Below are positions 1 through 64,000 of a stretch of DNA of 64,000 nt, one piece after another. A program made the position numbers and the translations under genes. Below the pieces are notes generated by a model. That model saw nothing but the letters and a program-made list of their open reading frames with translations, did no database searches and had not been told where the DNA came from. Origin of the DNA: Chytridium lagenaria (lineage: Eukaryota; Chytridiomycota; Chytridiomycetes; Chytridiales; Chytridiaceae); assembly GCA_025449115.1 (NCBI GenBank), contig JAHLKC010000140.1:1-64000 (forward strand), in the 5' to 3' direction. Numbering within the stretch: position 1 is the first letter of the stretch; the number at the start of each line of letters is the position of its first letter.

Positions 1-493
1 GCGTTCGCAGGGTTAGCGATATGGGGATTGGCGTTTCCAACGTTGTCAAGGTTAGCAGCATTGGCATCTCCATTGGCATTGCCATTATCAATGTTGTTAA
101 CGTTATTAGCGGCATTTCCGCCATCACCGTGGGCACCATTACCCTGACCACCATCGTTCTGCGCATGTGGACCACCGAAGGCGACCAACAGCGTGTTAGG
201 GTCCATAGCAGGACGGGGGTCGATAGCGGAAAGGTAAGCCATAACATTAGGCAACAAGGTTAAGAGAGAGTTCGGGAGGGGGGTACCATTCCCAAAGCCA
301 ACGCGACGGTGCGGAGATTGCGGTATTGAAAAGCACTCATAAGAGTGCCGTCGTAAGTGGTGGTGTTAGGGTCGAGGGGGGTAGGGCAGCAGCCATTTGA
401 GGAGCAAGCGAGCGAAGAGTCCGAAAGAAACGATGAACTGAGGACTGCACCAAGGATGCAGTTGTGATGAAGGAAAATGGGCAATCTGCCCAT
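1..493 (-). CDS. Partial hypothetical protein with Asn/Gly/Ala-rich tail
   Basis: The 3' part lies beyond the left edge. On the minus strand the sequence reads as a protein with a hydrophobic stretch (LPNSLLTLLPNVMAYLSAID, near 200-275) followed by a tail of NGNAN, GDANAAN and NVNNIDN repeats. The upstream part (about 290-493) is in another frame, and the two join across a run of six C residues near 278-283, so a one-base indel or short intron is needed. The start is uncertain: an ATG at 493 opens the frame, but a further ATG at 546 lies in a different frame. No domain is recognised. The compositional bias of the tail shows on this strand and is meaningless in the other direction, which supports the strand choice. 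Confidence 0.4.
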
Positions 494-782
494 ATTCCCA
501 TCTCCGCCGACTTCAATGCTTCACAGTGTCGAACTAGTCCGGACATTGTGTAACATTGAAGTCAGCCTGAAATCTTCAGTCATATATTCAGATAATGCTC
601 GTTTTTGTCGAATTTTTCGAGAACCATGAAACGACGGACTTCATGGGGTCACTCCACCACAACCCATGAAGGGCGAGTTGATACAATCACTTTTTCAAAA
701 GACGCTGTGGAATCATAGAAAAACTGCTATGAGGGTCAGTGGTTCGTACATGTTGTTGAGTTGATTGAGAATGTTCGCAAAC

Positions 783-2639
783 TTATGACCTTTCTGACAT
801 TATAAAGCGTCTGACGCACGATAAATATATTGAATAAACACTCCAACCAACTCCTTCTACATGAACCTCCATCCGATTTATGCACAAACGCCTATTCCTC
901 TGCACCATCTCCGCAACACCATCGTCTTCCCGCCCCTGCCCTTCTCCCAAACAACATCTTCTGATGCAACTCAGCCCTAAACATCTCGGCATCCCCAACT
1001 CCTCCTCCCGCCTTGTAATCTCTTTCTCCGAATCTCCTCTTCTTTCGCCTCCTCCTCTCTTTCTCGTCGTCGCGCCACTTCCATGCGTTTGACGCGGTCT
1101 TGATCCATTTCGACAGCGTTGGACTGCATGGCCTGGAGACGGCGAAGACGATCCGCGTCGAGACGGCTGGCGGGGTGGGGGCGGGTTTCTCAGAGACTGT
1201 GGATGGGTTGGAGCGGGATGGTGGGGTGAGGCGCGGTGTGTGGAGGTCAAACGATCCGTAGGTTTTGCGTTCATGGCGGTCATCACGACGCACATTTCGA
1301 CGGTCATCTCGACGGTCATCACGACGGTCATCACGGCGATCGTCGCGACGATCATCCCGGCGAGATCTCACAGGAGACCGTGATCTTGAACGGCTACGAC
1401 GGCCAGGCCGTGTTTCTTTGGACCTGTAAGTATCCTCAGTATCTCTTCGCCTTGAGTCCATACGATCATGAGGGCTCCGTCGACGGTCCCTTGACCTCGA
1501 TCGTGACCGGCTCCTACGTCGAACTCTGTCATCATCCTTTCGTCGATCATTCGAGAGCTCTCGTCTCGTCTACTACTTTGTCTCTCATCCTCCTTTCTCC
1601 TCTTATGGTCACGCTCCAGATCCCAATCCCGCGTCTTCTTGGAATCCGATCCTGAAGTCGGTGGTGAATCCAAAACAGACTTCCGACTATCTGTCAAAGC
1701 AATATGAGTATCCACCGTCACTTCCTGCCAATCCGAAGAAGTTGACCGACTCCTCTTCCTTTTATGTTCGTTATCTTCCTTCCTCCCTCTTTCGTCGTCA
1801 CTCGAAGAATGCTTCTTCTTTCGTTTATCCTTCTTGTCCTTTTTCTCCTTCTTCTTCTTTTCCTTTTTAGATTCTGCCGCTTCCTTGATAGCTTTAACGC
1901 GGAGAGGATTGTTAAGAACGGCTTGGAGGGACGATTGTTCTCGCTTTTTTATCGACAGCAACGGGTCTTCGCGGATCTTGTTTTGGATATCACGGGAAGT
2001 ATTGGCTTGAGCTCCGTAGATGGCAGTGGCGGTAGCGGAGAAAGTATTCTTGCTGGATAGCTGTGTAAAAAGGTGAAAGAGGTTAGATGCTGCATGGAAT
2101 GATCAAAAAAAATCTAACCTCATCCACCGACTTGCCCTGCTCAATGAGCTTGTCAACCTTCTTCTTACCAAGGAGGTAAGCCTCACGGTCTTCCGCAACT
2201 TGAGCAACACTTCCAGGCCCAGCATACATCCAGTCCAGCCGCTCCTGTCTCTTTCTAAAAACATGAGTTAAGGCGTGAAAGATAACAGCCAAGAAACCAA
2301 CTGCGGAAAACTCACTTTATTTTCCCACTGGACTCCTGAAGCTGTTGGAGCTCTTGAACAGCCCGCTGTTCCTCAATCTCCTTTTGGAGCTGCGCAAGCT
2401 TCTTCTTCTCCTCATCGGCGGCTCGCTCTTTAAGGTACACCTTCTCGACATTCTTGAGAGTGCCGGGGTGCCATGATTTCTTCAAGTTCTGTTTGTTATA
2501 AGCTGGTCAGTTTGAAGTTCTATAAATAGCGATGGGATATCGATACATCCAACGAGCCATGGACTCGAAGGGAGCAACGCAGTTATGGCCGTGTAAGCAA
2601 GCAACGGAAGAACGGACTCACCAGATCGCCTCCACCCAT
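783..2639 (-). CDS. CWC25: Pre-mRNA-splicing factor CWC25 homologue
   Basis: CWC25 joins the activated spliceosome and is needed for the first transesterification step. Four exons are visible. A tiny first exon encodes MGGGDL (2622-2639), with donor GTGAGT. The second (2316-2488) starts NLKKSWHPGTLKNVEKVYLK, the family's hallmark N-terminus. The third (2119-2254) carries RQERLDWMYAGPG. The fourth starts at 2060 with LSSKNTFSATATAIYGAQA. A long charged Lys/Glu/Ser and Arg-Asp repeat region follows (RRDDRRDDRR near 1270-1360). The C-terminal part (RLRRLQAMQSNAVEMDQDR, near 1080-1180, then EMFRAELHQKMLFG) matches the conserved CWC25 tail but is spread over three frames, so there are at least two indels between 850 and 1460 and the exact stop is uncertain. 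Low-complexity Arg/Ser content is normal for this family. Identification is strong; the 3' structure is weak. Confidence 0.85.
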
Positions 2640-3434
2640 TTTTGGTTTTCAGATTAGGGTGTTGCAAACGAAATCCTCAAATTGTAATGTGCTGGACAAC
2701 AAAATAGCGGCGTACGGTATGTGAGAGTAAAAGATATATGTCTCTAAAAATCACTTTTATTGTTTATCCAGGCATTTACATGTTGCTGTTATATTTGTGT
2801 AAGAAAGATATGCGTTGGTCAGAAATTCAGGCAATACTTTTCAAATAGTTGCGTCATTTTCGTGGCATTGAAAACATCCTAACGCTACCTGAGAATGTTA
2901 AGAGATTCTTGGATGATACACTTTATTTAAAGCGTAACGCTTTATTTTCACGCATGTTACAAAGCATCCAACATCACCCAATCATGCACTACAAACGCGC
3001 TTTGAAGGTCGCGTTACGTAGTTCACGAATCTAAACGCGCGCATGCAGACGGGGATGGGGTGCTCGGATGAAGGAATTCGGAGGAGGAAAACCAACACGA
3101 GGTTAGAGGTTTACCCGTGTGGTCCAAGGAAAGAATGATAAATTTTATGTAGTGCTATATTTCTATTGGTTCATATCAACCAATCAAAGACTTTTACTTA
3201 AGGGTGTGTAGTAAGTTTTGGAAGAAAGGCGTGATCCCTTCTCTCTCTCTCTTGCTCCTCTCCCTTCTCCCTCTTATACGGCCTCTTATTTAAATAAACC
3301 TCCGATCAAATACGACAGCCTCATCCGTTTTTCTCCTTCTTCTCCTTCTTCCTCAGCCAGTTTTGCTCCCAACCCAACCTACCCTCAACCTACTACCGTT
3401 TTCCTGCGTCAGTTACAGCCATCACTATCGAACC
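2640..3434. promoter_or_regulatory. Divergent intergenic region between CWC25 and sulfite oxidase
   Basis: About 800 bp separate the CWC25 start (minus) from the sulfite oxidase start (plus), so both promoters must lie here. The right part (3240-3420) is a C/T-rich pyrimidine tract with CTCTCTCT and TTCTCC runs, typical of fungal leader regions. No coding sequence or defined operator is recognised. Confidence 0.35.
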
Positions 3435-5534
3435 ATGCAGAATCGAGGGACCTGTGTCCTTTTACGGACTGCAGCTGTCAACAGACTAGTACAGCCTGCC
3501 TCTTTTTCGTCTTCTTCCTTCCTTCCCGCTGCACCGCTCACCTCATTAGCAACTGTAAGCCAATCATCTGTACATTAATCTATCTCTGTTCCGTTGAGCT
3601 CACCACGCTTTCTGACTATCAGGCTCTCAAGTCACATCAGCAACCTACAGTTCAAATACCTTCCTTCCAACATAACCGCACTTTTGCATCGGCACCATCA
3701 ACATCATCATCATCATCATCATCATCATCCTCGCAATCATCAAACAGAAGAAACCTTAAACTTGGGATCATCATAGGTCTTGCTACCACTGGCCTTCTCG
3801 GCACCTACATCGCCGTCAACTCCAGTCTCATCCACTCAGAAGGCGGCGCGCTAGTCCGGCGAGATCGCAAACCGAACGAAGATGGCCTTCTGACAAGGAT
3901 GTTTGGTTCAAGTCAACTCGTTCCAAGAGACGCAGCGGGATTACCGAAATCAGGCCCAGGATCCAAGGACTCATTGAAGAAACGTACTTCATCTGGACTT
4001 CCTTACTATTCGAGAGATGAAGTCCGGTCTCACACGTCAAAGGAAACTGGCATTTGGGTGACGAGAGGTGATGCCGTCTACGATATCACACAGTTCGTTG
4101 ACGTGCATCCCGGTGGCGAGAAGATTCTCTTGGCTGCTGGTCAGTCGATTGACCCATTCTGGAACATCTTCTCTATCCATCAGTCTGACTCCACCCGGGA
4201 ACTTCTGGAACAATATCGCATTGGTGACCTTGTTCCCTTAAATGAAGATACGTCCGCAGTGTCAGATGCCGAAGCGACCGTCCTAGCTCTCGCAAAGCTT
4301 TTTGAGAACGACCCAAAACGCCATTCCTCCCTTATTGTTCGGTCCGCACGGCCCTGCAACGCCGAAAGTCCTGCTGAAGCCCTCTCCACCTTTACAACCC
4401 CCAACGACGTTTTTTACGTCCGTAACCACCTCCCCGTCCCCAAGATCGACCCTGAAGAGTTTTGTCTTGAGATTGACCTTCCTGGCCTTCCCGAACGTTC
4501 CTTCACATTGCAAGAACTTAAAGAGAAATTCCCAAAAGTGACAGTCATGGCAACCCTTCAATGCGCTGGAAACCGTCGTTTCGAAATGCATGCAGCTAAA
4601 CCCGTGAAAGGTCTTCTCTGGCAACGTGGAGCTATTGGAAATGCCACATGGTCCGGTGTCATGCTCAGCGACGTTCTCAAGTACGCCGCTAAAGAAGCTG
4701 CAGAATCTGAAGGCAAGACCGTGGATAGTGTATTAAAGAATGGGTACTCTAATGAACTTGCGGGTCGTCCTGAGGGTGTTCTCATTCAAGCCGGCCAAGA
4801 CCTTGAGACCGTCGGCGTTGCTTGCAAGCACGTTCACTTTGAAGGTGCAGAGGGTTACGGCGCTTCCATTCCTCTTTCAAAGGCTATCTCAGAGGAAGGA
4901 GACGTATTGCTCGCTTATGAGATGAATGGAGAACCGCTACCCGCTGATCACGGCTTTCCTTTGCGTTCAATCGTTCCTGGTCACGTTGCAGCACGGTCTG
5001 TCAAGTGGCTCAAGAAGATTTCCGTCTCAGATGAAGAGAGTCATAGTCACTGGCAGAGGAAGGATTACAAAGGGTTCGGACCTAGCAAGACACTTGAGAC
5101 GAGCAAATATGAGGCGTCAGAGAGTATCCAAGAGATGCCTGTTCAGAGCGCCGTGTTATCACCTAAAGAGGGCGATGTCGTTAAGATTGCTGACACTGTT
5201 GCCGTCGAAGGGTATGCTTGGAGTGGTGGCGGGCGTGGAATTGTTCGAGTAGACGTGTCGGCTGATGGTGGGAAGACGTGGCATGATGCGACTGTTCTTA
5301 AGAAGCCTGGACAGCCGAGGGGACGAGAGTGGGCTTGGACTCGGTGGGAGGCGAGTGGTGCCTGTTTCAAAGGAAACTTCTGGGCCTTTAGAGATTGTAT
5401 GCAAGGCGGTGGATACCAGCTATAATGAGCAACCTGAACGGATGGAGAGCGTGTATAATGTGAGGGGAGTGCTTGTGAGCGCTTGGCATCGTGTGAAGGT
5501 AGAGGCAAAAAAGGCAGAGGATAATAAGCCATAA
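3435..5534 (+). CDS. SUOX: Mitochondrial sulfite oxidase, cytochrome b5 / molybdopterin type
   Basis: Predicted to oxidise sulfite to sulfate, passing electrons to cytochrome c in the mitochondrial intermembrane space. Exon 1 (3435-3554) encodes an Arg/Ser-rich mitochondrial presequence. The intron (3555-3622) keeps phase 0. A Ser-rich linker is followed by a membrane anchor, [19 protein letters not shown] (about residues 86-105). The cytochrome b5 domain has the haem motif [14 protein letters not shown] (His about 201). The Mo-cofactor domain has [12 protein letters not shown], with the molybdenum-ligand Cys near residue 354, and [13 protein letters not shown] sequence ([16 protein letters not shown]). 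A dimerisation domain follows. Near 5350 the frame breaks: WAWTRWEA is followed in the next frame by [15 protein letters not shown] and [12 protein letters not shown], the expected family C-terminus, so a one-base indel is likely and the true stop is 5534. Upstream in-frame ATGs from 3218 lie in the leader and were not chosen. Confidence 0.9.
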
Positions 5535-5731
5535 GCATGTGGTCGCCTTTTTCTGTCTACGCCTCCTCATATATTTATCTAAGTACGCCTTAACGCTTTC
5601 ATTATACTGGTGCTGTCATTACACACATTTCTCTGTATTTGTTTTGGTTTTTAATAAACTTCCATCAGACTTATGGAAGTTTGTCAATCGGTGTGACTAA
5701 ATCTGCTACCAAACAAAAGCAAACAAAAGAG

Positions 5732-7414
5732 ATGGTCTTCTCCCTGACAGCCATCAGTCGCTACATTGAAGACTTTGAGCTCTACGAGCGCACCGACCGC
5801 AAAAAACTTCCGCTCGTCGAATTTGCACACGCCATCGTCCAGGTACACATGTCCTGTATCTACTCTTCGCTAACGCTCCAGTCCGACTTTTTCCAATTCT
5901 TCATCATCGCCATCGTCATTGGAAATGCAATAGCCGTCGGCGATGAAGCGCGAGTAATATCAAGTCAGACTGATATTGGATCCCCAAGATCTATGACCAA
6001 CTTGATCTTGTGTTTATGACGCTCTATGTGATGGAATTTGCGATCAAGGTGTATGCGGAACCTGTTGGTTATTGGAGGAATCCGTATAATGCATTTGATT
6101 TTTGTGGTGATGGCGTTTACGGTGTTTCAGTGGATTGTGTTGATGGTGGTCTTTGATATGGAGATGGAATGGATTAGGGTGTTGTTTGTGAGTATTTGTG
6201 GGTTGTGATTTTTGTTGTTCTCTTTCCCGTGCCTTTACTTTATAAAATCCATGCCTTTTGCTTCTCCCATAACTGTTTTGATTTCATTATTGCATGTCTT
6301 CATGTCTTTAACTCAAATTTAGCGATGAAGACCTCTGACCTTTTTTCCTCAGCTCTTCGAGTCATCCGCGTTGTCCGTATCTTCTCCTTCATCCCTACCC
6401 TGCAAGTCGTCGTCACAGCCTCCTCCGCACCCTTCGTCGCAACGCCGTTGACATCCTAATCCTCCTCCTTCTCACTATGTTCATCTTTGGCGTGCTTGGT
6501 CACTATCTTTTCGGTCAGGTTGAGACCAACACAGCATACCAAGATTGGGGGACGCTTGGAAATGCGTTCATGACGTTGTTCATCTACGTTTGTGTAAGTA
6601 TATTCGTTATGGGACTAAGGTTGCTGAACCTTACAAAAGGGAGATGGATGGGTGCCGTATCATGAACGGTTGGATAATGAGGGTTATGCGGGCAGTGAGA
6701 TGTTCTCGGCAGTTTTCTTTTTATTGGGAACTTTATTATTGCGAATTTGTTTGTGGGTGTTATTTGCCAGGTTAGTATTTATATCATCTCTTTTTTTTAT
6801 TGCTCTATAATACACGTTGTACTCTATTCTTTGTCCTCTGAATGCTCATACTGACAGCACTGCTTTGATTTTGTCTCCACGTAGAATATTCGTGAAGCAA
6901 CTGAAGTTGACAAAGCCGAAAAACTCCGTAAACGCAAGATCGCGAAAATGATCAAACGGGAGCTTTTCCTCCGAAAACAAAGACAAGATATGAGTCAGCT
7001 TGTAGCGCAGGTAAAAACAGAATCCTCTCATCTTTGTTTGTTCGCTCATACAATTTAGACGTTCAATACAAACCGAAATTTTCAAGAACTGCTGAAAGAA
7101 TTGGTTGGGACGTTGAGACATGAAGATGTCGTACCCATGACACATATCGCGTGTAATCTGACTTGGCTGGAAACTTTTGTAGTCACATTAACACATCAGG
7201 TGAGCTTACTCAATCGTTGTACAAATGGACTTAGTATATTGTTGAAAGGAAAACACAATGTATAGGTGCCAACAATTACATTTTGCAATAGCAAACGTTC
7301 TCGCTGAGTACGGTGCGTGGTACATTCTTAAATCACTTTAGCGACTGACAATACTGTTTTTGATACTTATTAGTTGATCGACGGTTAAAGTCACGTATGA
7401 AGCAGGATCGGTAG
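5732..7414 (+). CDS. CatSper-like voltage-gated cation (calcium) channel subunit
   Basis: Predicted six-transmembrane single-repeat channel. Seen in order: an N-terminus ending FAHAIVQ before intron 1; S1 (FFQFFIIAIVIGNAIAVGDE); S2 region with YVMEFAIKVYAEPVGYWRN; S3; S4 with spaced arginines (ALRVIRVVRIFSF); S5 (ILILLLLTMFIFGVLGHYLFG); a pore reading YVC-GDGWVPYH across an intron, giving the acidic DGW selectivity motif; S6 (NFIIANLFVGVICQ); a charged coil (AEKLRKRKIAKMIKRELF); and a C-terminal exon with HEDVVPMTHIACNLTWLE. The last coding pieces (MYRCQQLHFAIANVLAE, then VDRRLKSRM) end at 7414. Single-base shifts are needed near 5975, 6100, 6425 and 6730. CatSper channels control calcium entry in flagellated cells, so a role in zoospore motility is inferred. 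The N- and C-terminal sequences fit CatSper better than other single-domain channels. Confidence 0.75.
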
Positions 7415-7972
7415 CTCTGTGATTTCTCTACTTTTTTAGCCTGCTTATGTCTCGGTGCGCTGGAGAGGAAATCGACGCCGTGGGAGAAAACGTCTATTGT
7501 GTTTGATAGCTACATTCCAACCCACATGTTTGTTACAATTGTACATATATCTTTATATACGGCCAAAATATAAACACTTTTATTTTGCATGAGAAAGCTT
7601 TTAGCTAATTATTTTACAAAGGTTTCTTCTGCAGCAGTTTTCTTCACGAATGCAAATGAGATTATTAGGGGAAAAGAGAGCGAATAATGCAAAAAGAACC
7701 TTTAATGTTTGCTGGTCTGTTAAAAGTGAAAACCAAAGTTTGAGAAAGTGCCTTATAAAACTCAGGCGTGCCTCAGTGCCGGATAAAATACCCTTTTCGA
7801 GTCCAAGATCATAATATGTAATGGATACCATAATTTCGATACATATTCCGACTATTTTCTTCATATATTTTAAGTAGAAGAAGGAAAGGTATAAATAGGA
7901 AACGGCTTTGGGTAGAAAATATTATTATGTATATTAACTTAAACTATTGAATTTGAGAATCTCGGGGTATTA
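7415..7972. other. Convergent intergenic region, no gene seen
   Basis: This AT-rich spacer lies between the CatSper-like gene and the Kazal gene, which converge on it, so it holds both 3' ends. Short open frames on either strand have no recognisable sequence. Nothing else is seen. Confidence 0.4.
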
Positions 7973-8521
7973 CTAAAAGAGAGCAAAGACAGAGAGGACA
8001 AGGACCACGATAGCTGTCTGTCCGCTAAACCTTCCTGTAGCAGCAGCCCCACTCTCAATAATATTAGTCATAGTGGGCTTTACAGACGTGATGGTTGTAG
8101 GGAGAGTGGTGGCGGTCACCGATGATCTGCATGAGGTGGTGGGGGTGACGGTAGTAGTCTTGGTCAAAGTTGTGCAAGAAGAGGTAGCGGAAGTCATCGC
8201 AGTCGAAGTAGTTGCGGTGACCGTAGTAGAGGTCTTGGAGATGATTGTGGTGGACGTGGTGGACGTGGTTGACGCGGGAGCAGTTGTGGAGGAGGATGTA
8301 GAGGGACACTTGACCTTGACAAGTGAAGGATCCTTGCATTGAGAGGCCTCAAAGATGCAACCATTCATGTATTGCTGTCCGTCGGAGCCGCAAGTTGGTC
8401 CATCGGGGGAGGGAACGAGCTTGCAGTAAAAGTTATCGCACTTGGGCGGGGAAGTTGGGGTCGCGTTAACAATGGCGATAGAGGCGATGAAAGAGGCCAG
8501 GATCAAAGTGGAAGAGACCAT
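7973..8521 (-). CDS. Secreted, GPI-anchored single Kazal-domain protein
   Basis: Intronless 182-residue protein. Residues 1-20 form a signal peptide (MVSSTLILASFIASIAIVNA). Residues 28-72 hold six cysteines (C28, C33, C44, C55, C62, C72) with the core PTCGSDGQQYMNGCIFEASQC, which matches the Kazal pattern VCGSDGxxYxNxCxxxxAxC. A Thr/Ser-rich stalk follows to about residue 150, likely O-glycosylated. The C-terminus has a small-residue site (ESGAAATG) and a hydrophobic tail ending VLVLSVFALF, as in GPI-anchored proteins. Kazal domains usually inhibit serine proteases and the P1 residue would be near C33-C44, but inhibition is inferred only. It stands alone, with no linked protease gene. Confidence 0.75.
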   Translation of the reverse strand: MVSSTLILASFIASIAIVNATPTSPPKCDNFYCKLVPSPDGPTCGSDGQQYMNGCIFEASQCKDPSLVKVKCPSTSSSTTAPASTTSTTSTTIISKTSTTVTATTSTAMTSATSSCTTLTKTTTVTPTTSCRSSVTATTLPTTITSVKPTMTNIIESGAAATGRFSGQTAIVVLVLSVFALF

Positions 8522-11263
8522 TTTGGGTGATTTTAGTGTTAAGGGTAGCTGAGAGACTGTTGTTTGTTATTGCTTGTTGTTAATATTGAGAGAAGTGAAG
8601 GTATAGGTCAAGCATTTATACGGAAAGTCGAAACGATAGACTCAGAAACGAATTCCGTGGATAGGTGCCTCTGGCGGTGTTGAACATTCCAGCGATAGAG
8701 GCTGATCGATGTGAAGAAGTTCAGGAGGGTGCTTTCCTGAGCCATATTCTTGCCTTTTTTTTTTCGAGGCGGTGTTTGTCAGTCAGGCCAAATACTCTTT
8801 GGAGCAGATGGATATCAGGTAATTTGAAGGTTGCGTAAGAATAACAAGACACAGGTAGCTTCTCTCTCTCTGCCATTGCGGTACATGAATCCCTCACACT
8901 GAGTTGGATGTCCTCCTTCTACAGGTGATCGAACTTTCTAAGTGAACTTTTAATAAAAGTTACCCAACACACCGCCTATCCTGTGCATCTCTCCTTTCTA
9001 TTCTCATTAAGAATGTGAACACATTCGTATGCCTATGGTCCCTGCGTGATCCGTCGCTCTGTTGAAAGCCCCTCAATACCTTAACAGCTTGTTTGAGTTT
9101 AATGTGGCCCAGCAACCTGACAAACTTGATATTGATGAAGGCCTTGGAAGCATGTGAATAATGAGAGGTAGTGTATCGAGAGCAAAGGCAAGTGCTGAGG
9201 TTTTAAGTCGAGGCTGGAGGAGGGCTGACGAGCTGGTGAGGTCGAGTAGGGCAGTTAGGGTAATCCGGTCATTGGTCGATCGGTTCATACTCACGTTCCG
9301 CTACATGTTCCTTAGCCTCTCTCAACGTATCTTCCTTCGCCCCTCTCACCGCGCCTCAAAAGACAGCGAATGGATAGTCTTCGATCCAACATGAAACTTC
9401 TGACCTAATCATGAGTCAAGTGGATGAGCGGATCACTTGAGCAGCCTCTCGCGATCCACGCCCCAGCATACAGTATGCTTTCTTCTTGAAGTGAATATAA
9501 AATAGCATGAGTGCTTCGTCCATTTTCCCTATTTTCACATTGCACATATCCATCTCAGCCATTACATTGCACACATCCATCTCAGCCATTAAATCCTAAT
9601 CTATCCCCTAGCTATCCCCTCAAATCATCATCACCCATTATGCATCACAGCACGTCTGCCATTCTCCTCTATACAACTAGCCTTCACTTTACCATCATTC
9701 CGATCTAGCATCATTGACATCACACTAGCATACTGAAACGGCACGGCCATGCTAGGCATCCTCCACCGCACACACTCGCTTTATCAACAATCACATAAGG
9801 CCGTATTCCTCAGATCAAGGCACTTCTTAATCAAGCATGGCTTTCTCGCTATACGACGGATATCTGCCATAGTGTTATTCCGTGATCGTCATTATTAGGA
9901 GGTAATTATCCACTTTTGAAGTTTGGCCTCTCATTCAATACTTCTATAATCATTCCACGAATGGCATTGCTGACACTTATTCTCTTTGAATTAGGACCGG
10001 GTAGAGTCGAAGATTCCTATAGGTCCTTTATAGGTCTTCTGCCATTGAAGGATGACATGGTACCTCTCCGAAACTGCTAAACGTTTCGCTGTTGTTCGAA
10101 GGCGACTTGGGAGATGAGCTCTTCTCTGCGGGAAAGGCGTCCATGGCATCTCTTCGAGAATGTCCCTGCCGTGACGTAGCACCTTCGTGGTAGCTAGATC
10201 GCCGTCAACCGGAGTAAGAACTTTTCATGGAACATCCTCTTCCAAAATACTTGGACCGTCAGCTAAAATATTGTTTTTATATAACAGGCCCGGGCGGCGA
10301 CTACAAGCCTCCAAGATGTTTTTGACACTCTGAGAGTAGCCAATAGCTCTAGTGTTGTCGAATCGTCTTCGCGCCGAGACGATGGTGCACAGCTCCGGAA
10401 CCGTAAAACGTTCCAGTCGACGTGTCGCTCCGTCCGAAGACGGCGAGGAGACCGTTGCCCTTTGCGAGGAAGTTTTTAGCGTCTCGCCGAGTGGAATGAT
10501 GGACTCCCGTCGTAAGGTAAGTGGAATTTCTATCTCTCAAAGAGTTATATTTATTTGATATTGAGTTGTGTACTGTGTGTTGGCTCTGTTTTTTTTTTTT
10601 AATATGGGGAATTGAGGTGGTCAATTGGTGGGTGTGTGTAGGTAAAGGTCTTTTATATTTCTTATATTCTTTAGGTTGATGTTAGTGGTGTTGAGAGAAT
10701 TGATTCTGAAGTGGGAATTTGGATATTGTGGACATTACATAGTATAATATTATAATTCATTTGCCTAAGATTTATACCTCAATCTATTGTGTAATTTCTA
10801 TATAATAGGAGATGGAACATTTTTTTTATCGCCCCATTACATCCGGCTTTCATTATTCTCTGACATTCCTGCAAATGTCGAATAATGAAGAGTAAATATA
10901 ACTTTCTACTTAACACATTTTCAATTAAAGTTAATAACTACATTAATATGGAGTAAGAGAGAAAGATGAAAAATTTAAACAGCGATTCTTTAAATTCTTG
11001 ATCATGCACTCGCACTTATATATAAAAATAGTATGACTTTCTCGGTATATACGAAAATACATCATCTTTTTGCTATTTTCGTACCGATAAAGACTTGAAG
11101 ATGGGAAAGAAGGAGGGAGGAGTTTTGCTTCATCTATAAACATATTTGGCCTGATCTGACAATATTATGGAAGAATGATATGAATTTTCTAATGTTTAAG
11201 CGAATTTCAAGTGTATCGACGACTTGAATAGTTATCACCGTTTAAATAAGCCCGAACAATTGC
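8522..11263. other. 2.7 kb intergenic region without a recognisable gene
   Basis: The right-hand part is AT-rich and contains only short unconvincing frames. Two details are worth keeping. An imperfect tandem duplication of about 27 bp lies at 9537-9592 (CATTGCACA(T/C)ATCCATC). A more GC-rich, exon-like stretch lies at 10350-10515, ending at a GTAAGT donor-like site. The first part (8522-8640) should hold the Kazal gene promoter. Confidence 0.35.
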
Positions 11264-13010
11264 TTAATCACCGTTTACCACCTCTCCGGGCTCTCTCTCC
11301 CTTATTCCCTCCAACAGTCTTCCCTCCATCCCTTCTCCCAGAATGCATATCCACTCTGGCCGCAACATTATCGGCGACCCATAAACCTCCCTCTCCTGTG
11401 CCCCAATCCTCTCCTTGGCCTTCCATGGTGTATGCACAATATCTCCTCCAAGCCCTTTCAACCCTCCTACCCAAGTCTTCACATAATCCCCTTGAGGATC
11501 ATAATCCTTTGCTTGTTTAATCATATTGAATCGTCGGTCTTCACGAGGATCGTTGCCGACGCCTGCAACATATTGCCAGTTGAGATAGTTAGAGGCGGGG
11601 TCGTGGTCAAGGAGGAGGCTCTCAAACCATTCCGCCCCGAGACGCCAGTCGAGGAGGAGATCTTTTGTGAGAAAAGAGGCGACGTTTTGACGGCCGCGGT
11701 TTGACATGAATCTATGAAACATTTAGAAGAGACATGCATGTGGATCGTACCCAGTCTTTGCAAGCTCGATCATATTAGCGTCAACCCAAGGAATCCCAGT
11801 AGTCCCAGTTTTCCAATACTCAAATTGTGAAGCATCTCTTCTCCACTGAATGTTCTTATCTTTCGCGAAACCATCGAGATGGAATATCTAAATAAACAGT
11901 AAGCAAAAATACAATAACGACAATGCACCTTATTCCCGTATTTCAACGCCACAAACTTGAAGTAGTCCCTCCACAGCAATTCAAACCAAAGCCAATAAGT
12001 CCCATCATTACTCCCGCGTGCTCTTTCTACGCGTCTAAGCTCATGTACAACATATCGAGGCGACACCGCACCAATGGCAAGCCAAGGTGATAGCTAAATT
12101 CATTAAAATCACGCAAAGAACAAGAAAATTATACCTTCGAACTATACTCAGACCCTACAAGTCCATTTCTCGTCTCCTTATACGTATCAATCCGTTTCGA
12201 TTCCCACAGATAACTCTCCACCCTCGCTTTCGCAGCTGTTTCACCGCCTTTGAATGGAAACGCGGTGCGTTGATCAATGTCATGTCCACCTTTTCCCAAC
12301 AATATCCCCAACAAATCTTCTGCGTCTTGAGGACCATTCATAGTAACCGCAGGTACAGGTAACATCGTTTTAGGGATTTCGATGATCGGTCTAACACCCT
12401 CGTCACCTAATCCTTCCACGCGCTTCCGGAATTGCGTGTACACATCGGGGACTTCTCTCACATGAAAAGGGAGATCATCGCGATGCACCACAGTGCTTCC
12501 CCAAATCGGCTTGATAGGTACGTTGAGACGATTAAGTGATTTTTGAAGTTGGGCTTCTACGTCTGTTTCCTCGAATGTCACTTCCTCTTGGAAATAGACG
12601 CCTGTGACGCGGGTGTTGGGGTTGACGGATTTCAAAGTGCTGATGAGGGACGGTATAATGGTTTCAGGATGACCGTATCCGAGAAGGAGGTTGCTTCCTT
12701 TTGATTTAAGGGTCTTTTGAAGGTCGTTAACGGACTCCAAGATAAACCTACAGAAGGTGAGTAATTGAAGAGGGCTCAATTGCACCTTGACCGATGTGAT
12801 CCGCATTTGGGAAGTTTAAAGTGCCAGGTTAATGGTGGTTCGAATCCCGGGGAGACTCCAGTGTTAAGCTTTGAGAGATCGTATTGCCTTGGATCAAAGA
12901 TGTAGATTGGGAGAAGGTGAGTTTGCGCCTTTTGAGGAAAGAGCGGCGTTGAGAGTTGGATTGTCATGGATGCGGAGGTCGTTACGGAATAGGAGGATGG
13001 ATACGTTCAT
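11264..13010 (-). CDS. Cryptochrome DASH (photolyase/cryptochrome family)
   Basis: Blue-light flavoprotein; DASH members bind FAD and MTHF and can repair or sense light. Exon 1 starts at 13010 with MNVSILLFRNDLRIHDNPTL; a one-base shift near 12910 leads to LLPIYIFDPRQYDLSKL and KCGSHRSR. Exon 2 (12129-12747) begins FILESVNDLQKTL and ends GSEYSSK. Exon 3 has LSPWLAIGAVSPRYV and TYWLWFELLWRDYFKF. Exon 4 has HLDGFAKDKN, WRRDASQFEYWKTG and GIPWVDANM. Exon 5 has FMSNRGRQNVASFL, DWRLGAEWFESLLLDHDPAS, NYLNWQYVAGVGNDPREDR and YDPQGDYVKTW, a very DASH-specific block. Introns are 40-80 bp with GT-AG ends. The C-terminal tail after the HTPWKA motif is about 45 residues. Apart from the exon 1 shift the gene appears intact. 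Confidence 0.92.
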
Positions 13011-13585
13011 GTTGACGATGGATGAGTAGTGATGCTTTAAAAATGATGGAGTGAGAGATGATGGCTCGTCTGGTTGATATGAGCAGCATTCAAGTTTTTG
13101 AGCAAACAGATCGCAATAAATGTACGAATGACAATTCTCAGGTACCTAAACAGCTCGAGACCTCATTGCTTGCTTGGTTGTTTCCAAGCGCCAGATATAT
13201 GTTGAGCACGTTGATTTGACCTGACTTCGCGGTCGCGGTAATCTGCGTGATAAGGATAGCGCGTAAAGGCAAAAAATCAATATTAAACAAAAGTTGCAGG
13301 AAACAAGAATAACTGGACCTAAATATCCCGAAGCAATTTAAATCTCGTACTTTGCAATTGCGCAAGGCTATCCTGCTATTCCTCAATAATTAAGTTCTTA
13401 AAGGTCTCTAAAGATATGGTGTTTGAGACCTCCTTTGCTAGGTCTTTGGGGTTGGATTTGTCATGTTTTAGGTGGAATTGTCCAGATCGGCTATTAGGTA
13501 TCACACCATCCCTGTTGCTTTCAAATCGACTCCGTAACCTGGCCCTTATTCTTATTTCATCGGAAAAACTCCATCACCTCCAACA

Positions 13586-14180
13586 ATGCTCAAGATGCCA
13601 TCCGTCTACGACTTCAACCTCAAGAGCCTTCTCGGTCAGGACATTGCGTTCTCAAAGTACCAGGTATTTTTCTGTAGCATTGCTCCATGTATGGTGTTGC
13701 CGATCTTCTGATCCATGCATACAGAACAAAGTCCTCCTCATCGTCAACGTTGCCTCCAAGTGCGGTTTCACCAAGCAATACACCGGTCTTGAGGTAAGGA
13801 CAATACACTTCCTTTTCCCCTTCTCCCGTCATCTCCTAACCCCCCTGTAGACTCTCTACAAAACCTACCAAGCACAAGGCCTTGAGATCCTCGGTTTCCC
13901 CTGCAACCAATTCGGCGCTCAAGAGCCCGGCACCGCTGAAGAGATTGTTGAATTCTGTTCAAGGACGTATGGTGTGTCGTTCCCGCTCACCGCCAAGGTT
14001 GATGTGAATGGACCTAACGAGACACCCGTTTACAAGTTCTTGAAGTCTGCGAGTGGGAACACTGCGGACATTGTATGGAACTTTGAAAAGTTTTTGGTGG
14101 ACAAGGAGGGGAATGTGAAGAGGTTCTCGCCAAAGGTTACCCCTGAGGAACTTGCACCGCAGATTGCGGCGTTGTTGTAA
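13586..14180 (+). CDS. Thiol-dependent glutathione peroxidase (GPx)
   Basis: Peroxidase that reduces hydroperoxides, in fungi generally using thioredoxin. Three exons: MLKMPSVYDFNLKSLLGQD to KYQ (ends about 13663), NKVLLIVNVASKCGFTKQY to GLE (ends 13793), and TLYKTYQAQGLEILGFPCNQ to ALL (stop 14178-14180). The peroxidatic residue is Cys39 in NVASKCGFT, encoded by TGC, so this is not a selenoprotein. The catalytic Gln is in GAQEPG (about 73) and the Trp-Asn pair is in VWNFEKF. A second conserved Cys (about 85, IVEFCSRTYG) sits where the resolving cysteine of 2-Cys GPx enzymes lies. Length (about 160 residues) is normal and no frame break is needed. The start is the first ATG of the conserved N-terminus; a second Met is three codons on. 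Confidence 0.93.
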
Positions 14181-14399
14181 GATGGGTTGGGTGGAAGGAT
14201 ATGTGTATTTTTGATTGTTGAAAGCTTAACACGACGGCTCATAAAAACCAGCCTTGGTTTTATTCATTCCTTGCCCCTATGCTCTTCTACCTATAGTATC
14301 AATTCCATAATGATCTTTCCATCTGGTCGATATCATCCATTTCACGGTTGAGCCGTTGGTAAGACAAACCCAAGATCTCTTGAAGCGTTGATAAAGATC

Positions 14400-16187
14400 A
14401 TGTCCACGACCTCACCCTCTCACCCTCAATCCGCCCTCTCCTGGCTCATCCTTCGCTTCGATGGCTCCACACTCGGAACATCCGACAGACTTATGCGTGT
14501 CGCCCGCCTAATAAAGTAAACATCCCCTCTCCCACAACCTATTCACACAGCACCCAGGTCCGCAACATCCCACCACAACGTTGCCATCATAGTCGAAGGC
14601 ATGCGTATGCCCGTTGTAGGCTCCACAAGAGCAAGGTAATCCTTACCACACCACTATCCTCTGACATTTGAACAGGTTAACCAAAATCATCCGCATGGCC
14701 GTCCGCGCCACGCATTCCCGGTACATTGGCCGGATTGCCGAATTAGAGAAAGACCATGTGCAGCTGTTACGTAGGGCTGTAAAAGATTGTAGGTATTGGG
14801 ATGATGCTGAAAGGGGGATCATGATGGGGTTATATGAGGTCAGGGAACTGTTAAATGCCGTTAGGGTAAAGAGCCGCTTTTTCTACTATGATTAATTCGG
14901 TACAGGTTATTGGTGAAATCCCTCCAAAGTCAAGCGACTTGATTTTGTCGGCAGGAGATAGGATGGCGGCGAGGATTGTTGTAGCGGCTTTGCAATCTCT
15001 TGTAAGTCTTACCGTCTACCCGTGCACTTTTAAGGTTTAAAAAGAATGTACCTGCAACATACATTGATGCATCTAAAATGGCGGATCCTTACCACCCATA
15101 CCCCGTCACCGATGAATTCTACCAAGACGTTGCTGGACGTGTTTCCAACGCGGTACAAACCGCCAACAACGAAGGATGTGTGGCAGTCGTGACAGGTACA
15201 TCTACAACCGGTTCTCCAGATTTGACACTCATATAGGTTGTTTTGGACCTTTCCCATCCCCCTTCATCTCTCCTACCAAACACACGGTTCGACGTATTCC
15301 ACGTACCTCGCCACGCTTTTATCGCCACGCCTCCCGAACGCGAACCTTTTTTTAGTGAACCATCACGTCACGGCGTTGTACACGGCGGATCCCCGTATCG
15401 TCCCCAACGCTCGCAAGATCCACCGATTAACGCCAGACGAAGCGGGGGAATTGAGTTTAATGGGGGTTGGCGCGCATCTTGTGGGATTGACGGATGCGAG
15501 TATTGTTGGGGTTGATGATGTGGAGAGATGGGTTAGTGGCGTGAGAGATGTTTGGGACGGTTGTTGGAGAAGGGGAGGGGAATGGGGAGGGGTGGACGGC
15601 GCTTGTGCATAGAGATGAAGTAACGGTGTTTACAATTAAGGCTAGCGGTATAGAGAAGGAGGAGGAAGGAGGTGGAGGGACTGGGAATAGCGATACGTTG
15701 AGGATGTTGCCGGAGGTGATGGATGTTGTGGATAGGAGAGGTGGAGTTGTATGTGCGGTTGTTATGGGGTTGAAAAGTATTTCTTTGGGGGTTGCTGTCA
15801 AAGATCCGGAAATTCTAGATATAGAAGGGGACGATGATGATGATGAAGATGATACCCCTCGCGTTCTTAAATCCAAAGTCACTCAAGCTAAACGTGACGA
15901 CCATATTCTCGCAGATATGTCAACATTACCGGGGATTGGCGTGACGATGCGACGGGATGTCGCGCTGTTGACGCTTATTGGGAGACGGAGACAAAAGTTG
16001 GGATCTTTGGAGATGCGTGGGAGAAGTGCTTGGGGCGCTTGGAAAGGCAGGAGTGAACGTTGTGATGTGTTCACAGGTTTTAGGAGGCAGCGGGATATCG
16101 GTTGTGGTGGATAAGGAAAAGGAGCGGGAGGCTGTGACTGTTGTTCATGATACGTGTTTCCCGTGTAAAGATGTTTTAGAAAACTAA
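14400..16187 (+). CDS. Divergent aspartokinase-like protein, copy A
   Basis: Multi-exon gene with the domain order of a fungal aspartate kinase. The N-terminus WLILRFDGSTLGT then RLMRVARLIK aligns with the usual KFGG(T/S)S(V)G motif, but Lys is replaced by Arg and the second Gly by Asp. Then come NVAIIVEGMR (the VVVVSA strand), GEIPPKSSDLILSAGDRMAA (usual SxGE), PATYIDASK, CVAVVTG-CFGPFP, and VTALYTADPRIVPNARKI with LTPDEAGELSLMGVG, the clearest family signature. A tandem ACT region follows (VTVFTIKA; ILADMSTLPGIGVTMRRDVA; GEVLGALGKAGVNVV). Frame changes are needed in 15540-15610 and near 16000. The catalytic Lys motif is altered, so aspartate phosphorylation is doubtful and a regulatory role or decay is possible. 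It lies head-to-tail with a second copy 220 bp downstream. Confidence 0.7.
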
Positions 16188-16406
16188 ATTGTGATTGATG
16201 GAGTTTCGTCACTTGGATATAGGTGTTTCCGGGTTTAAATGTTACAAGGAACAGTTTTAAGAAATAATGGCGCCGATTCCAAAAAAAACAAGGTTGTTCG
16301 GACAACCAAGATTTGTCAGGAATCGGTGTTGGTTCCAATGTTGGACAGAGCACGCCATCATCAAGCCTGTCACCAAAGCTCTTCGCCCTTACTCTAAAGT
16401 CAAATC

Positions 16407-18510
16407 ATGACGCTGGCTGAATCACCTCCATGGAGTCCGTCCACCAATCTCTCGTTGAGCGATTCTGCGATTGCCGTGGAACCTGTAGACGATGCTTGGA
16501 TCATTGTAAGGATGGATGGAGTGACGATTGGATGTTGGGATGGGATGAGGAGAGTTGCCATGATGGTCAAGTAAGCGGCATTTAAAAGGGTGTAGGTTTG
16601 ACTGTTGTCTAGAAACATGAGACGATGGTGTAAAGTTGCAGTTGTTGTGGAAGGCATACATTTTACACATTCGAAAACGTCAACTAGAGCAAGGTGATTT
16701 TCATCTATCCCAAAAAGTTGCTTGCCGTATAAGTTTTGCTTTCGTGGTTCCTACAACAATCATTGAATCTATAGTTAAACGAAAAAATACAAAAAAAAGA
16801 CTAGCTCGTATTCGTCAAGAATCCCTTATTTCCCGGAAAACCGAACGAGACCGTGACAAAGCAACGCAGTTCCTTACATCCGCCTTGAACGAAGTTGAAA
16901 AAGACCATATCGACCTTTTACGAAATGCCCGTAAAGGGGGATGGAGAACTTTTAGAAAAGTTACGGAAGGACGCGGAGGATTTTATTAAAAAGAAGATGG
17001 TACATGTTTTGGAGCTTTTGAAGGCGGTAAAGGTGATTATTTTACTCTTTGTTTTCCACTATTCGGTTTTGTATCTTAATAATGTGCTTTTTGTCACTCG
17101 ATAAAAGACTGTCGGTGAAATCCCACCTCGGTTCTGTGATGTCATCATGTCAACAAGCGATCAAATGGCTTCATATATTCTTACAGCTGTTATGAAGAGT
17201 ATGGTATGAGTTCTATTCATCTCCACACCCTCATGTTTGTTATCTCTCTAAATTCTGTCATAGAGCTCACCGGCAACATATATTGACGCCTCTAAATCCG
17301 TCGTTTTCCCACTACGAAAGCGCAAACCCAGAATTTTACTCTGACGTATCCAATCATCTCATCTACTCCATTCAAACGTCCAACACGCAAGGAAGCATCC
17401 CCATCATCACTGGTAAACTTGTCTAACTTTATCGTATACTGAAACTCTTTCTTCAAGGTTGCTTTGGTCCTTTCCCACGATGCCATTCCATGCTCGATAT
17501 CCACACCACACTTACGCAACAGCTCTCGCCACACTTCTCTCCTCTCGCCTCCCCAACACCCACGAATTATGGCTTATCAATGACGGCGTTGACGCCATTT
17601 TCACCGCAGACCCATTGATCGTGCCAGACGCGGTGCCGTTGAAATGCTTGACGGCCGAGGAGGCTGTGGAGATGTCGATAGGGATTGGAACTCTTATGAT
17701 GCGGGGTAAAGATGGCGTGGATGAAGGATTTGAGGAGGGAACAGAGGTGCCTGTTAGAGTTTATTGGGATGAAGGACGCAGAGGATGCTTTCCGTGATGG
17801 GGAGGTGTGGATGGTGAATGGGGAGATACCGTTGGGGGAACCTTGATCGTGCCCTTCTCCAAGAAGATTAAAGGGGGAGAGGTGAGGGACGCTAGTGAAA
17901 CGCGTGGTTCGAAAGAAATGGACGGCGGTGGTCTACCGAAAGGAGGTGACGGTGTATAGAGTAAAAGCAGATATGCATCCGGTGGGAGAACAAACGAGAT
18001 CAGGGTTGTTGATGGAGAATGGAAACGCATTCACGATGAAAGTTCTCCCCAGAGTTCTCGAAATAGTTGAATCACATCATCGAACCGGTGTGGGGTGGTG
18101 ACGGGGTTCAAATCGGTTTCGGTGGTGGTTGCTGTGAAGGATGCAGAGATGGCGGTTGCTCTGGAAGGGTGTGGTGGGGTGATTGAAGAGGATATGGATG
18201 GTGATAGTGGGGTAGGGACAGGGTGCACCTGTGAGGTAGGGTGTATGGAAGCCGAGGATGGAATACTTGGGGATTTAAAGAGGTTGGGGGTCGCAACGAT
18301 GGAAGAGTTGGCGCTTGTGACGTTAGTTGGAGGAGCACGGGGTGATGGGAATGGAGTTGGGAGGTTGGTGGAGCCTGTTGAAAGGGGAGGGAGTGAACGT
18401 GGAGATATGGCGTTCAGGTTCTTGGAGGGTGTGGGATCTCGGTTGCGGTAGACAGGGAGCGCGTTGATGACGCGTTGAGGTTGGTGCATCGGTTGATCTT
18501 TTGTTCATGA
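16407..18510 (+). CDS. Divergent aspartokinase-like protein, copy B
   Basis: Tandem paralogue of the preceding gene with the same exon order. The N-terminus WIIVRMDGVTIGCWDGMRRV aligns with copy A's first motif and also lacks the KFGG lysine. Later matches are VAVVVEGI, EVEKDHIDLLRNAR, VGEIPPRFCDVIMSTSDQMA, PATYIDASKS, GSIPIITG, LPNTHELWLINDGVDAIF, FTADPLIVPDAV and LTAEEAVEMSIGIGT. The regulatory ACT part has WTAVVYRKEVTVYRVKA, MKVLPRVLEIVESHHRTG and MEELALVTLVGG, and ends ISVAVDRERVDDALRLVHRL (stop 18508-18510). The TADPR arginine is Leu here (TADPL) and the SxGE position reads STSD. At least four frame changes are needed, more than in copy A, so this copy may be a pseudogene or a faster-evolving one. 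Confidence 0.6.
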
Positions 18511-20495
18511 TTATTTATTATCAAAACGTTTTATTTTAATAAACCTTGATGATGTATTTATTTATTACCATAATAATGGGTATGTTTATATCAGGGCAGT
18601 TACAGCGATGAGTAATTCTTCTTGTTTTGGAGTATTTTAATTGTTTGTTGACTCTTTTGCCATAAAAGCCCTCTCTCTGTTTGTCTGGATGTCCTGGACA
18701 TGCATGAATGTAACACAAAAGTAAAGCTTGACAAACCCGTTGCTTGGAGAGATCGAGTGTACTCTTTGCAGCCACCAGACATAATATAAATAAAATATGA
18801 TCTGCCAACCAGCTGTATAGATAAAGTTCCCGCCTGGCCCATGTCAAGCAAATTTATTATTCTTATTTTATTTATTTATTATTGATTGAGAGAGAGAGAA
18901 CAAAGCGTATAATAATAAAGCAACAAGCAAGCAATAATAATCCCAAACCAACCAACCAACCAACCAATAATTAATTATTAAAGACGCAAGCAAAAAAGCA
19001 AAGCGCTGACATGTATTATGTACATCATTAGGTAATTATTTATAAAATAATAATAATTATTATAATATTTAAATAGTACTATTTATTATTTACTATTTAA
19101 AAATCTGATAGAAAAAATCCATCTCTCACTCACTCACTTATCACACACCCTGGTCCGTCATTGCTCCTCACACCCCCTTGTCCTTGCAAACCCCCTTCTC
19201 TTTTAAATATATTTATCCCACGGGTCCAACAACCATCCTCTTTCCCACTCCTCTACCTAGCCTCAATTATCTATTACTACAATATCAACTTCTTTCCCAC
19301 CTTGCTCACTTTTAACCCCTTGCCGTCTTCACACATCTCACCCGTCAAAGTCCAGTTCATCCCATCAACGCGCAATCCAACACTTCTCCTCAGTACCTTT
19401 TAGACACTCAACAACACCCCGACAAACCAGTCCGCTGGGAAAGGCTTCTCTCTTCCTTGAACCAGCTCTTGTGACATTTTGCTGGATCCAAACTCTCGCT
19501 GTGGCGCAGGAGACCCATTATTAGAGGTGTGCGTGAGCCATCCTCAGCGTTCCATTCTCAGCCAGACAATCATACCCCTTCAAGGACAGCATTCACTTGC
19601 GTTCAGTCTGGACATACCCGCTTCGTTTCAATAGATTACACAGTTTTGAGGTAATGTGAATGCTATGAGAACTCCTGTCTGCTTGAAAGGGACTGCAGCT
19701 ACGGCTTTTGGTTCTTGCGGCGTCTTGCCTCCCCTTCCCCCGTAAACCCCCTCTTGATTCCCACACAATCGCAAACTTCAAGGTGCCGCCAACATACATA
19801 TATGATTCATGTCATGTGATGGACATCATGCAGCTCTGGATGGGATTTGATGCCGGAGGCACCTTTACCGTTGCAAACGCGGTGTTTGTGTTGTATTTGT
19901 TGGTTTCAGACGCATTCGTTTTTGTTTAGCGCTCTCTTGCACTTGTTGGTGCTGTGCACGGATCAAAGCATCACTCTTTCCCCCTTTTTTCTTTTTTTTC
20001 TTTTTCGAAAATGAAATTTTATTTGCCGCCTGAAAAACAATTAAGCCAAAATTCCAGCTCCGCCCTAAAGTGGGTTTTGGGAGATGAGCCTCACACCAGC
20101 TGCTGATTCTGGAATGACTGACTGGCTGACTGTGTGCATAACTTTCGACACTTCGGAGAATAATCTCTGCCCCTCTATTTTCTGCTTTATCTTTCAACTG
20201 CATCACCCCCCCCCTCGCTTCTTGCCTCCTCTCCTCTCGTGCACACTCTCTCTCTCACAACGAGGCAACTTCTTCTGTCTCTGGAGACGCTGCATTATTC
20301 TTAACAGCAACACTCTATCTATCACTGTTGCTTTTCCAATTACCAAGTCACACTTATCTCTTTTCTCTGATATACTATCATCATATTACGCTGTGCGTCA
20401 CCATAGTGCTGTGCCTCATCCTGAGCTCCAACGCTAACTCTTTCTTTCTTGCCATCAATAGAGTTTTTTACATACATAACTTTACGACTGAAAAT
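18511..20495. other. AT-rich intergenic region and leader of the zinc-finger gene
   Basis: The first part (18520-19130) is very AT-rich, with CCAACCAACCAACCAACCAA at 18946-18965 and long TATTTATTATT stretches. From 19130 to 20495 it becomes C/T-rich (CTCACTCACTCACTT, then TTTTCTTTTTTTTC near 19990), typical of a fungal promoter and 5' leader for the plus-strand zinc-finger gene. No coding sequence is recognised. Confidence 0.4.
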
Positions 20496-23400
20496 ATGGA
20501 CTCATCTAACGATACCTACCGTGAGGACCGGACTTCCTCAAAATACTCGAAAGCCCCCATGTCGCCTTCCAGCCCCAACGACAACTTGCAGCATTACGAC
20601 GACGACGACCAAGACTCCAGCCAAGAGAGCTACTTTTTCGGTGGGCACCGTCGGACTCATTCAGGACGGCGCCATTCGTTCACAGAAGGAGCCACTTCTT
20701 CACAGTACAGTCTCGGTCTGGAGGATCTTCTCAATCGCCAGCAATCAGCGGCAGAAGTTTTAGAGGCCTTTAACGCAGGGTCAGGCAACCGCATGGCTGA
20801 GGAGGATGGATACACTGCTGCCGACTACGCAGCTTATGCCGCCGCTTCTGCGGCTTCCACAAGGCGCTATGGCAACCTCTCGGATGGTTACGGCGACTTT
20901 AACCCAGCTGCATTTAACAACCACATGCATCGGAGCATGTTGGCATCTGGAGGCATGGATCCAGCATCACAGCACGCTTTCCTTGCAGCAATGAGTGGAG
21001 CCGCATTCCCTGGCTATCCCATGCCAGCCTCGTCTCCGTTCATGGCAAGCCCCACCGGTATGGCGTCAGCCGCTCGCCTCGACGGTAATCGTCGAAACAG
21101 GAGAATTCCACGAGCACAGTCCATGACGAACCTGGCCGCCGCAGCTGCCGCAGGTGGATCTCCATTTTTTGGCATGACATCCCCAGCATTCCCAAACTTC
21201 CGTCCTCACCACCCCCATCTTCCCAACTCCCCCATTTCTCCGAACATGCCTGGCGCACATCCTTACATGTTTTCCGAACAGCAGATGTTTGAAGCCATGT
21301 CGCATTCGCATGCATTCAGCCCATTATCTTCGTACTATTTGAACGCTGCCGCTGCCGCCGCACAAGCATCTAATGCAGCCCAATTTAGAGCCGCTGCCGC
21401 TGCTGCCTCTGCAAACCCGCCAGCATCCAAAGCTTCATCCTCCAAGCCTAACACCGCTTCAGTCTCTGCGACCTCCAGCAGGCCCGACGATCCGCGCTTT
21501 TCAGATTCTGACGTCAAGCTCCTCAAGGCGGCAGAGAGGATTGCAAAGGCGCAATCATCGTCGTTAAATAACGTGCAGAGTGAGGCCGAGGCTGCCTCAA
21601 TCAGGGATAGACATCGTCAGGCGCTGGCGGAAGCTGCTTTGTACACTCAGTCTCAACAAGCCGCTGCTGCTATCACTGCGGCAGCGTACGCTACACTTTC
21701 GCCTTCTTCGAGTACTCCTGGACGTCGATCGTCGTCGCAGGGTAGAGGGAAACGCTTGGTGGTAGGATTTCTCCAAGTATGTCTCAGGGTAGAGTTCAGC
21801 GTAGACCCATGTCACCTTCTCCTACCAGAATGGAAAGCTCATCCGAGGCTGCTGGGAATGGAGGTATTGGAGCTGGCGTTGTTGGCATGATGGGGAGGAC
21901 GAGGCGTGGAAGCCTGAGAGTTCAACGGAGGCCGTCGCTTGCCTCTCTTGACGTTGCTGCTGCCAACAGAATTCATAGTGGTGGAAGCGGCTCTGGTCTT
22001 CCGGACTCACCGGCTGGTCTCTGGGCTGAGCCTTCGACGCCATTCTTCTCTGCTGGGGAGGAGGGTGGGCATGGGACGGGGTCGCCTGAGAATAGCGCTG
22101 AGGGCTCGTGTGGTGAGGAGATTGAGGAGAGAGTGGGAAGATTTGCTACCGGAAGGCCAAGAATTGTTGGGAGGAGGGGTGGGAAGCACAACTGGATGGA
22201 GAGCGATGAACCGACGTCCGCTTCTGCCTCTAACCCTGCACCTGCTCCTCCTGTTCAGAAGAGACGGAGGTCGGGTGCGTCCTCTGCCACCATGGGTGCT
22301 CTTACTGCGAATGGACGGTATGAGTGTCAGTGGCCGAATTGTGCCAAAACGTTCTCGACTAGGTATGTAACCCTTTGATACGTTGGCGTCCACATCTTGT
22401 TACTTGCTCAGCCATTTACTGATTCGTACTTTTTTTAAATAGTGGCCACTTGTCTAGGCACGCTAGGATTCATCTTGGATTTAAGCCTTTCGAGTGCGAT
22501 TATCCTGGATGTGATGCACGGTTCTCTCGAAGCGACAAGTATGTTCCCATTTTAGCTCTTTGACAGCATCATTTGGACATACTAATTATTTATTTGCAAT
22601 TTCCAGCCTTCGCATGCACCGTAAAACACATGACAAGGAAAGTCATCGGATGCTCCTTCTACTCCCATTAACGCGGTCCGAATTGATGATATTGAATTTG
22701 ACGACGAACTTATTAGCGGTGGCTCGAGGTGTGCTAGCCCCGTTGACGACGAGGAACCCCAAATGCACCATCCTTCTCAGCATGTCCAGCTGCTTACCCT
22801 TCGCCAATCAATACGCCTGCTATGAAGTCGTCGGCCAGGATGGGTCGCAAGGCTGTAGCCAGTAAGAACCAGCAGCAGAAGAATGAGCTAGAAGCGCAAC
22901 AACAGGAGCAAGCTGAGCAAGCTCAGCAAGTGCATATGCAATTCCTTCAGCAGCTTCACCCGATGGCGGCTTACCTCCAGCAAGCGCATGCTCACGGATT
23001 TTTCCTTCCCAACTCCACGATGCCAGCATCCACGAATGTATCAGCCCTGGCCTCGATGAATCCTTCGATGGCGCTCGAGCTTCAATTGATGGAGGATGCG
23101 ATGGGCGGGACCGACGGTGCGACGACTTCGACGTTTGATTTCGGTGGAATCGGTCGGCCATGGCTGCCGTGGACTTTGACGAATTTTTGAAAGACGCTAC
23201 TGAAACTGCGCCGACTACCTCTCGCGACGCTTGTGACGATGATGATGCGCGACAATGGCTTTCTGGCGACGCTGAGGATGAAGAGCAGGAGGGTGAGGAG
23301 GATGTTGATTCAATCGATGGTGGACGTCGTGATGATGACGGGCGTATGATTATGTCAGTTGATGAGACTCCGCTGGCGCCTCCTATGGCTGCTCCGACGC

Positions 23401-23598
23401 CCATGTCTGCCTTTAGAAAAGGAAGTGGGTTTTTGAGATTTGGAAGGCGGAGGCGCTTCGGCGAAGAATGTATCGTCTCCTGGTGCCGCACAGAACCTTG
23501 GAGAGTTTGGATTGAGGATGGATGCTGATGATGCGGAGGTGAAGAGTCGAGCTGGTTTTAAACAACGACTTTTTTTTCTTTTTGGTTGCAAAGATTGA
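20496..23598 (+). CDS. C2H2 zinc-finger transcription factor (NRG1-like fingers), copy 1
   Basis: Large nuclear factor starting MDSSNDTYREDRTSSKY at 20496. The N-terminal half is low complexity: acidic patch (YDDDDQDSS), several poly-Ala runs and Ser/Pro stretches (SPFMASPTGMASAARL). A frame change near 21770 leads to SQGRVQRRPMSPSP. The DNA-binding part has two adjacent fingers, YECQWPNCAKTFST-S-GHLSRHARIH and FECDYPGCDARFSRSDNLRM-HRKTH, each split by a short intron (about 22362-22441 and 22541-22607). The C-terminal part is acidic or Gln-rich (NNQQQKNEL-type, EDEEQEGEEDVDSIDG). Further frame changes are needed at about 22660-22820, 23165 and 23430; a stop at 23528 is the alternative end. 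The finger pair resembles the yeast glucose repressors NRG1/NRG2; target genes are unknown. Confidence 0.75.
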
Positions 23599-25321
23599 GC
23601 TTTTACACTTTGCTTTTTTGTGTCGCCGCGCTGTTTTTATAAACGTTGACCCTTTTTTTATTTTGGCTCCCAACTTTTTGTTTTGTGTGTACATGCGTCC
23701 CCTTTATGATGTTTTTGCTTTTTAAACTCCCACCTCCAAATCCCAACTACTCTTTTTTTATCATTATGCATCACTATCTATATCGATTTTGATTTTTCTT
23801 GCATATACAGACGACTTTTTTTTTTTTATTCTTATCCTTTTTTTTTTTTTTGATTTTTGGCGGCCTTGCAGTAGCCCAACATTCCTATCTTCTTCACTCG
23901 ATCTTTTATGTTTTGTTTTTGCTTGCCGCGAGGTACAAAACTGTTTTACACACCTTTTACTTTACTTGCTCCACCGACTATTATTATTTTACTTTAAACC
24001 CAAAACCCGTCCTTTTATTCTTGTTTTTTCAGCGAAGTTTTTTTTTATACCTTAAACCTTCTATGGGCCCTCGACTATCATTTTTATATCTTGCGCGAGT
24101 GTGCGCTTTGGCATTCTCTCTCTCTCTCTCACTCTCTCTCTTTCTCTCTTTCGACTTGTTTTTTTTAAAGAACTGGCTGCGGTGCTTTTAGACGCGTCCT
24201 TTCTCTTGCTGGTGTGTTTTTTTTTGTTCTCGACTTTATATAATTTTTTTTGCGTCTTTACGTGTGATATATATTGGACTTGACGAGCGGTTGTTTTTTA
24301 TTATCGGAATAATAGTAAAGGCCACACTCTCTGTGATGATGTTTATTTTATAATTATTGTTTTACCTGAATAGGCAATGGGAACTGAAATTGTCACATGC
24401 TTTAGATTTGTGTAACATATTTGTATGGGTACAAGGAAAGTGATTTCGACGAATCAGATCACTCAATTATCAGTCTGTGTAATATTAAAATAAACTTTAT
24501 TTTAGGAGATGATGATTGTCCGATAATGGGCCGAAGGAAAGTTTTTGTTTCTTGTTGTTTGTTTGTTGGTGTCTATCAATCAATGAGGATATTTATTGGA
24601 GTGAGTGCGCGTCGGATGTATGCTGTTTGATGTGTGTGTGTCTGTGTGTGTATGTGAATATTTATAAGTAGGTATATGCGTTTGGGTGGTGGTGGTGTGT
24701 GGTTGAATGAATGAATGAATGAATGAATGAATGAATGAATGACCCCGTTCAAAGCCTCCACGCTTCTTCTAGCACGTTGTTTCTTCCGTCGTAACCCTCT
24801 TGTACATATATAAATATAGCATGTGCAGAGTGACTCGTGAGTGAGTGGAGGAATGAATTGAATCGCAGGCTCATCGGAAAGATAACTATGGAACAAGGGG
24901 GGCTCATCAGGTAAATGGGTGAAATACGCAGAAGGGGAAGGAAGGCAGGGTATATGAAAATTTTCATCTGTGTTAGGTTTTTACCTTTAAAACCCACCAC
25001 CTCGCACACACACCGAATAAATAATAAAAACCTCAGCTTTAAACCCCACCTTTTGTACTTATTACTGTCCCTCCCTCCCTCCATCGAGTCTTCTTTGACC
25101 ATCAAGTCCTCATCCTCCCCACTCATCCATCACGCATACGCTTTAGATCAATAAACGAAGAACGGGTGTCAAGAGAGGGCCTCATCCTTTTATAAACAAG
25201 GATCGAGTTCTCAGCCTTTGCCAAGCTTGGTGGTGAGTCTACTTTCCCCATCCCAAAAGTTTCTTTTAAATGAGGGAAAAAACTTTTTTTCTGCGTGCGT
25301 GAAAGTGCAAAAAGAGACTGA
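23599..25321. other. T-rich 3' region, (GAAT)n microsatellite and leader of next gene
   Basis: From 23700 to 24300 the plus strand is extremely T-rich, with T runs of up to 13 and a CTCTCTCTCTCTC tract at 24115-24150; it probably holds the 3' UTR of the zinc-finger gene. A pure tetranucleotide microsatellite (GAAT repeated about nine times) lies at 24704-24740. The right end (25000-25321) is a pyrimidine-rich leader. No coding sequence is recognised; the open frames are low-complexity Phe/Leu/Ser strings. Confidence 0.45.
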
Positions 25322-27105
25322 ATGCCTCGGTTCCCGCAGAAACCTCTCAAGCGACCCATCCAGGAAACTGAACAGGAGAAACGATACGAGGACCATCGAC
25401 CACATTTGTTACGAAAGGCTTCAGTGGGGTTTAGGAGAGACGGCAAAATGACGATTCCACCATTCACCGTATTACCATCCACTTCAAGGATTGCATCCTC
25501 GTCAGGGTCGGATACGGCATCCGTTGCGTCAACGGAAAGATTGCCACCTGTTCCAATGCATCTGATGAACCGGTTTATTCCACTCTCGGCGTCGGGTGGG
25601 GAATACCTTTTTGCGAGTGTTGAGGACCATGTGTTGAATGTGAGGAAGGGGAGGCCTTTTGTGGATGTGGAGACGGTGCTCTCTTATCCTATTGTGTTTT
25701 CCGAGGCAGTTGTGCTTGTGACATTAAAGGCAAAGGCGAGGAATCGGGGACGGGGGAGGTTTATGTTGATGTTTGGGAACATGTTTGGGGCGGGGTCGGC
25801 GAACAAGTCGAGACAACGGAGAGCGTCACCGTCACCTTCGAGGCAGAGTAATGCAAGTAATGCAAGCACGTCACCGACTTCACCGTCATCCACTGCAACC
25901 GACTTTTCGTCATCTTCGGATACAACAAGGTCGCCTTCCCCCACACCCACGGGTCGTCGGTCCCTTGCGTTACGACCCCGTTCATCCCCGAATCTCGCCT
26001 ACTCTGCCTCTCGAGATAGTTTATCCTCATACACCCCATCGATACCTCATGATGCCTCTGACCCGATTCTAGCGTTGGGGGAGGGGAGGGTGGATTTCAA
26101 GATTGTGAGTCCGAGTCAGACGTTTGCGGCGAGGACGGAGACTGTTGCTGCGTATCAGATGTTGAGGACTGTGTTGGAGAGGGAGAGGGGGAAGGCGTTG
26201 ATGGGGGATGATGGAGGGGTGGAGGTGATGGATGGACGGAGTTTGTTGAGGAGTTTGAGAGATGCTGATGACAGTAATACCACTTGTGCGAGTTGTGGGG
26301 CTGAGGAACCAGAGTGGGTTGCTGTGGAGAAGGAGAAGATGTTGGCGTTGATTGTTTGTGAGAGTGAGTACTTTGTTTATTACTTTGTTGGTCTCAGTGT
26401 AATTGGGTTCTGACTTTATTTTACGATTTAGACTGTAGTGGATACTATCGCAGTAAACCCAACTTTATGGTCAGGTCCTTCCTATACGACGTTTCTCTAT
26501 TCCAACAAACCGCCAGCCCATACTACCAAGCCGTCTCGACCGCCTCCAACGTTCAATCTTGTCTTCGTCTCATGCAAGCTGAACGCGCAGCAGCAGCAGC
26601 AATGGAAACCTCTGACTCTGACTTCCCACCCCTTGAACCCTCATACTCCATGTACGCCACCGCCAACCCTTCCTCTGGTCCCGTTTTAAAGCTCCAACGC
26701 TCACGAACGCTGCTGAGTGGTCGTCGGTCTGGACCGTCGTTGCAGAGTGGTTTCGTGCATGGACATGCGAAAAGCATGTCTGTCGATGTGATGATGGATA
26801 AGATGACGGAGGCGAGAAAGGCTTCACAACATGGTATCAAGGAGATTGTGGTGGAAGCTCCACCGGAGGGTTTGCCGGATTTGAGGAGACGGAGGTCGTC
26901 TGTTCATACGTCGACTCCAGCTGAGCTTGTTGGGGAGATGGAGGTGGAGCCTAGTTTGCAGGTGTTGGAGGGGAATCAGATCTCGAGAAGGTTTAAGAGC
27001 TTCTTGGGGGGGATGAAGATGAAGCCGAGGAAGAAGGAGGCGGCTACAGAATTACCGACGTTGGAGACGGTGACGGGTGAGGGGGTGGATGTGGCTGGAC
27101 GTTGA
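25322..27105 (+). CDS. ArfGAP-like protein with degenerate zinc finger, probable PH region
   Basis: Two exons joined by a short intron (from about 26362 to 26431; acceptor GATTTAG). Across the junction the protein reads CASCGAEEPEWVAVEKEKML, then IVCE-DCSGYYRSKPNFMVRS, giving a CxxC-(about 18)-CxxC zinc site followed by CSGxxR and VRS. This is the ArfGAP signature (CxDCGAxxPxWxS...CxxCSGxHRxLGxHxSxVRSL), but the His before the Arg finger is Tyr and the LGxH segment is shortened. Upstream, VDFKIVSPSQTFAARTETVA resembles the last strands and helix of a PH domain, with a Ser/Pro/Thr-rich insert (about 25800-26050) in front. The C-terminal half is Ser/Arg-rich with no recognised domain. ArfGAPs promote GTP hydrolysis on Arf at Golgi or plasma membrane; activity here is uncertain. 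The first ATG is 25322; 25448 (MTIPPF) is an alternative. Confidence 0.6.
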
Positions 27106-27472
27106 TCATGAAAAAAGTCTATGATGGTTTTTGAAGTGTCACTTGATTTACCCTCATTGGATTCTTCTATGTTTGGGTTCTTACATATCGGTTTTATGCT
27201 TTTTCTGTTCTGTACATATATATTTTTTGGTTTTTTGCTGCCTTATTCTATCACATTTATCATTTACGTCTATTTTCATCTACCCATTGCTAGTTAATGT
27301 TTTTCTTATCGGTGTCTCTATGATGTTGTCGCCTTCTTACGGCCTCTGGCTTGCCGTGTAGTTTTTCTTTTTGCTGCATAACGTGCGTGCCTCAATATAT
27401 AATGAATGAACTTTTTTAAATGTGCAAACAACTTCAGGTTTGTCAGAAAACAAAAAACAAAAGAATCAAAAG

Positions 27473-29210
27473 ATGTTTGCTAAGCGACATGCACTTGCTC
27501 CTCCGCCTGTTCCGAGTCAGCCTGAGCGCAAGTTCTCACAAGTTGTTACTGTCAAAGATCCAGAGTTGATTGTACGGCAGGTAAGGTCCACCTCCTTTCT
27601 TCGCTGGGGCATCAAACCATCCTCTTATTGATCATGCAATTAGACGGCATTGATGCAACTCACCCGACTCATCACTCAAATCAGTGAAATGGCGCTGTAC
27701 GCTCATGAGATCTTTTCAGGTAAGCTTGCGTTATTTCACATCATTGAATCTGAATATGAGAATGATAGAGATAAACGAAAAGTCGTCCGCGAATGAAGAG
27801 AGGATTGAGAAAATCAAGGCGAGGGTTGCGAAAATGCAGGGGTTGTTGCCAAAAGTGGAGAGAGCGTTGATGGAGACACCTGTGGCGACGTCGTTGTCAG
27901 CTGAACGTTAGTATCTTTACCTTTTTTCACGATGAATTCGAGAGTCCTGTTAATGTTCTGGCAACTTAATGGATATACAGGCGTTTCTTTTCAACTTAAA
28001 ACCTCACTCTCCACGAACCTCTTCACTAAATCCACCGAGCATCCTGCTATTCTCTCTCTCTACGAATCATGCACCCCTCCACCGGCTCTCCATCTCCTTG
28101 ACGAGTTTCGCACAGACGGTGAAAAATCTATGAAGGTTTATCCCCCCAGCCTCATTCTAATGTTTGTTTGCTGATACGATTACAGTTCTTTTCATATCCA
28201 GATTACTTTGTCGAGCAATGGCGTTCAATTATGCAGAAGGAGCTGAGGATAAACGGGCTCGACGGCTTGCGAAACGGAGAAGTCGACAGGGGAGATCCTT
28301 GATTGTAAGACCCTACTTACAATGTTCTTACTGTAGTCCCAAAACGCTATGATTCATCATCTTTTATATTACTTTATTCAGCCCAACCGCACCCCTAAAA
28401 CCATTGGCGAAGCCCCTGAACTCGAAGTAAAACGCTACAACACCTCTGGAGAACTCATCACCTCCCCAACCGCCTCCTCCTCCAACATTGCCCAACTTAA
28501 ACGAGACACCTCAACCTCCTCCACAGTACCACATCCAACATTGACGTGGTTCGTGCACCGTCCGTGTTGGAAAGCGTGACAGAAGATTCGTACATGAAGA
28601 AGATGCTGACTCGAGACTTGCGAGATTGTCTTCTGTGTTAAGGAGTAATGCTGGAGTACCTCCACCGCCACCTCCGCCGCCGTGTATAGCGATTGCAGCG
28701 ATAGCTCCACCACCGCCACCACCACCTGCAATGGGAAGGCCGCCGCTTGTACCTGAAATAGGAATAGTTCCACCACCACCGCCACCACCCACAGGGATTC
28801 AAGAAATAAAAACGGATATAAAACCGAAACTGGCGAAACCTGCGCAAGTGAACGCGCCAGTTGAGGAGAGGACGGGTCTATTGAGCGAAATTCGACAAGG
28901 ACAGGTAATTGGAATGTTTAGCCCCATTACATGACCCAAATCTCTTTATTTTACTTCCGTATCGTTAATTCATATGAAATGTCGGTTAGTTTAAGTTGAA
29001 AAAGGTGGAACCTCCAACCGCTGCGACGAAACCGAAAGCACCTGTTGGGAATGATGTTGCGGCGATATTGATGAGGAGGGCTGCTTTGGAGATGAGTGAT
29101 AGCGATGAGTCGACGGATGAAGGTATATATTCTAGTTTTACTGATGTGTGATAAGTTAAAACGTTTTGTTTTTTTTTGACTTAGATGACTCTGATGATGG
29201 ATGGGATTAG
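27473..29210 (+). CDS. SCAR/WAVE actin nucleation-promoting factor
   Basis: Activates the Arp2/3 complex at the leading edge as part of the WAVE regulatory complex. Seven or so short exons. The N-terminal SCAR homology domain is clear: TALMQLTRLITQISEMALYA, HEIFS-EINEKSSANEERIE, KVERALMET, LYESCTPPPALHLLDEFRTD, SMK-FFSYPDYFVEQWRSIM, then a basic patch (EDKRARRLAKRRSRQ). A proline-rich centre has PPPPPPPP runs near 28660-28790. The C-terminus is a complete VCA module: WH2 (RTGLLSEIRQGQ-FKLKKV across an intron), connector (NDVAAILMRRAALEMSDSD) and acidic tail ending DDSDDGWD before the stop at 29208-29210. Single-base shifts near 28240, 28535 and 28620 are needed. Start at 27473 (MFAKRHALAPPPVPSQPE). 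Identification is strong because both ends of the protein are diagnostic. Confidence 0.85.
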
Positions 29211-30167
29211 CACGTTTTTATAACAGCAGATTGTATTTCTCTTTCATGCAAATCAATACTATGCGCGTATTTATCAAGAAGCTTGTCGTGATGTGATATT
29301 TAATGATTTTCTATCGCTTGACGTGGATGATAACTAGGCTGGGATGTGATGGTGGAACTCTGCTCCAGTTAGAAATATTTTTCTTCCGAAAAAAAAAATG
29401 AAAAAAGTCTGGTGTCGTCAGGAAACTCATAGCATCTACTGAAGACCTGTTTCGAAAGGACCTCGCCTGTTTTTGGATATGCTAGATGGATGAAAACTGA
29501 TACCGTAGACAGACTGATCACAATCGTTTGATGTATACGTTGGACGGTCTCCAATCTCCTCTTTCTTGCATATCTGTGAATGCAATGCTCTTGCACCCTC
29601 ACTCGCTCCCTTATCTTATTAGCGATGTAAGGGCGTCAGAATACTATGCATTCATAGCTATGCAAGGCCGAGTGCATCAAATGTGCTGAACCATAGCCCT
29701 AAGACATGCCATCCCTTCCTCTCTGTTTTACCCGTACCGGCCACAGATCCCTACCCACCTTCGCTTCCAAAGCGGCTCTTTCATTGTGGTGGTGAGGTTT
29801 GCAGTGTCCGTAGATTAAATCCACACAATTCTTTTTACACTGGCCAGCCCGTTTTTTATGAGGAAGAGGTTGGCTCTCGAAAGCCGTCTTTTTTTTTTAA
29901 AAAAAAATCTTGACGGTTGGTGGTGTGAAAGAAAAGAGGCCCTTTTTTTGAAAGAGGGCATCTTTGTCATCGTGTTGGACATTCTTACTACAAGTGATGA
30001 GTTTACTTAACAGTAATAAACGAATAGTGTGGTGTCAGACTAAGATGCTCATCACGTCCACCATTTACATGGCCAAATAAAAAAGTACCTTTTTGATGAC
30101 AGTTGAGATCTATCCATCAATTGAAGTCCGTCACCGCCACGCAAGCACACAAGAGAGCAAAAAATAT
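29211..30167. other. Intergenic region, no gene recognised
   Basis: This is the spacer between the SCAR/WAVE gene and the tRNA genes. It contains short A/T homopolymers (TTTTTTTTTAAAAAAAAA near 29890-29908) and small frames without recognisable sequence. The stretch at 29560-29900 is slightly more GC-rich but carries no identifiable domain. Confidence 0.35.
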
Positions 30168-30248
30168 TAGCACAAAGGGATTCGAACCCTTGCCTCTTGC
30201 GAGATGTGAACTTGAGTCACACGTCTTAGACCACTCGACCATCTGCCC
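30168..30248 (-). tRNA. tRNA-Leu (CAA), acceptor stem imperfect
   Basis: Minus-strand cloverleaf of about 81 nt. The D-arm reads TGGTCGAGTGGTCTAAG, typical of eukaryotic leucine tRNAs. The anticodon stem TGTGA/TCACA closes the loop CTCAAGT, giving anticodon CAA. A long variable arm (CTC-GCAA-GAG) marks a class II tRNA, and the T-arm is AAGGG-TTCGAAT-CCCTT. The acceptor strands (GGGCAGA against TGTGCTA) pair at only five of seven positions (one of them G-T), which suggests a decaying gene or base errors. No intron is seen, although Leu(CAA) often has one in fungi. Confidence 0.7.
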
Positions 30249-30314
30249 TGAACCGTCGCTGCGCCGTCATGACGTCTCCGAGGAGGCCGTCAAGACGGAA
30301 TCAAGCGATGCGAT

Positions 30315-30386
30315 GGGCCCAACCGGGAATTGAACCCGGGACCTCACCCACCCTAAGGGTGAATCATACTACTAGACCATTGGGCC
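30315..30386 (-). tRNA. tRNA-Pro (AGG)
   Basis: Minus-strand tRNA of 72 nt. The acceptor stem GGCCCAA/TTGGGCC pairs perfectly, the D-arm is TGGTCTAGTAGTATGAT, and the anticodon stem CACCC/GGGTG closes TTAGGGT, giving anticodon AGG. The T-arm is CCCGG-GTTCAAT-TCCCGG. It lies 66 bp upstream (in transcription sense) of the tRNA-Leu gene on the same strand. All features are standard. Confidence 0.93.
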
Positions 30387-30780
30387 GCATTTGTTCGATA
30401 CTGATGATCATGCCTGCGCCCGCGCCATTATATTCAAAATAAATTAAGCACCTTTACAAATTTGACGACGCGTTGACACGGTTAAGACGTGTGTAAAGAC
30501 AATGTAGATACTCAAGACAGTCCTCTGGAGGTGTCAAAACATTGTTTAATGCTCTAGTAAAGTACTGTGGAGGTGAAGTCCCCAAAAGCTGCAACAGATG
30601 CAAAAATAAGATTTTGAAAAAAACCATTGGGCGAATATGATGAAGGAAATTGGTCCGTCATTACATTATATTCAAAGCTTTAAGGACCTTTACCAAAATT
30701 AAAAAAGACAGTGAGCGAGGCGACGTGTTTGCCATGTAAACTTGAGAAGATACCTACTTTGCGACAGCATTCGAGTTACG

Positions 30781-33390
30781 TTACTTGCACGCTTGCGGTA
30801 ATACCTGGCAAACCCACGTCAACGTCCCCGCCACCACCGACACCCTCTGTGCCGTCATGATCTTGGACCCTACTGGCTCTAGGAGCAGCTTGCAAATCTC
30901 CTTACGACGGGAGAGTTCAAGCGATACCGTTCTTGACCGCGTATCGACCACAAACCCCAAGACCCGGATTGCCGTTCCAAACAGAACGTCCAGCTTCAGG
31001 TTATACCCCACAAACCGAAGACGCGGCGGACCTGCGCAATGGTCCTGTCCTCCATACCCTCCGGTACTGCACCGAAAAAATTATCGCTATACCCCACACA
31101 ATTGACACCCCCTTTACCCACAAGATCCAACACATACAGTTCCTAAAGTGACAGCAATGAAACCCCGCATCCCGCATCCCGAACATTAACGCGTGGTCCA
31201 CAAACAGCATGCCCTCCAACAACACACCCTGGTATAGCTGGTCAACCTCCCGGCGAGGGAATTGCCGGTACGTAGCCTTGGCGTCAACCATCCTTAAAAT
31301 GCACCCCACCAGCAACGCCGCCACCATTTGAAGAAGAGCGTCCACCCGATCCAAGAGACATGGCCCAAGGTAATCCCGCGACGTTAATCCATTGATACTC
31401 ACCAACCCACCGCCCCGAGGGAACGAGAAGTCGTGAACAAACCGCACCGTGCCATCTGGGGCACCCTCCTTCTGAACGGCCCCGACCAGTGCGTTTAAGG
31501 AAAACGGTAAACTGATGAACCTCAGCTACGGTGAATGGACCTGAACGCCGACCGAGTGCAACCTCCTGGCGCTGTTGACCCGTAACTGATCCGCCGCCGT
31601 CGGGCGGAACGCCATTGCCAAAGCGTTGTTAGAAACAACCACATGGCGTTCCTCCGGAATACCGCCGGCAGGGCAAACCCTTGCGCTAGGCCCCGGAGCA
31701 AGAAGTGTTGAAGCGGCTGGTTAGGGAAATCAACCGTCAACGCCGCAAACATATCCCCCAGATGGGAGTCACCAGCTTAGTCAACCCCTCTTGGTACACC
31801 AAACACCGCGCCACCCGGCGGTGGGAATCAGTGAAGGGAAGCTCCGCCGGCGCTGGGATACCCAATATCTTAAGTCGTGCCGGCACCACGGTCGTCAACG
31901 GCAGAACCATGCGGGGCAAATGCGCCGACCGGTGTCCCCTGCGGAATGTCCCCATGGATGCTCAACTATCGAAACTCGTGAGCAAACAAACAATCGCGAA
32001 ACCGGCAACCCTGTGACGAATTGAAATTAAAACAATACTCGGTACTCCCCTGCTGCCTGGTCCCCGGTATCCCCCCCGCCAACGAGCGCTTCCCCGGCTC
32101 TCGCCACCCCTGAGAGGAAGACACCGTTGCGGTGACCCTCCACATACGCACCACCAGATCCTTCTTCACCCCCCCGTTGTACCACCCCGGCCCCAATTGC
32201 CAGCATACGCTTTTAAAATAAGTACCGCTATTTAAGGAACGGAATCTCGTTGGAAAGCCGTGCACAAACGCACGCTCCTGGATCTTCATACACAGATGCC
32301 GCCGCCCAACCGTATAATGTCGTGGTTTGCAGAATCTGGTCATGGAACGAATCCAGTTCCTTAGCGCGGTGGGGGTAAAATACCAAAGCCGCCGCGCGGA
32401 ATCGGCGAAAAACCGTCAACCAACCCTCGAACCTAGCGAACTCCAACCCGGGGTCGACCTCATCCTCCGCCAAGCTAAAGCCGTCAACGTCAAGGATCAC
32501 CTTCTTAAGCGGCTTGACCACGGGTCAAACTTGATCATAGGGATATCGAGACCTTGCGCTAACTGATGCCACAGAGCCGGGAGTACGAATTGGCCACCAC
32601 CACGTTTCGACTCTGAACGAACTCGAGGACTTGCGCTTTCGTCATGCCCGCCAAAGCACCCCGAATATCCAGACTCAACTCCACATCCGCTGGCACTGTT
32701 ACTTGGGATACCAGGCCTGGGTGGACGGAACCACCCCCCCAAGAGCGGCCCACGGCCCTTCCTCCCCCGCGGCCCTCTGAAACACTGGCCGCTGAAATGC
32801 CCTCTGGCAACCCCGCCACCCCAGCCAAAACTCCCACTTGCTGCCCCACCTGCTGCTGTCCCCCCCCAGCTGTTCCACCTGCGCCATCCATGCGCTGGGG
32901 ACACCCCCGTGACCCAGCCAGGAGACTGCCTTCGCCACCTCCACCGAGACCGCGGTCCCCAACGCCTCAGCGACCAACCGGGGCAGCAGGCTCTCCAGCA
33001 GACCCTCGAGGCCGGCAGGCGCCGACCCTGATCCTCACGGTATGACGGTGCTGCTAACCCCGTCTCCCGCACCTCAAGCCCAGCCTCTAACCCAGACCAG
33101 TCCGGGTCCTCCAAGCCCAACCCCCGCAGTCCCAAGGCCGTCCGCCGCCGCTTGAACGCCGCCGTAGCACCTAGGACGGACCGCTCTGACGCCTCCACCG
33201 TCCTGCGGATACCAGAAACAAACTCCCCTACCCCGTCTGGCCGGTTCTGCGCCTGAAGTCCTCCCCCCACAGCCTGCACCGCCTCCGAGCCAGATCCCCC
33301 CACTTCAATTGGTTTCTCCACCCCATCCTCCTCCTCCGACCCAACCCCACTAGGCAACTTCCTCCCCGTAGTGCTGCCGAGCTGTGACAT
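30781..33390 (-). mobile_element. Decayed DIRS-like retroelement (gag-like, RT, partial RNase H)
   Basis: GC-rich island in an AT-richer setting. In transcription order, a gag-like frame opens at 33390 (MSQLGSTTGRKLPSG). It continues after frame changes with LEFARFEGWLTVFRRFRAAA and YPHRAKELDSFHDQI, and ends in a CCCH knuckle (CFNFNSSQGCRFRDCLFAH, near 31970-32035). Next comes NQPLQHFLLRGLAQGFALPA, the segment before RT in DIRS-type elements. The RT follows: RFVHDFSFPRG, ILRMVDAKATYRQFP (motif A), LMFGMRDAG, and a catalytic box reading GYSDNFFG instead of the usual YxDD. LGFVVDT and the KEI..LL helix follow near 30790-30930. The element stops there, with no tyrosine recombinase visible. Multiple frame breaks indicate an inactive copy. 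The DIRS assignment is by sequence style only; a related YR or LTR element is possible. Confidence 0.6.
31966..33390 (-). pseudogene. Gag-like ORF of the DIRS-like element
   Basis: Begins at the first ATG of the element. Its first part (32497-33390) is Gly/Arg/Trp-rich and probably partly out of frame, with VRETGLAAPSYREDQGRRLP near 33040. The second part, in another frame, has VILDVDGFSLAEDEVDPGLE and FYPHRAKELDSFHDQI, followed by a CCCH zinc knuckle at the C-terminus. This is the order expected for the nucleic-acid-binding ORF1 of DIRS-like elements. At least two frame changes break it. Confidence 0.5.
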
Positions 33391-33931
33391 AGGCAGACCT
33401 AGTAATCGTGTGAGCCTAAACGAAGCTCAAAACCAACCAAGATGCGGAGAAAAAGGGGAAAAAGAACTTCGTTGTACTACGAATCGTCGGTGTACTTTCA
33501 TTTACCTTTTCTGGTCATGAACAAACCAGAGAATGGACATTGTAATGATTGGCTCATTTTTGTGCTCGCGTGGCAGCCTGTGCCACTTTAAACCTAGAAG
33601 TACCGGCGGTAACTTTGGTTTGAAACAAACCAAAAGACAACCTTCCTTTTCGGGCTTATTGCTCTCTGTTTTAGACTTGATCCCCATCTTTGCGACCCTC
33701 CATCTCTGGTCAAAAAACGTCTCTTCCAACAGGCAACAGGCAGGCAGGCAAGCAGAACGTTACTAAAGCGTTACTTGAGGCTCGTTCAACCAGACATCAC
33801 GGACCTAAATTCATCCCCTCTCACTCTCTTTCGTCTGATTCGCCGTCTCTCCATCGACAACCATACATCCCATTACCTTATTCCATCACTTCTATCCAGC
33901 TATTCCGAAAATACCTATCAAACAAAGAGCT
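33391..33931. other. Leader region of cyclin gene 1
   Basis: Spacer between the retroelement and the first cyclin. It contains CAACAGGCAACAGGCAGGCAGGCAAGCA near 33726-33753, a small CAGG-rich repeat, and a C/T-rich leader (33810-33920) just before the cyclin ATG. No gene is recognised. Confidence 0.35.
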
Positions 33932-35333
33932 ATGAGCAATGACAGTCTTCCTTTGACAGCCCACCCAAACTCTCCGTCCTCAAGCACCTTTCAGAGAAAA
34001 TTCGCCATCGCAAGAAACCCAATATCATCCCCGAAAGCCAACACGTCCTTCCTCCTCACCCAATCCACACCTCAATCAATCCCCACTCACTACCCTGTCT
34101 CGCCAACTTCTCCAAGGAAGCGTCCTTTATCACAAATCACAGATCAAGCCCCTACCCCACCCGGGAAACGAAAAGGATCGCCGAAAATGTCGGAACATCC
34201 ATCACCTTGCGAATCGGAAATTGCTATGGACATATTCAATCCCTCTGGCTCAGTAACGGAAGCTTCTACTGCATTGACGTTGGAATCCCATCGATCTCCA
34301 ATGCAACAGCACATCACGTCGACGCTTGAGCAAGCCACAATCCAACAAAATCCTTCCATGACTTCTTCAAATGAAGACGGTGATATCTCATGTTCCTCAC
34401 AATCTGCGAAAGACACGAAAAGTTCTGCTGCACCGGAAGCTGTAAGCGGAGTCGTCTCTCAGAACTCCAACTCAAATTTGATGCTCGAAGTTGCAGGTAA
34501 ATATCAAGCGTTTAGGAAAACCAGACTCAAAGTATATTTGAATGGGAGAAAAGGCCGAACAAGATATAGAAATTTGTGATGAGAAGATTGGCGCCCATAC
34601 CTTATTTTCTTTTGTGAAAACACGGCACTAAACACATTTACTAACTACTCTTTGTCACGAATACACCTAAAGACTTCTACAACGACGTTGACGTCAACGT
34701 TCTTATCTTCCTTGTCGCGGAAATCCTCGAATGTCTTACAGCGCACAACAACCGTCTTACCGTCAACCCGGCCAACATTACCCGATTCCATTCAAAGCGA
34801 GCTCCAGATATTTCCATCATCGAATACCTACGACGCATTGTCAAACACGGAGCTGTGAATCGATCATGCCTATTATCAATTTTAGTGTATATGGATAGGT
34901 AAGCCTTAGTCAATTATTCGAGCAGAAAGAATTTTAACCGATGTCTGTTATTTCAGAATGTGTTTTAGGCATAACATGTTCATGATTTCAAGCTTGACTG
35001 TCCACCGGTTCATCATCACAGCCGTCACCGTCTCCAGCAAGGTAAACATTACCCCGCTTATCCACATTTTGAGCCTTTTCTTTCCAGGCACACAGTGATA
35101 CCTACTTTTCCAACCGAGTCTATGCAGATGTCGGCGGTATCCCGCTCCGTGAACTCAATACCCTAGAACTTGACACACTATTCCATTTAAATTGGGACCT
35201 TCAAGTCACGAGCGACCGATTACAGACGTACTACGTAAACTTGATCAAACGACATAAAGGGTTCTTTTTTTCCAAGGATCGAAATGAGGTTTTGGCGTCG
35301 GGAGCGCCTGTGGTTGGGCAAACCACAGCATGA
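33932..35333 (+). CDS. Pho80-type (PCL family) cyclin, copy 1
   Basis: Regulatory cyclin expected to partner a Pho85-like CDK. Exon 1 (33932-34496) encodes a Ser/Pro/Thr-rich, basic N-terminus with SPRKRPLSQITDQAPTPPGK. Exon 2 starts at 34673 and restores phase (GAC codon): DFYNDVDVNVLIFLVAEILE, then FHSKRAPDISIIEYLRRIVK and HGAVNRSCLLSILVYMDR. Exon 3: MISSLTVHRFIITAVTVSSK. Exon 4: DTYFSNRVYADVGGIPLREL, NTLELDTLFHLNWDLQV and QTYYVNLIKRH, ending at 35333. These blocks match Pho80/PCL cyclins in order, including the VGG(I/L)xLxELNxLE motif. All exon joins keep frame, so this copy looks intact. A related, damaged copy lies at 38190-39376. Confidence 0.88.
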
Positions 35334-35864
35334 AGGCCCGAAATTGAGAAACCTTTTTTGTAAACTGTTTAAACCATCCCTGGTTACTATTTTTGTTTTT
35401 CTTTTCTGGCTGCTCAGCGCCATTTGGTTTTCGGCCTGAGAACCCAACGCCAAGTTGCGAACAGGGTTGACTTGGGACTTGAGGGTGTTTCCGGTCCCCA
35501 ACGTGGCATGCTTGGGTTGATTGGGCGTGAAACTCCCGCCTCAAACTTTTCGAATTTTAGATGAAAGATTCATATGCGGATGATTATAGAAACTAGAAAG
35601 GTCATTTAATGAAATATAGACAGGAGCCACTGTGTGTGCAGAATAAGCGTTTACGTGTTCAAGTTTACATAAACATGATACAAAGCAAGTGACCATACCA
35701 AAGAACATCAAAAGAATCTCTGTAGGCGCCGCAGCATCAAATCCAGCTACATCCAACACGTCCTAACAAAAAATACGCCGACTAGTCTTTTTTCAATATC
35801 CAATCGAGGCGTTGATGATCCAACTAGAGGCGTCCAGCGTTATATCTTCAGTACCTATCTAAGC
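35334..35864. other. Spacer between cyclin 1 and repeat array 1
   Basis: Contains the cyclin 3' region and unassigned sequence. The minus strand has a short frame (35541-35759) with no recognisable domain. Nothing else is seen. Confidence 0.3.
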
Positions 35865-36885
35865 TATTACAAGATAGATAAAGATTGTCTCTTTCCAGTC
35901 TGGACCCGTTCGTTAACTTCTAGTATCGGTGACCTCGTATTCACATATTGTCCTAATCAAAACTGTTTCTGACTTTTTAGAAACGAAGCTAAACATTACT
36001 TTGAGTTAACTTAGCAAAAGAAAAACATACTTAGCTTCTTCAGCACCGTCCCAAATAAACGTGGATAACACCCCTTCACTCGCTTCCGTGGTGTCGCAGA
36101 TGGAGTTGAATCGACTAGAAAATTAAAAGACGAATGAGTTTCTTCTTCGTCTGGTCTCTTTCGTGACCTCGTATTAACCGTTTTCTCGGTCGTATGGCAA
36201 CTGTCGTCAATGTTGGCATGAAAGCAATTGAAAAAAAAAACCGAAGGGAATGAAGGGTTTTTCATGGTCTGGTCTTTTTCGTGACCTCGTGGCATCCGCT
36301 CGAAATCGCGGCCTGGGATCTCGCTGTCGATATCAAAGCTATTAATAAGAAAGAGGAATCTCGGGTCCACCCAGTCCGGACTCGTTCGTGAACTCCTAGT
36401 ATTGGTCACCTCAAATCCACACATTTTCCTAATTAAAACAGTTGATTAGAACTGATTTTGAGAAAAGGAAACTTATCATTCCTTTGTTTTAACGATGCAA
36501 AAGAAAGATACTCAGCTATTTCAGCAATATCCACGAATACACGTTGACGAAACACCTTCACTCGCTGTCGTGGTGTTGCAGATTGAGTCGAATCTAGAAT
36601 TTAAAGAAAGGATGAATTTCTTCTTCGTCTGGTCTCGTTAGTGACCTTGTGTCGACCGTTGCCTCGATCGTAAGGCATCTTGTCATTAATGTTGGCATCA
36701 AGGCTATTGAAGAACAAACGGAAGGAAATGGAGGGTTCTTCCCGGTCTGGTCTTAGTCGTGACCTCATGGCATCCGTTGCCTCGAAATCGCGGCTTGTAA
36801 TCTCAAAGATCCAATCGGAACCGTGCAAGCAAAAGGTACGAAATCCGGGAGGCGCCTTCAATCTGTTGAACATCTGGTGAACTTT
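35865..36885. repeat. Nested tandem-repeat array, block 1
   Basis: About two units of roughly 490 bp. Each unit holds: a module with TCTGGTCTCGTTCGTGACC-like sequence ending CATCAAAGCTATT; a second, related module; a module with CCGTTCGTGAACTCCTAGT; and a segment with TTCACTCGCTTTCGTGGTG. The first ~245 bp (35868-36115) is almost identical to 43496-43740 in block 2, pointing to recent copying. On the minus strand two frames are open: 36011-36424 (137 codons, starting MCGFEVTNTRSSRTSPDW) and 36601-36873 (90 codons, starting MFNRLKAPPGFRTFCL). Whether these are expressed is unknown. Confidence 0.75.
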
Positions 36886-38189
36886 TGTTAAGACACGTTC
36901 TTGTTGATCATTTTTATAAATTGTGGTATGAAATTAATTAATCGACCAAGTCGAAACTTTGAGGTTTGTGGTTTTATTTTCAATTTGGATTAGGGGGGAG
37001 TACGGTGCTTGTACGGTCCGCACCTAACGATGTAAAATAATCGCTTAAAGGGATATTAGATCCCCGGTCATGCTCAATTTTGAAGCCACGGAATGTGGAA
37101 GGTAGATGATGTTCGTAGCCATTGCATTGTTGGGTTTGGTAAGCGTCGTGGACTACCGCAGCTAATTTTTTTCCCTCTTATACTACTGTGCATCAACCAG
37201 ATGTATTTATTGGACCGAGTTATCCAACTTATTGTGAGAAGACATTATTTATATGGCTTAACATATTTTTTCATTCAATCGATTGACGACGATGAATTGT
37301 TTTTTTTGTCCTCACTTCTTTTTAAGACAACCTATTAGAGCTACCCCGCGCACGCAGTATTTTAATGACTGCAGTGGACACACGGGGTCTACACGGTCCC
37401 CTAATATGACGAGGCGTCCACGAACGGTTTGGCACCCTTGAAGTATTATTGGTGCGAAGGGCATGCGCGTCTGAGTGATTTATCATTTGACTTGGGATAC
37501 CCTGTAAGTATTAATAGTTATACAAGAAAAAACTGTTGGCACCTTTATCTTTAGTAGGGGGTTTTCTTTAATGCGGTGACTGTGAGCTGTCTCCTCATCA
37601 GCCAAGATGAGGGGCTTTAATTTAATCATTTTAATATCGGACATGAAAAGACGGCTGTGCTCTGATGCATGTGGACGGGAGCTAAATTTTTAATATATAT
37701 TATATTTAATATTATTATTATATTTGCCTGCGCAGTACTCCGCTCCCCACCCATCATTACCCACAGCAACCCACTGTACTGACCCTCAAACCCACCAGTG
37801 CACCCACCCGCAGCTGAATGACGGATTTCAAGTTTCTGTTGACGAGCTGCAAAGCTCAGCCGAGTTTGGGTTGTTTGAGGTTAAACAAGTGCGCATGCGC
37901 AAAGAAAATGAAGAAATTGCTTTGAACCCGAGTAGCTGGTCGCGTGCCACTCTGATAAGGCGCCGATTTTCTTGCATGATTACGGGGCGGTTAGTCCAAG
38001 CCCGAGGACGGAAAGGCGTTGTCCCTTCCTCCTTATTTCCTTCTTCTTTCTTTCCTTTTGTCGTTAACCTACTAGCAGCGAATGTACGCCGCATTAACGT
38101 CAACTCCATTTTCAATTTGTTTATGAAGGCCGCCGTCATTTGCTTTCATCAGTGAACCATCATTACTAGCGTTATTCTCAAAGACCACA
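36886..38189. other. Spacer upstream of cyclin 2
   Basis: AT-rich at 36900-37730, including TATATATTATATTTAATATT near 37690-37710. From 37724 the composition becomes richer in GC. An open frame of 143 codons (37724-38155, plus) has no recognised domain and is probably leader sequence of the second cyclin. No other gene is seen. Confidence 0.3.
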
Positions 38190-39376
38190 ATGAACACCTG
38201 CGTTGTCTTGCTTGGAGATGCCTGCTCCACCTCGTCCTCAAGCATTTCAGAGACACAGCTCTTTCAAACTCAATGCTCACGACCCTGCGCAAGATTCAAC
38301 GTCATCGTCCGTTCTTTGAAGTCATCTCTACCCCTACACAACCCCACAGCCACCGAACCTCACACACCAAGCTCACCTATTGACTGTAGCCCCAATAAGA
38401 GAAAGGGACCTCCTACTACCGAACCTCCATCGAAACGGACCGCTTCTAAGTCGTTGCCTGAGCCTACCTATGAAGTGGAGTATGCACCGACTACACCGAA
38501 GGACGAACCTAGCGCTGGCTGCGCCTTCACAGCAGGAAGCTCGTCAACATTGATTAAACACTTGCCAACCGCATCGACCCTATACCTTTTCAAACTCCCA
38601 CAACTCCACACTCTATACCCACAGAGCCTCCCAAGGAAACCACGTCAACTATGATGGTTGCAGGTAACCAACCTTTCTTTTTTATCTTTTAAAAGTATTG
38701 ACTCTATCCCGTAAGACTTTTACAACGACGTCGACATTAATGTCCTCATCTTCCTTGTCGCCGAGATTCTTGACTGCCTCACAGCCCACAATGACCGAAT
38801 CCCCATTTGCGCATCTTCCATCACCCGCTTCCATTCCCGCAAACCGGCGCCTATATCCATCATTGATTATTTGAGACGGATTGTGAAGCATGGAGCTGTG
38901 AATAGGTCTTGTCTGTTATCAGTATTAATATTTATGGACAGGTGGGATGATTTTCTTTTTTCTTATGCTTTAAGGGTATCCTTTTTTCCCTTTGTTTTAA
39001 TATTGTATATCTAGAATGTGTGCAAGGGATAATACGTTTATTGATTTCCAGCCTCACCGTACATCGTTTCATCATCACCGCTATCACCGTTTCATGCAAG
39101 GTAAAGAATATTCTCTTGTCCTTTATTATAATGCCATAAAATACCCTCAACTCTAATCTTTCTGCATAAATCAGGTCGTCAGCGATACCTACTACAGCAA
39201 CAAAGTGTTACGCCGAACTTGGCGGTCTCCCGCTTCGTGAACTTAACGCACTTGAACTCGATTTCGCCTTTTTGTTAAACTGGGAACTTGGGACGAATGT
39301 TGAGCATCTTCAGACGTATTACTTTAGTCTCTTAAGAGACATGCTGGCTTGTGTTTACAGATGTAGGGAGGGCTAG
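38190..39376 (+). CDS. Pho80-type cyclin, copy 2, with frame breaks
   Basis: Paralogue of the cyclin at 33932-35333. Exon 1 encodes a Ser/Pro-rich N-terminus with SPNKRKGPPTTEPPSKRT; its start is uncertain (38190, or 38218 in another frame) and a shift is needed near 38580. Exon 2 (from 38717) is nearly the same as in copy 1: DFYNDVDINVLIFLVAEILD, SITRFHSRKPAPISIIDYLR and HGAVNRSCLLSVLIFMDR. Exon 3 needs a one-base shift near 39030 to give LISSLTVHRFIITAITVSCK. Exon 4 needs one near 39205 to give CYAELGGLPLRELNALELDF and LLNWELGTNVEHLQTYYFSL, ending at 39376. The conserved core without stops in the right frames suggests either indel errors or a recent pseudogene. Confidence 0.7.
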
Positions 39377-40789
39377 CTTCGGGGTGCTGTGAAGATCCAT
39401 GTCAACACAGAGTCTCGTCGCTTCATTCTCTTATACCTTTTTGCTGCTTTTCATTCATGTTCCCTATTTATAGTTTTGCATTTTCTTTCTTTTTGTCTTA
39501 AGCCCACAAAACGTGTTTATAGATATGGCCCTTCCAACTAATTGTACAGTTCTTCGTTCCCTCTTTTTTCTCTTTCCGCCCCTTTGTTTTAAATAACATC
39601 TTTTTTTATGTTTCAACCAACCATGCTCCGATAAGCCCCCCTTTTTTTTTCTGCGGCTTCCAACTTGAGGTAGAGTCATAGAAAACTTGCCCACTTTTTT
39701 ATTTTGGGTTTTGGTATTTCGCCACCCTGACATTTACTGCAAACTTTGAAACACTAACGCCGTTCTAAATTATGCAGCCCTATTTCAGAACATCATATTA
39801 AAGTGTTTTCCAAAAAACTTATTACCGCGTTTTTATACAAGCATATGTCACGATGTTTTTTTTATCTCAAATCACTCAATTACAATTACAATGAGGGAGT
39901 GTTTGGCATAAAATAAACGAACTGCATACTCTACGCTTTAACTCTTCTTAAAAATGTCAGTCTTTTTGTTAATGTTGCCTTTTACAGTCCGGCAGTGGCA
40001 GAATGACGGACGCCCTTCATGTGTTTAAAATGAGCAAAATCACGCACCGATGGTACTCTGCTTTTGCGCATATATGTACATATGTATACTTTAAAGATGT
40101 CCATCGATGTATTGCAATTAAAATGATTTTTATTTTTCATCAATACATTTCGTTGGTCTTGCGCTTTCACCAAGAAATTCTCAGAACGATTCTCGTGCAC
40201 GTACCGAAACACGTCCAGATGCCTACTTCCCGCCAGGTATCAAAAAAATCACGGTCACTATATTCATGGAAAAGAGGCGTGTTTAGATTGCCTATAAGCT
40301 TCATTCTATCCCCGTAATTTCAGAAGAGGTAACGCACCACTTTTGAATATCCACCTCCACGAGCTCAATGGATAATTTGCTATCCTTTCACCATTCCCCA
40401 CTTAAATTGCAAACTTAATTGATAACATGGAGGTGGCTGTTGACGAGTGCGAACCACATCTCACAAGCATTTGTAGCGATTCTATCTGCCAGAATGCTGT
40501 CAACCTCATGCAACCACAGCTCTATAATACCACTCACCAACTTATCAGTGTTAACAATACGATATCGGACATTTTTACGTCAATACCTTATCTCGCAGCT
40601 AATTTCTACCTAGATATATATCAAATAAAGCTCGATATCTCATCAAACAATATCACTTTGCCTTCAATCTTGTCTAGAAGTAATGTCTCTTTCCATTCTC
40701 AAACATATCCAACATGTTTAGCGAATCCCATTAAAACAACATATGCAGATTTCATCTCAGAGCGTTCCCACCATAGGTCTCGCAAACTT
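39377..40789. other. Spacer with an unassigned ORF entering the repeat
   Basis: Mostly AT-rich. A plus-strand frame of 174 codons (40427-40951) begins MEVAVDECEPHLTSICSDSI and runs into repeat block 2, where its C-terminus is the translated repeat (SGLVRDLVASVASKSR). The non-repeat part matches nothing I recognise. It may be chance or a small gene whose 3' end was captured by the array. Confidence 0.3.
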
Positions 40790-43700
40790 TTTCTACTCCC
40801 TCAAGCTGTTCGGTCGTTTTCGTGGTCGCAAAGGGAATCGAACCATTTTTCTGAAAAACGAAATTGTGAGGGAGTGTTGGGTTCTTCTTCGTCTGGTCTC
40901 GTTCGTGACCTCGTGGCATCCGTTGCCTCGAAATCGCGGCCTACAGTCTAGCTGGATATCAAAGCTATTCATAAAAAAGAGAAAAATCGGCTTCTTCAAG
41001 TCTGGACCCGTTCGTAAAGTCCTACTATCGTTGACCACATTTTCACATTTTTTTTAAATTAAAAAAGTTGATAAGCACTGGATTTTGAGAAAACCAAACT
41101 GATACTTACTCTGTGTTAACGAGGCAAAATAAAGATAAACTTCTTCAACAAACATACCCGTATACACGTGGACTAGACACATTCTTTTTCTTGGGTCGCA
41201 GGTCAAGTCAAAGCTTTAACTAACCAGTTTTTTTTCGTCTGGTCTCGTTCGTGACCTCGTGTCGACCGTTGCCTTGATCGTATGGCACCTTCTCGTTTAT
41301 GTCGGCATCAAAGCTTTTGACAAAAAAGGGATGGGAATGGAGAGTTCTTCCAATAGGCTTTTTCTTCGTCTGGTGTCGTTCGTGACCTCGTGTCGACCGT
41401 TCCCTCGATTGTCTGGCACCTTCTCGTTTATATCGGCATCGAAGCTTATGACGAAAAAGGGATGGGAATGAGGAGTTCTTCCACGTCTGGTCTCAGCCGT
41501 GACCTCGTGGCAACCGTTGCCTCGGTCTCATGGCATCTTGTCATCAATGTTGGCATCAAAGCTATTGAAAAAATGAATGGGAATGGAGTATTCTTCCCGT
41601 CTTGTCTTAGTCGTGACCTCGTGGCATCCGTGGCCTCGAAGTCGCGGCGTGGCATCTCGCTGTCGATATCGACGCTATTCTTTTAAAAAAATAGAAAAAT
41701 CGGCTCCTTTCAGTCTGCACCCGTTCGTGAACTTCTAGTTTCGGTGGACTGGCATTCACATATTTTCATACTTAAAATACTTGGTTAGTACCAAATCTTG
41801 AAACTAATCATGACTTTGTATTAACGAAGAAAACATAGATATACTTAACTTCTTCAGTAAACATCCCCGTATACACGTGGACTAGACACTCTCTTTCGTG
41901 GTGTCGCAGATCGAGTCGAAGCTATAATGTTGAAAAGGATTGGAAAATTGTGTTTCTTGTTCCGGTGGTCTCGTTCTTGACCTCGAGGCGTCTGTTCCTC
42001 GAAATCGCAGCCTGGGATCTCGCTCTCGTTATCGATGCTATTTATGAGGGAAAGGGCATTTGGCTTCTTCCAGTCTGGGTCCGAATGTAAAATAATAGCA
42101 ATGTGGGCCTCGCATTCGCATCTTGGTTCCTGGTGAAAGATTAGGTGAATGTCTTATTTAAATAAGCTCAGTTATCTTTTTTTTCTCTGGGAAAGAACAA
42201 AATAATAATTGGTCTTACCTTTTTCGGCAAAATCCCCATAAATATTTCGGCGGGAAAATCTACCATGGAACGCTCTCGTGCTGTCTTGATCGTGACGTTG
42301 CTGATGGAAACAAAGCTATATATGAAATTAAGAAAACATGAGAAAGATTTGGGTTCTTCTCCGTCTCGCTCGTGACCTCGTCCGATGCCTGGTACTCGCG
42401 GCTCTGGACGTTGCTATTGGCATCAAAGGTATCTAGAAAAAAGGATTAGTAAAATGGATTCTTGTTAGTCCCGTCGCCCGTGACCTCGTGGTATCCGTTA
42501 TCTCGTGCTTGAGGCTTGAGATCTCGCTGTAGGTATCATTGCTAAGCTGTCAATATCGAGGCTATTGATCAGAAAGAGGAATTCGAATCCTTCTAGTCTG
42601 GACCCGTTTTCTAACTCGTAACGTCTGCAGTGGCGTCGGATTAGAACATTGAGTCTTATATAATTGGAAGAGTTGTTTATGATTAGTACCGAATTTTGTA
42701 ACATCTAATCATTACTGATGACAAAAGAACTTAGCTTATTCAGCAACATCCTATCAACACGTGGGCCAGATCCCTTCTTGGGCTCTCTGACATCGTTTCG
42801 TTCGCTTTACTGCTGCAAAGGATAGAGTCAAGGCTGCCATTTTAAAAAACGATGTGGTAAAGTGGGTTTTTTCTCGACCCCGTCCGTTTTCCTAGGTCGT
42901 ATGGCAACTTGTCGTCAATATTGACATCAAACCTATTATTAAAAAAGGAAGGGAGGAGCAAATTCTTCTCCGTTTGTCTCAGTCGCGTCTTGTTGCATCC
43001 GTTGCCTCGAAATCGTGGCCTGGATCTCGCTGTCAATATCGTCTTATTAATACGAGAGAGGAACATCGGGACCCGTTCGTGAACTCCTAGTGTCGGTAAC
43101 CTCGCATTCACAGATTTTCCTACTTCAACTAGGTTAGTACTAAATTTTGAGAAAACTAAAATAATCATGACTTTGTATTAATGAAGCAAAAGACAATATA
43201 GTTAGCTTCTTCAGCAACATCCCCAAATAAGCGTGGACTACACCCTTCACTCGCTTTCGTGTGTCGCAGATGGAGCCGAAACTAGAAATTTAAAGGAGGA
43301 ATGGTTCTTCTTCGTCTGGTCTCGTTCGTGACCTCGTGGCATCCGAGCTTCCGTCGTATGGCGCCTTGTCATTAATGTCAGCATCAAACTGTTGAAAAAA
43401 AGAAACGGGAAGAAGGTTCTTCCCCGTCTGGTCCTAGTTGTAACCTGTGGCATCTTGCCTCTAAATCGCGGCCTGGAATCTCGCTATCGATATCTAAGCT
43501 ATTACAAGATAGATAAAATTGTCCTCTTTCCGTCTGGACCCGTTCGTTAACTCTAGTATCGGAGACCTCGTATTCACATATTGTCCTAATCAAAATTGTT
43601 TCTGACTTTTTAGAAACGAAGCTAAACATTACCTTGAGTTAACTTAGCAAAAGAAAACATACTTAGCTTCTTCAGCACCGTCCCAATAAACGTGGATAAC

Positions 43701-46700
43701 ACCCCTTCACTCGCTTTCGTGGTGTCGCAGATGGAGTTGAATATAAAAAACTTTACTTCGAATGAATTTCTTCTTCGTCTGGTCTCGTTCGTGACCTCGT
43801 GTTGAACGTTGCCTGGATAGTATGTCATCTTGTCAATAATGCTGGCATCAAAGCTATTAAAGAAAATGGAAGGGAACGGAGGGTTCTTCCCGGTCTGGTC
43901 TTATTCGTGACCTCGTGGCATCCGTCGCCTCGAAGTCGCGGTCTTAAATCCCCGTCTGGTCTCAGTCGTGACCTCGTGGCATCCGTTGCCTCGAAATCGC
44001 GGAGTGGAATCTCGCTGTCGACATCGAAGCTACTCATAATAAAAAAAGAAAAATCGACTCGTTCCAGTCTGGACCGTTCGTGAACTTCCAGTGTCGGTCA
44101 CATCGTATTCACATGATTTCCTAGTTAGATTTGTTGGTTAGTGCTGAATTTTGAAAAAGCCAAACTATATAATCATTACTTTTTGTGAACGAAGCAAAAA
44201 AAGAACATACTTAGCTTCTTCAGCAACAACCCTAATACATGCAGACCGCACCATTCACTCGCTTTCGTAGTGTCGCAGAAGGAGTTGAATCTCGTCAATG
44301 TTGGCATTAAAACTAATAAAGAAAAATAAAGGGAGCGGAGGGTTCTTCCCCGTCTAGTCTCAGTCGTGACCTCGTGGCAGCGTTGCCTCGAATTGCAGCT
44401 TGAGATCTCGCTGTCGATATCAAAGCTATTCATGCGAAAGAGGAAGATTGCGTTCTTCCAGCCGGACTCGTTCGTGAACTCCTAGTATCGTTGACCTCAA
44501 ATTCACATATTGTCCTAATAAAAAAACTTGATTAGACCTGGGTTTTGAAAAAACGAAACTTATCATTATTTATGTTAACGACGCAACGAAAAGATACTTA
44601 GCTTCTTCAGCAACATCCCCGAATAAGCGTGAACCACACCCCTTCACTCGTTTTCGTGGTGTCGCAGACCGAGTCGCATCGAGAATTTTGAAGAACGGAT
44701 GAGTTTCTTCTTCGTTTGGTCTCCTTCGTGACCTCGTGTCAACCGTTGCCTCGGTCGTATGGCAACTTCTCGTCAATGTTGGCATCAAAGCTATTCAAAA
44801 AAAAAAAGGGAAAGGAATGGAGGATTCTTCCATCTGGTCTCAGTCGTGACCTTGCGGCATCCGTTGCCTCGAAATCGCGGCATGGAATTTCGCTGTCGAT
44901 ATCAAAGCTATTTATGCGAAAGAGAAGAATCGGAGTGTCGGTAACCCTCTCATTCACATACTGTCCTGATTAACAAAGTCGGTTAGTACTGAATCTTAGG
45001 AAAACAAACCAATCATTACTTTCTGTGAACGAAGCCAAAAAAGATATACTTAACTTCTTCAGCAACATCCCCGAATACGTATGGACTACAACCCTTCACT
45101 CGTTTTCGTGGTATCGGCAGACGGAGTCGAATTTAGAATTTAAAGAACAAATGAGATTCTTTTTCGTGTGGTCTCGTTCCTGACCTCGTGTCGACCGTTG
45201 CCTCAGTCGTAGAGCACCTTGTCGTCATGTCGGCATCAAAGCTATTTCAAAATGGAATGGGAGTGGAGGGTTCTTCCTTGTCTTGTCTTAGTTGTGACCT
45301 TGCGGCATCCGCTGCCTCGAAATCGCGGCTTGTAATCTCGCTGTCGATATAAAAGCTATTTATAGAAAACGGGAAAAGCGGCTTCTTCCACTCTGCACCC
45401 TTTCGTGAATTTCTAGTGTCGGTGACCTCGTATTCACATATTTTTCTACCTAAAATAGATGCTTAGTACCGAATCTTGAAACTAATCATGACTTTGTATT
45501 AACGAAGAAAAACATAGATAGACTTAACTTCTTAAGCAAACATCCCCGTATACAATTCGTCTAGACACACTCTCTTGCGTGGTGTCGCATACCGAGTCGA
45601 AGCTATTACGTTAAAAAGGGGTTTGGAAATTAAGTTTCTTGTTCCTGTGGTCTCGTTCTTGACCTCGTCGCATCCGTTCCTCGAAATCGCGGCCTGGGAT
45701 CTCGTTATCGATTCCAGTTTGTTCCCGACTGTAAAAAGTATTAGCAACGTGGGCCTCGCATTCGCATCTTGGATCCTAGTGAATGATTCGGTGAGTGTCC
45801 TAATTAAGAAAACTCAGTTATGTCATATTTTTTTTTCTGGTAAAGAACAAAAATAACAATTCGACTTCGCTTACTCGGCAGAATCCCCATAAATATGTCG
45901 GCGAGAAAATCTACTATTGAACGCTCTCGTGCTATTTCGGTCGTGACGTTGCAGATGGAAGCAAATCTATTCAAAAATAAGAAATATGAGAATGAATCGG
46001 GTTCGTCTCCGTCTCGTTCGCAGCGTCGTGGTATCAGATGGCCTTGGACGTCGCTATCGGCATCAAGGGTATCTAGAAGAAAGGATTAGTAAAATGGATT
46101 CTTGTTAGTCTCGTCGCCCGTGGCCTCGTGGTATCCGTTATCTCGTACTTGAGGCTTGAGATCTCGCTGTCGGTATCAATGCTAGTGAAAAGCGGGAGGG
46201 GAATCGAGATCTTCGGATCTGGATCCGATCGTAAAGTGATGGTTTCGTCGGTCGTCGGCCTTACATTCGTATCTTGGATTCTTATTAGAGAGTTGGTTAG
46301 TCTTGAATTTGAGAAAACAGTATATTTTTATTTTTTCATGAAGAACAAAGATAATTGATATACTTAGCTATTCGGCATCCCAGCAGAATGAGGCTTGAGA
46401 TCTCGCTGTCGGTATCGATGCTAACGAAAAGGGGGAGGGAGAATCGAGTTCTTCGGATCTGGATCCGATCGTAAAGTGATGGTCTCGTCGATCGTTGGCC
46501 TTACGTTCCTATCTTGGATTCTTGTTGAGTTAGTTGGTTCGTATTGAAATTGAGAAAAACGATATATTTATTATGTTTTTATGAAGAAGAGAGACAACTG
46601 ATAAACTTAGCTTTTCGTCCATATCCCGTCAATCATGCATCTTCTGCTGATTACCCTGTAAGTGTTTCGGTCGATTTCATGGCGTCGTCGTTTGAATGGA
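40790..46700. repeat. Nested tandem-repeat array, block 2 (about 5.9 kb)
   Basis: About nine or ten diverged units. The marker segment with (T/A)CACTCG(C/T)TTTCGTGGT recurs near 41190, 41890, 43248, 43705, 44255, 44645, 45097 and 45560, so spacing is irregular: mostly 390-550 bp, with longer gaps of about 700 and 1350 bp. Each unit contains two or more related ~115 bp modules with GTGACCTCGTG and GCATC(A)AAGCTATT; between 41220 and 41690 there are four in a row, so module number varies. A linking segment holds, on the minus strand, G(C/T)TAAGTAT, then TACTAAC, then a T-rich stretch and AG, resembling an intron. A diverged subfamily occupies 41900-42560 and 45560-46200, about 3.7 kb apart and similar to each other. 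Short frames run through the modules on both strands without a continuous ORF. Confidence 0.8.
46153..46620. repeat. Direct tandem duplication of about 230 bp
   Basis: Two adjacent copies (about 46153-46384 and 46389-46620) share GAGATCTCGCTGTCGGTATC, CGGATCTGGATCCGATCGTA and ATCTTGGATTCTT. They belong to the outer, diverged part of repeat block 2. No coding sequence is seen. Confidence 0.7.
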
Positions 46701-49700
46701 AGCAATAGAAAAAAATAAAGAGGCATTGGAGTTTTCGAATAGATAGGAGCAAATCGTGTTGCTCGATTGCGAACCATCGTGAGGTAGTGGCGTTTTCGGC
46801 TCTGATAATGGGTTCAATAAAAAAAAAGAAAAATTCCTGACGTATTGGGAATTCGCTGTTGCATTAAAGTGACAAAGTAAAGCAACGGGAACCAGGGGAT
46901 TAATTGTCTTGGCTCGATCTTAGTGCCTCGCAACCGCGTGTTGGGATCATACCATAGATCTTGCCTTCAGGACCGTCGAAGTCGTGTTGACATATTACAT
47001 CAATACCATTGTGAGCGAATGAAGGTGGGCAAAGGGAATCGATCGTAACCGTGCGGTAATCACTTCGTTTTTTAAAGCCGCTTGAATAACGTAAGTCAAG
47101 ATATTAAAGGATGTTGACTTCGCAAAGGATTAGAATAAACTTACCTGCTCATATGCCTTCGTTGAAAATGCTATACAGCTTGTTTGTGCCGACCGCTCAG
47201 GCTTTATTCGTATTCACCATCATTATCGTTTTTAAATTTCGAAGTTGTTGCCACCTCTGCCATCAAATACGTTTTCTGATTGGATCGCTAATTTTGGAGA
47301 GGAACGATGTTATAAGAACAAAAAGGATTCGGAATGGTCACATACCAAGTAAGTCTTGAGTTTAAGGCCTCGTACTTGAGCTGCTACCCATACGACGGCC
47401 TATCGCTAAGCTTATTGATACTGTCTTGATCTCCTATAGCCGCGTTGGCATCGTTGCCTTGAAGAGATTTCTGTCGAAGGTCGTTGCTAGTTGAAGGTGG
47501 TCGACACTACAAGCCGTGCTGGAGTCTCTGTCATCATATAAAAGTGGTGAAGTTAGACGGTTCAGGGTAGACCAACAAGTGACGTAACCAACCTCTCCCC
47601 GACGTCGAACCACGCGATCCCGAGGTTTTTATCGTCTTACATTTCTATCCCTTGCATCATAGGAATTAGACAGTTGATCTCAAGAAGGCGTCGAGAAGGA
47701 TAATATCGTGAGGCGACACCGTTGTTATAAGTGGTGATGTGAAGATCCAGATATTTTGACTTTGGGGAAGGATATGCGGGAGATGCTGGTTAAGACGCTG
47801 GGGACCGGAAGGAATGCCACGGATAGGAATATCGCATATAACATATACGCCAACCACACTGCTCGCTCGGTACTCTTTCGAAGCGTCATCAAGTTCCTGA
47901 GGTATCTTGTGACGGTGTCGCCCGCGTCGATATTCTTGACCAACTGGATTGCCTTCGCTACATGTTGATGCCTTGGAGTAGAGGTCAGCTGCAAAGAAGA
48001 CAGGACATTAAGGTTTTGGTTGAGAGCACGCTACATGTTGATGCCTTACAGTAGATGTCAGCTGCAAAGAAGAAAGGACGATGGTTTCGTCGAGAGCAGT
48101 GAAGGAAGAAGGGATGAAGGAGTCGAGTGAAGGACAGAAGGAGAAGAGCGAGGGAGTGATGGTTGTTGACAAAAAAAAGGTGTTTACAAAAACATTTTTG
48201 TTCTCCTTTGTTTGTTGTCCTGCTGCAAATATTTTAACATCCTCCTGAAGTGACGATCCTTTCCTCATTTTTCTAATTCTCTTCTCGTTTTTACCCTTTT
48301 CTCGTCCTTTCTTCCTTTGCTTTTGCTTTTGAGCATCGTTTATCTTCTTTCTTTGTTTGTGGATCGTGTGAAATGGGGGTGCAGGATGGAGATCCCAAGG
48401 CAGGCTGACTTGTTTTGTCAACGCAGGGAGTTACTCTCCACTCTTTGTTTGCTTTGTTGGGGATTGAGGATTTGCGGTGAAAGGAAGAGGCGGGAGGGGA
48501 TGTATGCTATTGGAGGAGACTGGTGTATATACGGAGGTAGAAGATGACAGGAAGACGGGAGCAATGATGAACGACCTCCTAAGAAAGGAAGCTCTCGAAA
48601 TGATACGACTCCTCGCGCTTTTAAAGGAAGAGCAGTAAAAGGAGGTGTCAACAGCGCAGATATCATAGCTGACTTGTGCTAGAAAGAGGAGGAGATTGAG
48701 AGAGGAGGAGATTGAAGGGTTTGCTAACATGATGAATGGGAAGTAGGATATAAGAGGGGGGTCGAAGGAGAAGGACTATCCCTAAACAACTACAGCTACT
48801 CTATCTTTACCTACTAAATCTGCTCCTTCACTTTACCATCCAAATATTCCTCAATCTCTGCTGTCGATGCTCGAGACATAGCTCGCTCCTCCCTCCCACT
48901 TCTTAACTCGAAATGATTTATTATTTGAAATTACAAAAATCACTTTTCAAACTCGTTTTTTGCCGCCCATTCTTGAAGATCTTGGGAGGCACTTGAAATA
49001 TGATATGGGCTGTGGCTTCCTTTGATGGAGAGAACATGGAGCATCATTTATTTATAAAGCATCATGTTTATGCACGCGACAGGCGATACGGGACGGGCGA
49101 AAGTCATATTTGACTTTTTGTTTTGATACTGATGCCGTCGAATATTTGGAAAGTACGTGAAAGAGCATCAAACAGGTTTGAGTTTGCTTGTGAAGTTGAC
49201 CTAGCTGGGATTAATCTGTTGATTTTTTAAAAACGTAATTTATACTATTGAAATTGAAATAAATCATAGAAATAAATATCAATACTTCACCATAAGTGTG
49301 TATGGCAATATGCGCGTAGAATTAATCGGAGATTCTCATGTTAGATTCGCAGGGGAGTAGTCAGTTAAAGAGTAAATTCAGTTCATCTGCGACAGTCCAA
49401 ACTTTAAAAGGTTTCCGTGTAGCTTGAACCAAAAACAAACGTAAAGGTCAAAAGAAGACAGTTATTTTCTTCTCAACTCACATTCTTTTTCCATTTAAAA
49501 CAACGCACGTTTTGCCTATTCGATTTTCCATCATCCTCCTATATTCCACGTTTGCACTTTAAAAGAATCCCTAACTGCAGGCAGAAGCGAATGCACCAAT
49601 ATCTAAAAAGCGGTCAGAAGCCTTATCAACATTTCATCTCGCATTCTTTTGAATAACCTTATATCTGTAACGAGTGAGCAAAGAACCTTTAAACACTACG

Positions 49701-50100
49701 ATGAAAGAAACATGGATCCAGCGATTTCACGTACCTGCACGCATCAATAATGCATGGATTAGCCATGGTTCCTTTATCATCAAGATCATTCATGACCTTA
49801 TGGTTGAAAATGTTGAGCTGTGCCGGCAAAGAGATCCTTTGCGGCCCTTCCTACCACTGTTTTGAACGAGGAAACCGCTTCCCTTCGATGCCCTCAATAT
49901 TAACGTCATTACATTTTGAAAAGAAATCTGAAGGGGGGCCGAGTGGAGTATTATTTTACAAAGGAAGAGGAGGATTGAAGAAAGCGCAAAATCGATGGAG
50001 TGATGTGACGTTCCTCCCTTCAGTTTCTCAACAAAAAAACACTAAAGTTGTCCCAGTAGTGTGGACGGCTTGGTTCGTGATCCTAATGTACGTACTGTTC
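46701..50100. other. 3.4 kb region without a recognisable gene
   Basis: Sequence right of the repeat array. It holds an imperfect direct duplication of about 50 bp (47958-48008 and 48031-48081; shared core GCTACATGTTGATGCCTT and AGCTGCAAAGAAG). Open frames over 47725-47994 exist on both strands and cannot be assigned. The part from 48900 to 49660 is AT-rich. I see no conserved domain. Confidence 0.35.
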
Positions 50101-51079
50101 TAATTCGCCATCAAAAACGCTGCACTCGACGGGAATGCCAGTAATTGAGGAATGCTCAGGCTTCTTTTATTATCTACTTGGAACAAAAACAAAAACAAAA
50201 TATGAGGCGAAAGATAGGAAACGGGGGAAATTAAAGGAAAATAAAATATCAGGCTGTGCTTGATTCTGGTACCCTGATTCGGCATCGGAGGTCCCCCATT
50301 CCGTCTCTGCAAATCATCCAACAACGAAAGCGCACCCTCAATAGACGCATTCGCGGCTCTCCGCATCTGAAATGATGCTGGTTCAATGGACGAAACAGAT
50401 GACCTGCATATGCAGGGTACGCCGATCTCTGCTGAGACTGCGATCGAGACGGGAAGGGTTGTTGCGGTCTCCCTAAAACCGTCGCGGAGGATCTTGCACG
50501 GCCATACCCGCTTGATGTGCTCGACATCAGGAATGACGTTCGATCAAGGGATGCGTTTGGGTATCTGTTGTTGTTGTTGTTGAGGCCACCCGTTGGATGG
50601 GGGTGGCATCCCATAAGGTTTTCCGGGCTGTCCTGGTCTCTGTCTCGCTGCCGTGCAAGGACCCGGCGGCAAACGGTGTAGTGGGTGACGGAGGGTGTGG
50701 CGACGGGGGATGGCGAGTTATACCCCGCCGAGAAGTCTCGGATGGATGTGGGGTGGAGCGACCTGATTCGGATGAGATGATGGATTGAACGGGTTTTGCG
50801 CGTGGTGCAATGTTGATTGTGCGAGATGCGATGGGCGGCATGATGTGCATGACTTCGGTCTCATCGGAGGGTCGACGTGCGAGTCCGGTTCCTATGAGTT
50901 GGGGACGTTGTGGGACGGGGGCGGGTTGTGGGGAAATGGGGGGGGGGGCATGTTTCCATGGGTGCCGGTGGAGCAGGTTGAGGCATCTGCATCTGCATCT
51001 GGAGTTATTGCATGATGAGGAGTTGCTGTGGATCGATGGGGGGTCGTTGAGGTTGCATTAGATACGTTGGGGCGCTCAT
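50101..51079 (-). CDS. Gln/Pro/Asn-rich hypothetical protein
   Basis: Minus-strand sequence with protein-like bias but no recognised domain. It begins MSAPTYLMQPQRPPIDPQQ at 51079. After a frame change near 51015 come LQMQMQMPQPAPPAPME, then SIISSESGRSTPHPSE, GLNNNNNRYPNASLDR, GRPQQPFPSRSQSQQRSAYP and NASIEGALSLLDDLQRRNGG. Several one-base shifts are needed (near 51015, 50610 and 50365). The end is uncertain: the last frame stays open to 50101 but reads like non-coding sequence after about 50225. Ser/Pro/Gln composition suggests a disordered regulatory protein; no function is assigned. Confidence 0.4.
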
Positions 51080-51636
51080 GAGTCCTGGGGAGGCGCCTGA
51101 AACGGATACTGGCATCGCGAATAAGGTTTTGCAATAATGGATTGATTCACTTTCGTATTGTCAGTACTTTATTTTACATTGGTTGACATAACGCGTTAGG
51201 GCACTTCGATATTTGTATGTTAAATTCATGAAAGGCAGCATAATAACGCAGAGCAGTGACCATAGCGATTTCGTACGCCGTCGAGATTGTGGTCGATTAT
51301 CTATTGTCGAAAAAGAAAGTAGTGAATCAACTCGCACTTTTCGGAAAGGGCCTCCCGAAAAATGTGCAAAATGCAAAGTGGGCAATGACGTCGACGATGG
51401 TTGCCAGGAGATTTTGACCCAATGGAGCATGCTCTGCTAAATGTATTGTTTTGTCTTCTTTTAGGATACATTATGCAGAATTTGGTAATGAAAATCAAGG
51501 ACCATATAAATGATTGTTTCCCGTGGTCTTTTGATACAGTATGTATTAAAAAATCGTGTAAAATTATGCCCGAGGTTCTTCCTTGTTACAGAAAAGAATC
51601 CCCCCTTCAACCAACGCCATTCTCTATCAAATATTT
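51080..51636. other. Spacer between the Q/P-rich gene and the ABC transporter
   Basis: Holds the promoter side of the Q/P-rich gene and the 3' end of the transporter gene, both on the minus strand. Small open frames here have no recognisable sequence. Confidence 0.3.
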
Positions 51637-54600
51637 TCAGCCCCCCCTCAACCAACCCCTCCTCTCATTCTCCTCCTCCGACAACCGATTATACAACCTC
51701 CAATATGCCCCTCTCTTCCTTATAAGTTCATCATGTTTCCCTGCACCAAAAAAAACACCACAAAATCAACACACAAAAAACACACCAAAAATCTTACCTG
51801 TCTCTAAAATATTCCCAGCCCGCAACGCCCCACTCATCACAACAATCAAATCCGCGGCTTGGATCGTACTGAGACGGTCTACAACAAACAAAACAAAAAA
51901 AGGTAAGGGGGGGCATGGAAGCGAAGGAGGGAAGATGTAAAGGCTTACGTGCTATGACGAGGACGGTGCGACCTTTCATGAGCTTTTCAAGCGCGTCTTG
52001 GACGATACGTTCGGATTGAGCTAGGGAAAGGGGGTCAGGTCATCATATGGAGGATTTGGTGGACTTACTGTCAAGAGCAGAGGTGGCTTCGTCAAGAATA
52101 AGCACCTACACAATATTTCAATACAATCGGTTGACTTATAACGGCATACCTTTGGATCCTTCAAGATGGCGCCTACCCAACGACAAAAAAAAAGATCTAT
52201 GTTAACCCCGCAAAAAAATAGACAAAAAAATAAGACTCTAAACCCAAACACTCACGAGCAATCGCAATCCTCTGTTTCTGACCTACACCAAAAGCAACCA
52301 TTAAAATCCCAACTTCCAAATCAAAAAAAAAAGAAAAAAAGAGGGAAAAATAGTCTCACCTCCTGAAAGCGTTACCCCTCTTTCTCCAACCAAAGTCCCA
52401 TACCCCTGTGGGAATTTCCCGATAAACTCTGCCGCATTCGCCTTCCTCGCCGCCTCTTCCACCTCCTCTAAACTCGCATCAGGACGTCCATACCTGATGT
52501 TCTCTAAAATCGACGTTGCAAACAACACAGGCTGTATTTTTTTCACACGCATCAGAATAAGAAAAAATGGGTGGAGGGGGATACCTCTTGGTTAATGTAT
52601 CCAACATTTTCGCGGATCCAGCTGCATAGGTGAGAAACAAGATAAAAAGCATGGCATACCTTGGATTAAGTTGACGGATGTCATAGTTATCAATGAGGAT
52701 AGCGCCACGATCAGTATCGTAGAAACGCTCGATGAGCTACGAGATGGCTTGTCAAAAGGGGCCAGACGTTGAAATAAGCTCCTACCTGTCCAACCGTGCT
52801 TTTCCCGCTCCCACTGGGTCCACAAAGTGCAACAACTTTTCCAACGGGAAGGGTGAGGCTGAAATCTTGGAGGACAGGGTGTCCAGGTCGAGTCGGGTAC
52901 TGAAAAGGTAAGCCCGAAAAATAAAAGGTGGTTTTTCTTACAGTGAATGAAACGTCTTTGAATTCGATAAAACCTACACCATATGTTAGTGGGTTTTTAA
53001 GGTATAAGGGAAAGGGGGGAATGTACCGTTCATCTTCGCAGGTCGAATCCCAACATCAACAGGAATGCTGGCTTTATGATCAATATACTCAATCACGCGA
53101 GCCGCCGATCCAAGCGCCTTTATGACTTGACCAAACAGAACTCCAATTTGTGCTAAAATTGATAAAAAAAAGGATTAGAAAACATGACAACCGGGGGACG
53201 GGATAAAAAAAAACAACAAACATAAAGATCTTTGAGCGCTTTGAGTTGAAACCATATACGTCATGAGCTATTTGTTTTTGTAAGAAATATGTAAATTGTT
53301 TTATGGATAAACGAGGGTCAATGTTTTTTTTTACCTGTCCACCTGTCATTTCCCCCTTTACAACAAGCGATCCGCCATAATACAAAACCATCAAAATCAT
53401 ACCCCCAATCGACATTGTCGTCAGCCCTTTAGAAACAAATGTCAAAACCCCCGAAAAATATATAACACCACGTATTAAAAAGTTTCTGAAGTCGTTTTCA
53501 ATACGAGAAACAAAGAAAAAACAAAAACAAAAATGACAACCAACAAACAACAACAAAAAAAACTCACCTTGAAACACTCCAATATGAAATCCCAACTTCC
53601 GATTCCCCATCCCCGCCTCCTCCGCCATCCCAAGATACCTCTCAACCTCCCTCCCTCTCCAGCAAAAGCCCTCACCGTCCTCACATTCGACACCGCCTCC
53701 CCAGCAACCCCAGCAGCTCTAGCCTCCCCCTCCCTCGCGATCCTCGACACCCTCCGCAAAAAGCTCCCGTACATGTTCATCGCCACATAAAGCACCGGCA
53801 TCGTCGCTAATAACAAGCCAGTGAGACGTGGAGAGAGTCGAGTGAGTTGGTACAGCGTTCCAAGGATTTGAGCGAGACAGCGAAGACCCTGATTTGAATT
53901 TTTTTCACATTTTAAAAAAGATTGAACCTTCCCCCTCCTTCTCACCTGTGTGATTACCAGCTTGAATGTATGCTACAAATAGAACCCTTCAGTCAATTTA
54001 CAAAAAAAACCCTCAAACATACCTTAAACTCCCCGACATCCTGCGCCAACCTCCCCACAACCTCCCCCTGCATACGACCATCGAAAAACGCCATATCCTG
54101 TCCTAAAATCGATTCATAAAGCCGGCCTCTCAACCTTACAGCCACCCGTTCCCCAAGTACCGTCACAAGGTGGATATCAATACAGGTCAACAATCCTAAC
54201 CAAAACCGCGTCAACCAAGGAAAAAAAACGCGGAGGAGGAGAAGAGGCTAGGGAATCAGCAGTAGTGAAGAAAGGAAAAGAAACGCGGGTGCATGGCGGT
54301 ATTAATCAAACGCAGAGGGAATAAGAGGTGGGGGAATGAGCAGTTGGGAAGGAAGGAAAAGAAACGCGGGTGCATGGCGGTGTTTTACCTTGAAGCGCAA
54401 ACATTGTCAACAGTTTCATCGCTGGTTCATTCAACGATGTTAACGTGGTCGTGGAATTCGTAGATAGATTCTGAACACCGTCACAAGGTCACCTATGATA
54501 CGGTGTCGTGATATTGATAAGGGCTGTAACGGTAGTAACAGCAATAATCTACGAATCAATAAAAAAAAACACCTTCCAAAAAGAAAAACAACCCCGCCGT

Positions 54601-55045
54601 ACTTACTGTCACCAAAAGTCCAATATCCGGGCTCACAGCATCCACAACATCATTCAACAATCCCAAACTCCCCTTCCTTTCCACCTCCCCACTCTTCTCA
54701 ATCGACACTTCAAGATTACTTTCCTCCGCATCCGCTCTCAACCCTTTCGTCTCCCGTTTATCGTCCTTCCACATCCTAACCCCCGCAAACCCCATCGCCG
54801 CAATCACGGGCAGCCATCAACCCCATCATACGCCAACTCGGCCATGAGACGGAGGTCCACGGCCTGTGAGGTTGTTGCGGACTTCGCGGTGAATTCGTCG
54901 CGAGGGTCTTTGTATTGGGTAAAGAGACGGTGGTGAGGGATGCGGAGAGGGTGAGGTGGATGTGAGGGGTGAAGAAGAGGCGGGGGGTGTGGGTGAGAGT
55001 TTTGGAGGGATGGAGCAGACGGAGGAGACGCATGGTTTGGGACAA
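51637..55045 (-). CDS. Mitochondrial ABC half-transporter, ABCB8-type
   Basis: Half-size exporter (one membrane domain plus one ATPase domain) probably in the mitochondrial inner membrane. The N-terminus at 55045 ([20 protein letters not shown]) is Arg/Ser/Thr/Leu-rich like a presequence. The membrane domain has [77 protein letters not shown] and [20 protein letters not shown], close to ABCB8. The ATPase domain has Walker A ([13 protein letters not shown]), Q-loop region, [37 protein letters not shown], signature [12 protein letters not shown] split by an intron, Walker [14 protein letters not shown], and the H-loop [17 protein letters not shown]. The last exon encodes [20 protein letters not shown] and stops at 51637. 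More than ten short introns, several only 50-60 bp, divide it. N-terminal exon joins (54240-54800) are uncertain. Confidence 0.85.
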
Positions 55046-55443
55046 CTTATTTTTTTCGGTTTGAGCTCGTGTGACGGAGAACGAACTCGGGGAGTCCGTC
55101 GTTCGTGGCCGTGTCTAGAATGTTCGATGAGTCGAATGGGTTTCGGGGTAAGATGGTTTCGGGTAAGATGTTGGTACTCGGACGTTTTGGAGATGACTTA
55201 TCGTGATAACGCCACTCGACGATTTCAATAGTGGTATGCGTACAGGTGAACGGAATAAAATTGGAAGTTATCATTTATGTAAACAGTACTCGATTTGTTA
55301 AAAACCTTTCAAAATATCTATTAAATAAAATAAAACACTTGCAAAAGCCAAAGGGGGTATAACAACAATCCCTCCACACACCAAATAATTTAAAAAAAGA
55401 GAAAAAAAAAAGGCAACCAAAACGTGATGTTGTTTTTTTTCTT
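55046..55443. other. Spacer between NRG1-like gene 3' end and ABC transporter start
   Basis: Contains the transporter promoter on the minus strand. The part from 55300 to 55440 is A-rich (AAAAAAAGAGAAAAAAAAAA) and probably includes the 3' UTR of the zinc-finger gene. No gene is seen. Confidence 0.35.
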
Positions 55444-57826
55444 TCAAGCCGATGTCATCATCGCCGCCCCATTTTGCGCCGACGACGCAACAGGATACGT
55501 AAACGAATTCTGTCTCGGCGCAACAGAATGGTACTGGTACGGCTGCTGCTGACCCGCCGGAGCCTGATGATAGTACGGAGGCTGCTGGCCCGGGTGGGGT
55601 CTGTATTCAACAGGCGGGGCCGGAGACGCATACCGCGCATCAGGGTGGAGTGGCGCGGCCCTGTAATACTCCGAGGGCGGCGGTGGGTACATGCGTTGAG
55701 GGGATGTGTGGGATGGGGAGGAGGACGTGGAGGCGGGAGGAGAGATGGATGTGGCGACTAGCGAGTTGATGGAGGGGAGGGTATTACGGTTTGGGGGTGG
55801 GGGTGACGCGTAGCCATGCTGGGGCTGAGGGCCAGGGTAGTAAGGATGCTGAGGGGCGGGGTACGAGTCTTGAGGGTGTTTGGGTTGGTAGGAGGGGCCG
55901 GGGGAAATGGAGTCGGGGGGTTGGGGACAGGGCTACCCGAAGAGCGTTCGTTGGGGCCGCGCTCGTGGGGTTGAGGACGGCCGGCGGGCTGGAGGTTTAA
56001 CGGAATGTTGGCGGCCTCGGCAGCGGGGAACTTCCGGATATGCGAACGGAATGTTGCCTGAGAAAATAATTAAAGATTAGAACCGTGTTTTTTCCATAAA
56101 ACTTAAACAAATGACTCAAAAAAAAGCTAAGTTTCAAACTCACATCATGTTATCTTGACGAGAAAATCTGCTCGGGCATCCCTTGATAGGACACGCGTAA
56201 GGCTTCAAACCGCGTGGATCCTGAATGTCTAGCCAAGTGTCCGCTATATTTCAAAAAAGAGAAAAAGAAAATCCGGGTTAGATTGCCAGTACGAAAGAAG
56301 TAAGAATAAAAACCTAATCAAAAACTAGGAGATGCGATAACGCTCATCTCTGTAAAGTTCTAGACCCAGTCCCCTCCTTAACCGCAATAATCACGAAGAA
56401 ACGTATGAATGAGGAAATGGGATTTGAGAGGTAAAGTGGCGGGAAAGGAGATCGTATCATGACTCGAAAGTGTATCGAAAGTCAATCCAACGATCCCATC
56501 CTCAAAATTGAATGAAAAGAAGGATGGAGAGGGAATGATGTTCAGGGATGATGAGGGGGGGCTTAACGAGAATCCCTCAATGCCAATCACTTCTTGACTC
56601 ACACCAAATCACCGATCCACCACCTTTTTTCACCACCCTCACGATGGTCTCGGAAAGGCTCAAACAATGACATGAAAAATTTTCAGAAGAGCCCAGACCC
56701 TTTGCGTCGATCCCTCCCAGAGCAAAAACTCCGACTCTTACGAAAACCTTGTCCCGAGGATTGGAAATCCCGCCCTCAACACCCCTGTCCCTCCTTTAAA
56801 ACTGCGACCGATTCGATCCCGACCGAAGAGTTACGTAGTTTTGGAGGGAGACAAGATGAATGGAATAGGAAGGACCCCAACACATCTTGTGAAGGGTCCA
56901 GAAGGACTCCCTTCCCCACCCAAACCAAAAAATCAAAAAAATCGGGGAGCCGAAGAGGGGTGAAAAAAAGGACAAAAGAAAAAAAGAGTAAAATAGGAAC
57001 TACTGAAGGGTTGCTAAATTGAGCTACTTGAAAACTAACCTTGTGGTAAAAGATTTTCCACATCCGGGTTCAGCACAGGGGTACCTCTTACCCGCCTTGG
57101 CGGTGGCAGCGGCGCAAGCGGCAGCAGCAGAAAGAGGCTCCCTTGGCGCGGACTCTGTCGGTTCTGCAGCTGACGAAGCGCCTTGGTGTTGTTGCTGGGG
57201 GGTCCAGTAACGTAAGGCTGAGAAGGGGGTGGGGGGTTCGCCATGACAGACTGGTAAGCGGGGAAGGGCTGCTGTTGCTGTTGTTGCTGGCCGGGGTAGT
57301 GAGGAGGCGGAGGAGCATAGGAAGGGGTGGAAGAGGAGGAGGTGGCGGGGGTAAGTGGACGGTAGTCTGATGGAGACTCTGTCTTGGATTCGTATTCACC
57401 CGTGGAAGGTCGGCTGACAACGGAGTCTGAGATGGCGCGGGGACGGTTCACACCTGACATTGCGTTGTCCTGTTGAGGATGGGGGGGAGTTTGCGACTGG
57501 TAAGGGTGGTGGTGGTGGTGGTGTTGATGGTGGTGGTTGTAGTAAGGGTTGTAAGGGGCAGGGCTGCTATGACGGTGAGGGTAATAGGGAGGACGGTCGT
57601 GGTAGGGAGCATAGTGTCTCTGCATCTGTGCGGGCGGCGCGGGTAGTATGTGCTGCTGTTGTTGTTGTTGTTGTTGTTGGTTTTGTGCTGCAGCAGAGGA
57701 GAGGGTGGAGTGTGAAGCGGAAGGAGTTTCATCAATGAGCGAGCTGATAGACAGCCTTTGGAAAGGCGGGGGTGAGAGGGATGCTGCAGGGCCAGCAGCA
57801 TGAGCCGTTGTAGGTGAAGTAGACAT
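55444..57826 (-). CDS. NRG1-like C2H2 zinc-finger repressor, copy 2
   Basis: Start at 57826 (MSTSPTTAHAAGPAASL); an in-frame ATG 28 codons upstream lies in leader sequence. The N-terminal region is disordered, with a Gln run (57650-57690), a His-rich stretch (57490-57540) and Pro/Ser/Tyr repeats. After a shift near 57170 comes KRYPCAEPGCGKSFTT-S, an intron of about 800 bp, then GHLARHS and, with one-base shifts, KPYACPIKGCPSRFSRQDNM. The second finger's last part (MQH, FRSHIRKFPAAEAANIPLNL) follows another intron and a missing T near 56045. This matches yeast NRG1 (TTSGHLARHxRIH...QRFSRxDNxxQHYRTH). The C-terminal tail (MYPPPPSEYYRAAPLHPDA to MMTSA) is Pro/Tyr/Gln-rich. Expected to repress transcription in the nucleus, in yeast for glucose-repressed genes; targets here are unknown. 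Confidence 0.78.
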
Positions 57827-57979
57827 GATTTTGCAAATGTAGATAAGAGAGTATGTGGTATTGACTCTGGCGATGCGCTTCAAATGAACAGAACAATCCA
57901 ACGCTGGCAAGAGTTGGGGGGAGAGAGAGCTCGGGGGAAAGGAAAACGGGAACAGGGGAAACGGGGTGAGGGGAGGTAT

Positions 57980-58160
57980 ACTTTATATTTTTGAAGAATG
58001 AATGCGGGAATGGATGGATGGATGGATGGACGGATGATGATAAAGGGGAAAGAGGGAGAGGAGGAAGAGAGAGAGAAGGATAAGGAGGAAGAGGAGAAGA
58101 AGGAGGAGGAGAAGGAGGAGAAGGAGAAGGAGGAAGAGAAAGAGTAGAAGAATAAAAAGA
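57980..58160. repeat. GGAT microsatellite and GA-rich purine tract
   Basis: (GGAT)n at about 58011-58030 is followed by a long purine-only tract (GGAGGAGAAGGAGGAGAAGG-type) to 58150. It lies in the upstream region of the NRG1-like gene, which is read from the minus strand, where the tract is pyrimidine-rich. Open frames through it are Ser/Phe/Leu strings and are not genes. Confidence 0.7.
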
Positions 58161-61100
58161 ACATAAATAAATTTATCCAATAGGATGACATCAATGCCTC
58201 CTTATTCAATAAATACCAATAAATACCAATAATTATCACCATCGACGCCAACGTTGATAAATATCAATTAGTAACAGCAGGATACGCCGACGTCTCGTTC
58301 CTCTAGGTGTTCGTGTTAGTGACGACCTACTTTTAGTTATTTATTCATTACTAAGTACTTTTAGTCAAAGGTATACGTAAAGTATATTTGTAGTAGTCAC
58401 CTCGTTTTCCCCTCTTTCTGTTTGCTAAAGAAAAAGTAATAAACAGAGATCATTATTTCTTTCCCCTTTTGTCTTCAAAACCCTTTTTTACTTTATGTCA
58501 TCTGTCTTGTTGCTGCTTGCTTTATGGACCCTTTACAATTAAATACATTAGTAATATTAGTTATTAGTACGTGCACATGTGGAAGACGAGACATCAAAGA
58601 ACGGAGCAAAGCAAAGCGCAACAACAGAAAGAATGTTCTTTTCTAGTATAGAAACAGGTCCGCTTAGGTTTGTTGAGCTCAGTTCTTATTTACTACCCGC
58701 ATCGAGGATCACGAAGCAAGCCAGCCAGCCATACGGAGATGCCGATGTTTATAAGAGCTCCAATCTTCGGGCCGAGATTTGACCATCATCCTATTGGAGA
58801 TGAATTTATTTTAGTTTTTAGGGATATAGGGATTTGGGTATTAATGATAGGTAGTCAAGCCGCAAGCGTCGTGTTGGTGGGCAAGCACCCATCCATCTCT
58901 TCCTCCGAGTTGAGTATCAAGACGTGGGGTCAGGAAAGGGGTTCTTTTTCATGATCTGCGCCCACAAGTGGTAGGTATTAAGCCAGCCTTATGAAAATTG
59001 TACTTTTTCAGGCCCAAGCATCAGGGATCAGTCAATAACTTCAGTCAGCCGTCTCTTGTCTTTTTAAGACCCTTTTTATCTAATAATAATATTTGTATTG
59101 ACGGGGCCGCGTGGCCGTTTAGGAAAGAAGGGAAAGAAAGGGTCTTTGATCGTTACATTTTTATTGTGCGTGAAGGAGGCGCTGCTCAATAAATACAATA
59201 ATTAATAAAAAAATGATTTCATGTGGGAGAGTTATGATTGGCTGGAATTCAAAACATGGTTTGTCATTTTGAGGGTAACTGCGGATGTTAGTTTAAAGTC
59301 CCGAATATAGAAGCTGACAGCATGCATCAGTAAGTGTATCTTTTATCCGTGTTTTAAAATAATCCAACGTAATTCTTTATTAAAACGAAACCTTGTTTAG
59401 TTTATCAATAAATATGCTCATGACATGTCTCCATTCATCGCTTTCTACACATGAGATACTCGAAAGTTGTTTGAGTGCATTGAATGAACAACTCTATCAT
59501 AGTCAACGTAAGAGAGTCTATGAATATCCAACCGTATACATAATTAGATATAAAATAGTAAACATACATTCTTATTATTGGTATTTGAGAACAATAAAAG
59601 TTGAATAAAAACATTTTAGAGATATTTACGTTAGAGTGAGGAGTCTTGGAGAGTCTTGGATGTGACTTTGCTTGGTTTAACGAATAATGGATGATGATTA
59701 TTGATAAGGTTCGCCTCCTCACTTTCCTTCGATCCCTTCTCCTCTTCCATTTCCTTGTTTGGAAATGCCACAGTCACACAGATCTCAAAGAACAGGGGCT
59801 TTCAAACAAAAAGAATAGTGATACCCTATGGTTCAAGGTCAGTCTGAAAAGTCAGTCGGTCGGAGTCCTGTTTTGGACAAATTATTATATTTAATTAGTA
59901 TTGAGAAGGGGTTTTTAAAGAAATGAAACGTGGAAGACGTGAAAACCCAAGGGCCAAGACAAAGACAAGTAATACTTATAAATAAATAGATACCACCATG
60001 ACCCGTCCACATGGCATAAGTTGCTGAACCAATGAAATCAAAGGGACCCATAATGTTACTAATCCCTATTCCCTAATAATAATTATAATTAACAATTTTA
60101 ATTAATTTTTATTGATGAGAATGTGATGTGATGATGAGTAATGAATAAATACTAATAAAGAAAAAGGCGGTGTTTCAAAAACGAAAGGAAAGGAAAACAA
60201 GGGGTGCAAGGAATATCAATATTAGTATTAAATAAATAGATGGGCCTGGACCTTATTTGCAGCAGTGCCTTCAGACGTCATTTTATATTAAAGCACCCGT
60301 GTGGTGTGCATCTGATTGGATGACATATTATTCTGTATCACCATGAAATATGTAACATGATTCCCAGCCTGCTTTGCTTTGTATTGCTTGCTTGCTTGTG
60401 AATGTTGATTAAAGAACGGGTGTTGTTCATTTGATCCCTAACACTTAATAATTCCTCTTGCCCTTAATTCATCTCAACTCACTGGTGGATGGGGTGTGCA
60501 AGGAGATTTGATATTTATTTATTTATTTATTTAAATATATAATAATAAGTATGAGGAGGAGGAGGAGGAAAGGCTAAAGGACCCATGATGCTCTTTCTTT
60601 TTCTTTTTTCTCTTTTCTCTTTATCTTCACCAAATAAATATTAAATAATCAATCCATGAAAAGTAAAAAGATAAATCTTAGGGCTTTATTCTTCTCTTTT
60701 TGTTTGTTTTTCCTTTTCTGCTTGGGCCACCCTTATTATTGCTTTTGTTATTCAAAAAGGAAAAAATAACCCTTTATAAATCATGTCGGGTAAAACATTT
60801 TAACCTTGTTTTCCTCTATCCATACAACATTTGTTATTTTATCAAATAATCTTGAAATTTAATACAAAGAGTAGAAGAACGCGCCGAGGCTTTCAATCAA
60901 AATATTTGAAAACGACAAAGAAATCAATGTCCAACACTCGTCGTCTATACACCTTCCATCGCATCTCACCACATCTTTAACGCGAACCAAAGAAACACAT
61001 TCGGTCGAAGCACCCCTTTCACACAACCTTTTAAAACAAATAAACAGTTTGCCTTCTATCCATACTCCCCAATCAGAAGCACATTTAGTCTATTTCTGGG

Positions 61101-62450
61101 CACATCTCTCCGCTCGTCACTTTTGAAACTCAACACCCCCGTCCCTTCGTACCACCATGGCGCGGCCAATGTAATTGTAAGTTGAGGTTAAAGGATCAAC
61201 AACGACGTCACCTCCTTTAATACCCTTGTTGGCCGTGTTTTGACTTTGAAACTAACGTTAGAATTAGAAGGGCGGCGTCGACATCATTAATGTATGTATG
61301 CTTAACCCCTTCCTGTTGCCTGAAACCCCAAGTTTACACGATATCCGCCCGTCTTTCTTTTTTTTAATCTTTTATGTTTTTATCCTTTTTTTTTTCTTCT
61401 TCTTTTTTCTTTTCACTTACTTACCCATTTTATTTTATTGTTTTAAACATGATTATTGGAAACAATAATGGAGTGCGTGGAATGGAAAGCTCTTTGTTGA
61501 GGTTTTATTGAATAAATATTTAAATATTCCGCCCAGAGAACAACACCAAGGTGTCTCCAAAAGTATTAAATGTTCATGTTCTGTTCACCCTTTCTTTCTT
61601 ATTATATCAGCCAAAGTGCCACGTTTTTATGCTTTAATCTCACCACCCTGCGTCATTCATCAAATTCATCAAAAATGAATTCCTTTCATTTCGCATGGTC
61701 ACACAAGTAATGTAATACAAAGGTCCGGGTCCAAACAGACAAAAGGGTAATTAATAAAAGATAACACCACGTGGAATGCAAGGAAAAGATAAAAAAGATG
61801 AATCATGACGGTGGATGGGTTAATGGGGTTGATCGCTTTACACTACTAGAAATGGCTTAACCCCTCCCTGGGCACCTACCTGCCATAGGAAAAAAGATAG
61901 AAACCGGCGTCACTTTCTATAAATCATCTTTTTTTTGAATGAGCCTGCCTCATACATACCACTCCATCTAAAACATGGCGTTTTATTTTAACGATCTTTT
62001 CAACATGGCGTTCAATTATTCATTCATTCATATGCTTTCTTGAAATGAAAAAACCCCCTTCTAAACCCTCCATCTAGTCAAGAACAATCAGCCCAGCAAC
62101 ACACCGGGCCGATAAAGACGGCACAGCGCAAAAGTTGAAAAAAGATTAGGAAAAGGGAGGGGAGACGCCTTTTTATTACTGTTGGGTAGGTAAGTAGAAT
62201 GATTCAACATTATTTAAAGAAAGAAATTTTAAAGGGTTATGACCTTTCCGTCTCTTTGCATGAACGACAGGGCGTGATAACCATACCTCAAAAGATTTTC
62301 ATGTCCGCATGCGTTCATGCCGTTCTGTGGATGGTTTAATATATTTACATTCCACACCACATCTCCTTTTAAGCTTACTCGGCGTTAGGTATATGGAAAA
62401 AGAAAGCGTCGATCAATCGATTAAAAAACCCTCACGATGCTGATACGCAC
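58161..62450. other. 4.3 kb AT-rich region, no gene seen
   Basis: Long AT-rich stretch with TATTTATTTATTTATT (about 60508-60530), GAGGAGGAGGAGGA (60553-60570) and T-rich tracts (61356-61415). Open frames are all short (under 100 codons) and none shows a domain or codon pattern. No tRNA or rRNA is recognised. The region borders the LTR of a copia element and could be silent DNA, but the sequence does not show this directly. Confidence 0.45.
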
Positions 62451-62870
62451 TGTGGAAATACACTGCGGAAAGGAAGTTTGCACCCAACGTGTAAATAAAG
62501 AGTGGTTTATTGAATAAGTTGAGTGAAATAATTGGAGTGTGTCAACTAGTAGGGTAGCGCTTGCGTGTGCAAAAGGTAAGGGTGTGAAGAGGGAGGCGAG
62601 TGCTCCTTTTATTACGCCAGCGCTGTTCCCTTCAAGGTTGCTGCGGGCTGCTTCAAGGGAAGCGTACCGCCACTTGGCATTTCTGAGTAGACGGATGAAG
62701 GGGGTGAGTTGAAAGGGATCAAGTCAAAATCGTTTAGTGTAACTAGTTTATAACTCATTAAACTTAAGTACTTGTGAAACTTGATTCTTATTTGTTTTTG
62801 TCTCTGATGTTGGTATCCCAGAAGTCCGTCGGCCTTAAAGGCGGCAACGGAACCTCACTGGTTTCCAACA
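62451..62870 (-). repeat. 3' LTR of a Ty1/copia element
   Basis: On the minus strand it starts TGTTGGAAACCAG at 62870 and ends ...TATTTCCACA at 62451, so the ends are short inverted repeats (TGTTGGAAA / TTTCCACA) with TG...CA termini. A polypurine tract (CAGGGGGAAG, 62871-62880) lies immediately before it in the sense direction, as expected. Length is 420 bp. The 5' LTR is beyond the window, so identity between LTRs and the target duplication cannot be checked. Confidence 0.75.
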
Positions 62871-62880
62871 CTTCCCCCTG

Positions 62881-64000
62881 TTTGGAAGCTCGGTAGCTTG
62901 CAAAGATGCAAGTTGACGCATGCCGAGGGATTCTCTATGTCTAAGAAAGATGGCAGGTGAGAGAGGTTTTGTAAAGATATCAGCGATTTGTCATTTGTGC
63001 CGACAGACTTGACATTGAAGAAGTTTTGTCGACTAGCTCGCGTATATAATGTACGGAGCGTCGGATGTGTTTTGTCTTTTCGTGATGTTCAGGGTTATAG
63101 GCAAGGTGGATTGCAGACTTGTTGTCATTGTAAAGGTTCACCGGTTTGAGCGGCACGTTGAGTTCTTCAAGAAGTTTGAAGATCCAAACAATTTCGCGTG
63201 CACTTTCTGATACGGTTTGATATTCGGCCTCAGCAGTTGAGAGGGATATTGTTCCCAGTTTTCCAACTTCGCCATGATACCAAATTTCCTCCAAAGAAGA
63301 AAGCGTAACCGACTTGAGACTTACTATCGTCAGGATCTGATTGGAAGACGCGTCACAAAAGCCAACAACAGCATTGTGGCCTTCGCTAGTGTAAAGGAGT
63401 CCCAAGTCTCGGGTGCTCCAAACATAGCGGAAAATACGTTCAAGACCTTCCAATGTGCTTGGGAAGGGTTTCCCATATGTCTTGCAGCGACTGAGACGGA
63501 ATAGCTTATGTCGGGTCTTGTTTGTGTTGCGAGATACATTAGTGCACCGACAACCTTTGAGTAAGGTCCGTCAGAGCCAGTTCTTTGGTTTCTTGCGAAA
63601 AAGCTTGGTTGTAGAATCCATCGGTGTGGATGTCGGGGAGAGGTTTGTTTCCGGGAAGAACCGTCTTTTTAAGTTCGTTGACATATTTGTGCTGGTGCAA
63701 CAGTAATCCTTCCGGAACTTTGGTGAACTCGACACCTAGACCGAAGCTTGCAGAACCGATGACTTTGACTTCGAAACGTGCTTGTAAGTATTCCAGTGCC
63801 GTGTGTACAGCTTCATCTGTTCCGAAGAAGAACAAGTCATCAACATAAATGGCGATGAGGACACCTGGTGTGTCTAATATGAATAAGCAAGGGTCAGCGC
63901 AACTTGGGAGGAAACCGATTTCTTTTAGGTAATCAGTTAAACATATGTTCCAGCGCCGTCCAGCTTGCTTGGTACCATAAAGTGACTTAACCAGTAACCA
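62881..64000 (-). mobile_element. Ty1/copia retrotransposon, RT and RNase H end, truncated by window
   Basis: In the sense direction (right to left): LVKSLYGTKQAGRRWNICL, GFLPSCADPCLF, VLIAIYVDDLFFFGTDEAV (YVDD catalytic box), FGLGVEFTKVPEGLLLHQHK and YVNELKK. Then TRPDISYSVSVAARHMGNPS, and the RNase H part: YVWSTRDLGLLY, GFCDASSNQ, ISLSTAEAEYQTVSESAREI, LYNDNKSAIHLAYNPEHHEK and TKHIRRSVHYIRELV. These are standard copia motifs in the right order. Shifts near 63460 and 63545 and damaged codons in the RNase H region suggest an inactive or error-containing copy. Upstream gag, protease and integrase are outside the window. Confidence 0.88.

Follow-up and report, generated by a model that had tools for sequence, protein, structure and literature searches.

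The closest described systems to the repeat considered here are the locus-specific degenerate complex tandem repeats of intergenic DNA and HOR satellite DNA, with exon-duplicated genes as a further comparison, and no family built on this module is known to us. The repeat lies in a stretch of 64,000 nucleotides (the window) which makes up positions 1–64000 of contig C140, in a genome of 41.9 Mb and 356 contigs. The sulfite oxidase ORF of this contig is 100% identical to a protein of Chytridium lagenaria in the 66% of the query that aligns, which points to this chytrid or a strain very near it as the host; among other species, Phlyctochytrium planicorne and P. bullatum come nearest for this protein. 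HOR satellites are taken here as defined in part of PMC8122249, where adjacent HOR blocks of alpha satellite are given as up to 97–100% alike and monomers as about 70% alike. An earlier note on the window had described a nested repeat array with intron-like linkers, leaving it open whether this was a gene, a non-coding transcript, a satellite or an unclassified element. Among these options a satellite-like tandem repeat fits best, while an exon-duplicated gene with linkers as introns finds no support; with a probability of about 0.8, the best explanation of the array is a relic, locus-specific, non-coding higher-order tandem repeat that was copied as part of a segment and is not homogenised.

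Organisation of the array

Unit-profile matches run throughout the main array (Table 1), with one weak extra match at 46855–46957 (E 0.46), and every one of the 75 module-profile matches with E<1e-3 on C140 lies on the plus strand, the region from 35 to 47 kb holding 32 of them; a set of 20 windows of 64 kb, simulated with a Markov model, had no module match at E<=1. The nested array is thus real and the main array extends as the earlier note claimed, although the repeat is wider than it had supposed, with two more units in a detached fragment to the left and three further loci. The tandem monomers (modules of ~110 bp) are grouped into a larger repeated unit, in which a type-1 module is typically followed by one of type 2 and by a partly alike third module; next come the linker, which is a long spacer rich in A+T, and a segment with TCGAAGCTA-like words at its end, before the next type-1 module. 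With a spacing filter of 250–900 bp, which removed one spacing of 239 bp, the unit spacing is 363–826 bp for the 10 units kept in the main array (396–531 bp for 7 of them), while the second array of C140 has spacings of 334–834 bp.

Growth at two levels, also proposed from the letters of the window, is supported by reciprocal profile search, in which the two module types prove to be related over nearly their full length. A type-1-only profile recovers 14 of 14 type-2 window modules and a type-2-only profile 8 of 8 type-1 window modules (E<1e-3 in each case), although it should be noted that these 22 modules were picked from the stronger matches of a mixed profile, that the types were set by one gap column and that one of the 14 type-2 modules, 45155, seems wrongly typed, matching type 1 at E 1.7e-25. 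For the third module in a unit the likeness is partial and weak, one of nine tested places giving E<1e-3, and this with the type-2 profile only. Mean identity is 81% among type-1 modules, 76% among type-2 modules and 63.5% between types, as averaged over 45 modules picked out of 102 profile matches on C140. At the level of the unit, mean identity hardly changes with distance (65.7–79.3% in the main array and 65.1–72.7% in the second), and homogenised, near-identical units were not found within the array, where the mean is 65–79% at every distance. There is therefore no strong sign of recent duplication between neighbours, two local cases found by TRF (Table 1) excepted.

The observed/expected ratio of CpG is 1.30 in the array (40880–46720), compared with 0.89 elsewhere in the window (1–35000 and 52001–64000) and 0.98 in the right flank, an excess that drift does not explain.

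Table 1. Positions of the array, its flanks and neighbouring features in the window
Feature	Position	Strand	Evidence
Main two-level tandem array, all matches in one orientation	40808..46733	+	unit, linker and module profile matches
One module duplicated locally in tandem, 131 bp x 2.0, 90% match	41228..41483	+	TRF
Example of A+T-rich intron-like linker, GTTAGT to TTCTTCAG on plus strand	41784..41857		sequence, linker alignment
About half a module duplicated locally in tandem, 61 bp x 1.9, 90% match	43888..44002	+	TRF
Detached array fragment, about two units, at left end of inserted segment	35856..36806	+	profile matches; alignment to C105 and C140 93 kb
Remainder of inserted segment, without counterpart in C105 or at C140 93 kb (the C233 contig stops short of it)	36807..40165		flank alignments
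Left flank common to C140 93.2 kb (92%) and C105 105 kb (89%); includes part of open frame 40406–40951, which runs into the first module	40166..40807		flank alignments
Right flank common to all four loci, 87–90%, to about 50138	46734..50200		flank alignments
Part of neighbouring gene (a single gene by eye, from its ORFs), of which C233 and C105 have a longer version	50185..51116	-	ORFs, alignments
tRNA-Leu(CAA) and tRNA-Pro(AGG) genes	30167–30248 and 30315–30386	-	Rfam, ARAGORN

Copies of the locus and their divergence

Searching the whole assembly with pieces of the array located it at four places in all, that of the window included. Two array-piece queries together with right-end and flank queries place the array at two loci on C140 and at one each on contigs C105 and C233, and the array-piece queries match these three contigs only, among the best candidates; as the genome search scores best candidates only, these locus counts are lower bounds. 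The second C140 copy lies ~50 kb along the same contig in direct orientation. The right flank is common to all four loci and the left flank to three of the four, the C233 contig ending inside the array. Relative to C105 and to the C140 copy at 93 kb, the window copy carries on its left side, within the flank, an inserted segment of ~4.3 kb (about 35854–40165), for which no clear target-site duplication was found; part of it, at about 38.7–39.1 kb, resembles 34670–35046 at 68%. A stretch of the neighbouring gene on C233 (20535–21833) is without match in the window copy. The window copy is a second locus, in which the neighbouring gene is incomplete.

The other three copies resemble one another more closely. 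C140 at 80–108 kb and C105 are 97–99% alike outside the array's middle and 92.5–93.5% alike in the middle pieces, with C105 carrying about 20 kb extra; C233 aligns with C105 almost from end to end, for the most part at 96–98%, though individual pieces are at 81 and 93%. The second C140 locus (87–108 kb), C105 and C233 are taken here to be a single locus in three versions, which may be allelic. Sulfite oxidase on C140 is single-copy by genome search, so that not everything is duplicated. With regard to a possible subtelomeric repeat, a telomere-type pattern has 357 matches in the genome, and the matches listed run up to C42, before C105, C140 and C233 are reached. The ~20 kb absent from the matching place on C140 is C105:112062–132630, which includes ORFs that by eye look like a Helitron-type helicase. 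ORFs resembling retrotransposon fragments, again by eye, lie on the minus strand at 31001–31525 and 62980–63570 in the window and at 64163–67943 on C140; Pfam gave no family for the two in the window.

Eight of the 10 main-array units each pair with one second-array unit at 89–96% identity, with order kept, whereas other unit pairs are mostly 55–82% alike and some 83–90%. The best partner of unit 43473 is 87% alike and that of unit 44882 only 83%, so that these lack such a partner, as do nine of the 18 units of the second array, of which six lie consecutively at 98.3–101.0 kb. The array thus probably predates the segmental copy.

In the orthologous parts of the window array and the second array there are 173 substitutions in 3,700 sites (4.7%), taking seven units and the array end; unit 40941 is omitted from this figure (10.6% of 594 sites; about 5.5% when it is included), and units 43473 and 44882 lie outside it. 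The flanks of the same loci differ by 6.4% of 676 sites on the left and 5.3% of 2,995 sites on the right. By BLAST pieces the array differs by 4.0, 7.4 and 9.0% and the flanks by 6.0 and 6.4%, and this range of 4.0–9.0% indicates that rates vary along the array. Judged from substitutions, the array drifts about as fast as adjacent DNA. Among the more similar copies, divergence between C140 and C105 is 0.86% in the array, 1.43% in the left flank and 0.82% in the right; between C140 and C233 it is 0.92% in the array and 1.85% in the right flank; and between C105 and C233 it is 0.18% in the array and 1.64% in the right flank, a pair that also shows numerous one-base indels. The C140/C233 and C105/C233 figures lean to constraint or exchange, whereas the other comparisons do not.

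The history that we propose begins with duplication of a ~110-bp module, whose copies, as their similarity shows, diverged into types. About three modules together with a longer A+T-rich spacer then formed a unit of ~480 bp, and this unit, as similarity again shows, was amplified in tandem, presumably by slippage or unequal exchange. The shared flanks show a later duplication of the locus as a whole segment, flanks included. Since then most units have kept their identity and order while drifting at about the rate of the flanks, and the two arrays have come to differ through loss or gain of units. The linkers would be A+T-rich spacers of the third module, their splice-like words stemming from the founding unit; the array illustrates that tandem repeats may plausibly owe an intron-like look to a single founding unit.

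Genes, transcripts and mobile elements as alternatives

The motifs from which the linkers had been said to look like introns are present, though some copies lack them. In the 33 linkers of C140, which come from two arrays so that partner copies are counted twice, GCTAAGTAT or GTTAAGTAT occurs in 17 on the minus strand, exact TACTAAC in 9 and any CTAAY in 19 (on this strand donor and branch words were scored). The linker can also be read on the plus strand, as had been said (see the example in Table 1), where GT is found in 19 linkers, AG in 21 and both together in just 10. Ranked by conservation among 319 columns, the plus-strand donor G stands at 0.13, among the least conserved 13%, the donor T at 0.78, the acceptor at 0.51 and the minus-strand donor at 0.60–0.78. 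Splice sites in use should rank among the best kept and the linker columns scored do not, so that conserved introns are unsupported.

A multi-exon gene or pseudogene formed by exon duplication, with the linkers as its introns, would nevertheless account for the splice-like words in many linkers. In the neighbouring gene a single candidate for an intron-like break, read by eye, carries GTAATT, GACTAAC and ACAG, and CTAAC words likely mark at least one intron in this region. Open frames such as SGLSRDLVASVASKSR are recurrent, and the translated motif said to be shared by the modules is indeed seen, as ATRSRLRPDGEE-like strings in minus-strand ORFs. There are also more ORFs than simulated, both of 60 aa or more (35 versus 26 in the window array and 60 versus 40 in the second array) and of 100 aa or more (5 versus 3.2 and 12 versus 4.9, respectively), although a repeated low-stop module would yield the same excess. 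A frame conserved across copies, the absence of which the earlier note would have held against a gene, is however not kept: type-1 and type-2 modules are separated by a one-base gap that shifts the reading frame, and indels ignore the frame, multiples of three making up 5 of 47 between the window array and the second array and 6 of 70 between the near-identical array versions of C140, C105 and C233 (some single-base indels may be assembly errors). Variability with period three is borderline in type-1 modules (permutation P 0.049) and not seen in type-2 modules (P 0.64), the test using 17 of 17 and 24 of 28 modules, respectively, with gappier rows dropped. The ORFs are no longer than chance, the longest being 111 aa in the window array (simulated mean 131) and 125 aa in the second array, lengths at least equalled in 82.5 and 74% of 200 simulations, respectively. 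A protein search with profiles of five plus-strand and six minus-strand ORFs gave nothing at E<=10; the candidates were restricted in length, and those for the plus set also to the 7,985 with the most words in common. Taken together, these results make such a gene or pseudogene very unlikely.

A non-coding transcript or cluster of small-RNA genes, with the modules as functional units, is unlikely. The consistent orientation of all modules, the CpG enrichment of the array and the strong conservation of core columns around GTGACCTCGTG in the module alignment would be in keeping with it, but the consensus structure computed by RNAalifold for the plus strand has no pairs, whether from 45 modules or from 26 linker rows, among which was an accidental 20-base stub, and folding z-scores are ordinary in the four modules tested on both strands (−1.70 to +0.20). 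Rfam gave no family at gathering level in the array, with only weak chance-level rows at a lax setting, and the substitution rate of the array is near that of its flanks. Very unlikely, too, is a functional non-coding locus specific to chytrids (for example a long transcript or a protein-binding array), with the CpG-rich module cores as working parts, which would have been copied together with the neighbouring gene because it regulates that gene. The first unit has minus-strand words that resemble a Pol III B box; an origin from tRNA or a SINE was rejected, as ARAGORN and Rfam found no tRNA in the array. A word in the linker that resembles an Sm site led to consideration of spliced-leader RNA genes, which were set aside because the array copies are strongly diverged.

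Least likely of all is a mobile element, or the internal tandem repeat of one. The two-unit fragment within the inserted segment is consistent with mobility, as are ORFs in the neighbourhood that by eye resemble reverse transcriptase and helicase, but the four loci found (a lower bound) have flanks in common and no terminal repeats bound the array. The module was thus not found dispersed with TIRs or LTRs, which the earlier note had given as the mark of an ordinary transposon. Between 39800 and 47400 the inverted repeats found were two 16-nt pairs, neither bounding the array; repeats between the two flanks are none longer than 27 bp, all with E>0.1; and copies dispersed in different flanks were not found, except for the two-unit fragment.

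Comparison with known systems

The relic tandem repeat favoured here is a curiosity and not a new kind of system, and no new class is opened by it; it serves as a minor case of a tandem repeat that is built at two levels but no longer shows homogenisation. The exact module pattern has no matches in viral_contigs and genome_contigs (by description viral, bacterial and archaeal DNA, with no fungi), and in the tandem-repeat literature the 10 papers listed of 167 and the 10 listed of 1,485 contain neither the word chytrid nor Chytridiomycota. With exon-duplicated genes the array shares tandem exon-like modules with intron-like spacers between them, but it differs in having no kept frame, conserved splice sites or protein match. 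Like HOR satellite DNA (e.g. primate alpha satellite), it consists of diverged monomers, here of about 110 bp, multimerised into a larger tandem unit that is apparently non-coding. It is not filed as an HOR satellite, as the mode of growth is alike but the features of homogenisation and abundance fail: unlike the HORs of alpha satellite, most unit pairs within the array are 55–82% alike, and unlike an abundant satellite family it was found at four places (a lower bound), each under 10 kb. With locus-specific degenerate complex tandem repeats it has in common a single syntenic context, a near-neutral rate and a unit number that varies between copies, differing from them in its two-level organisation and long units.
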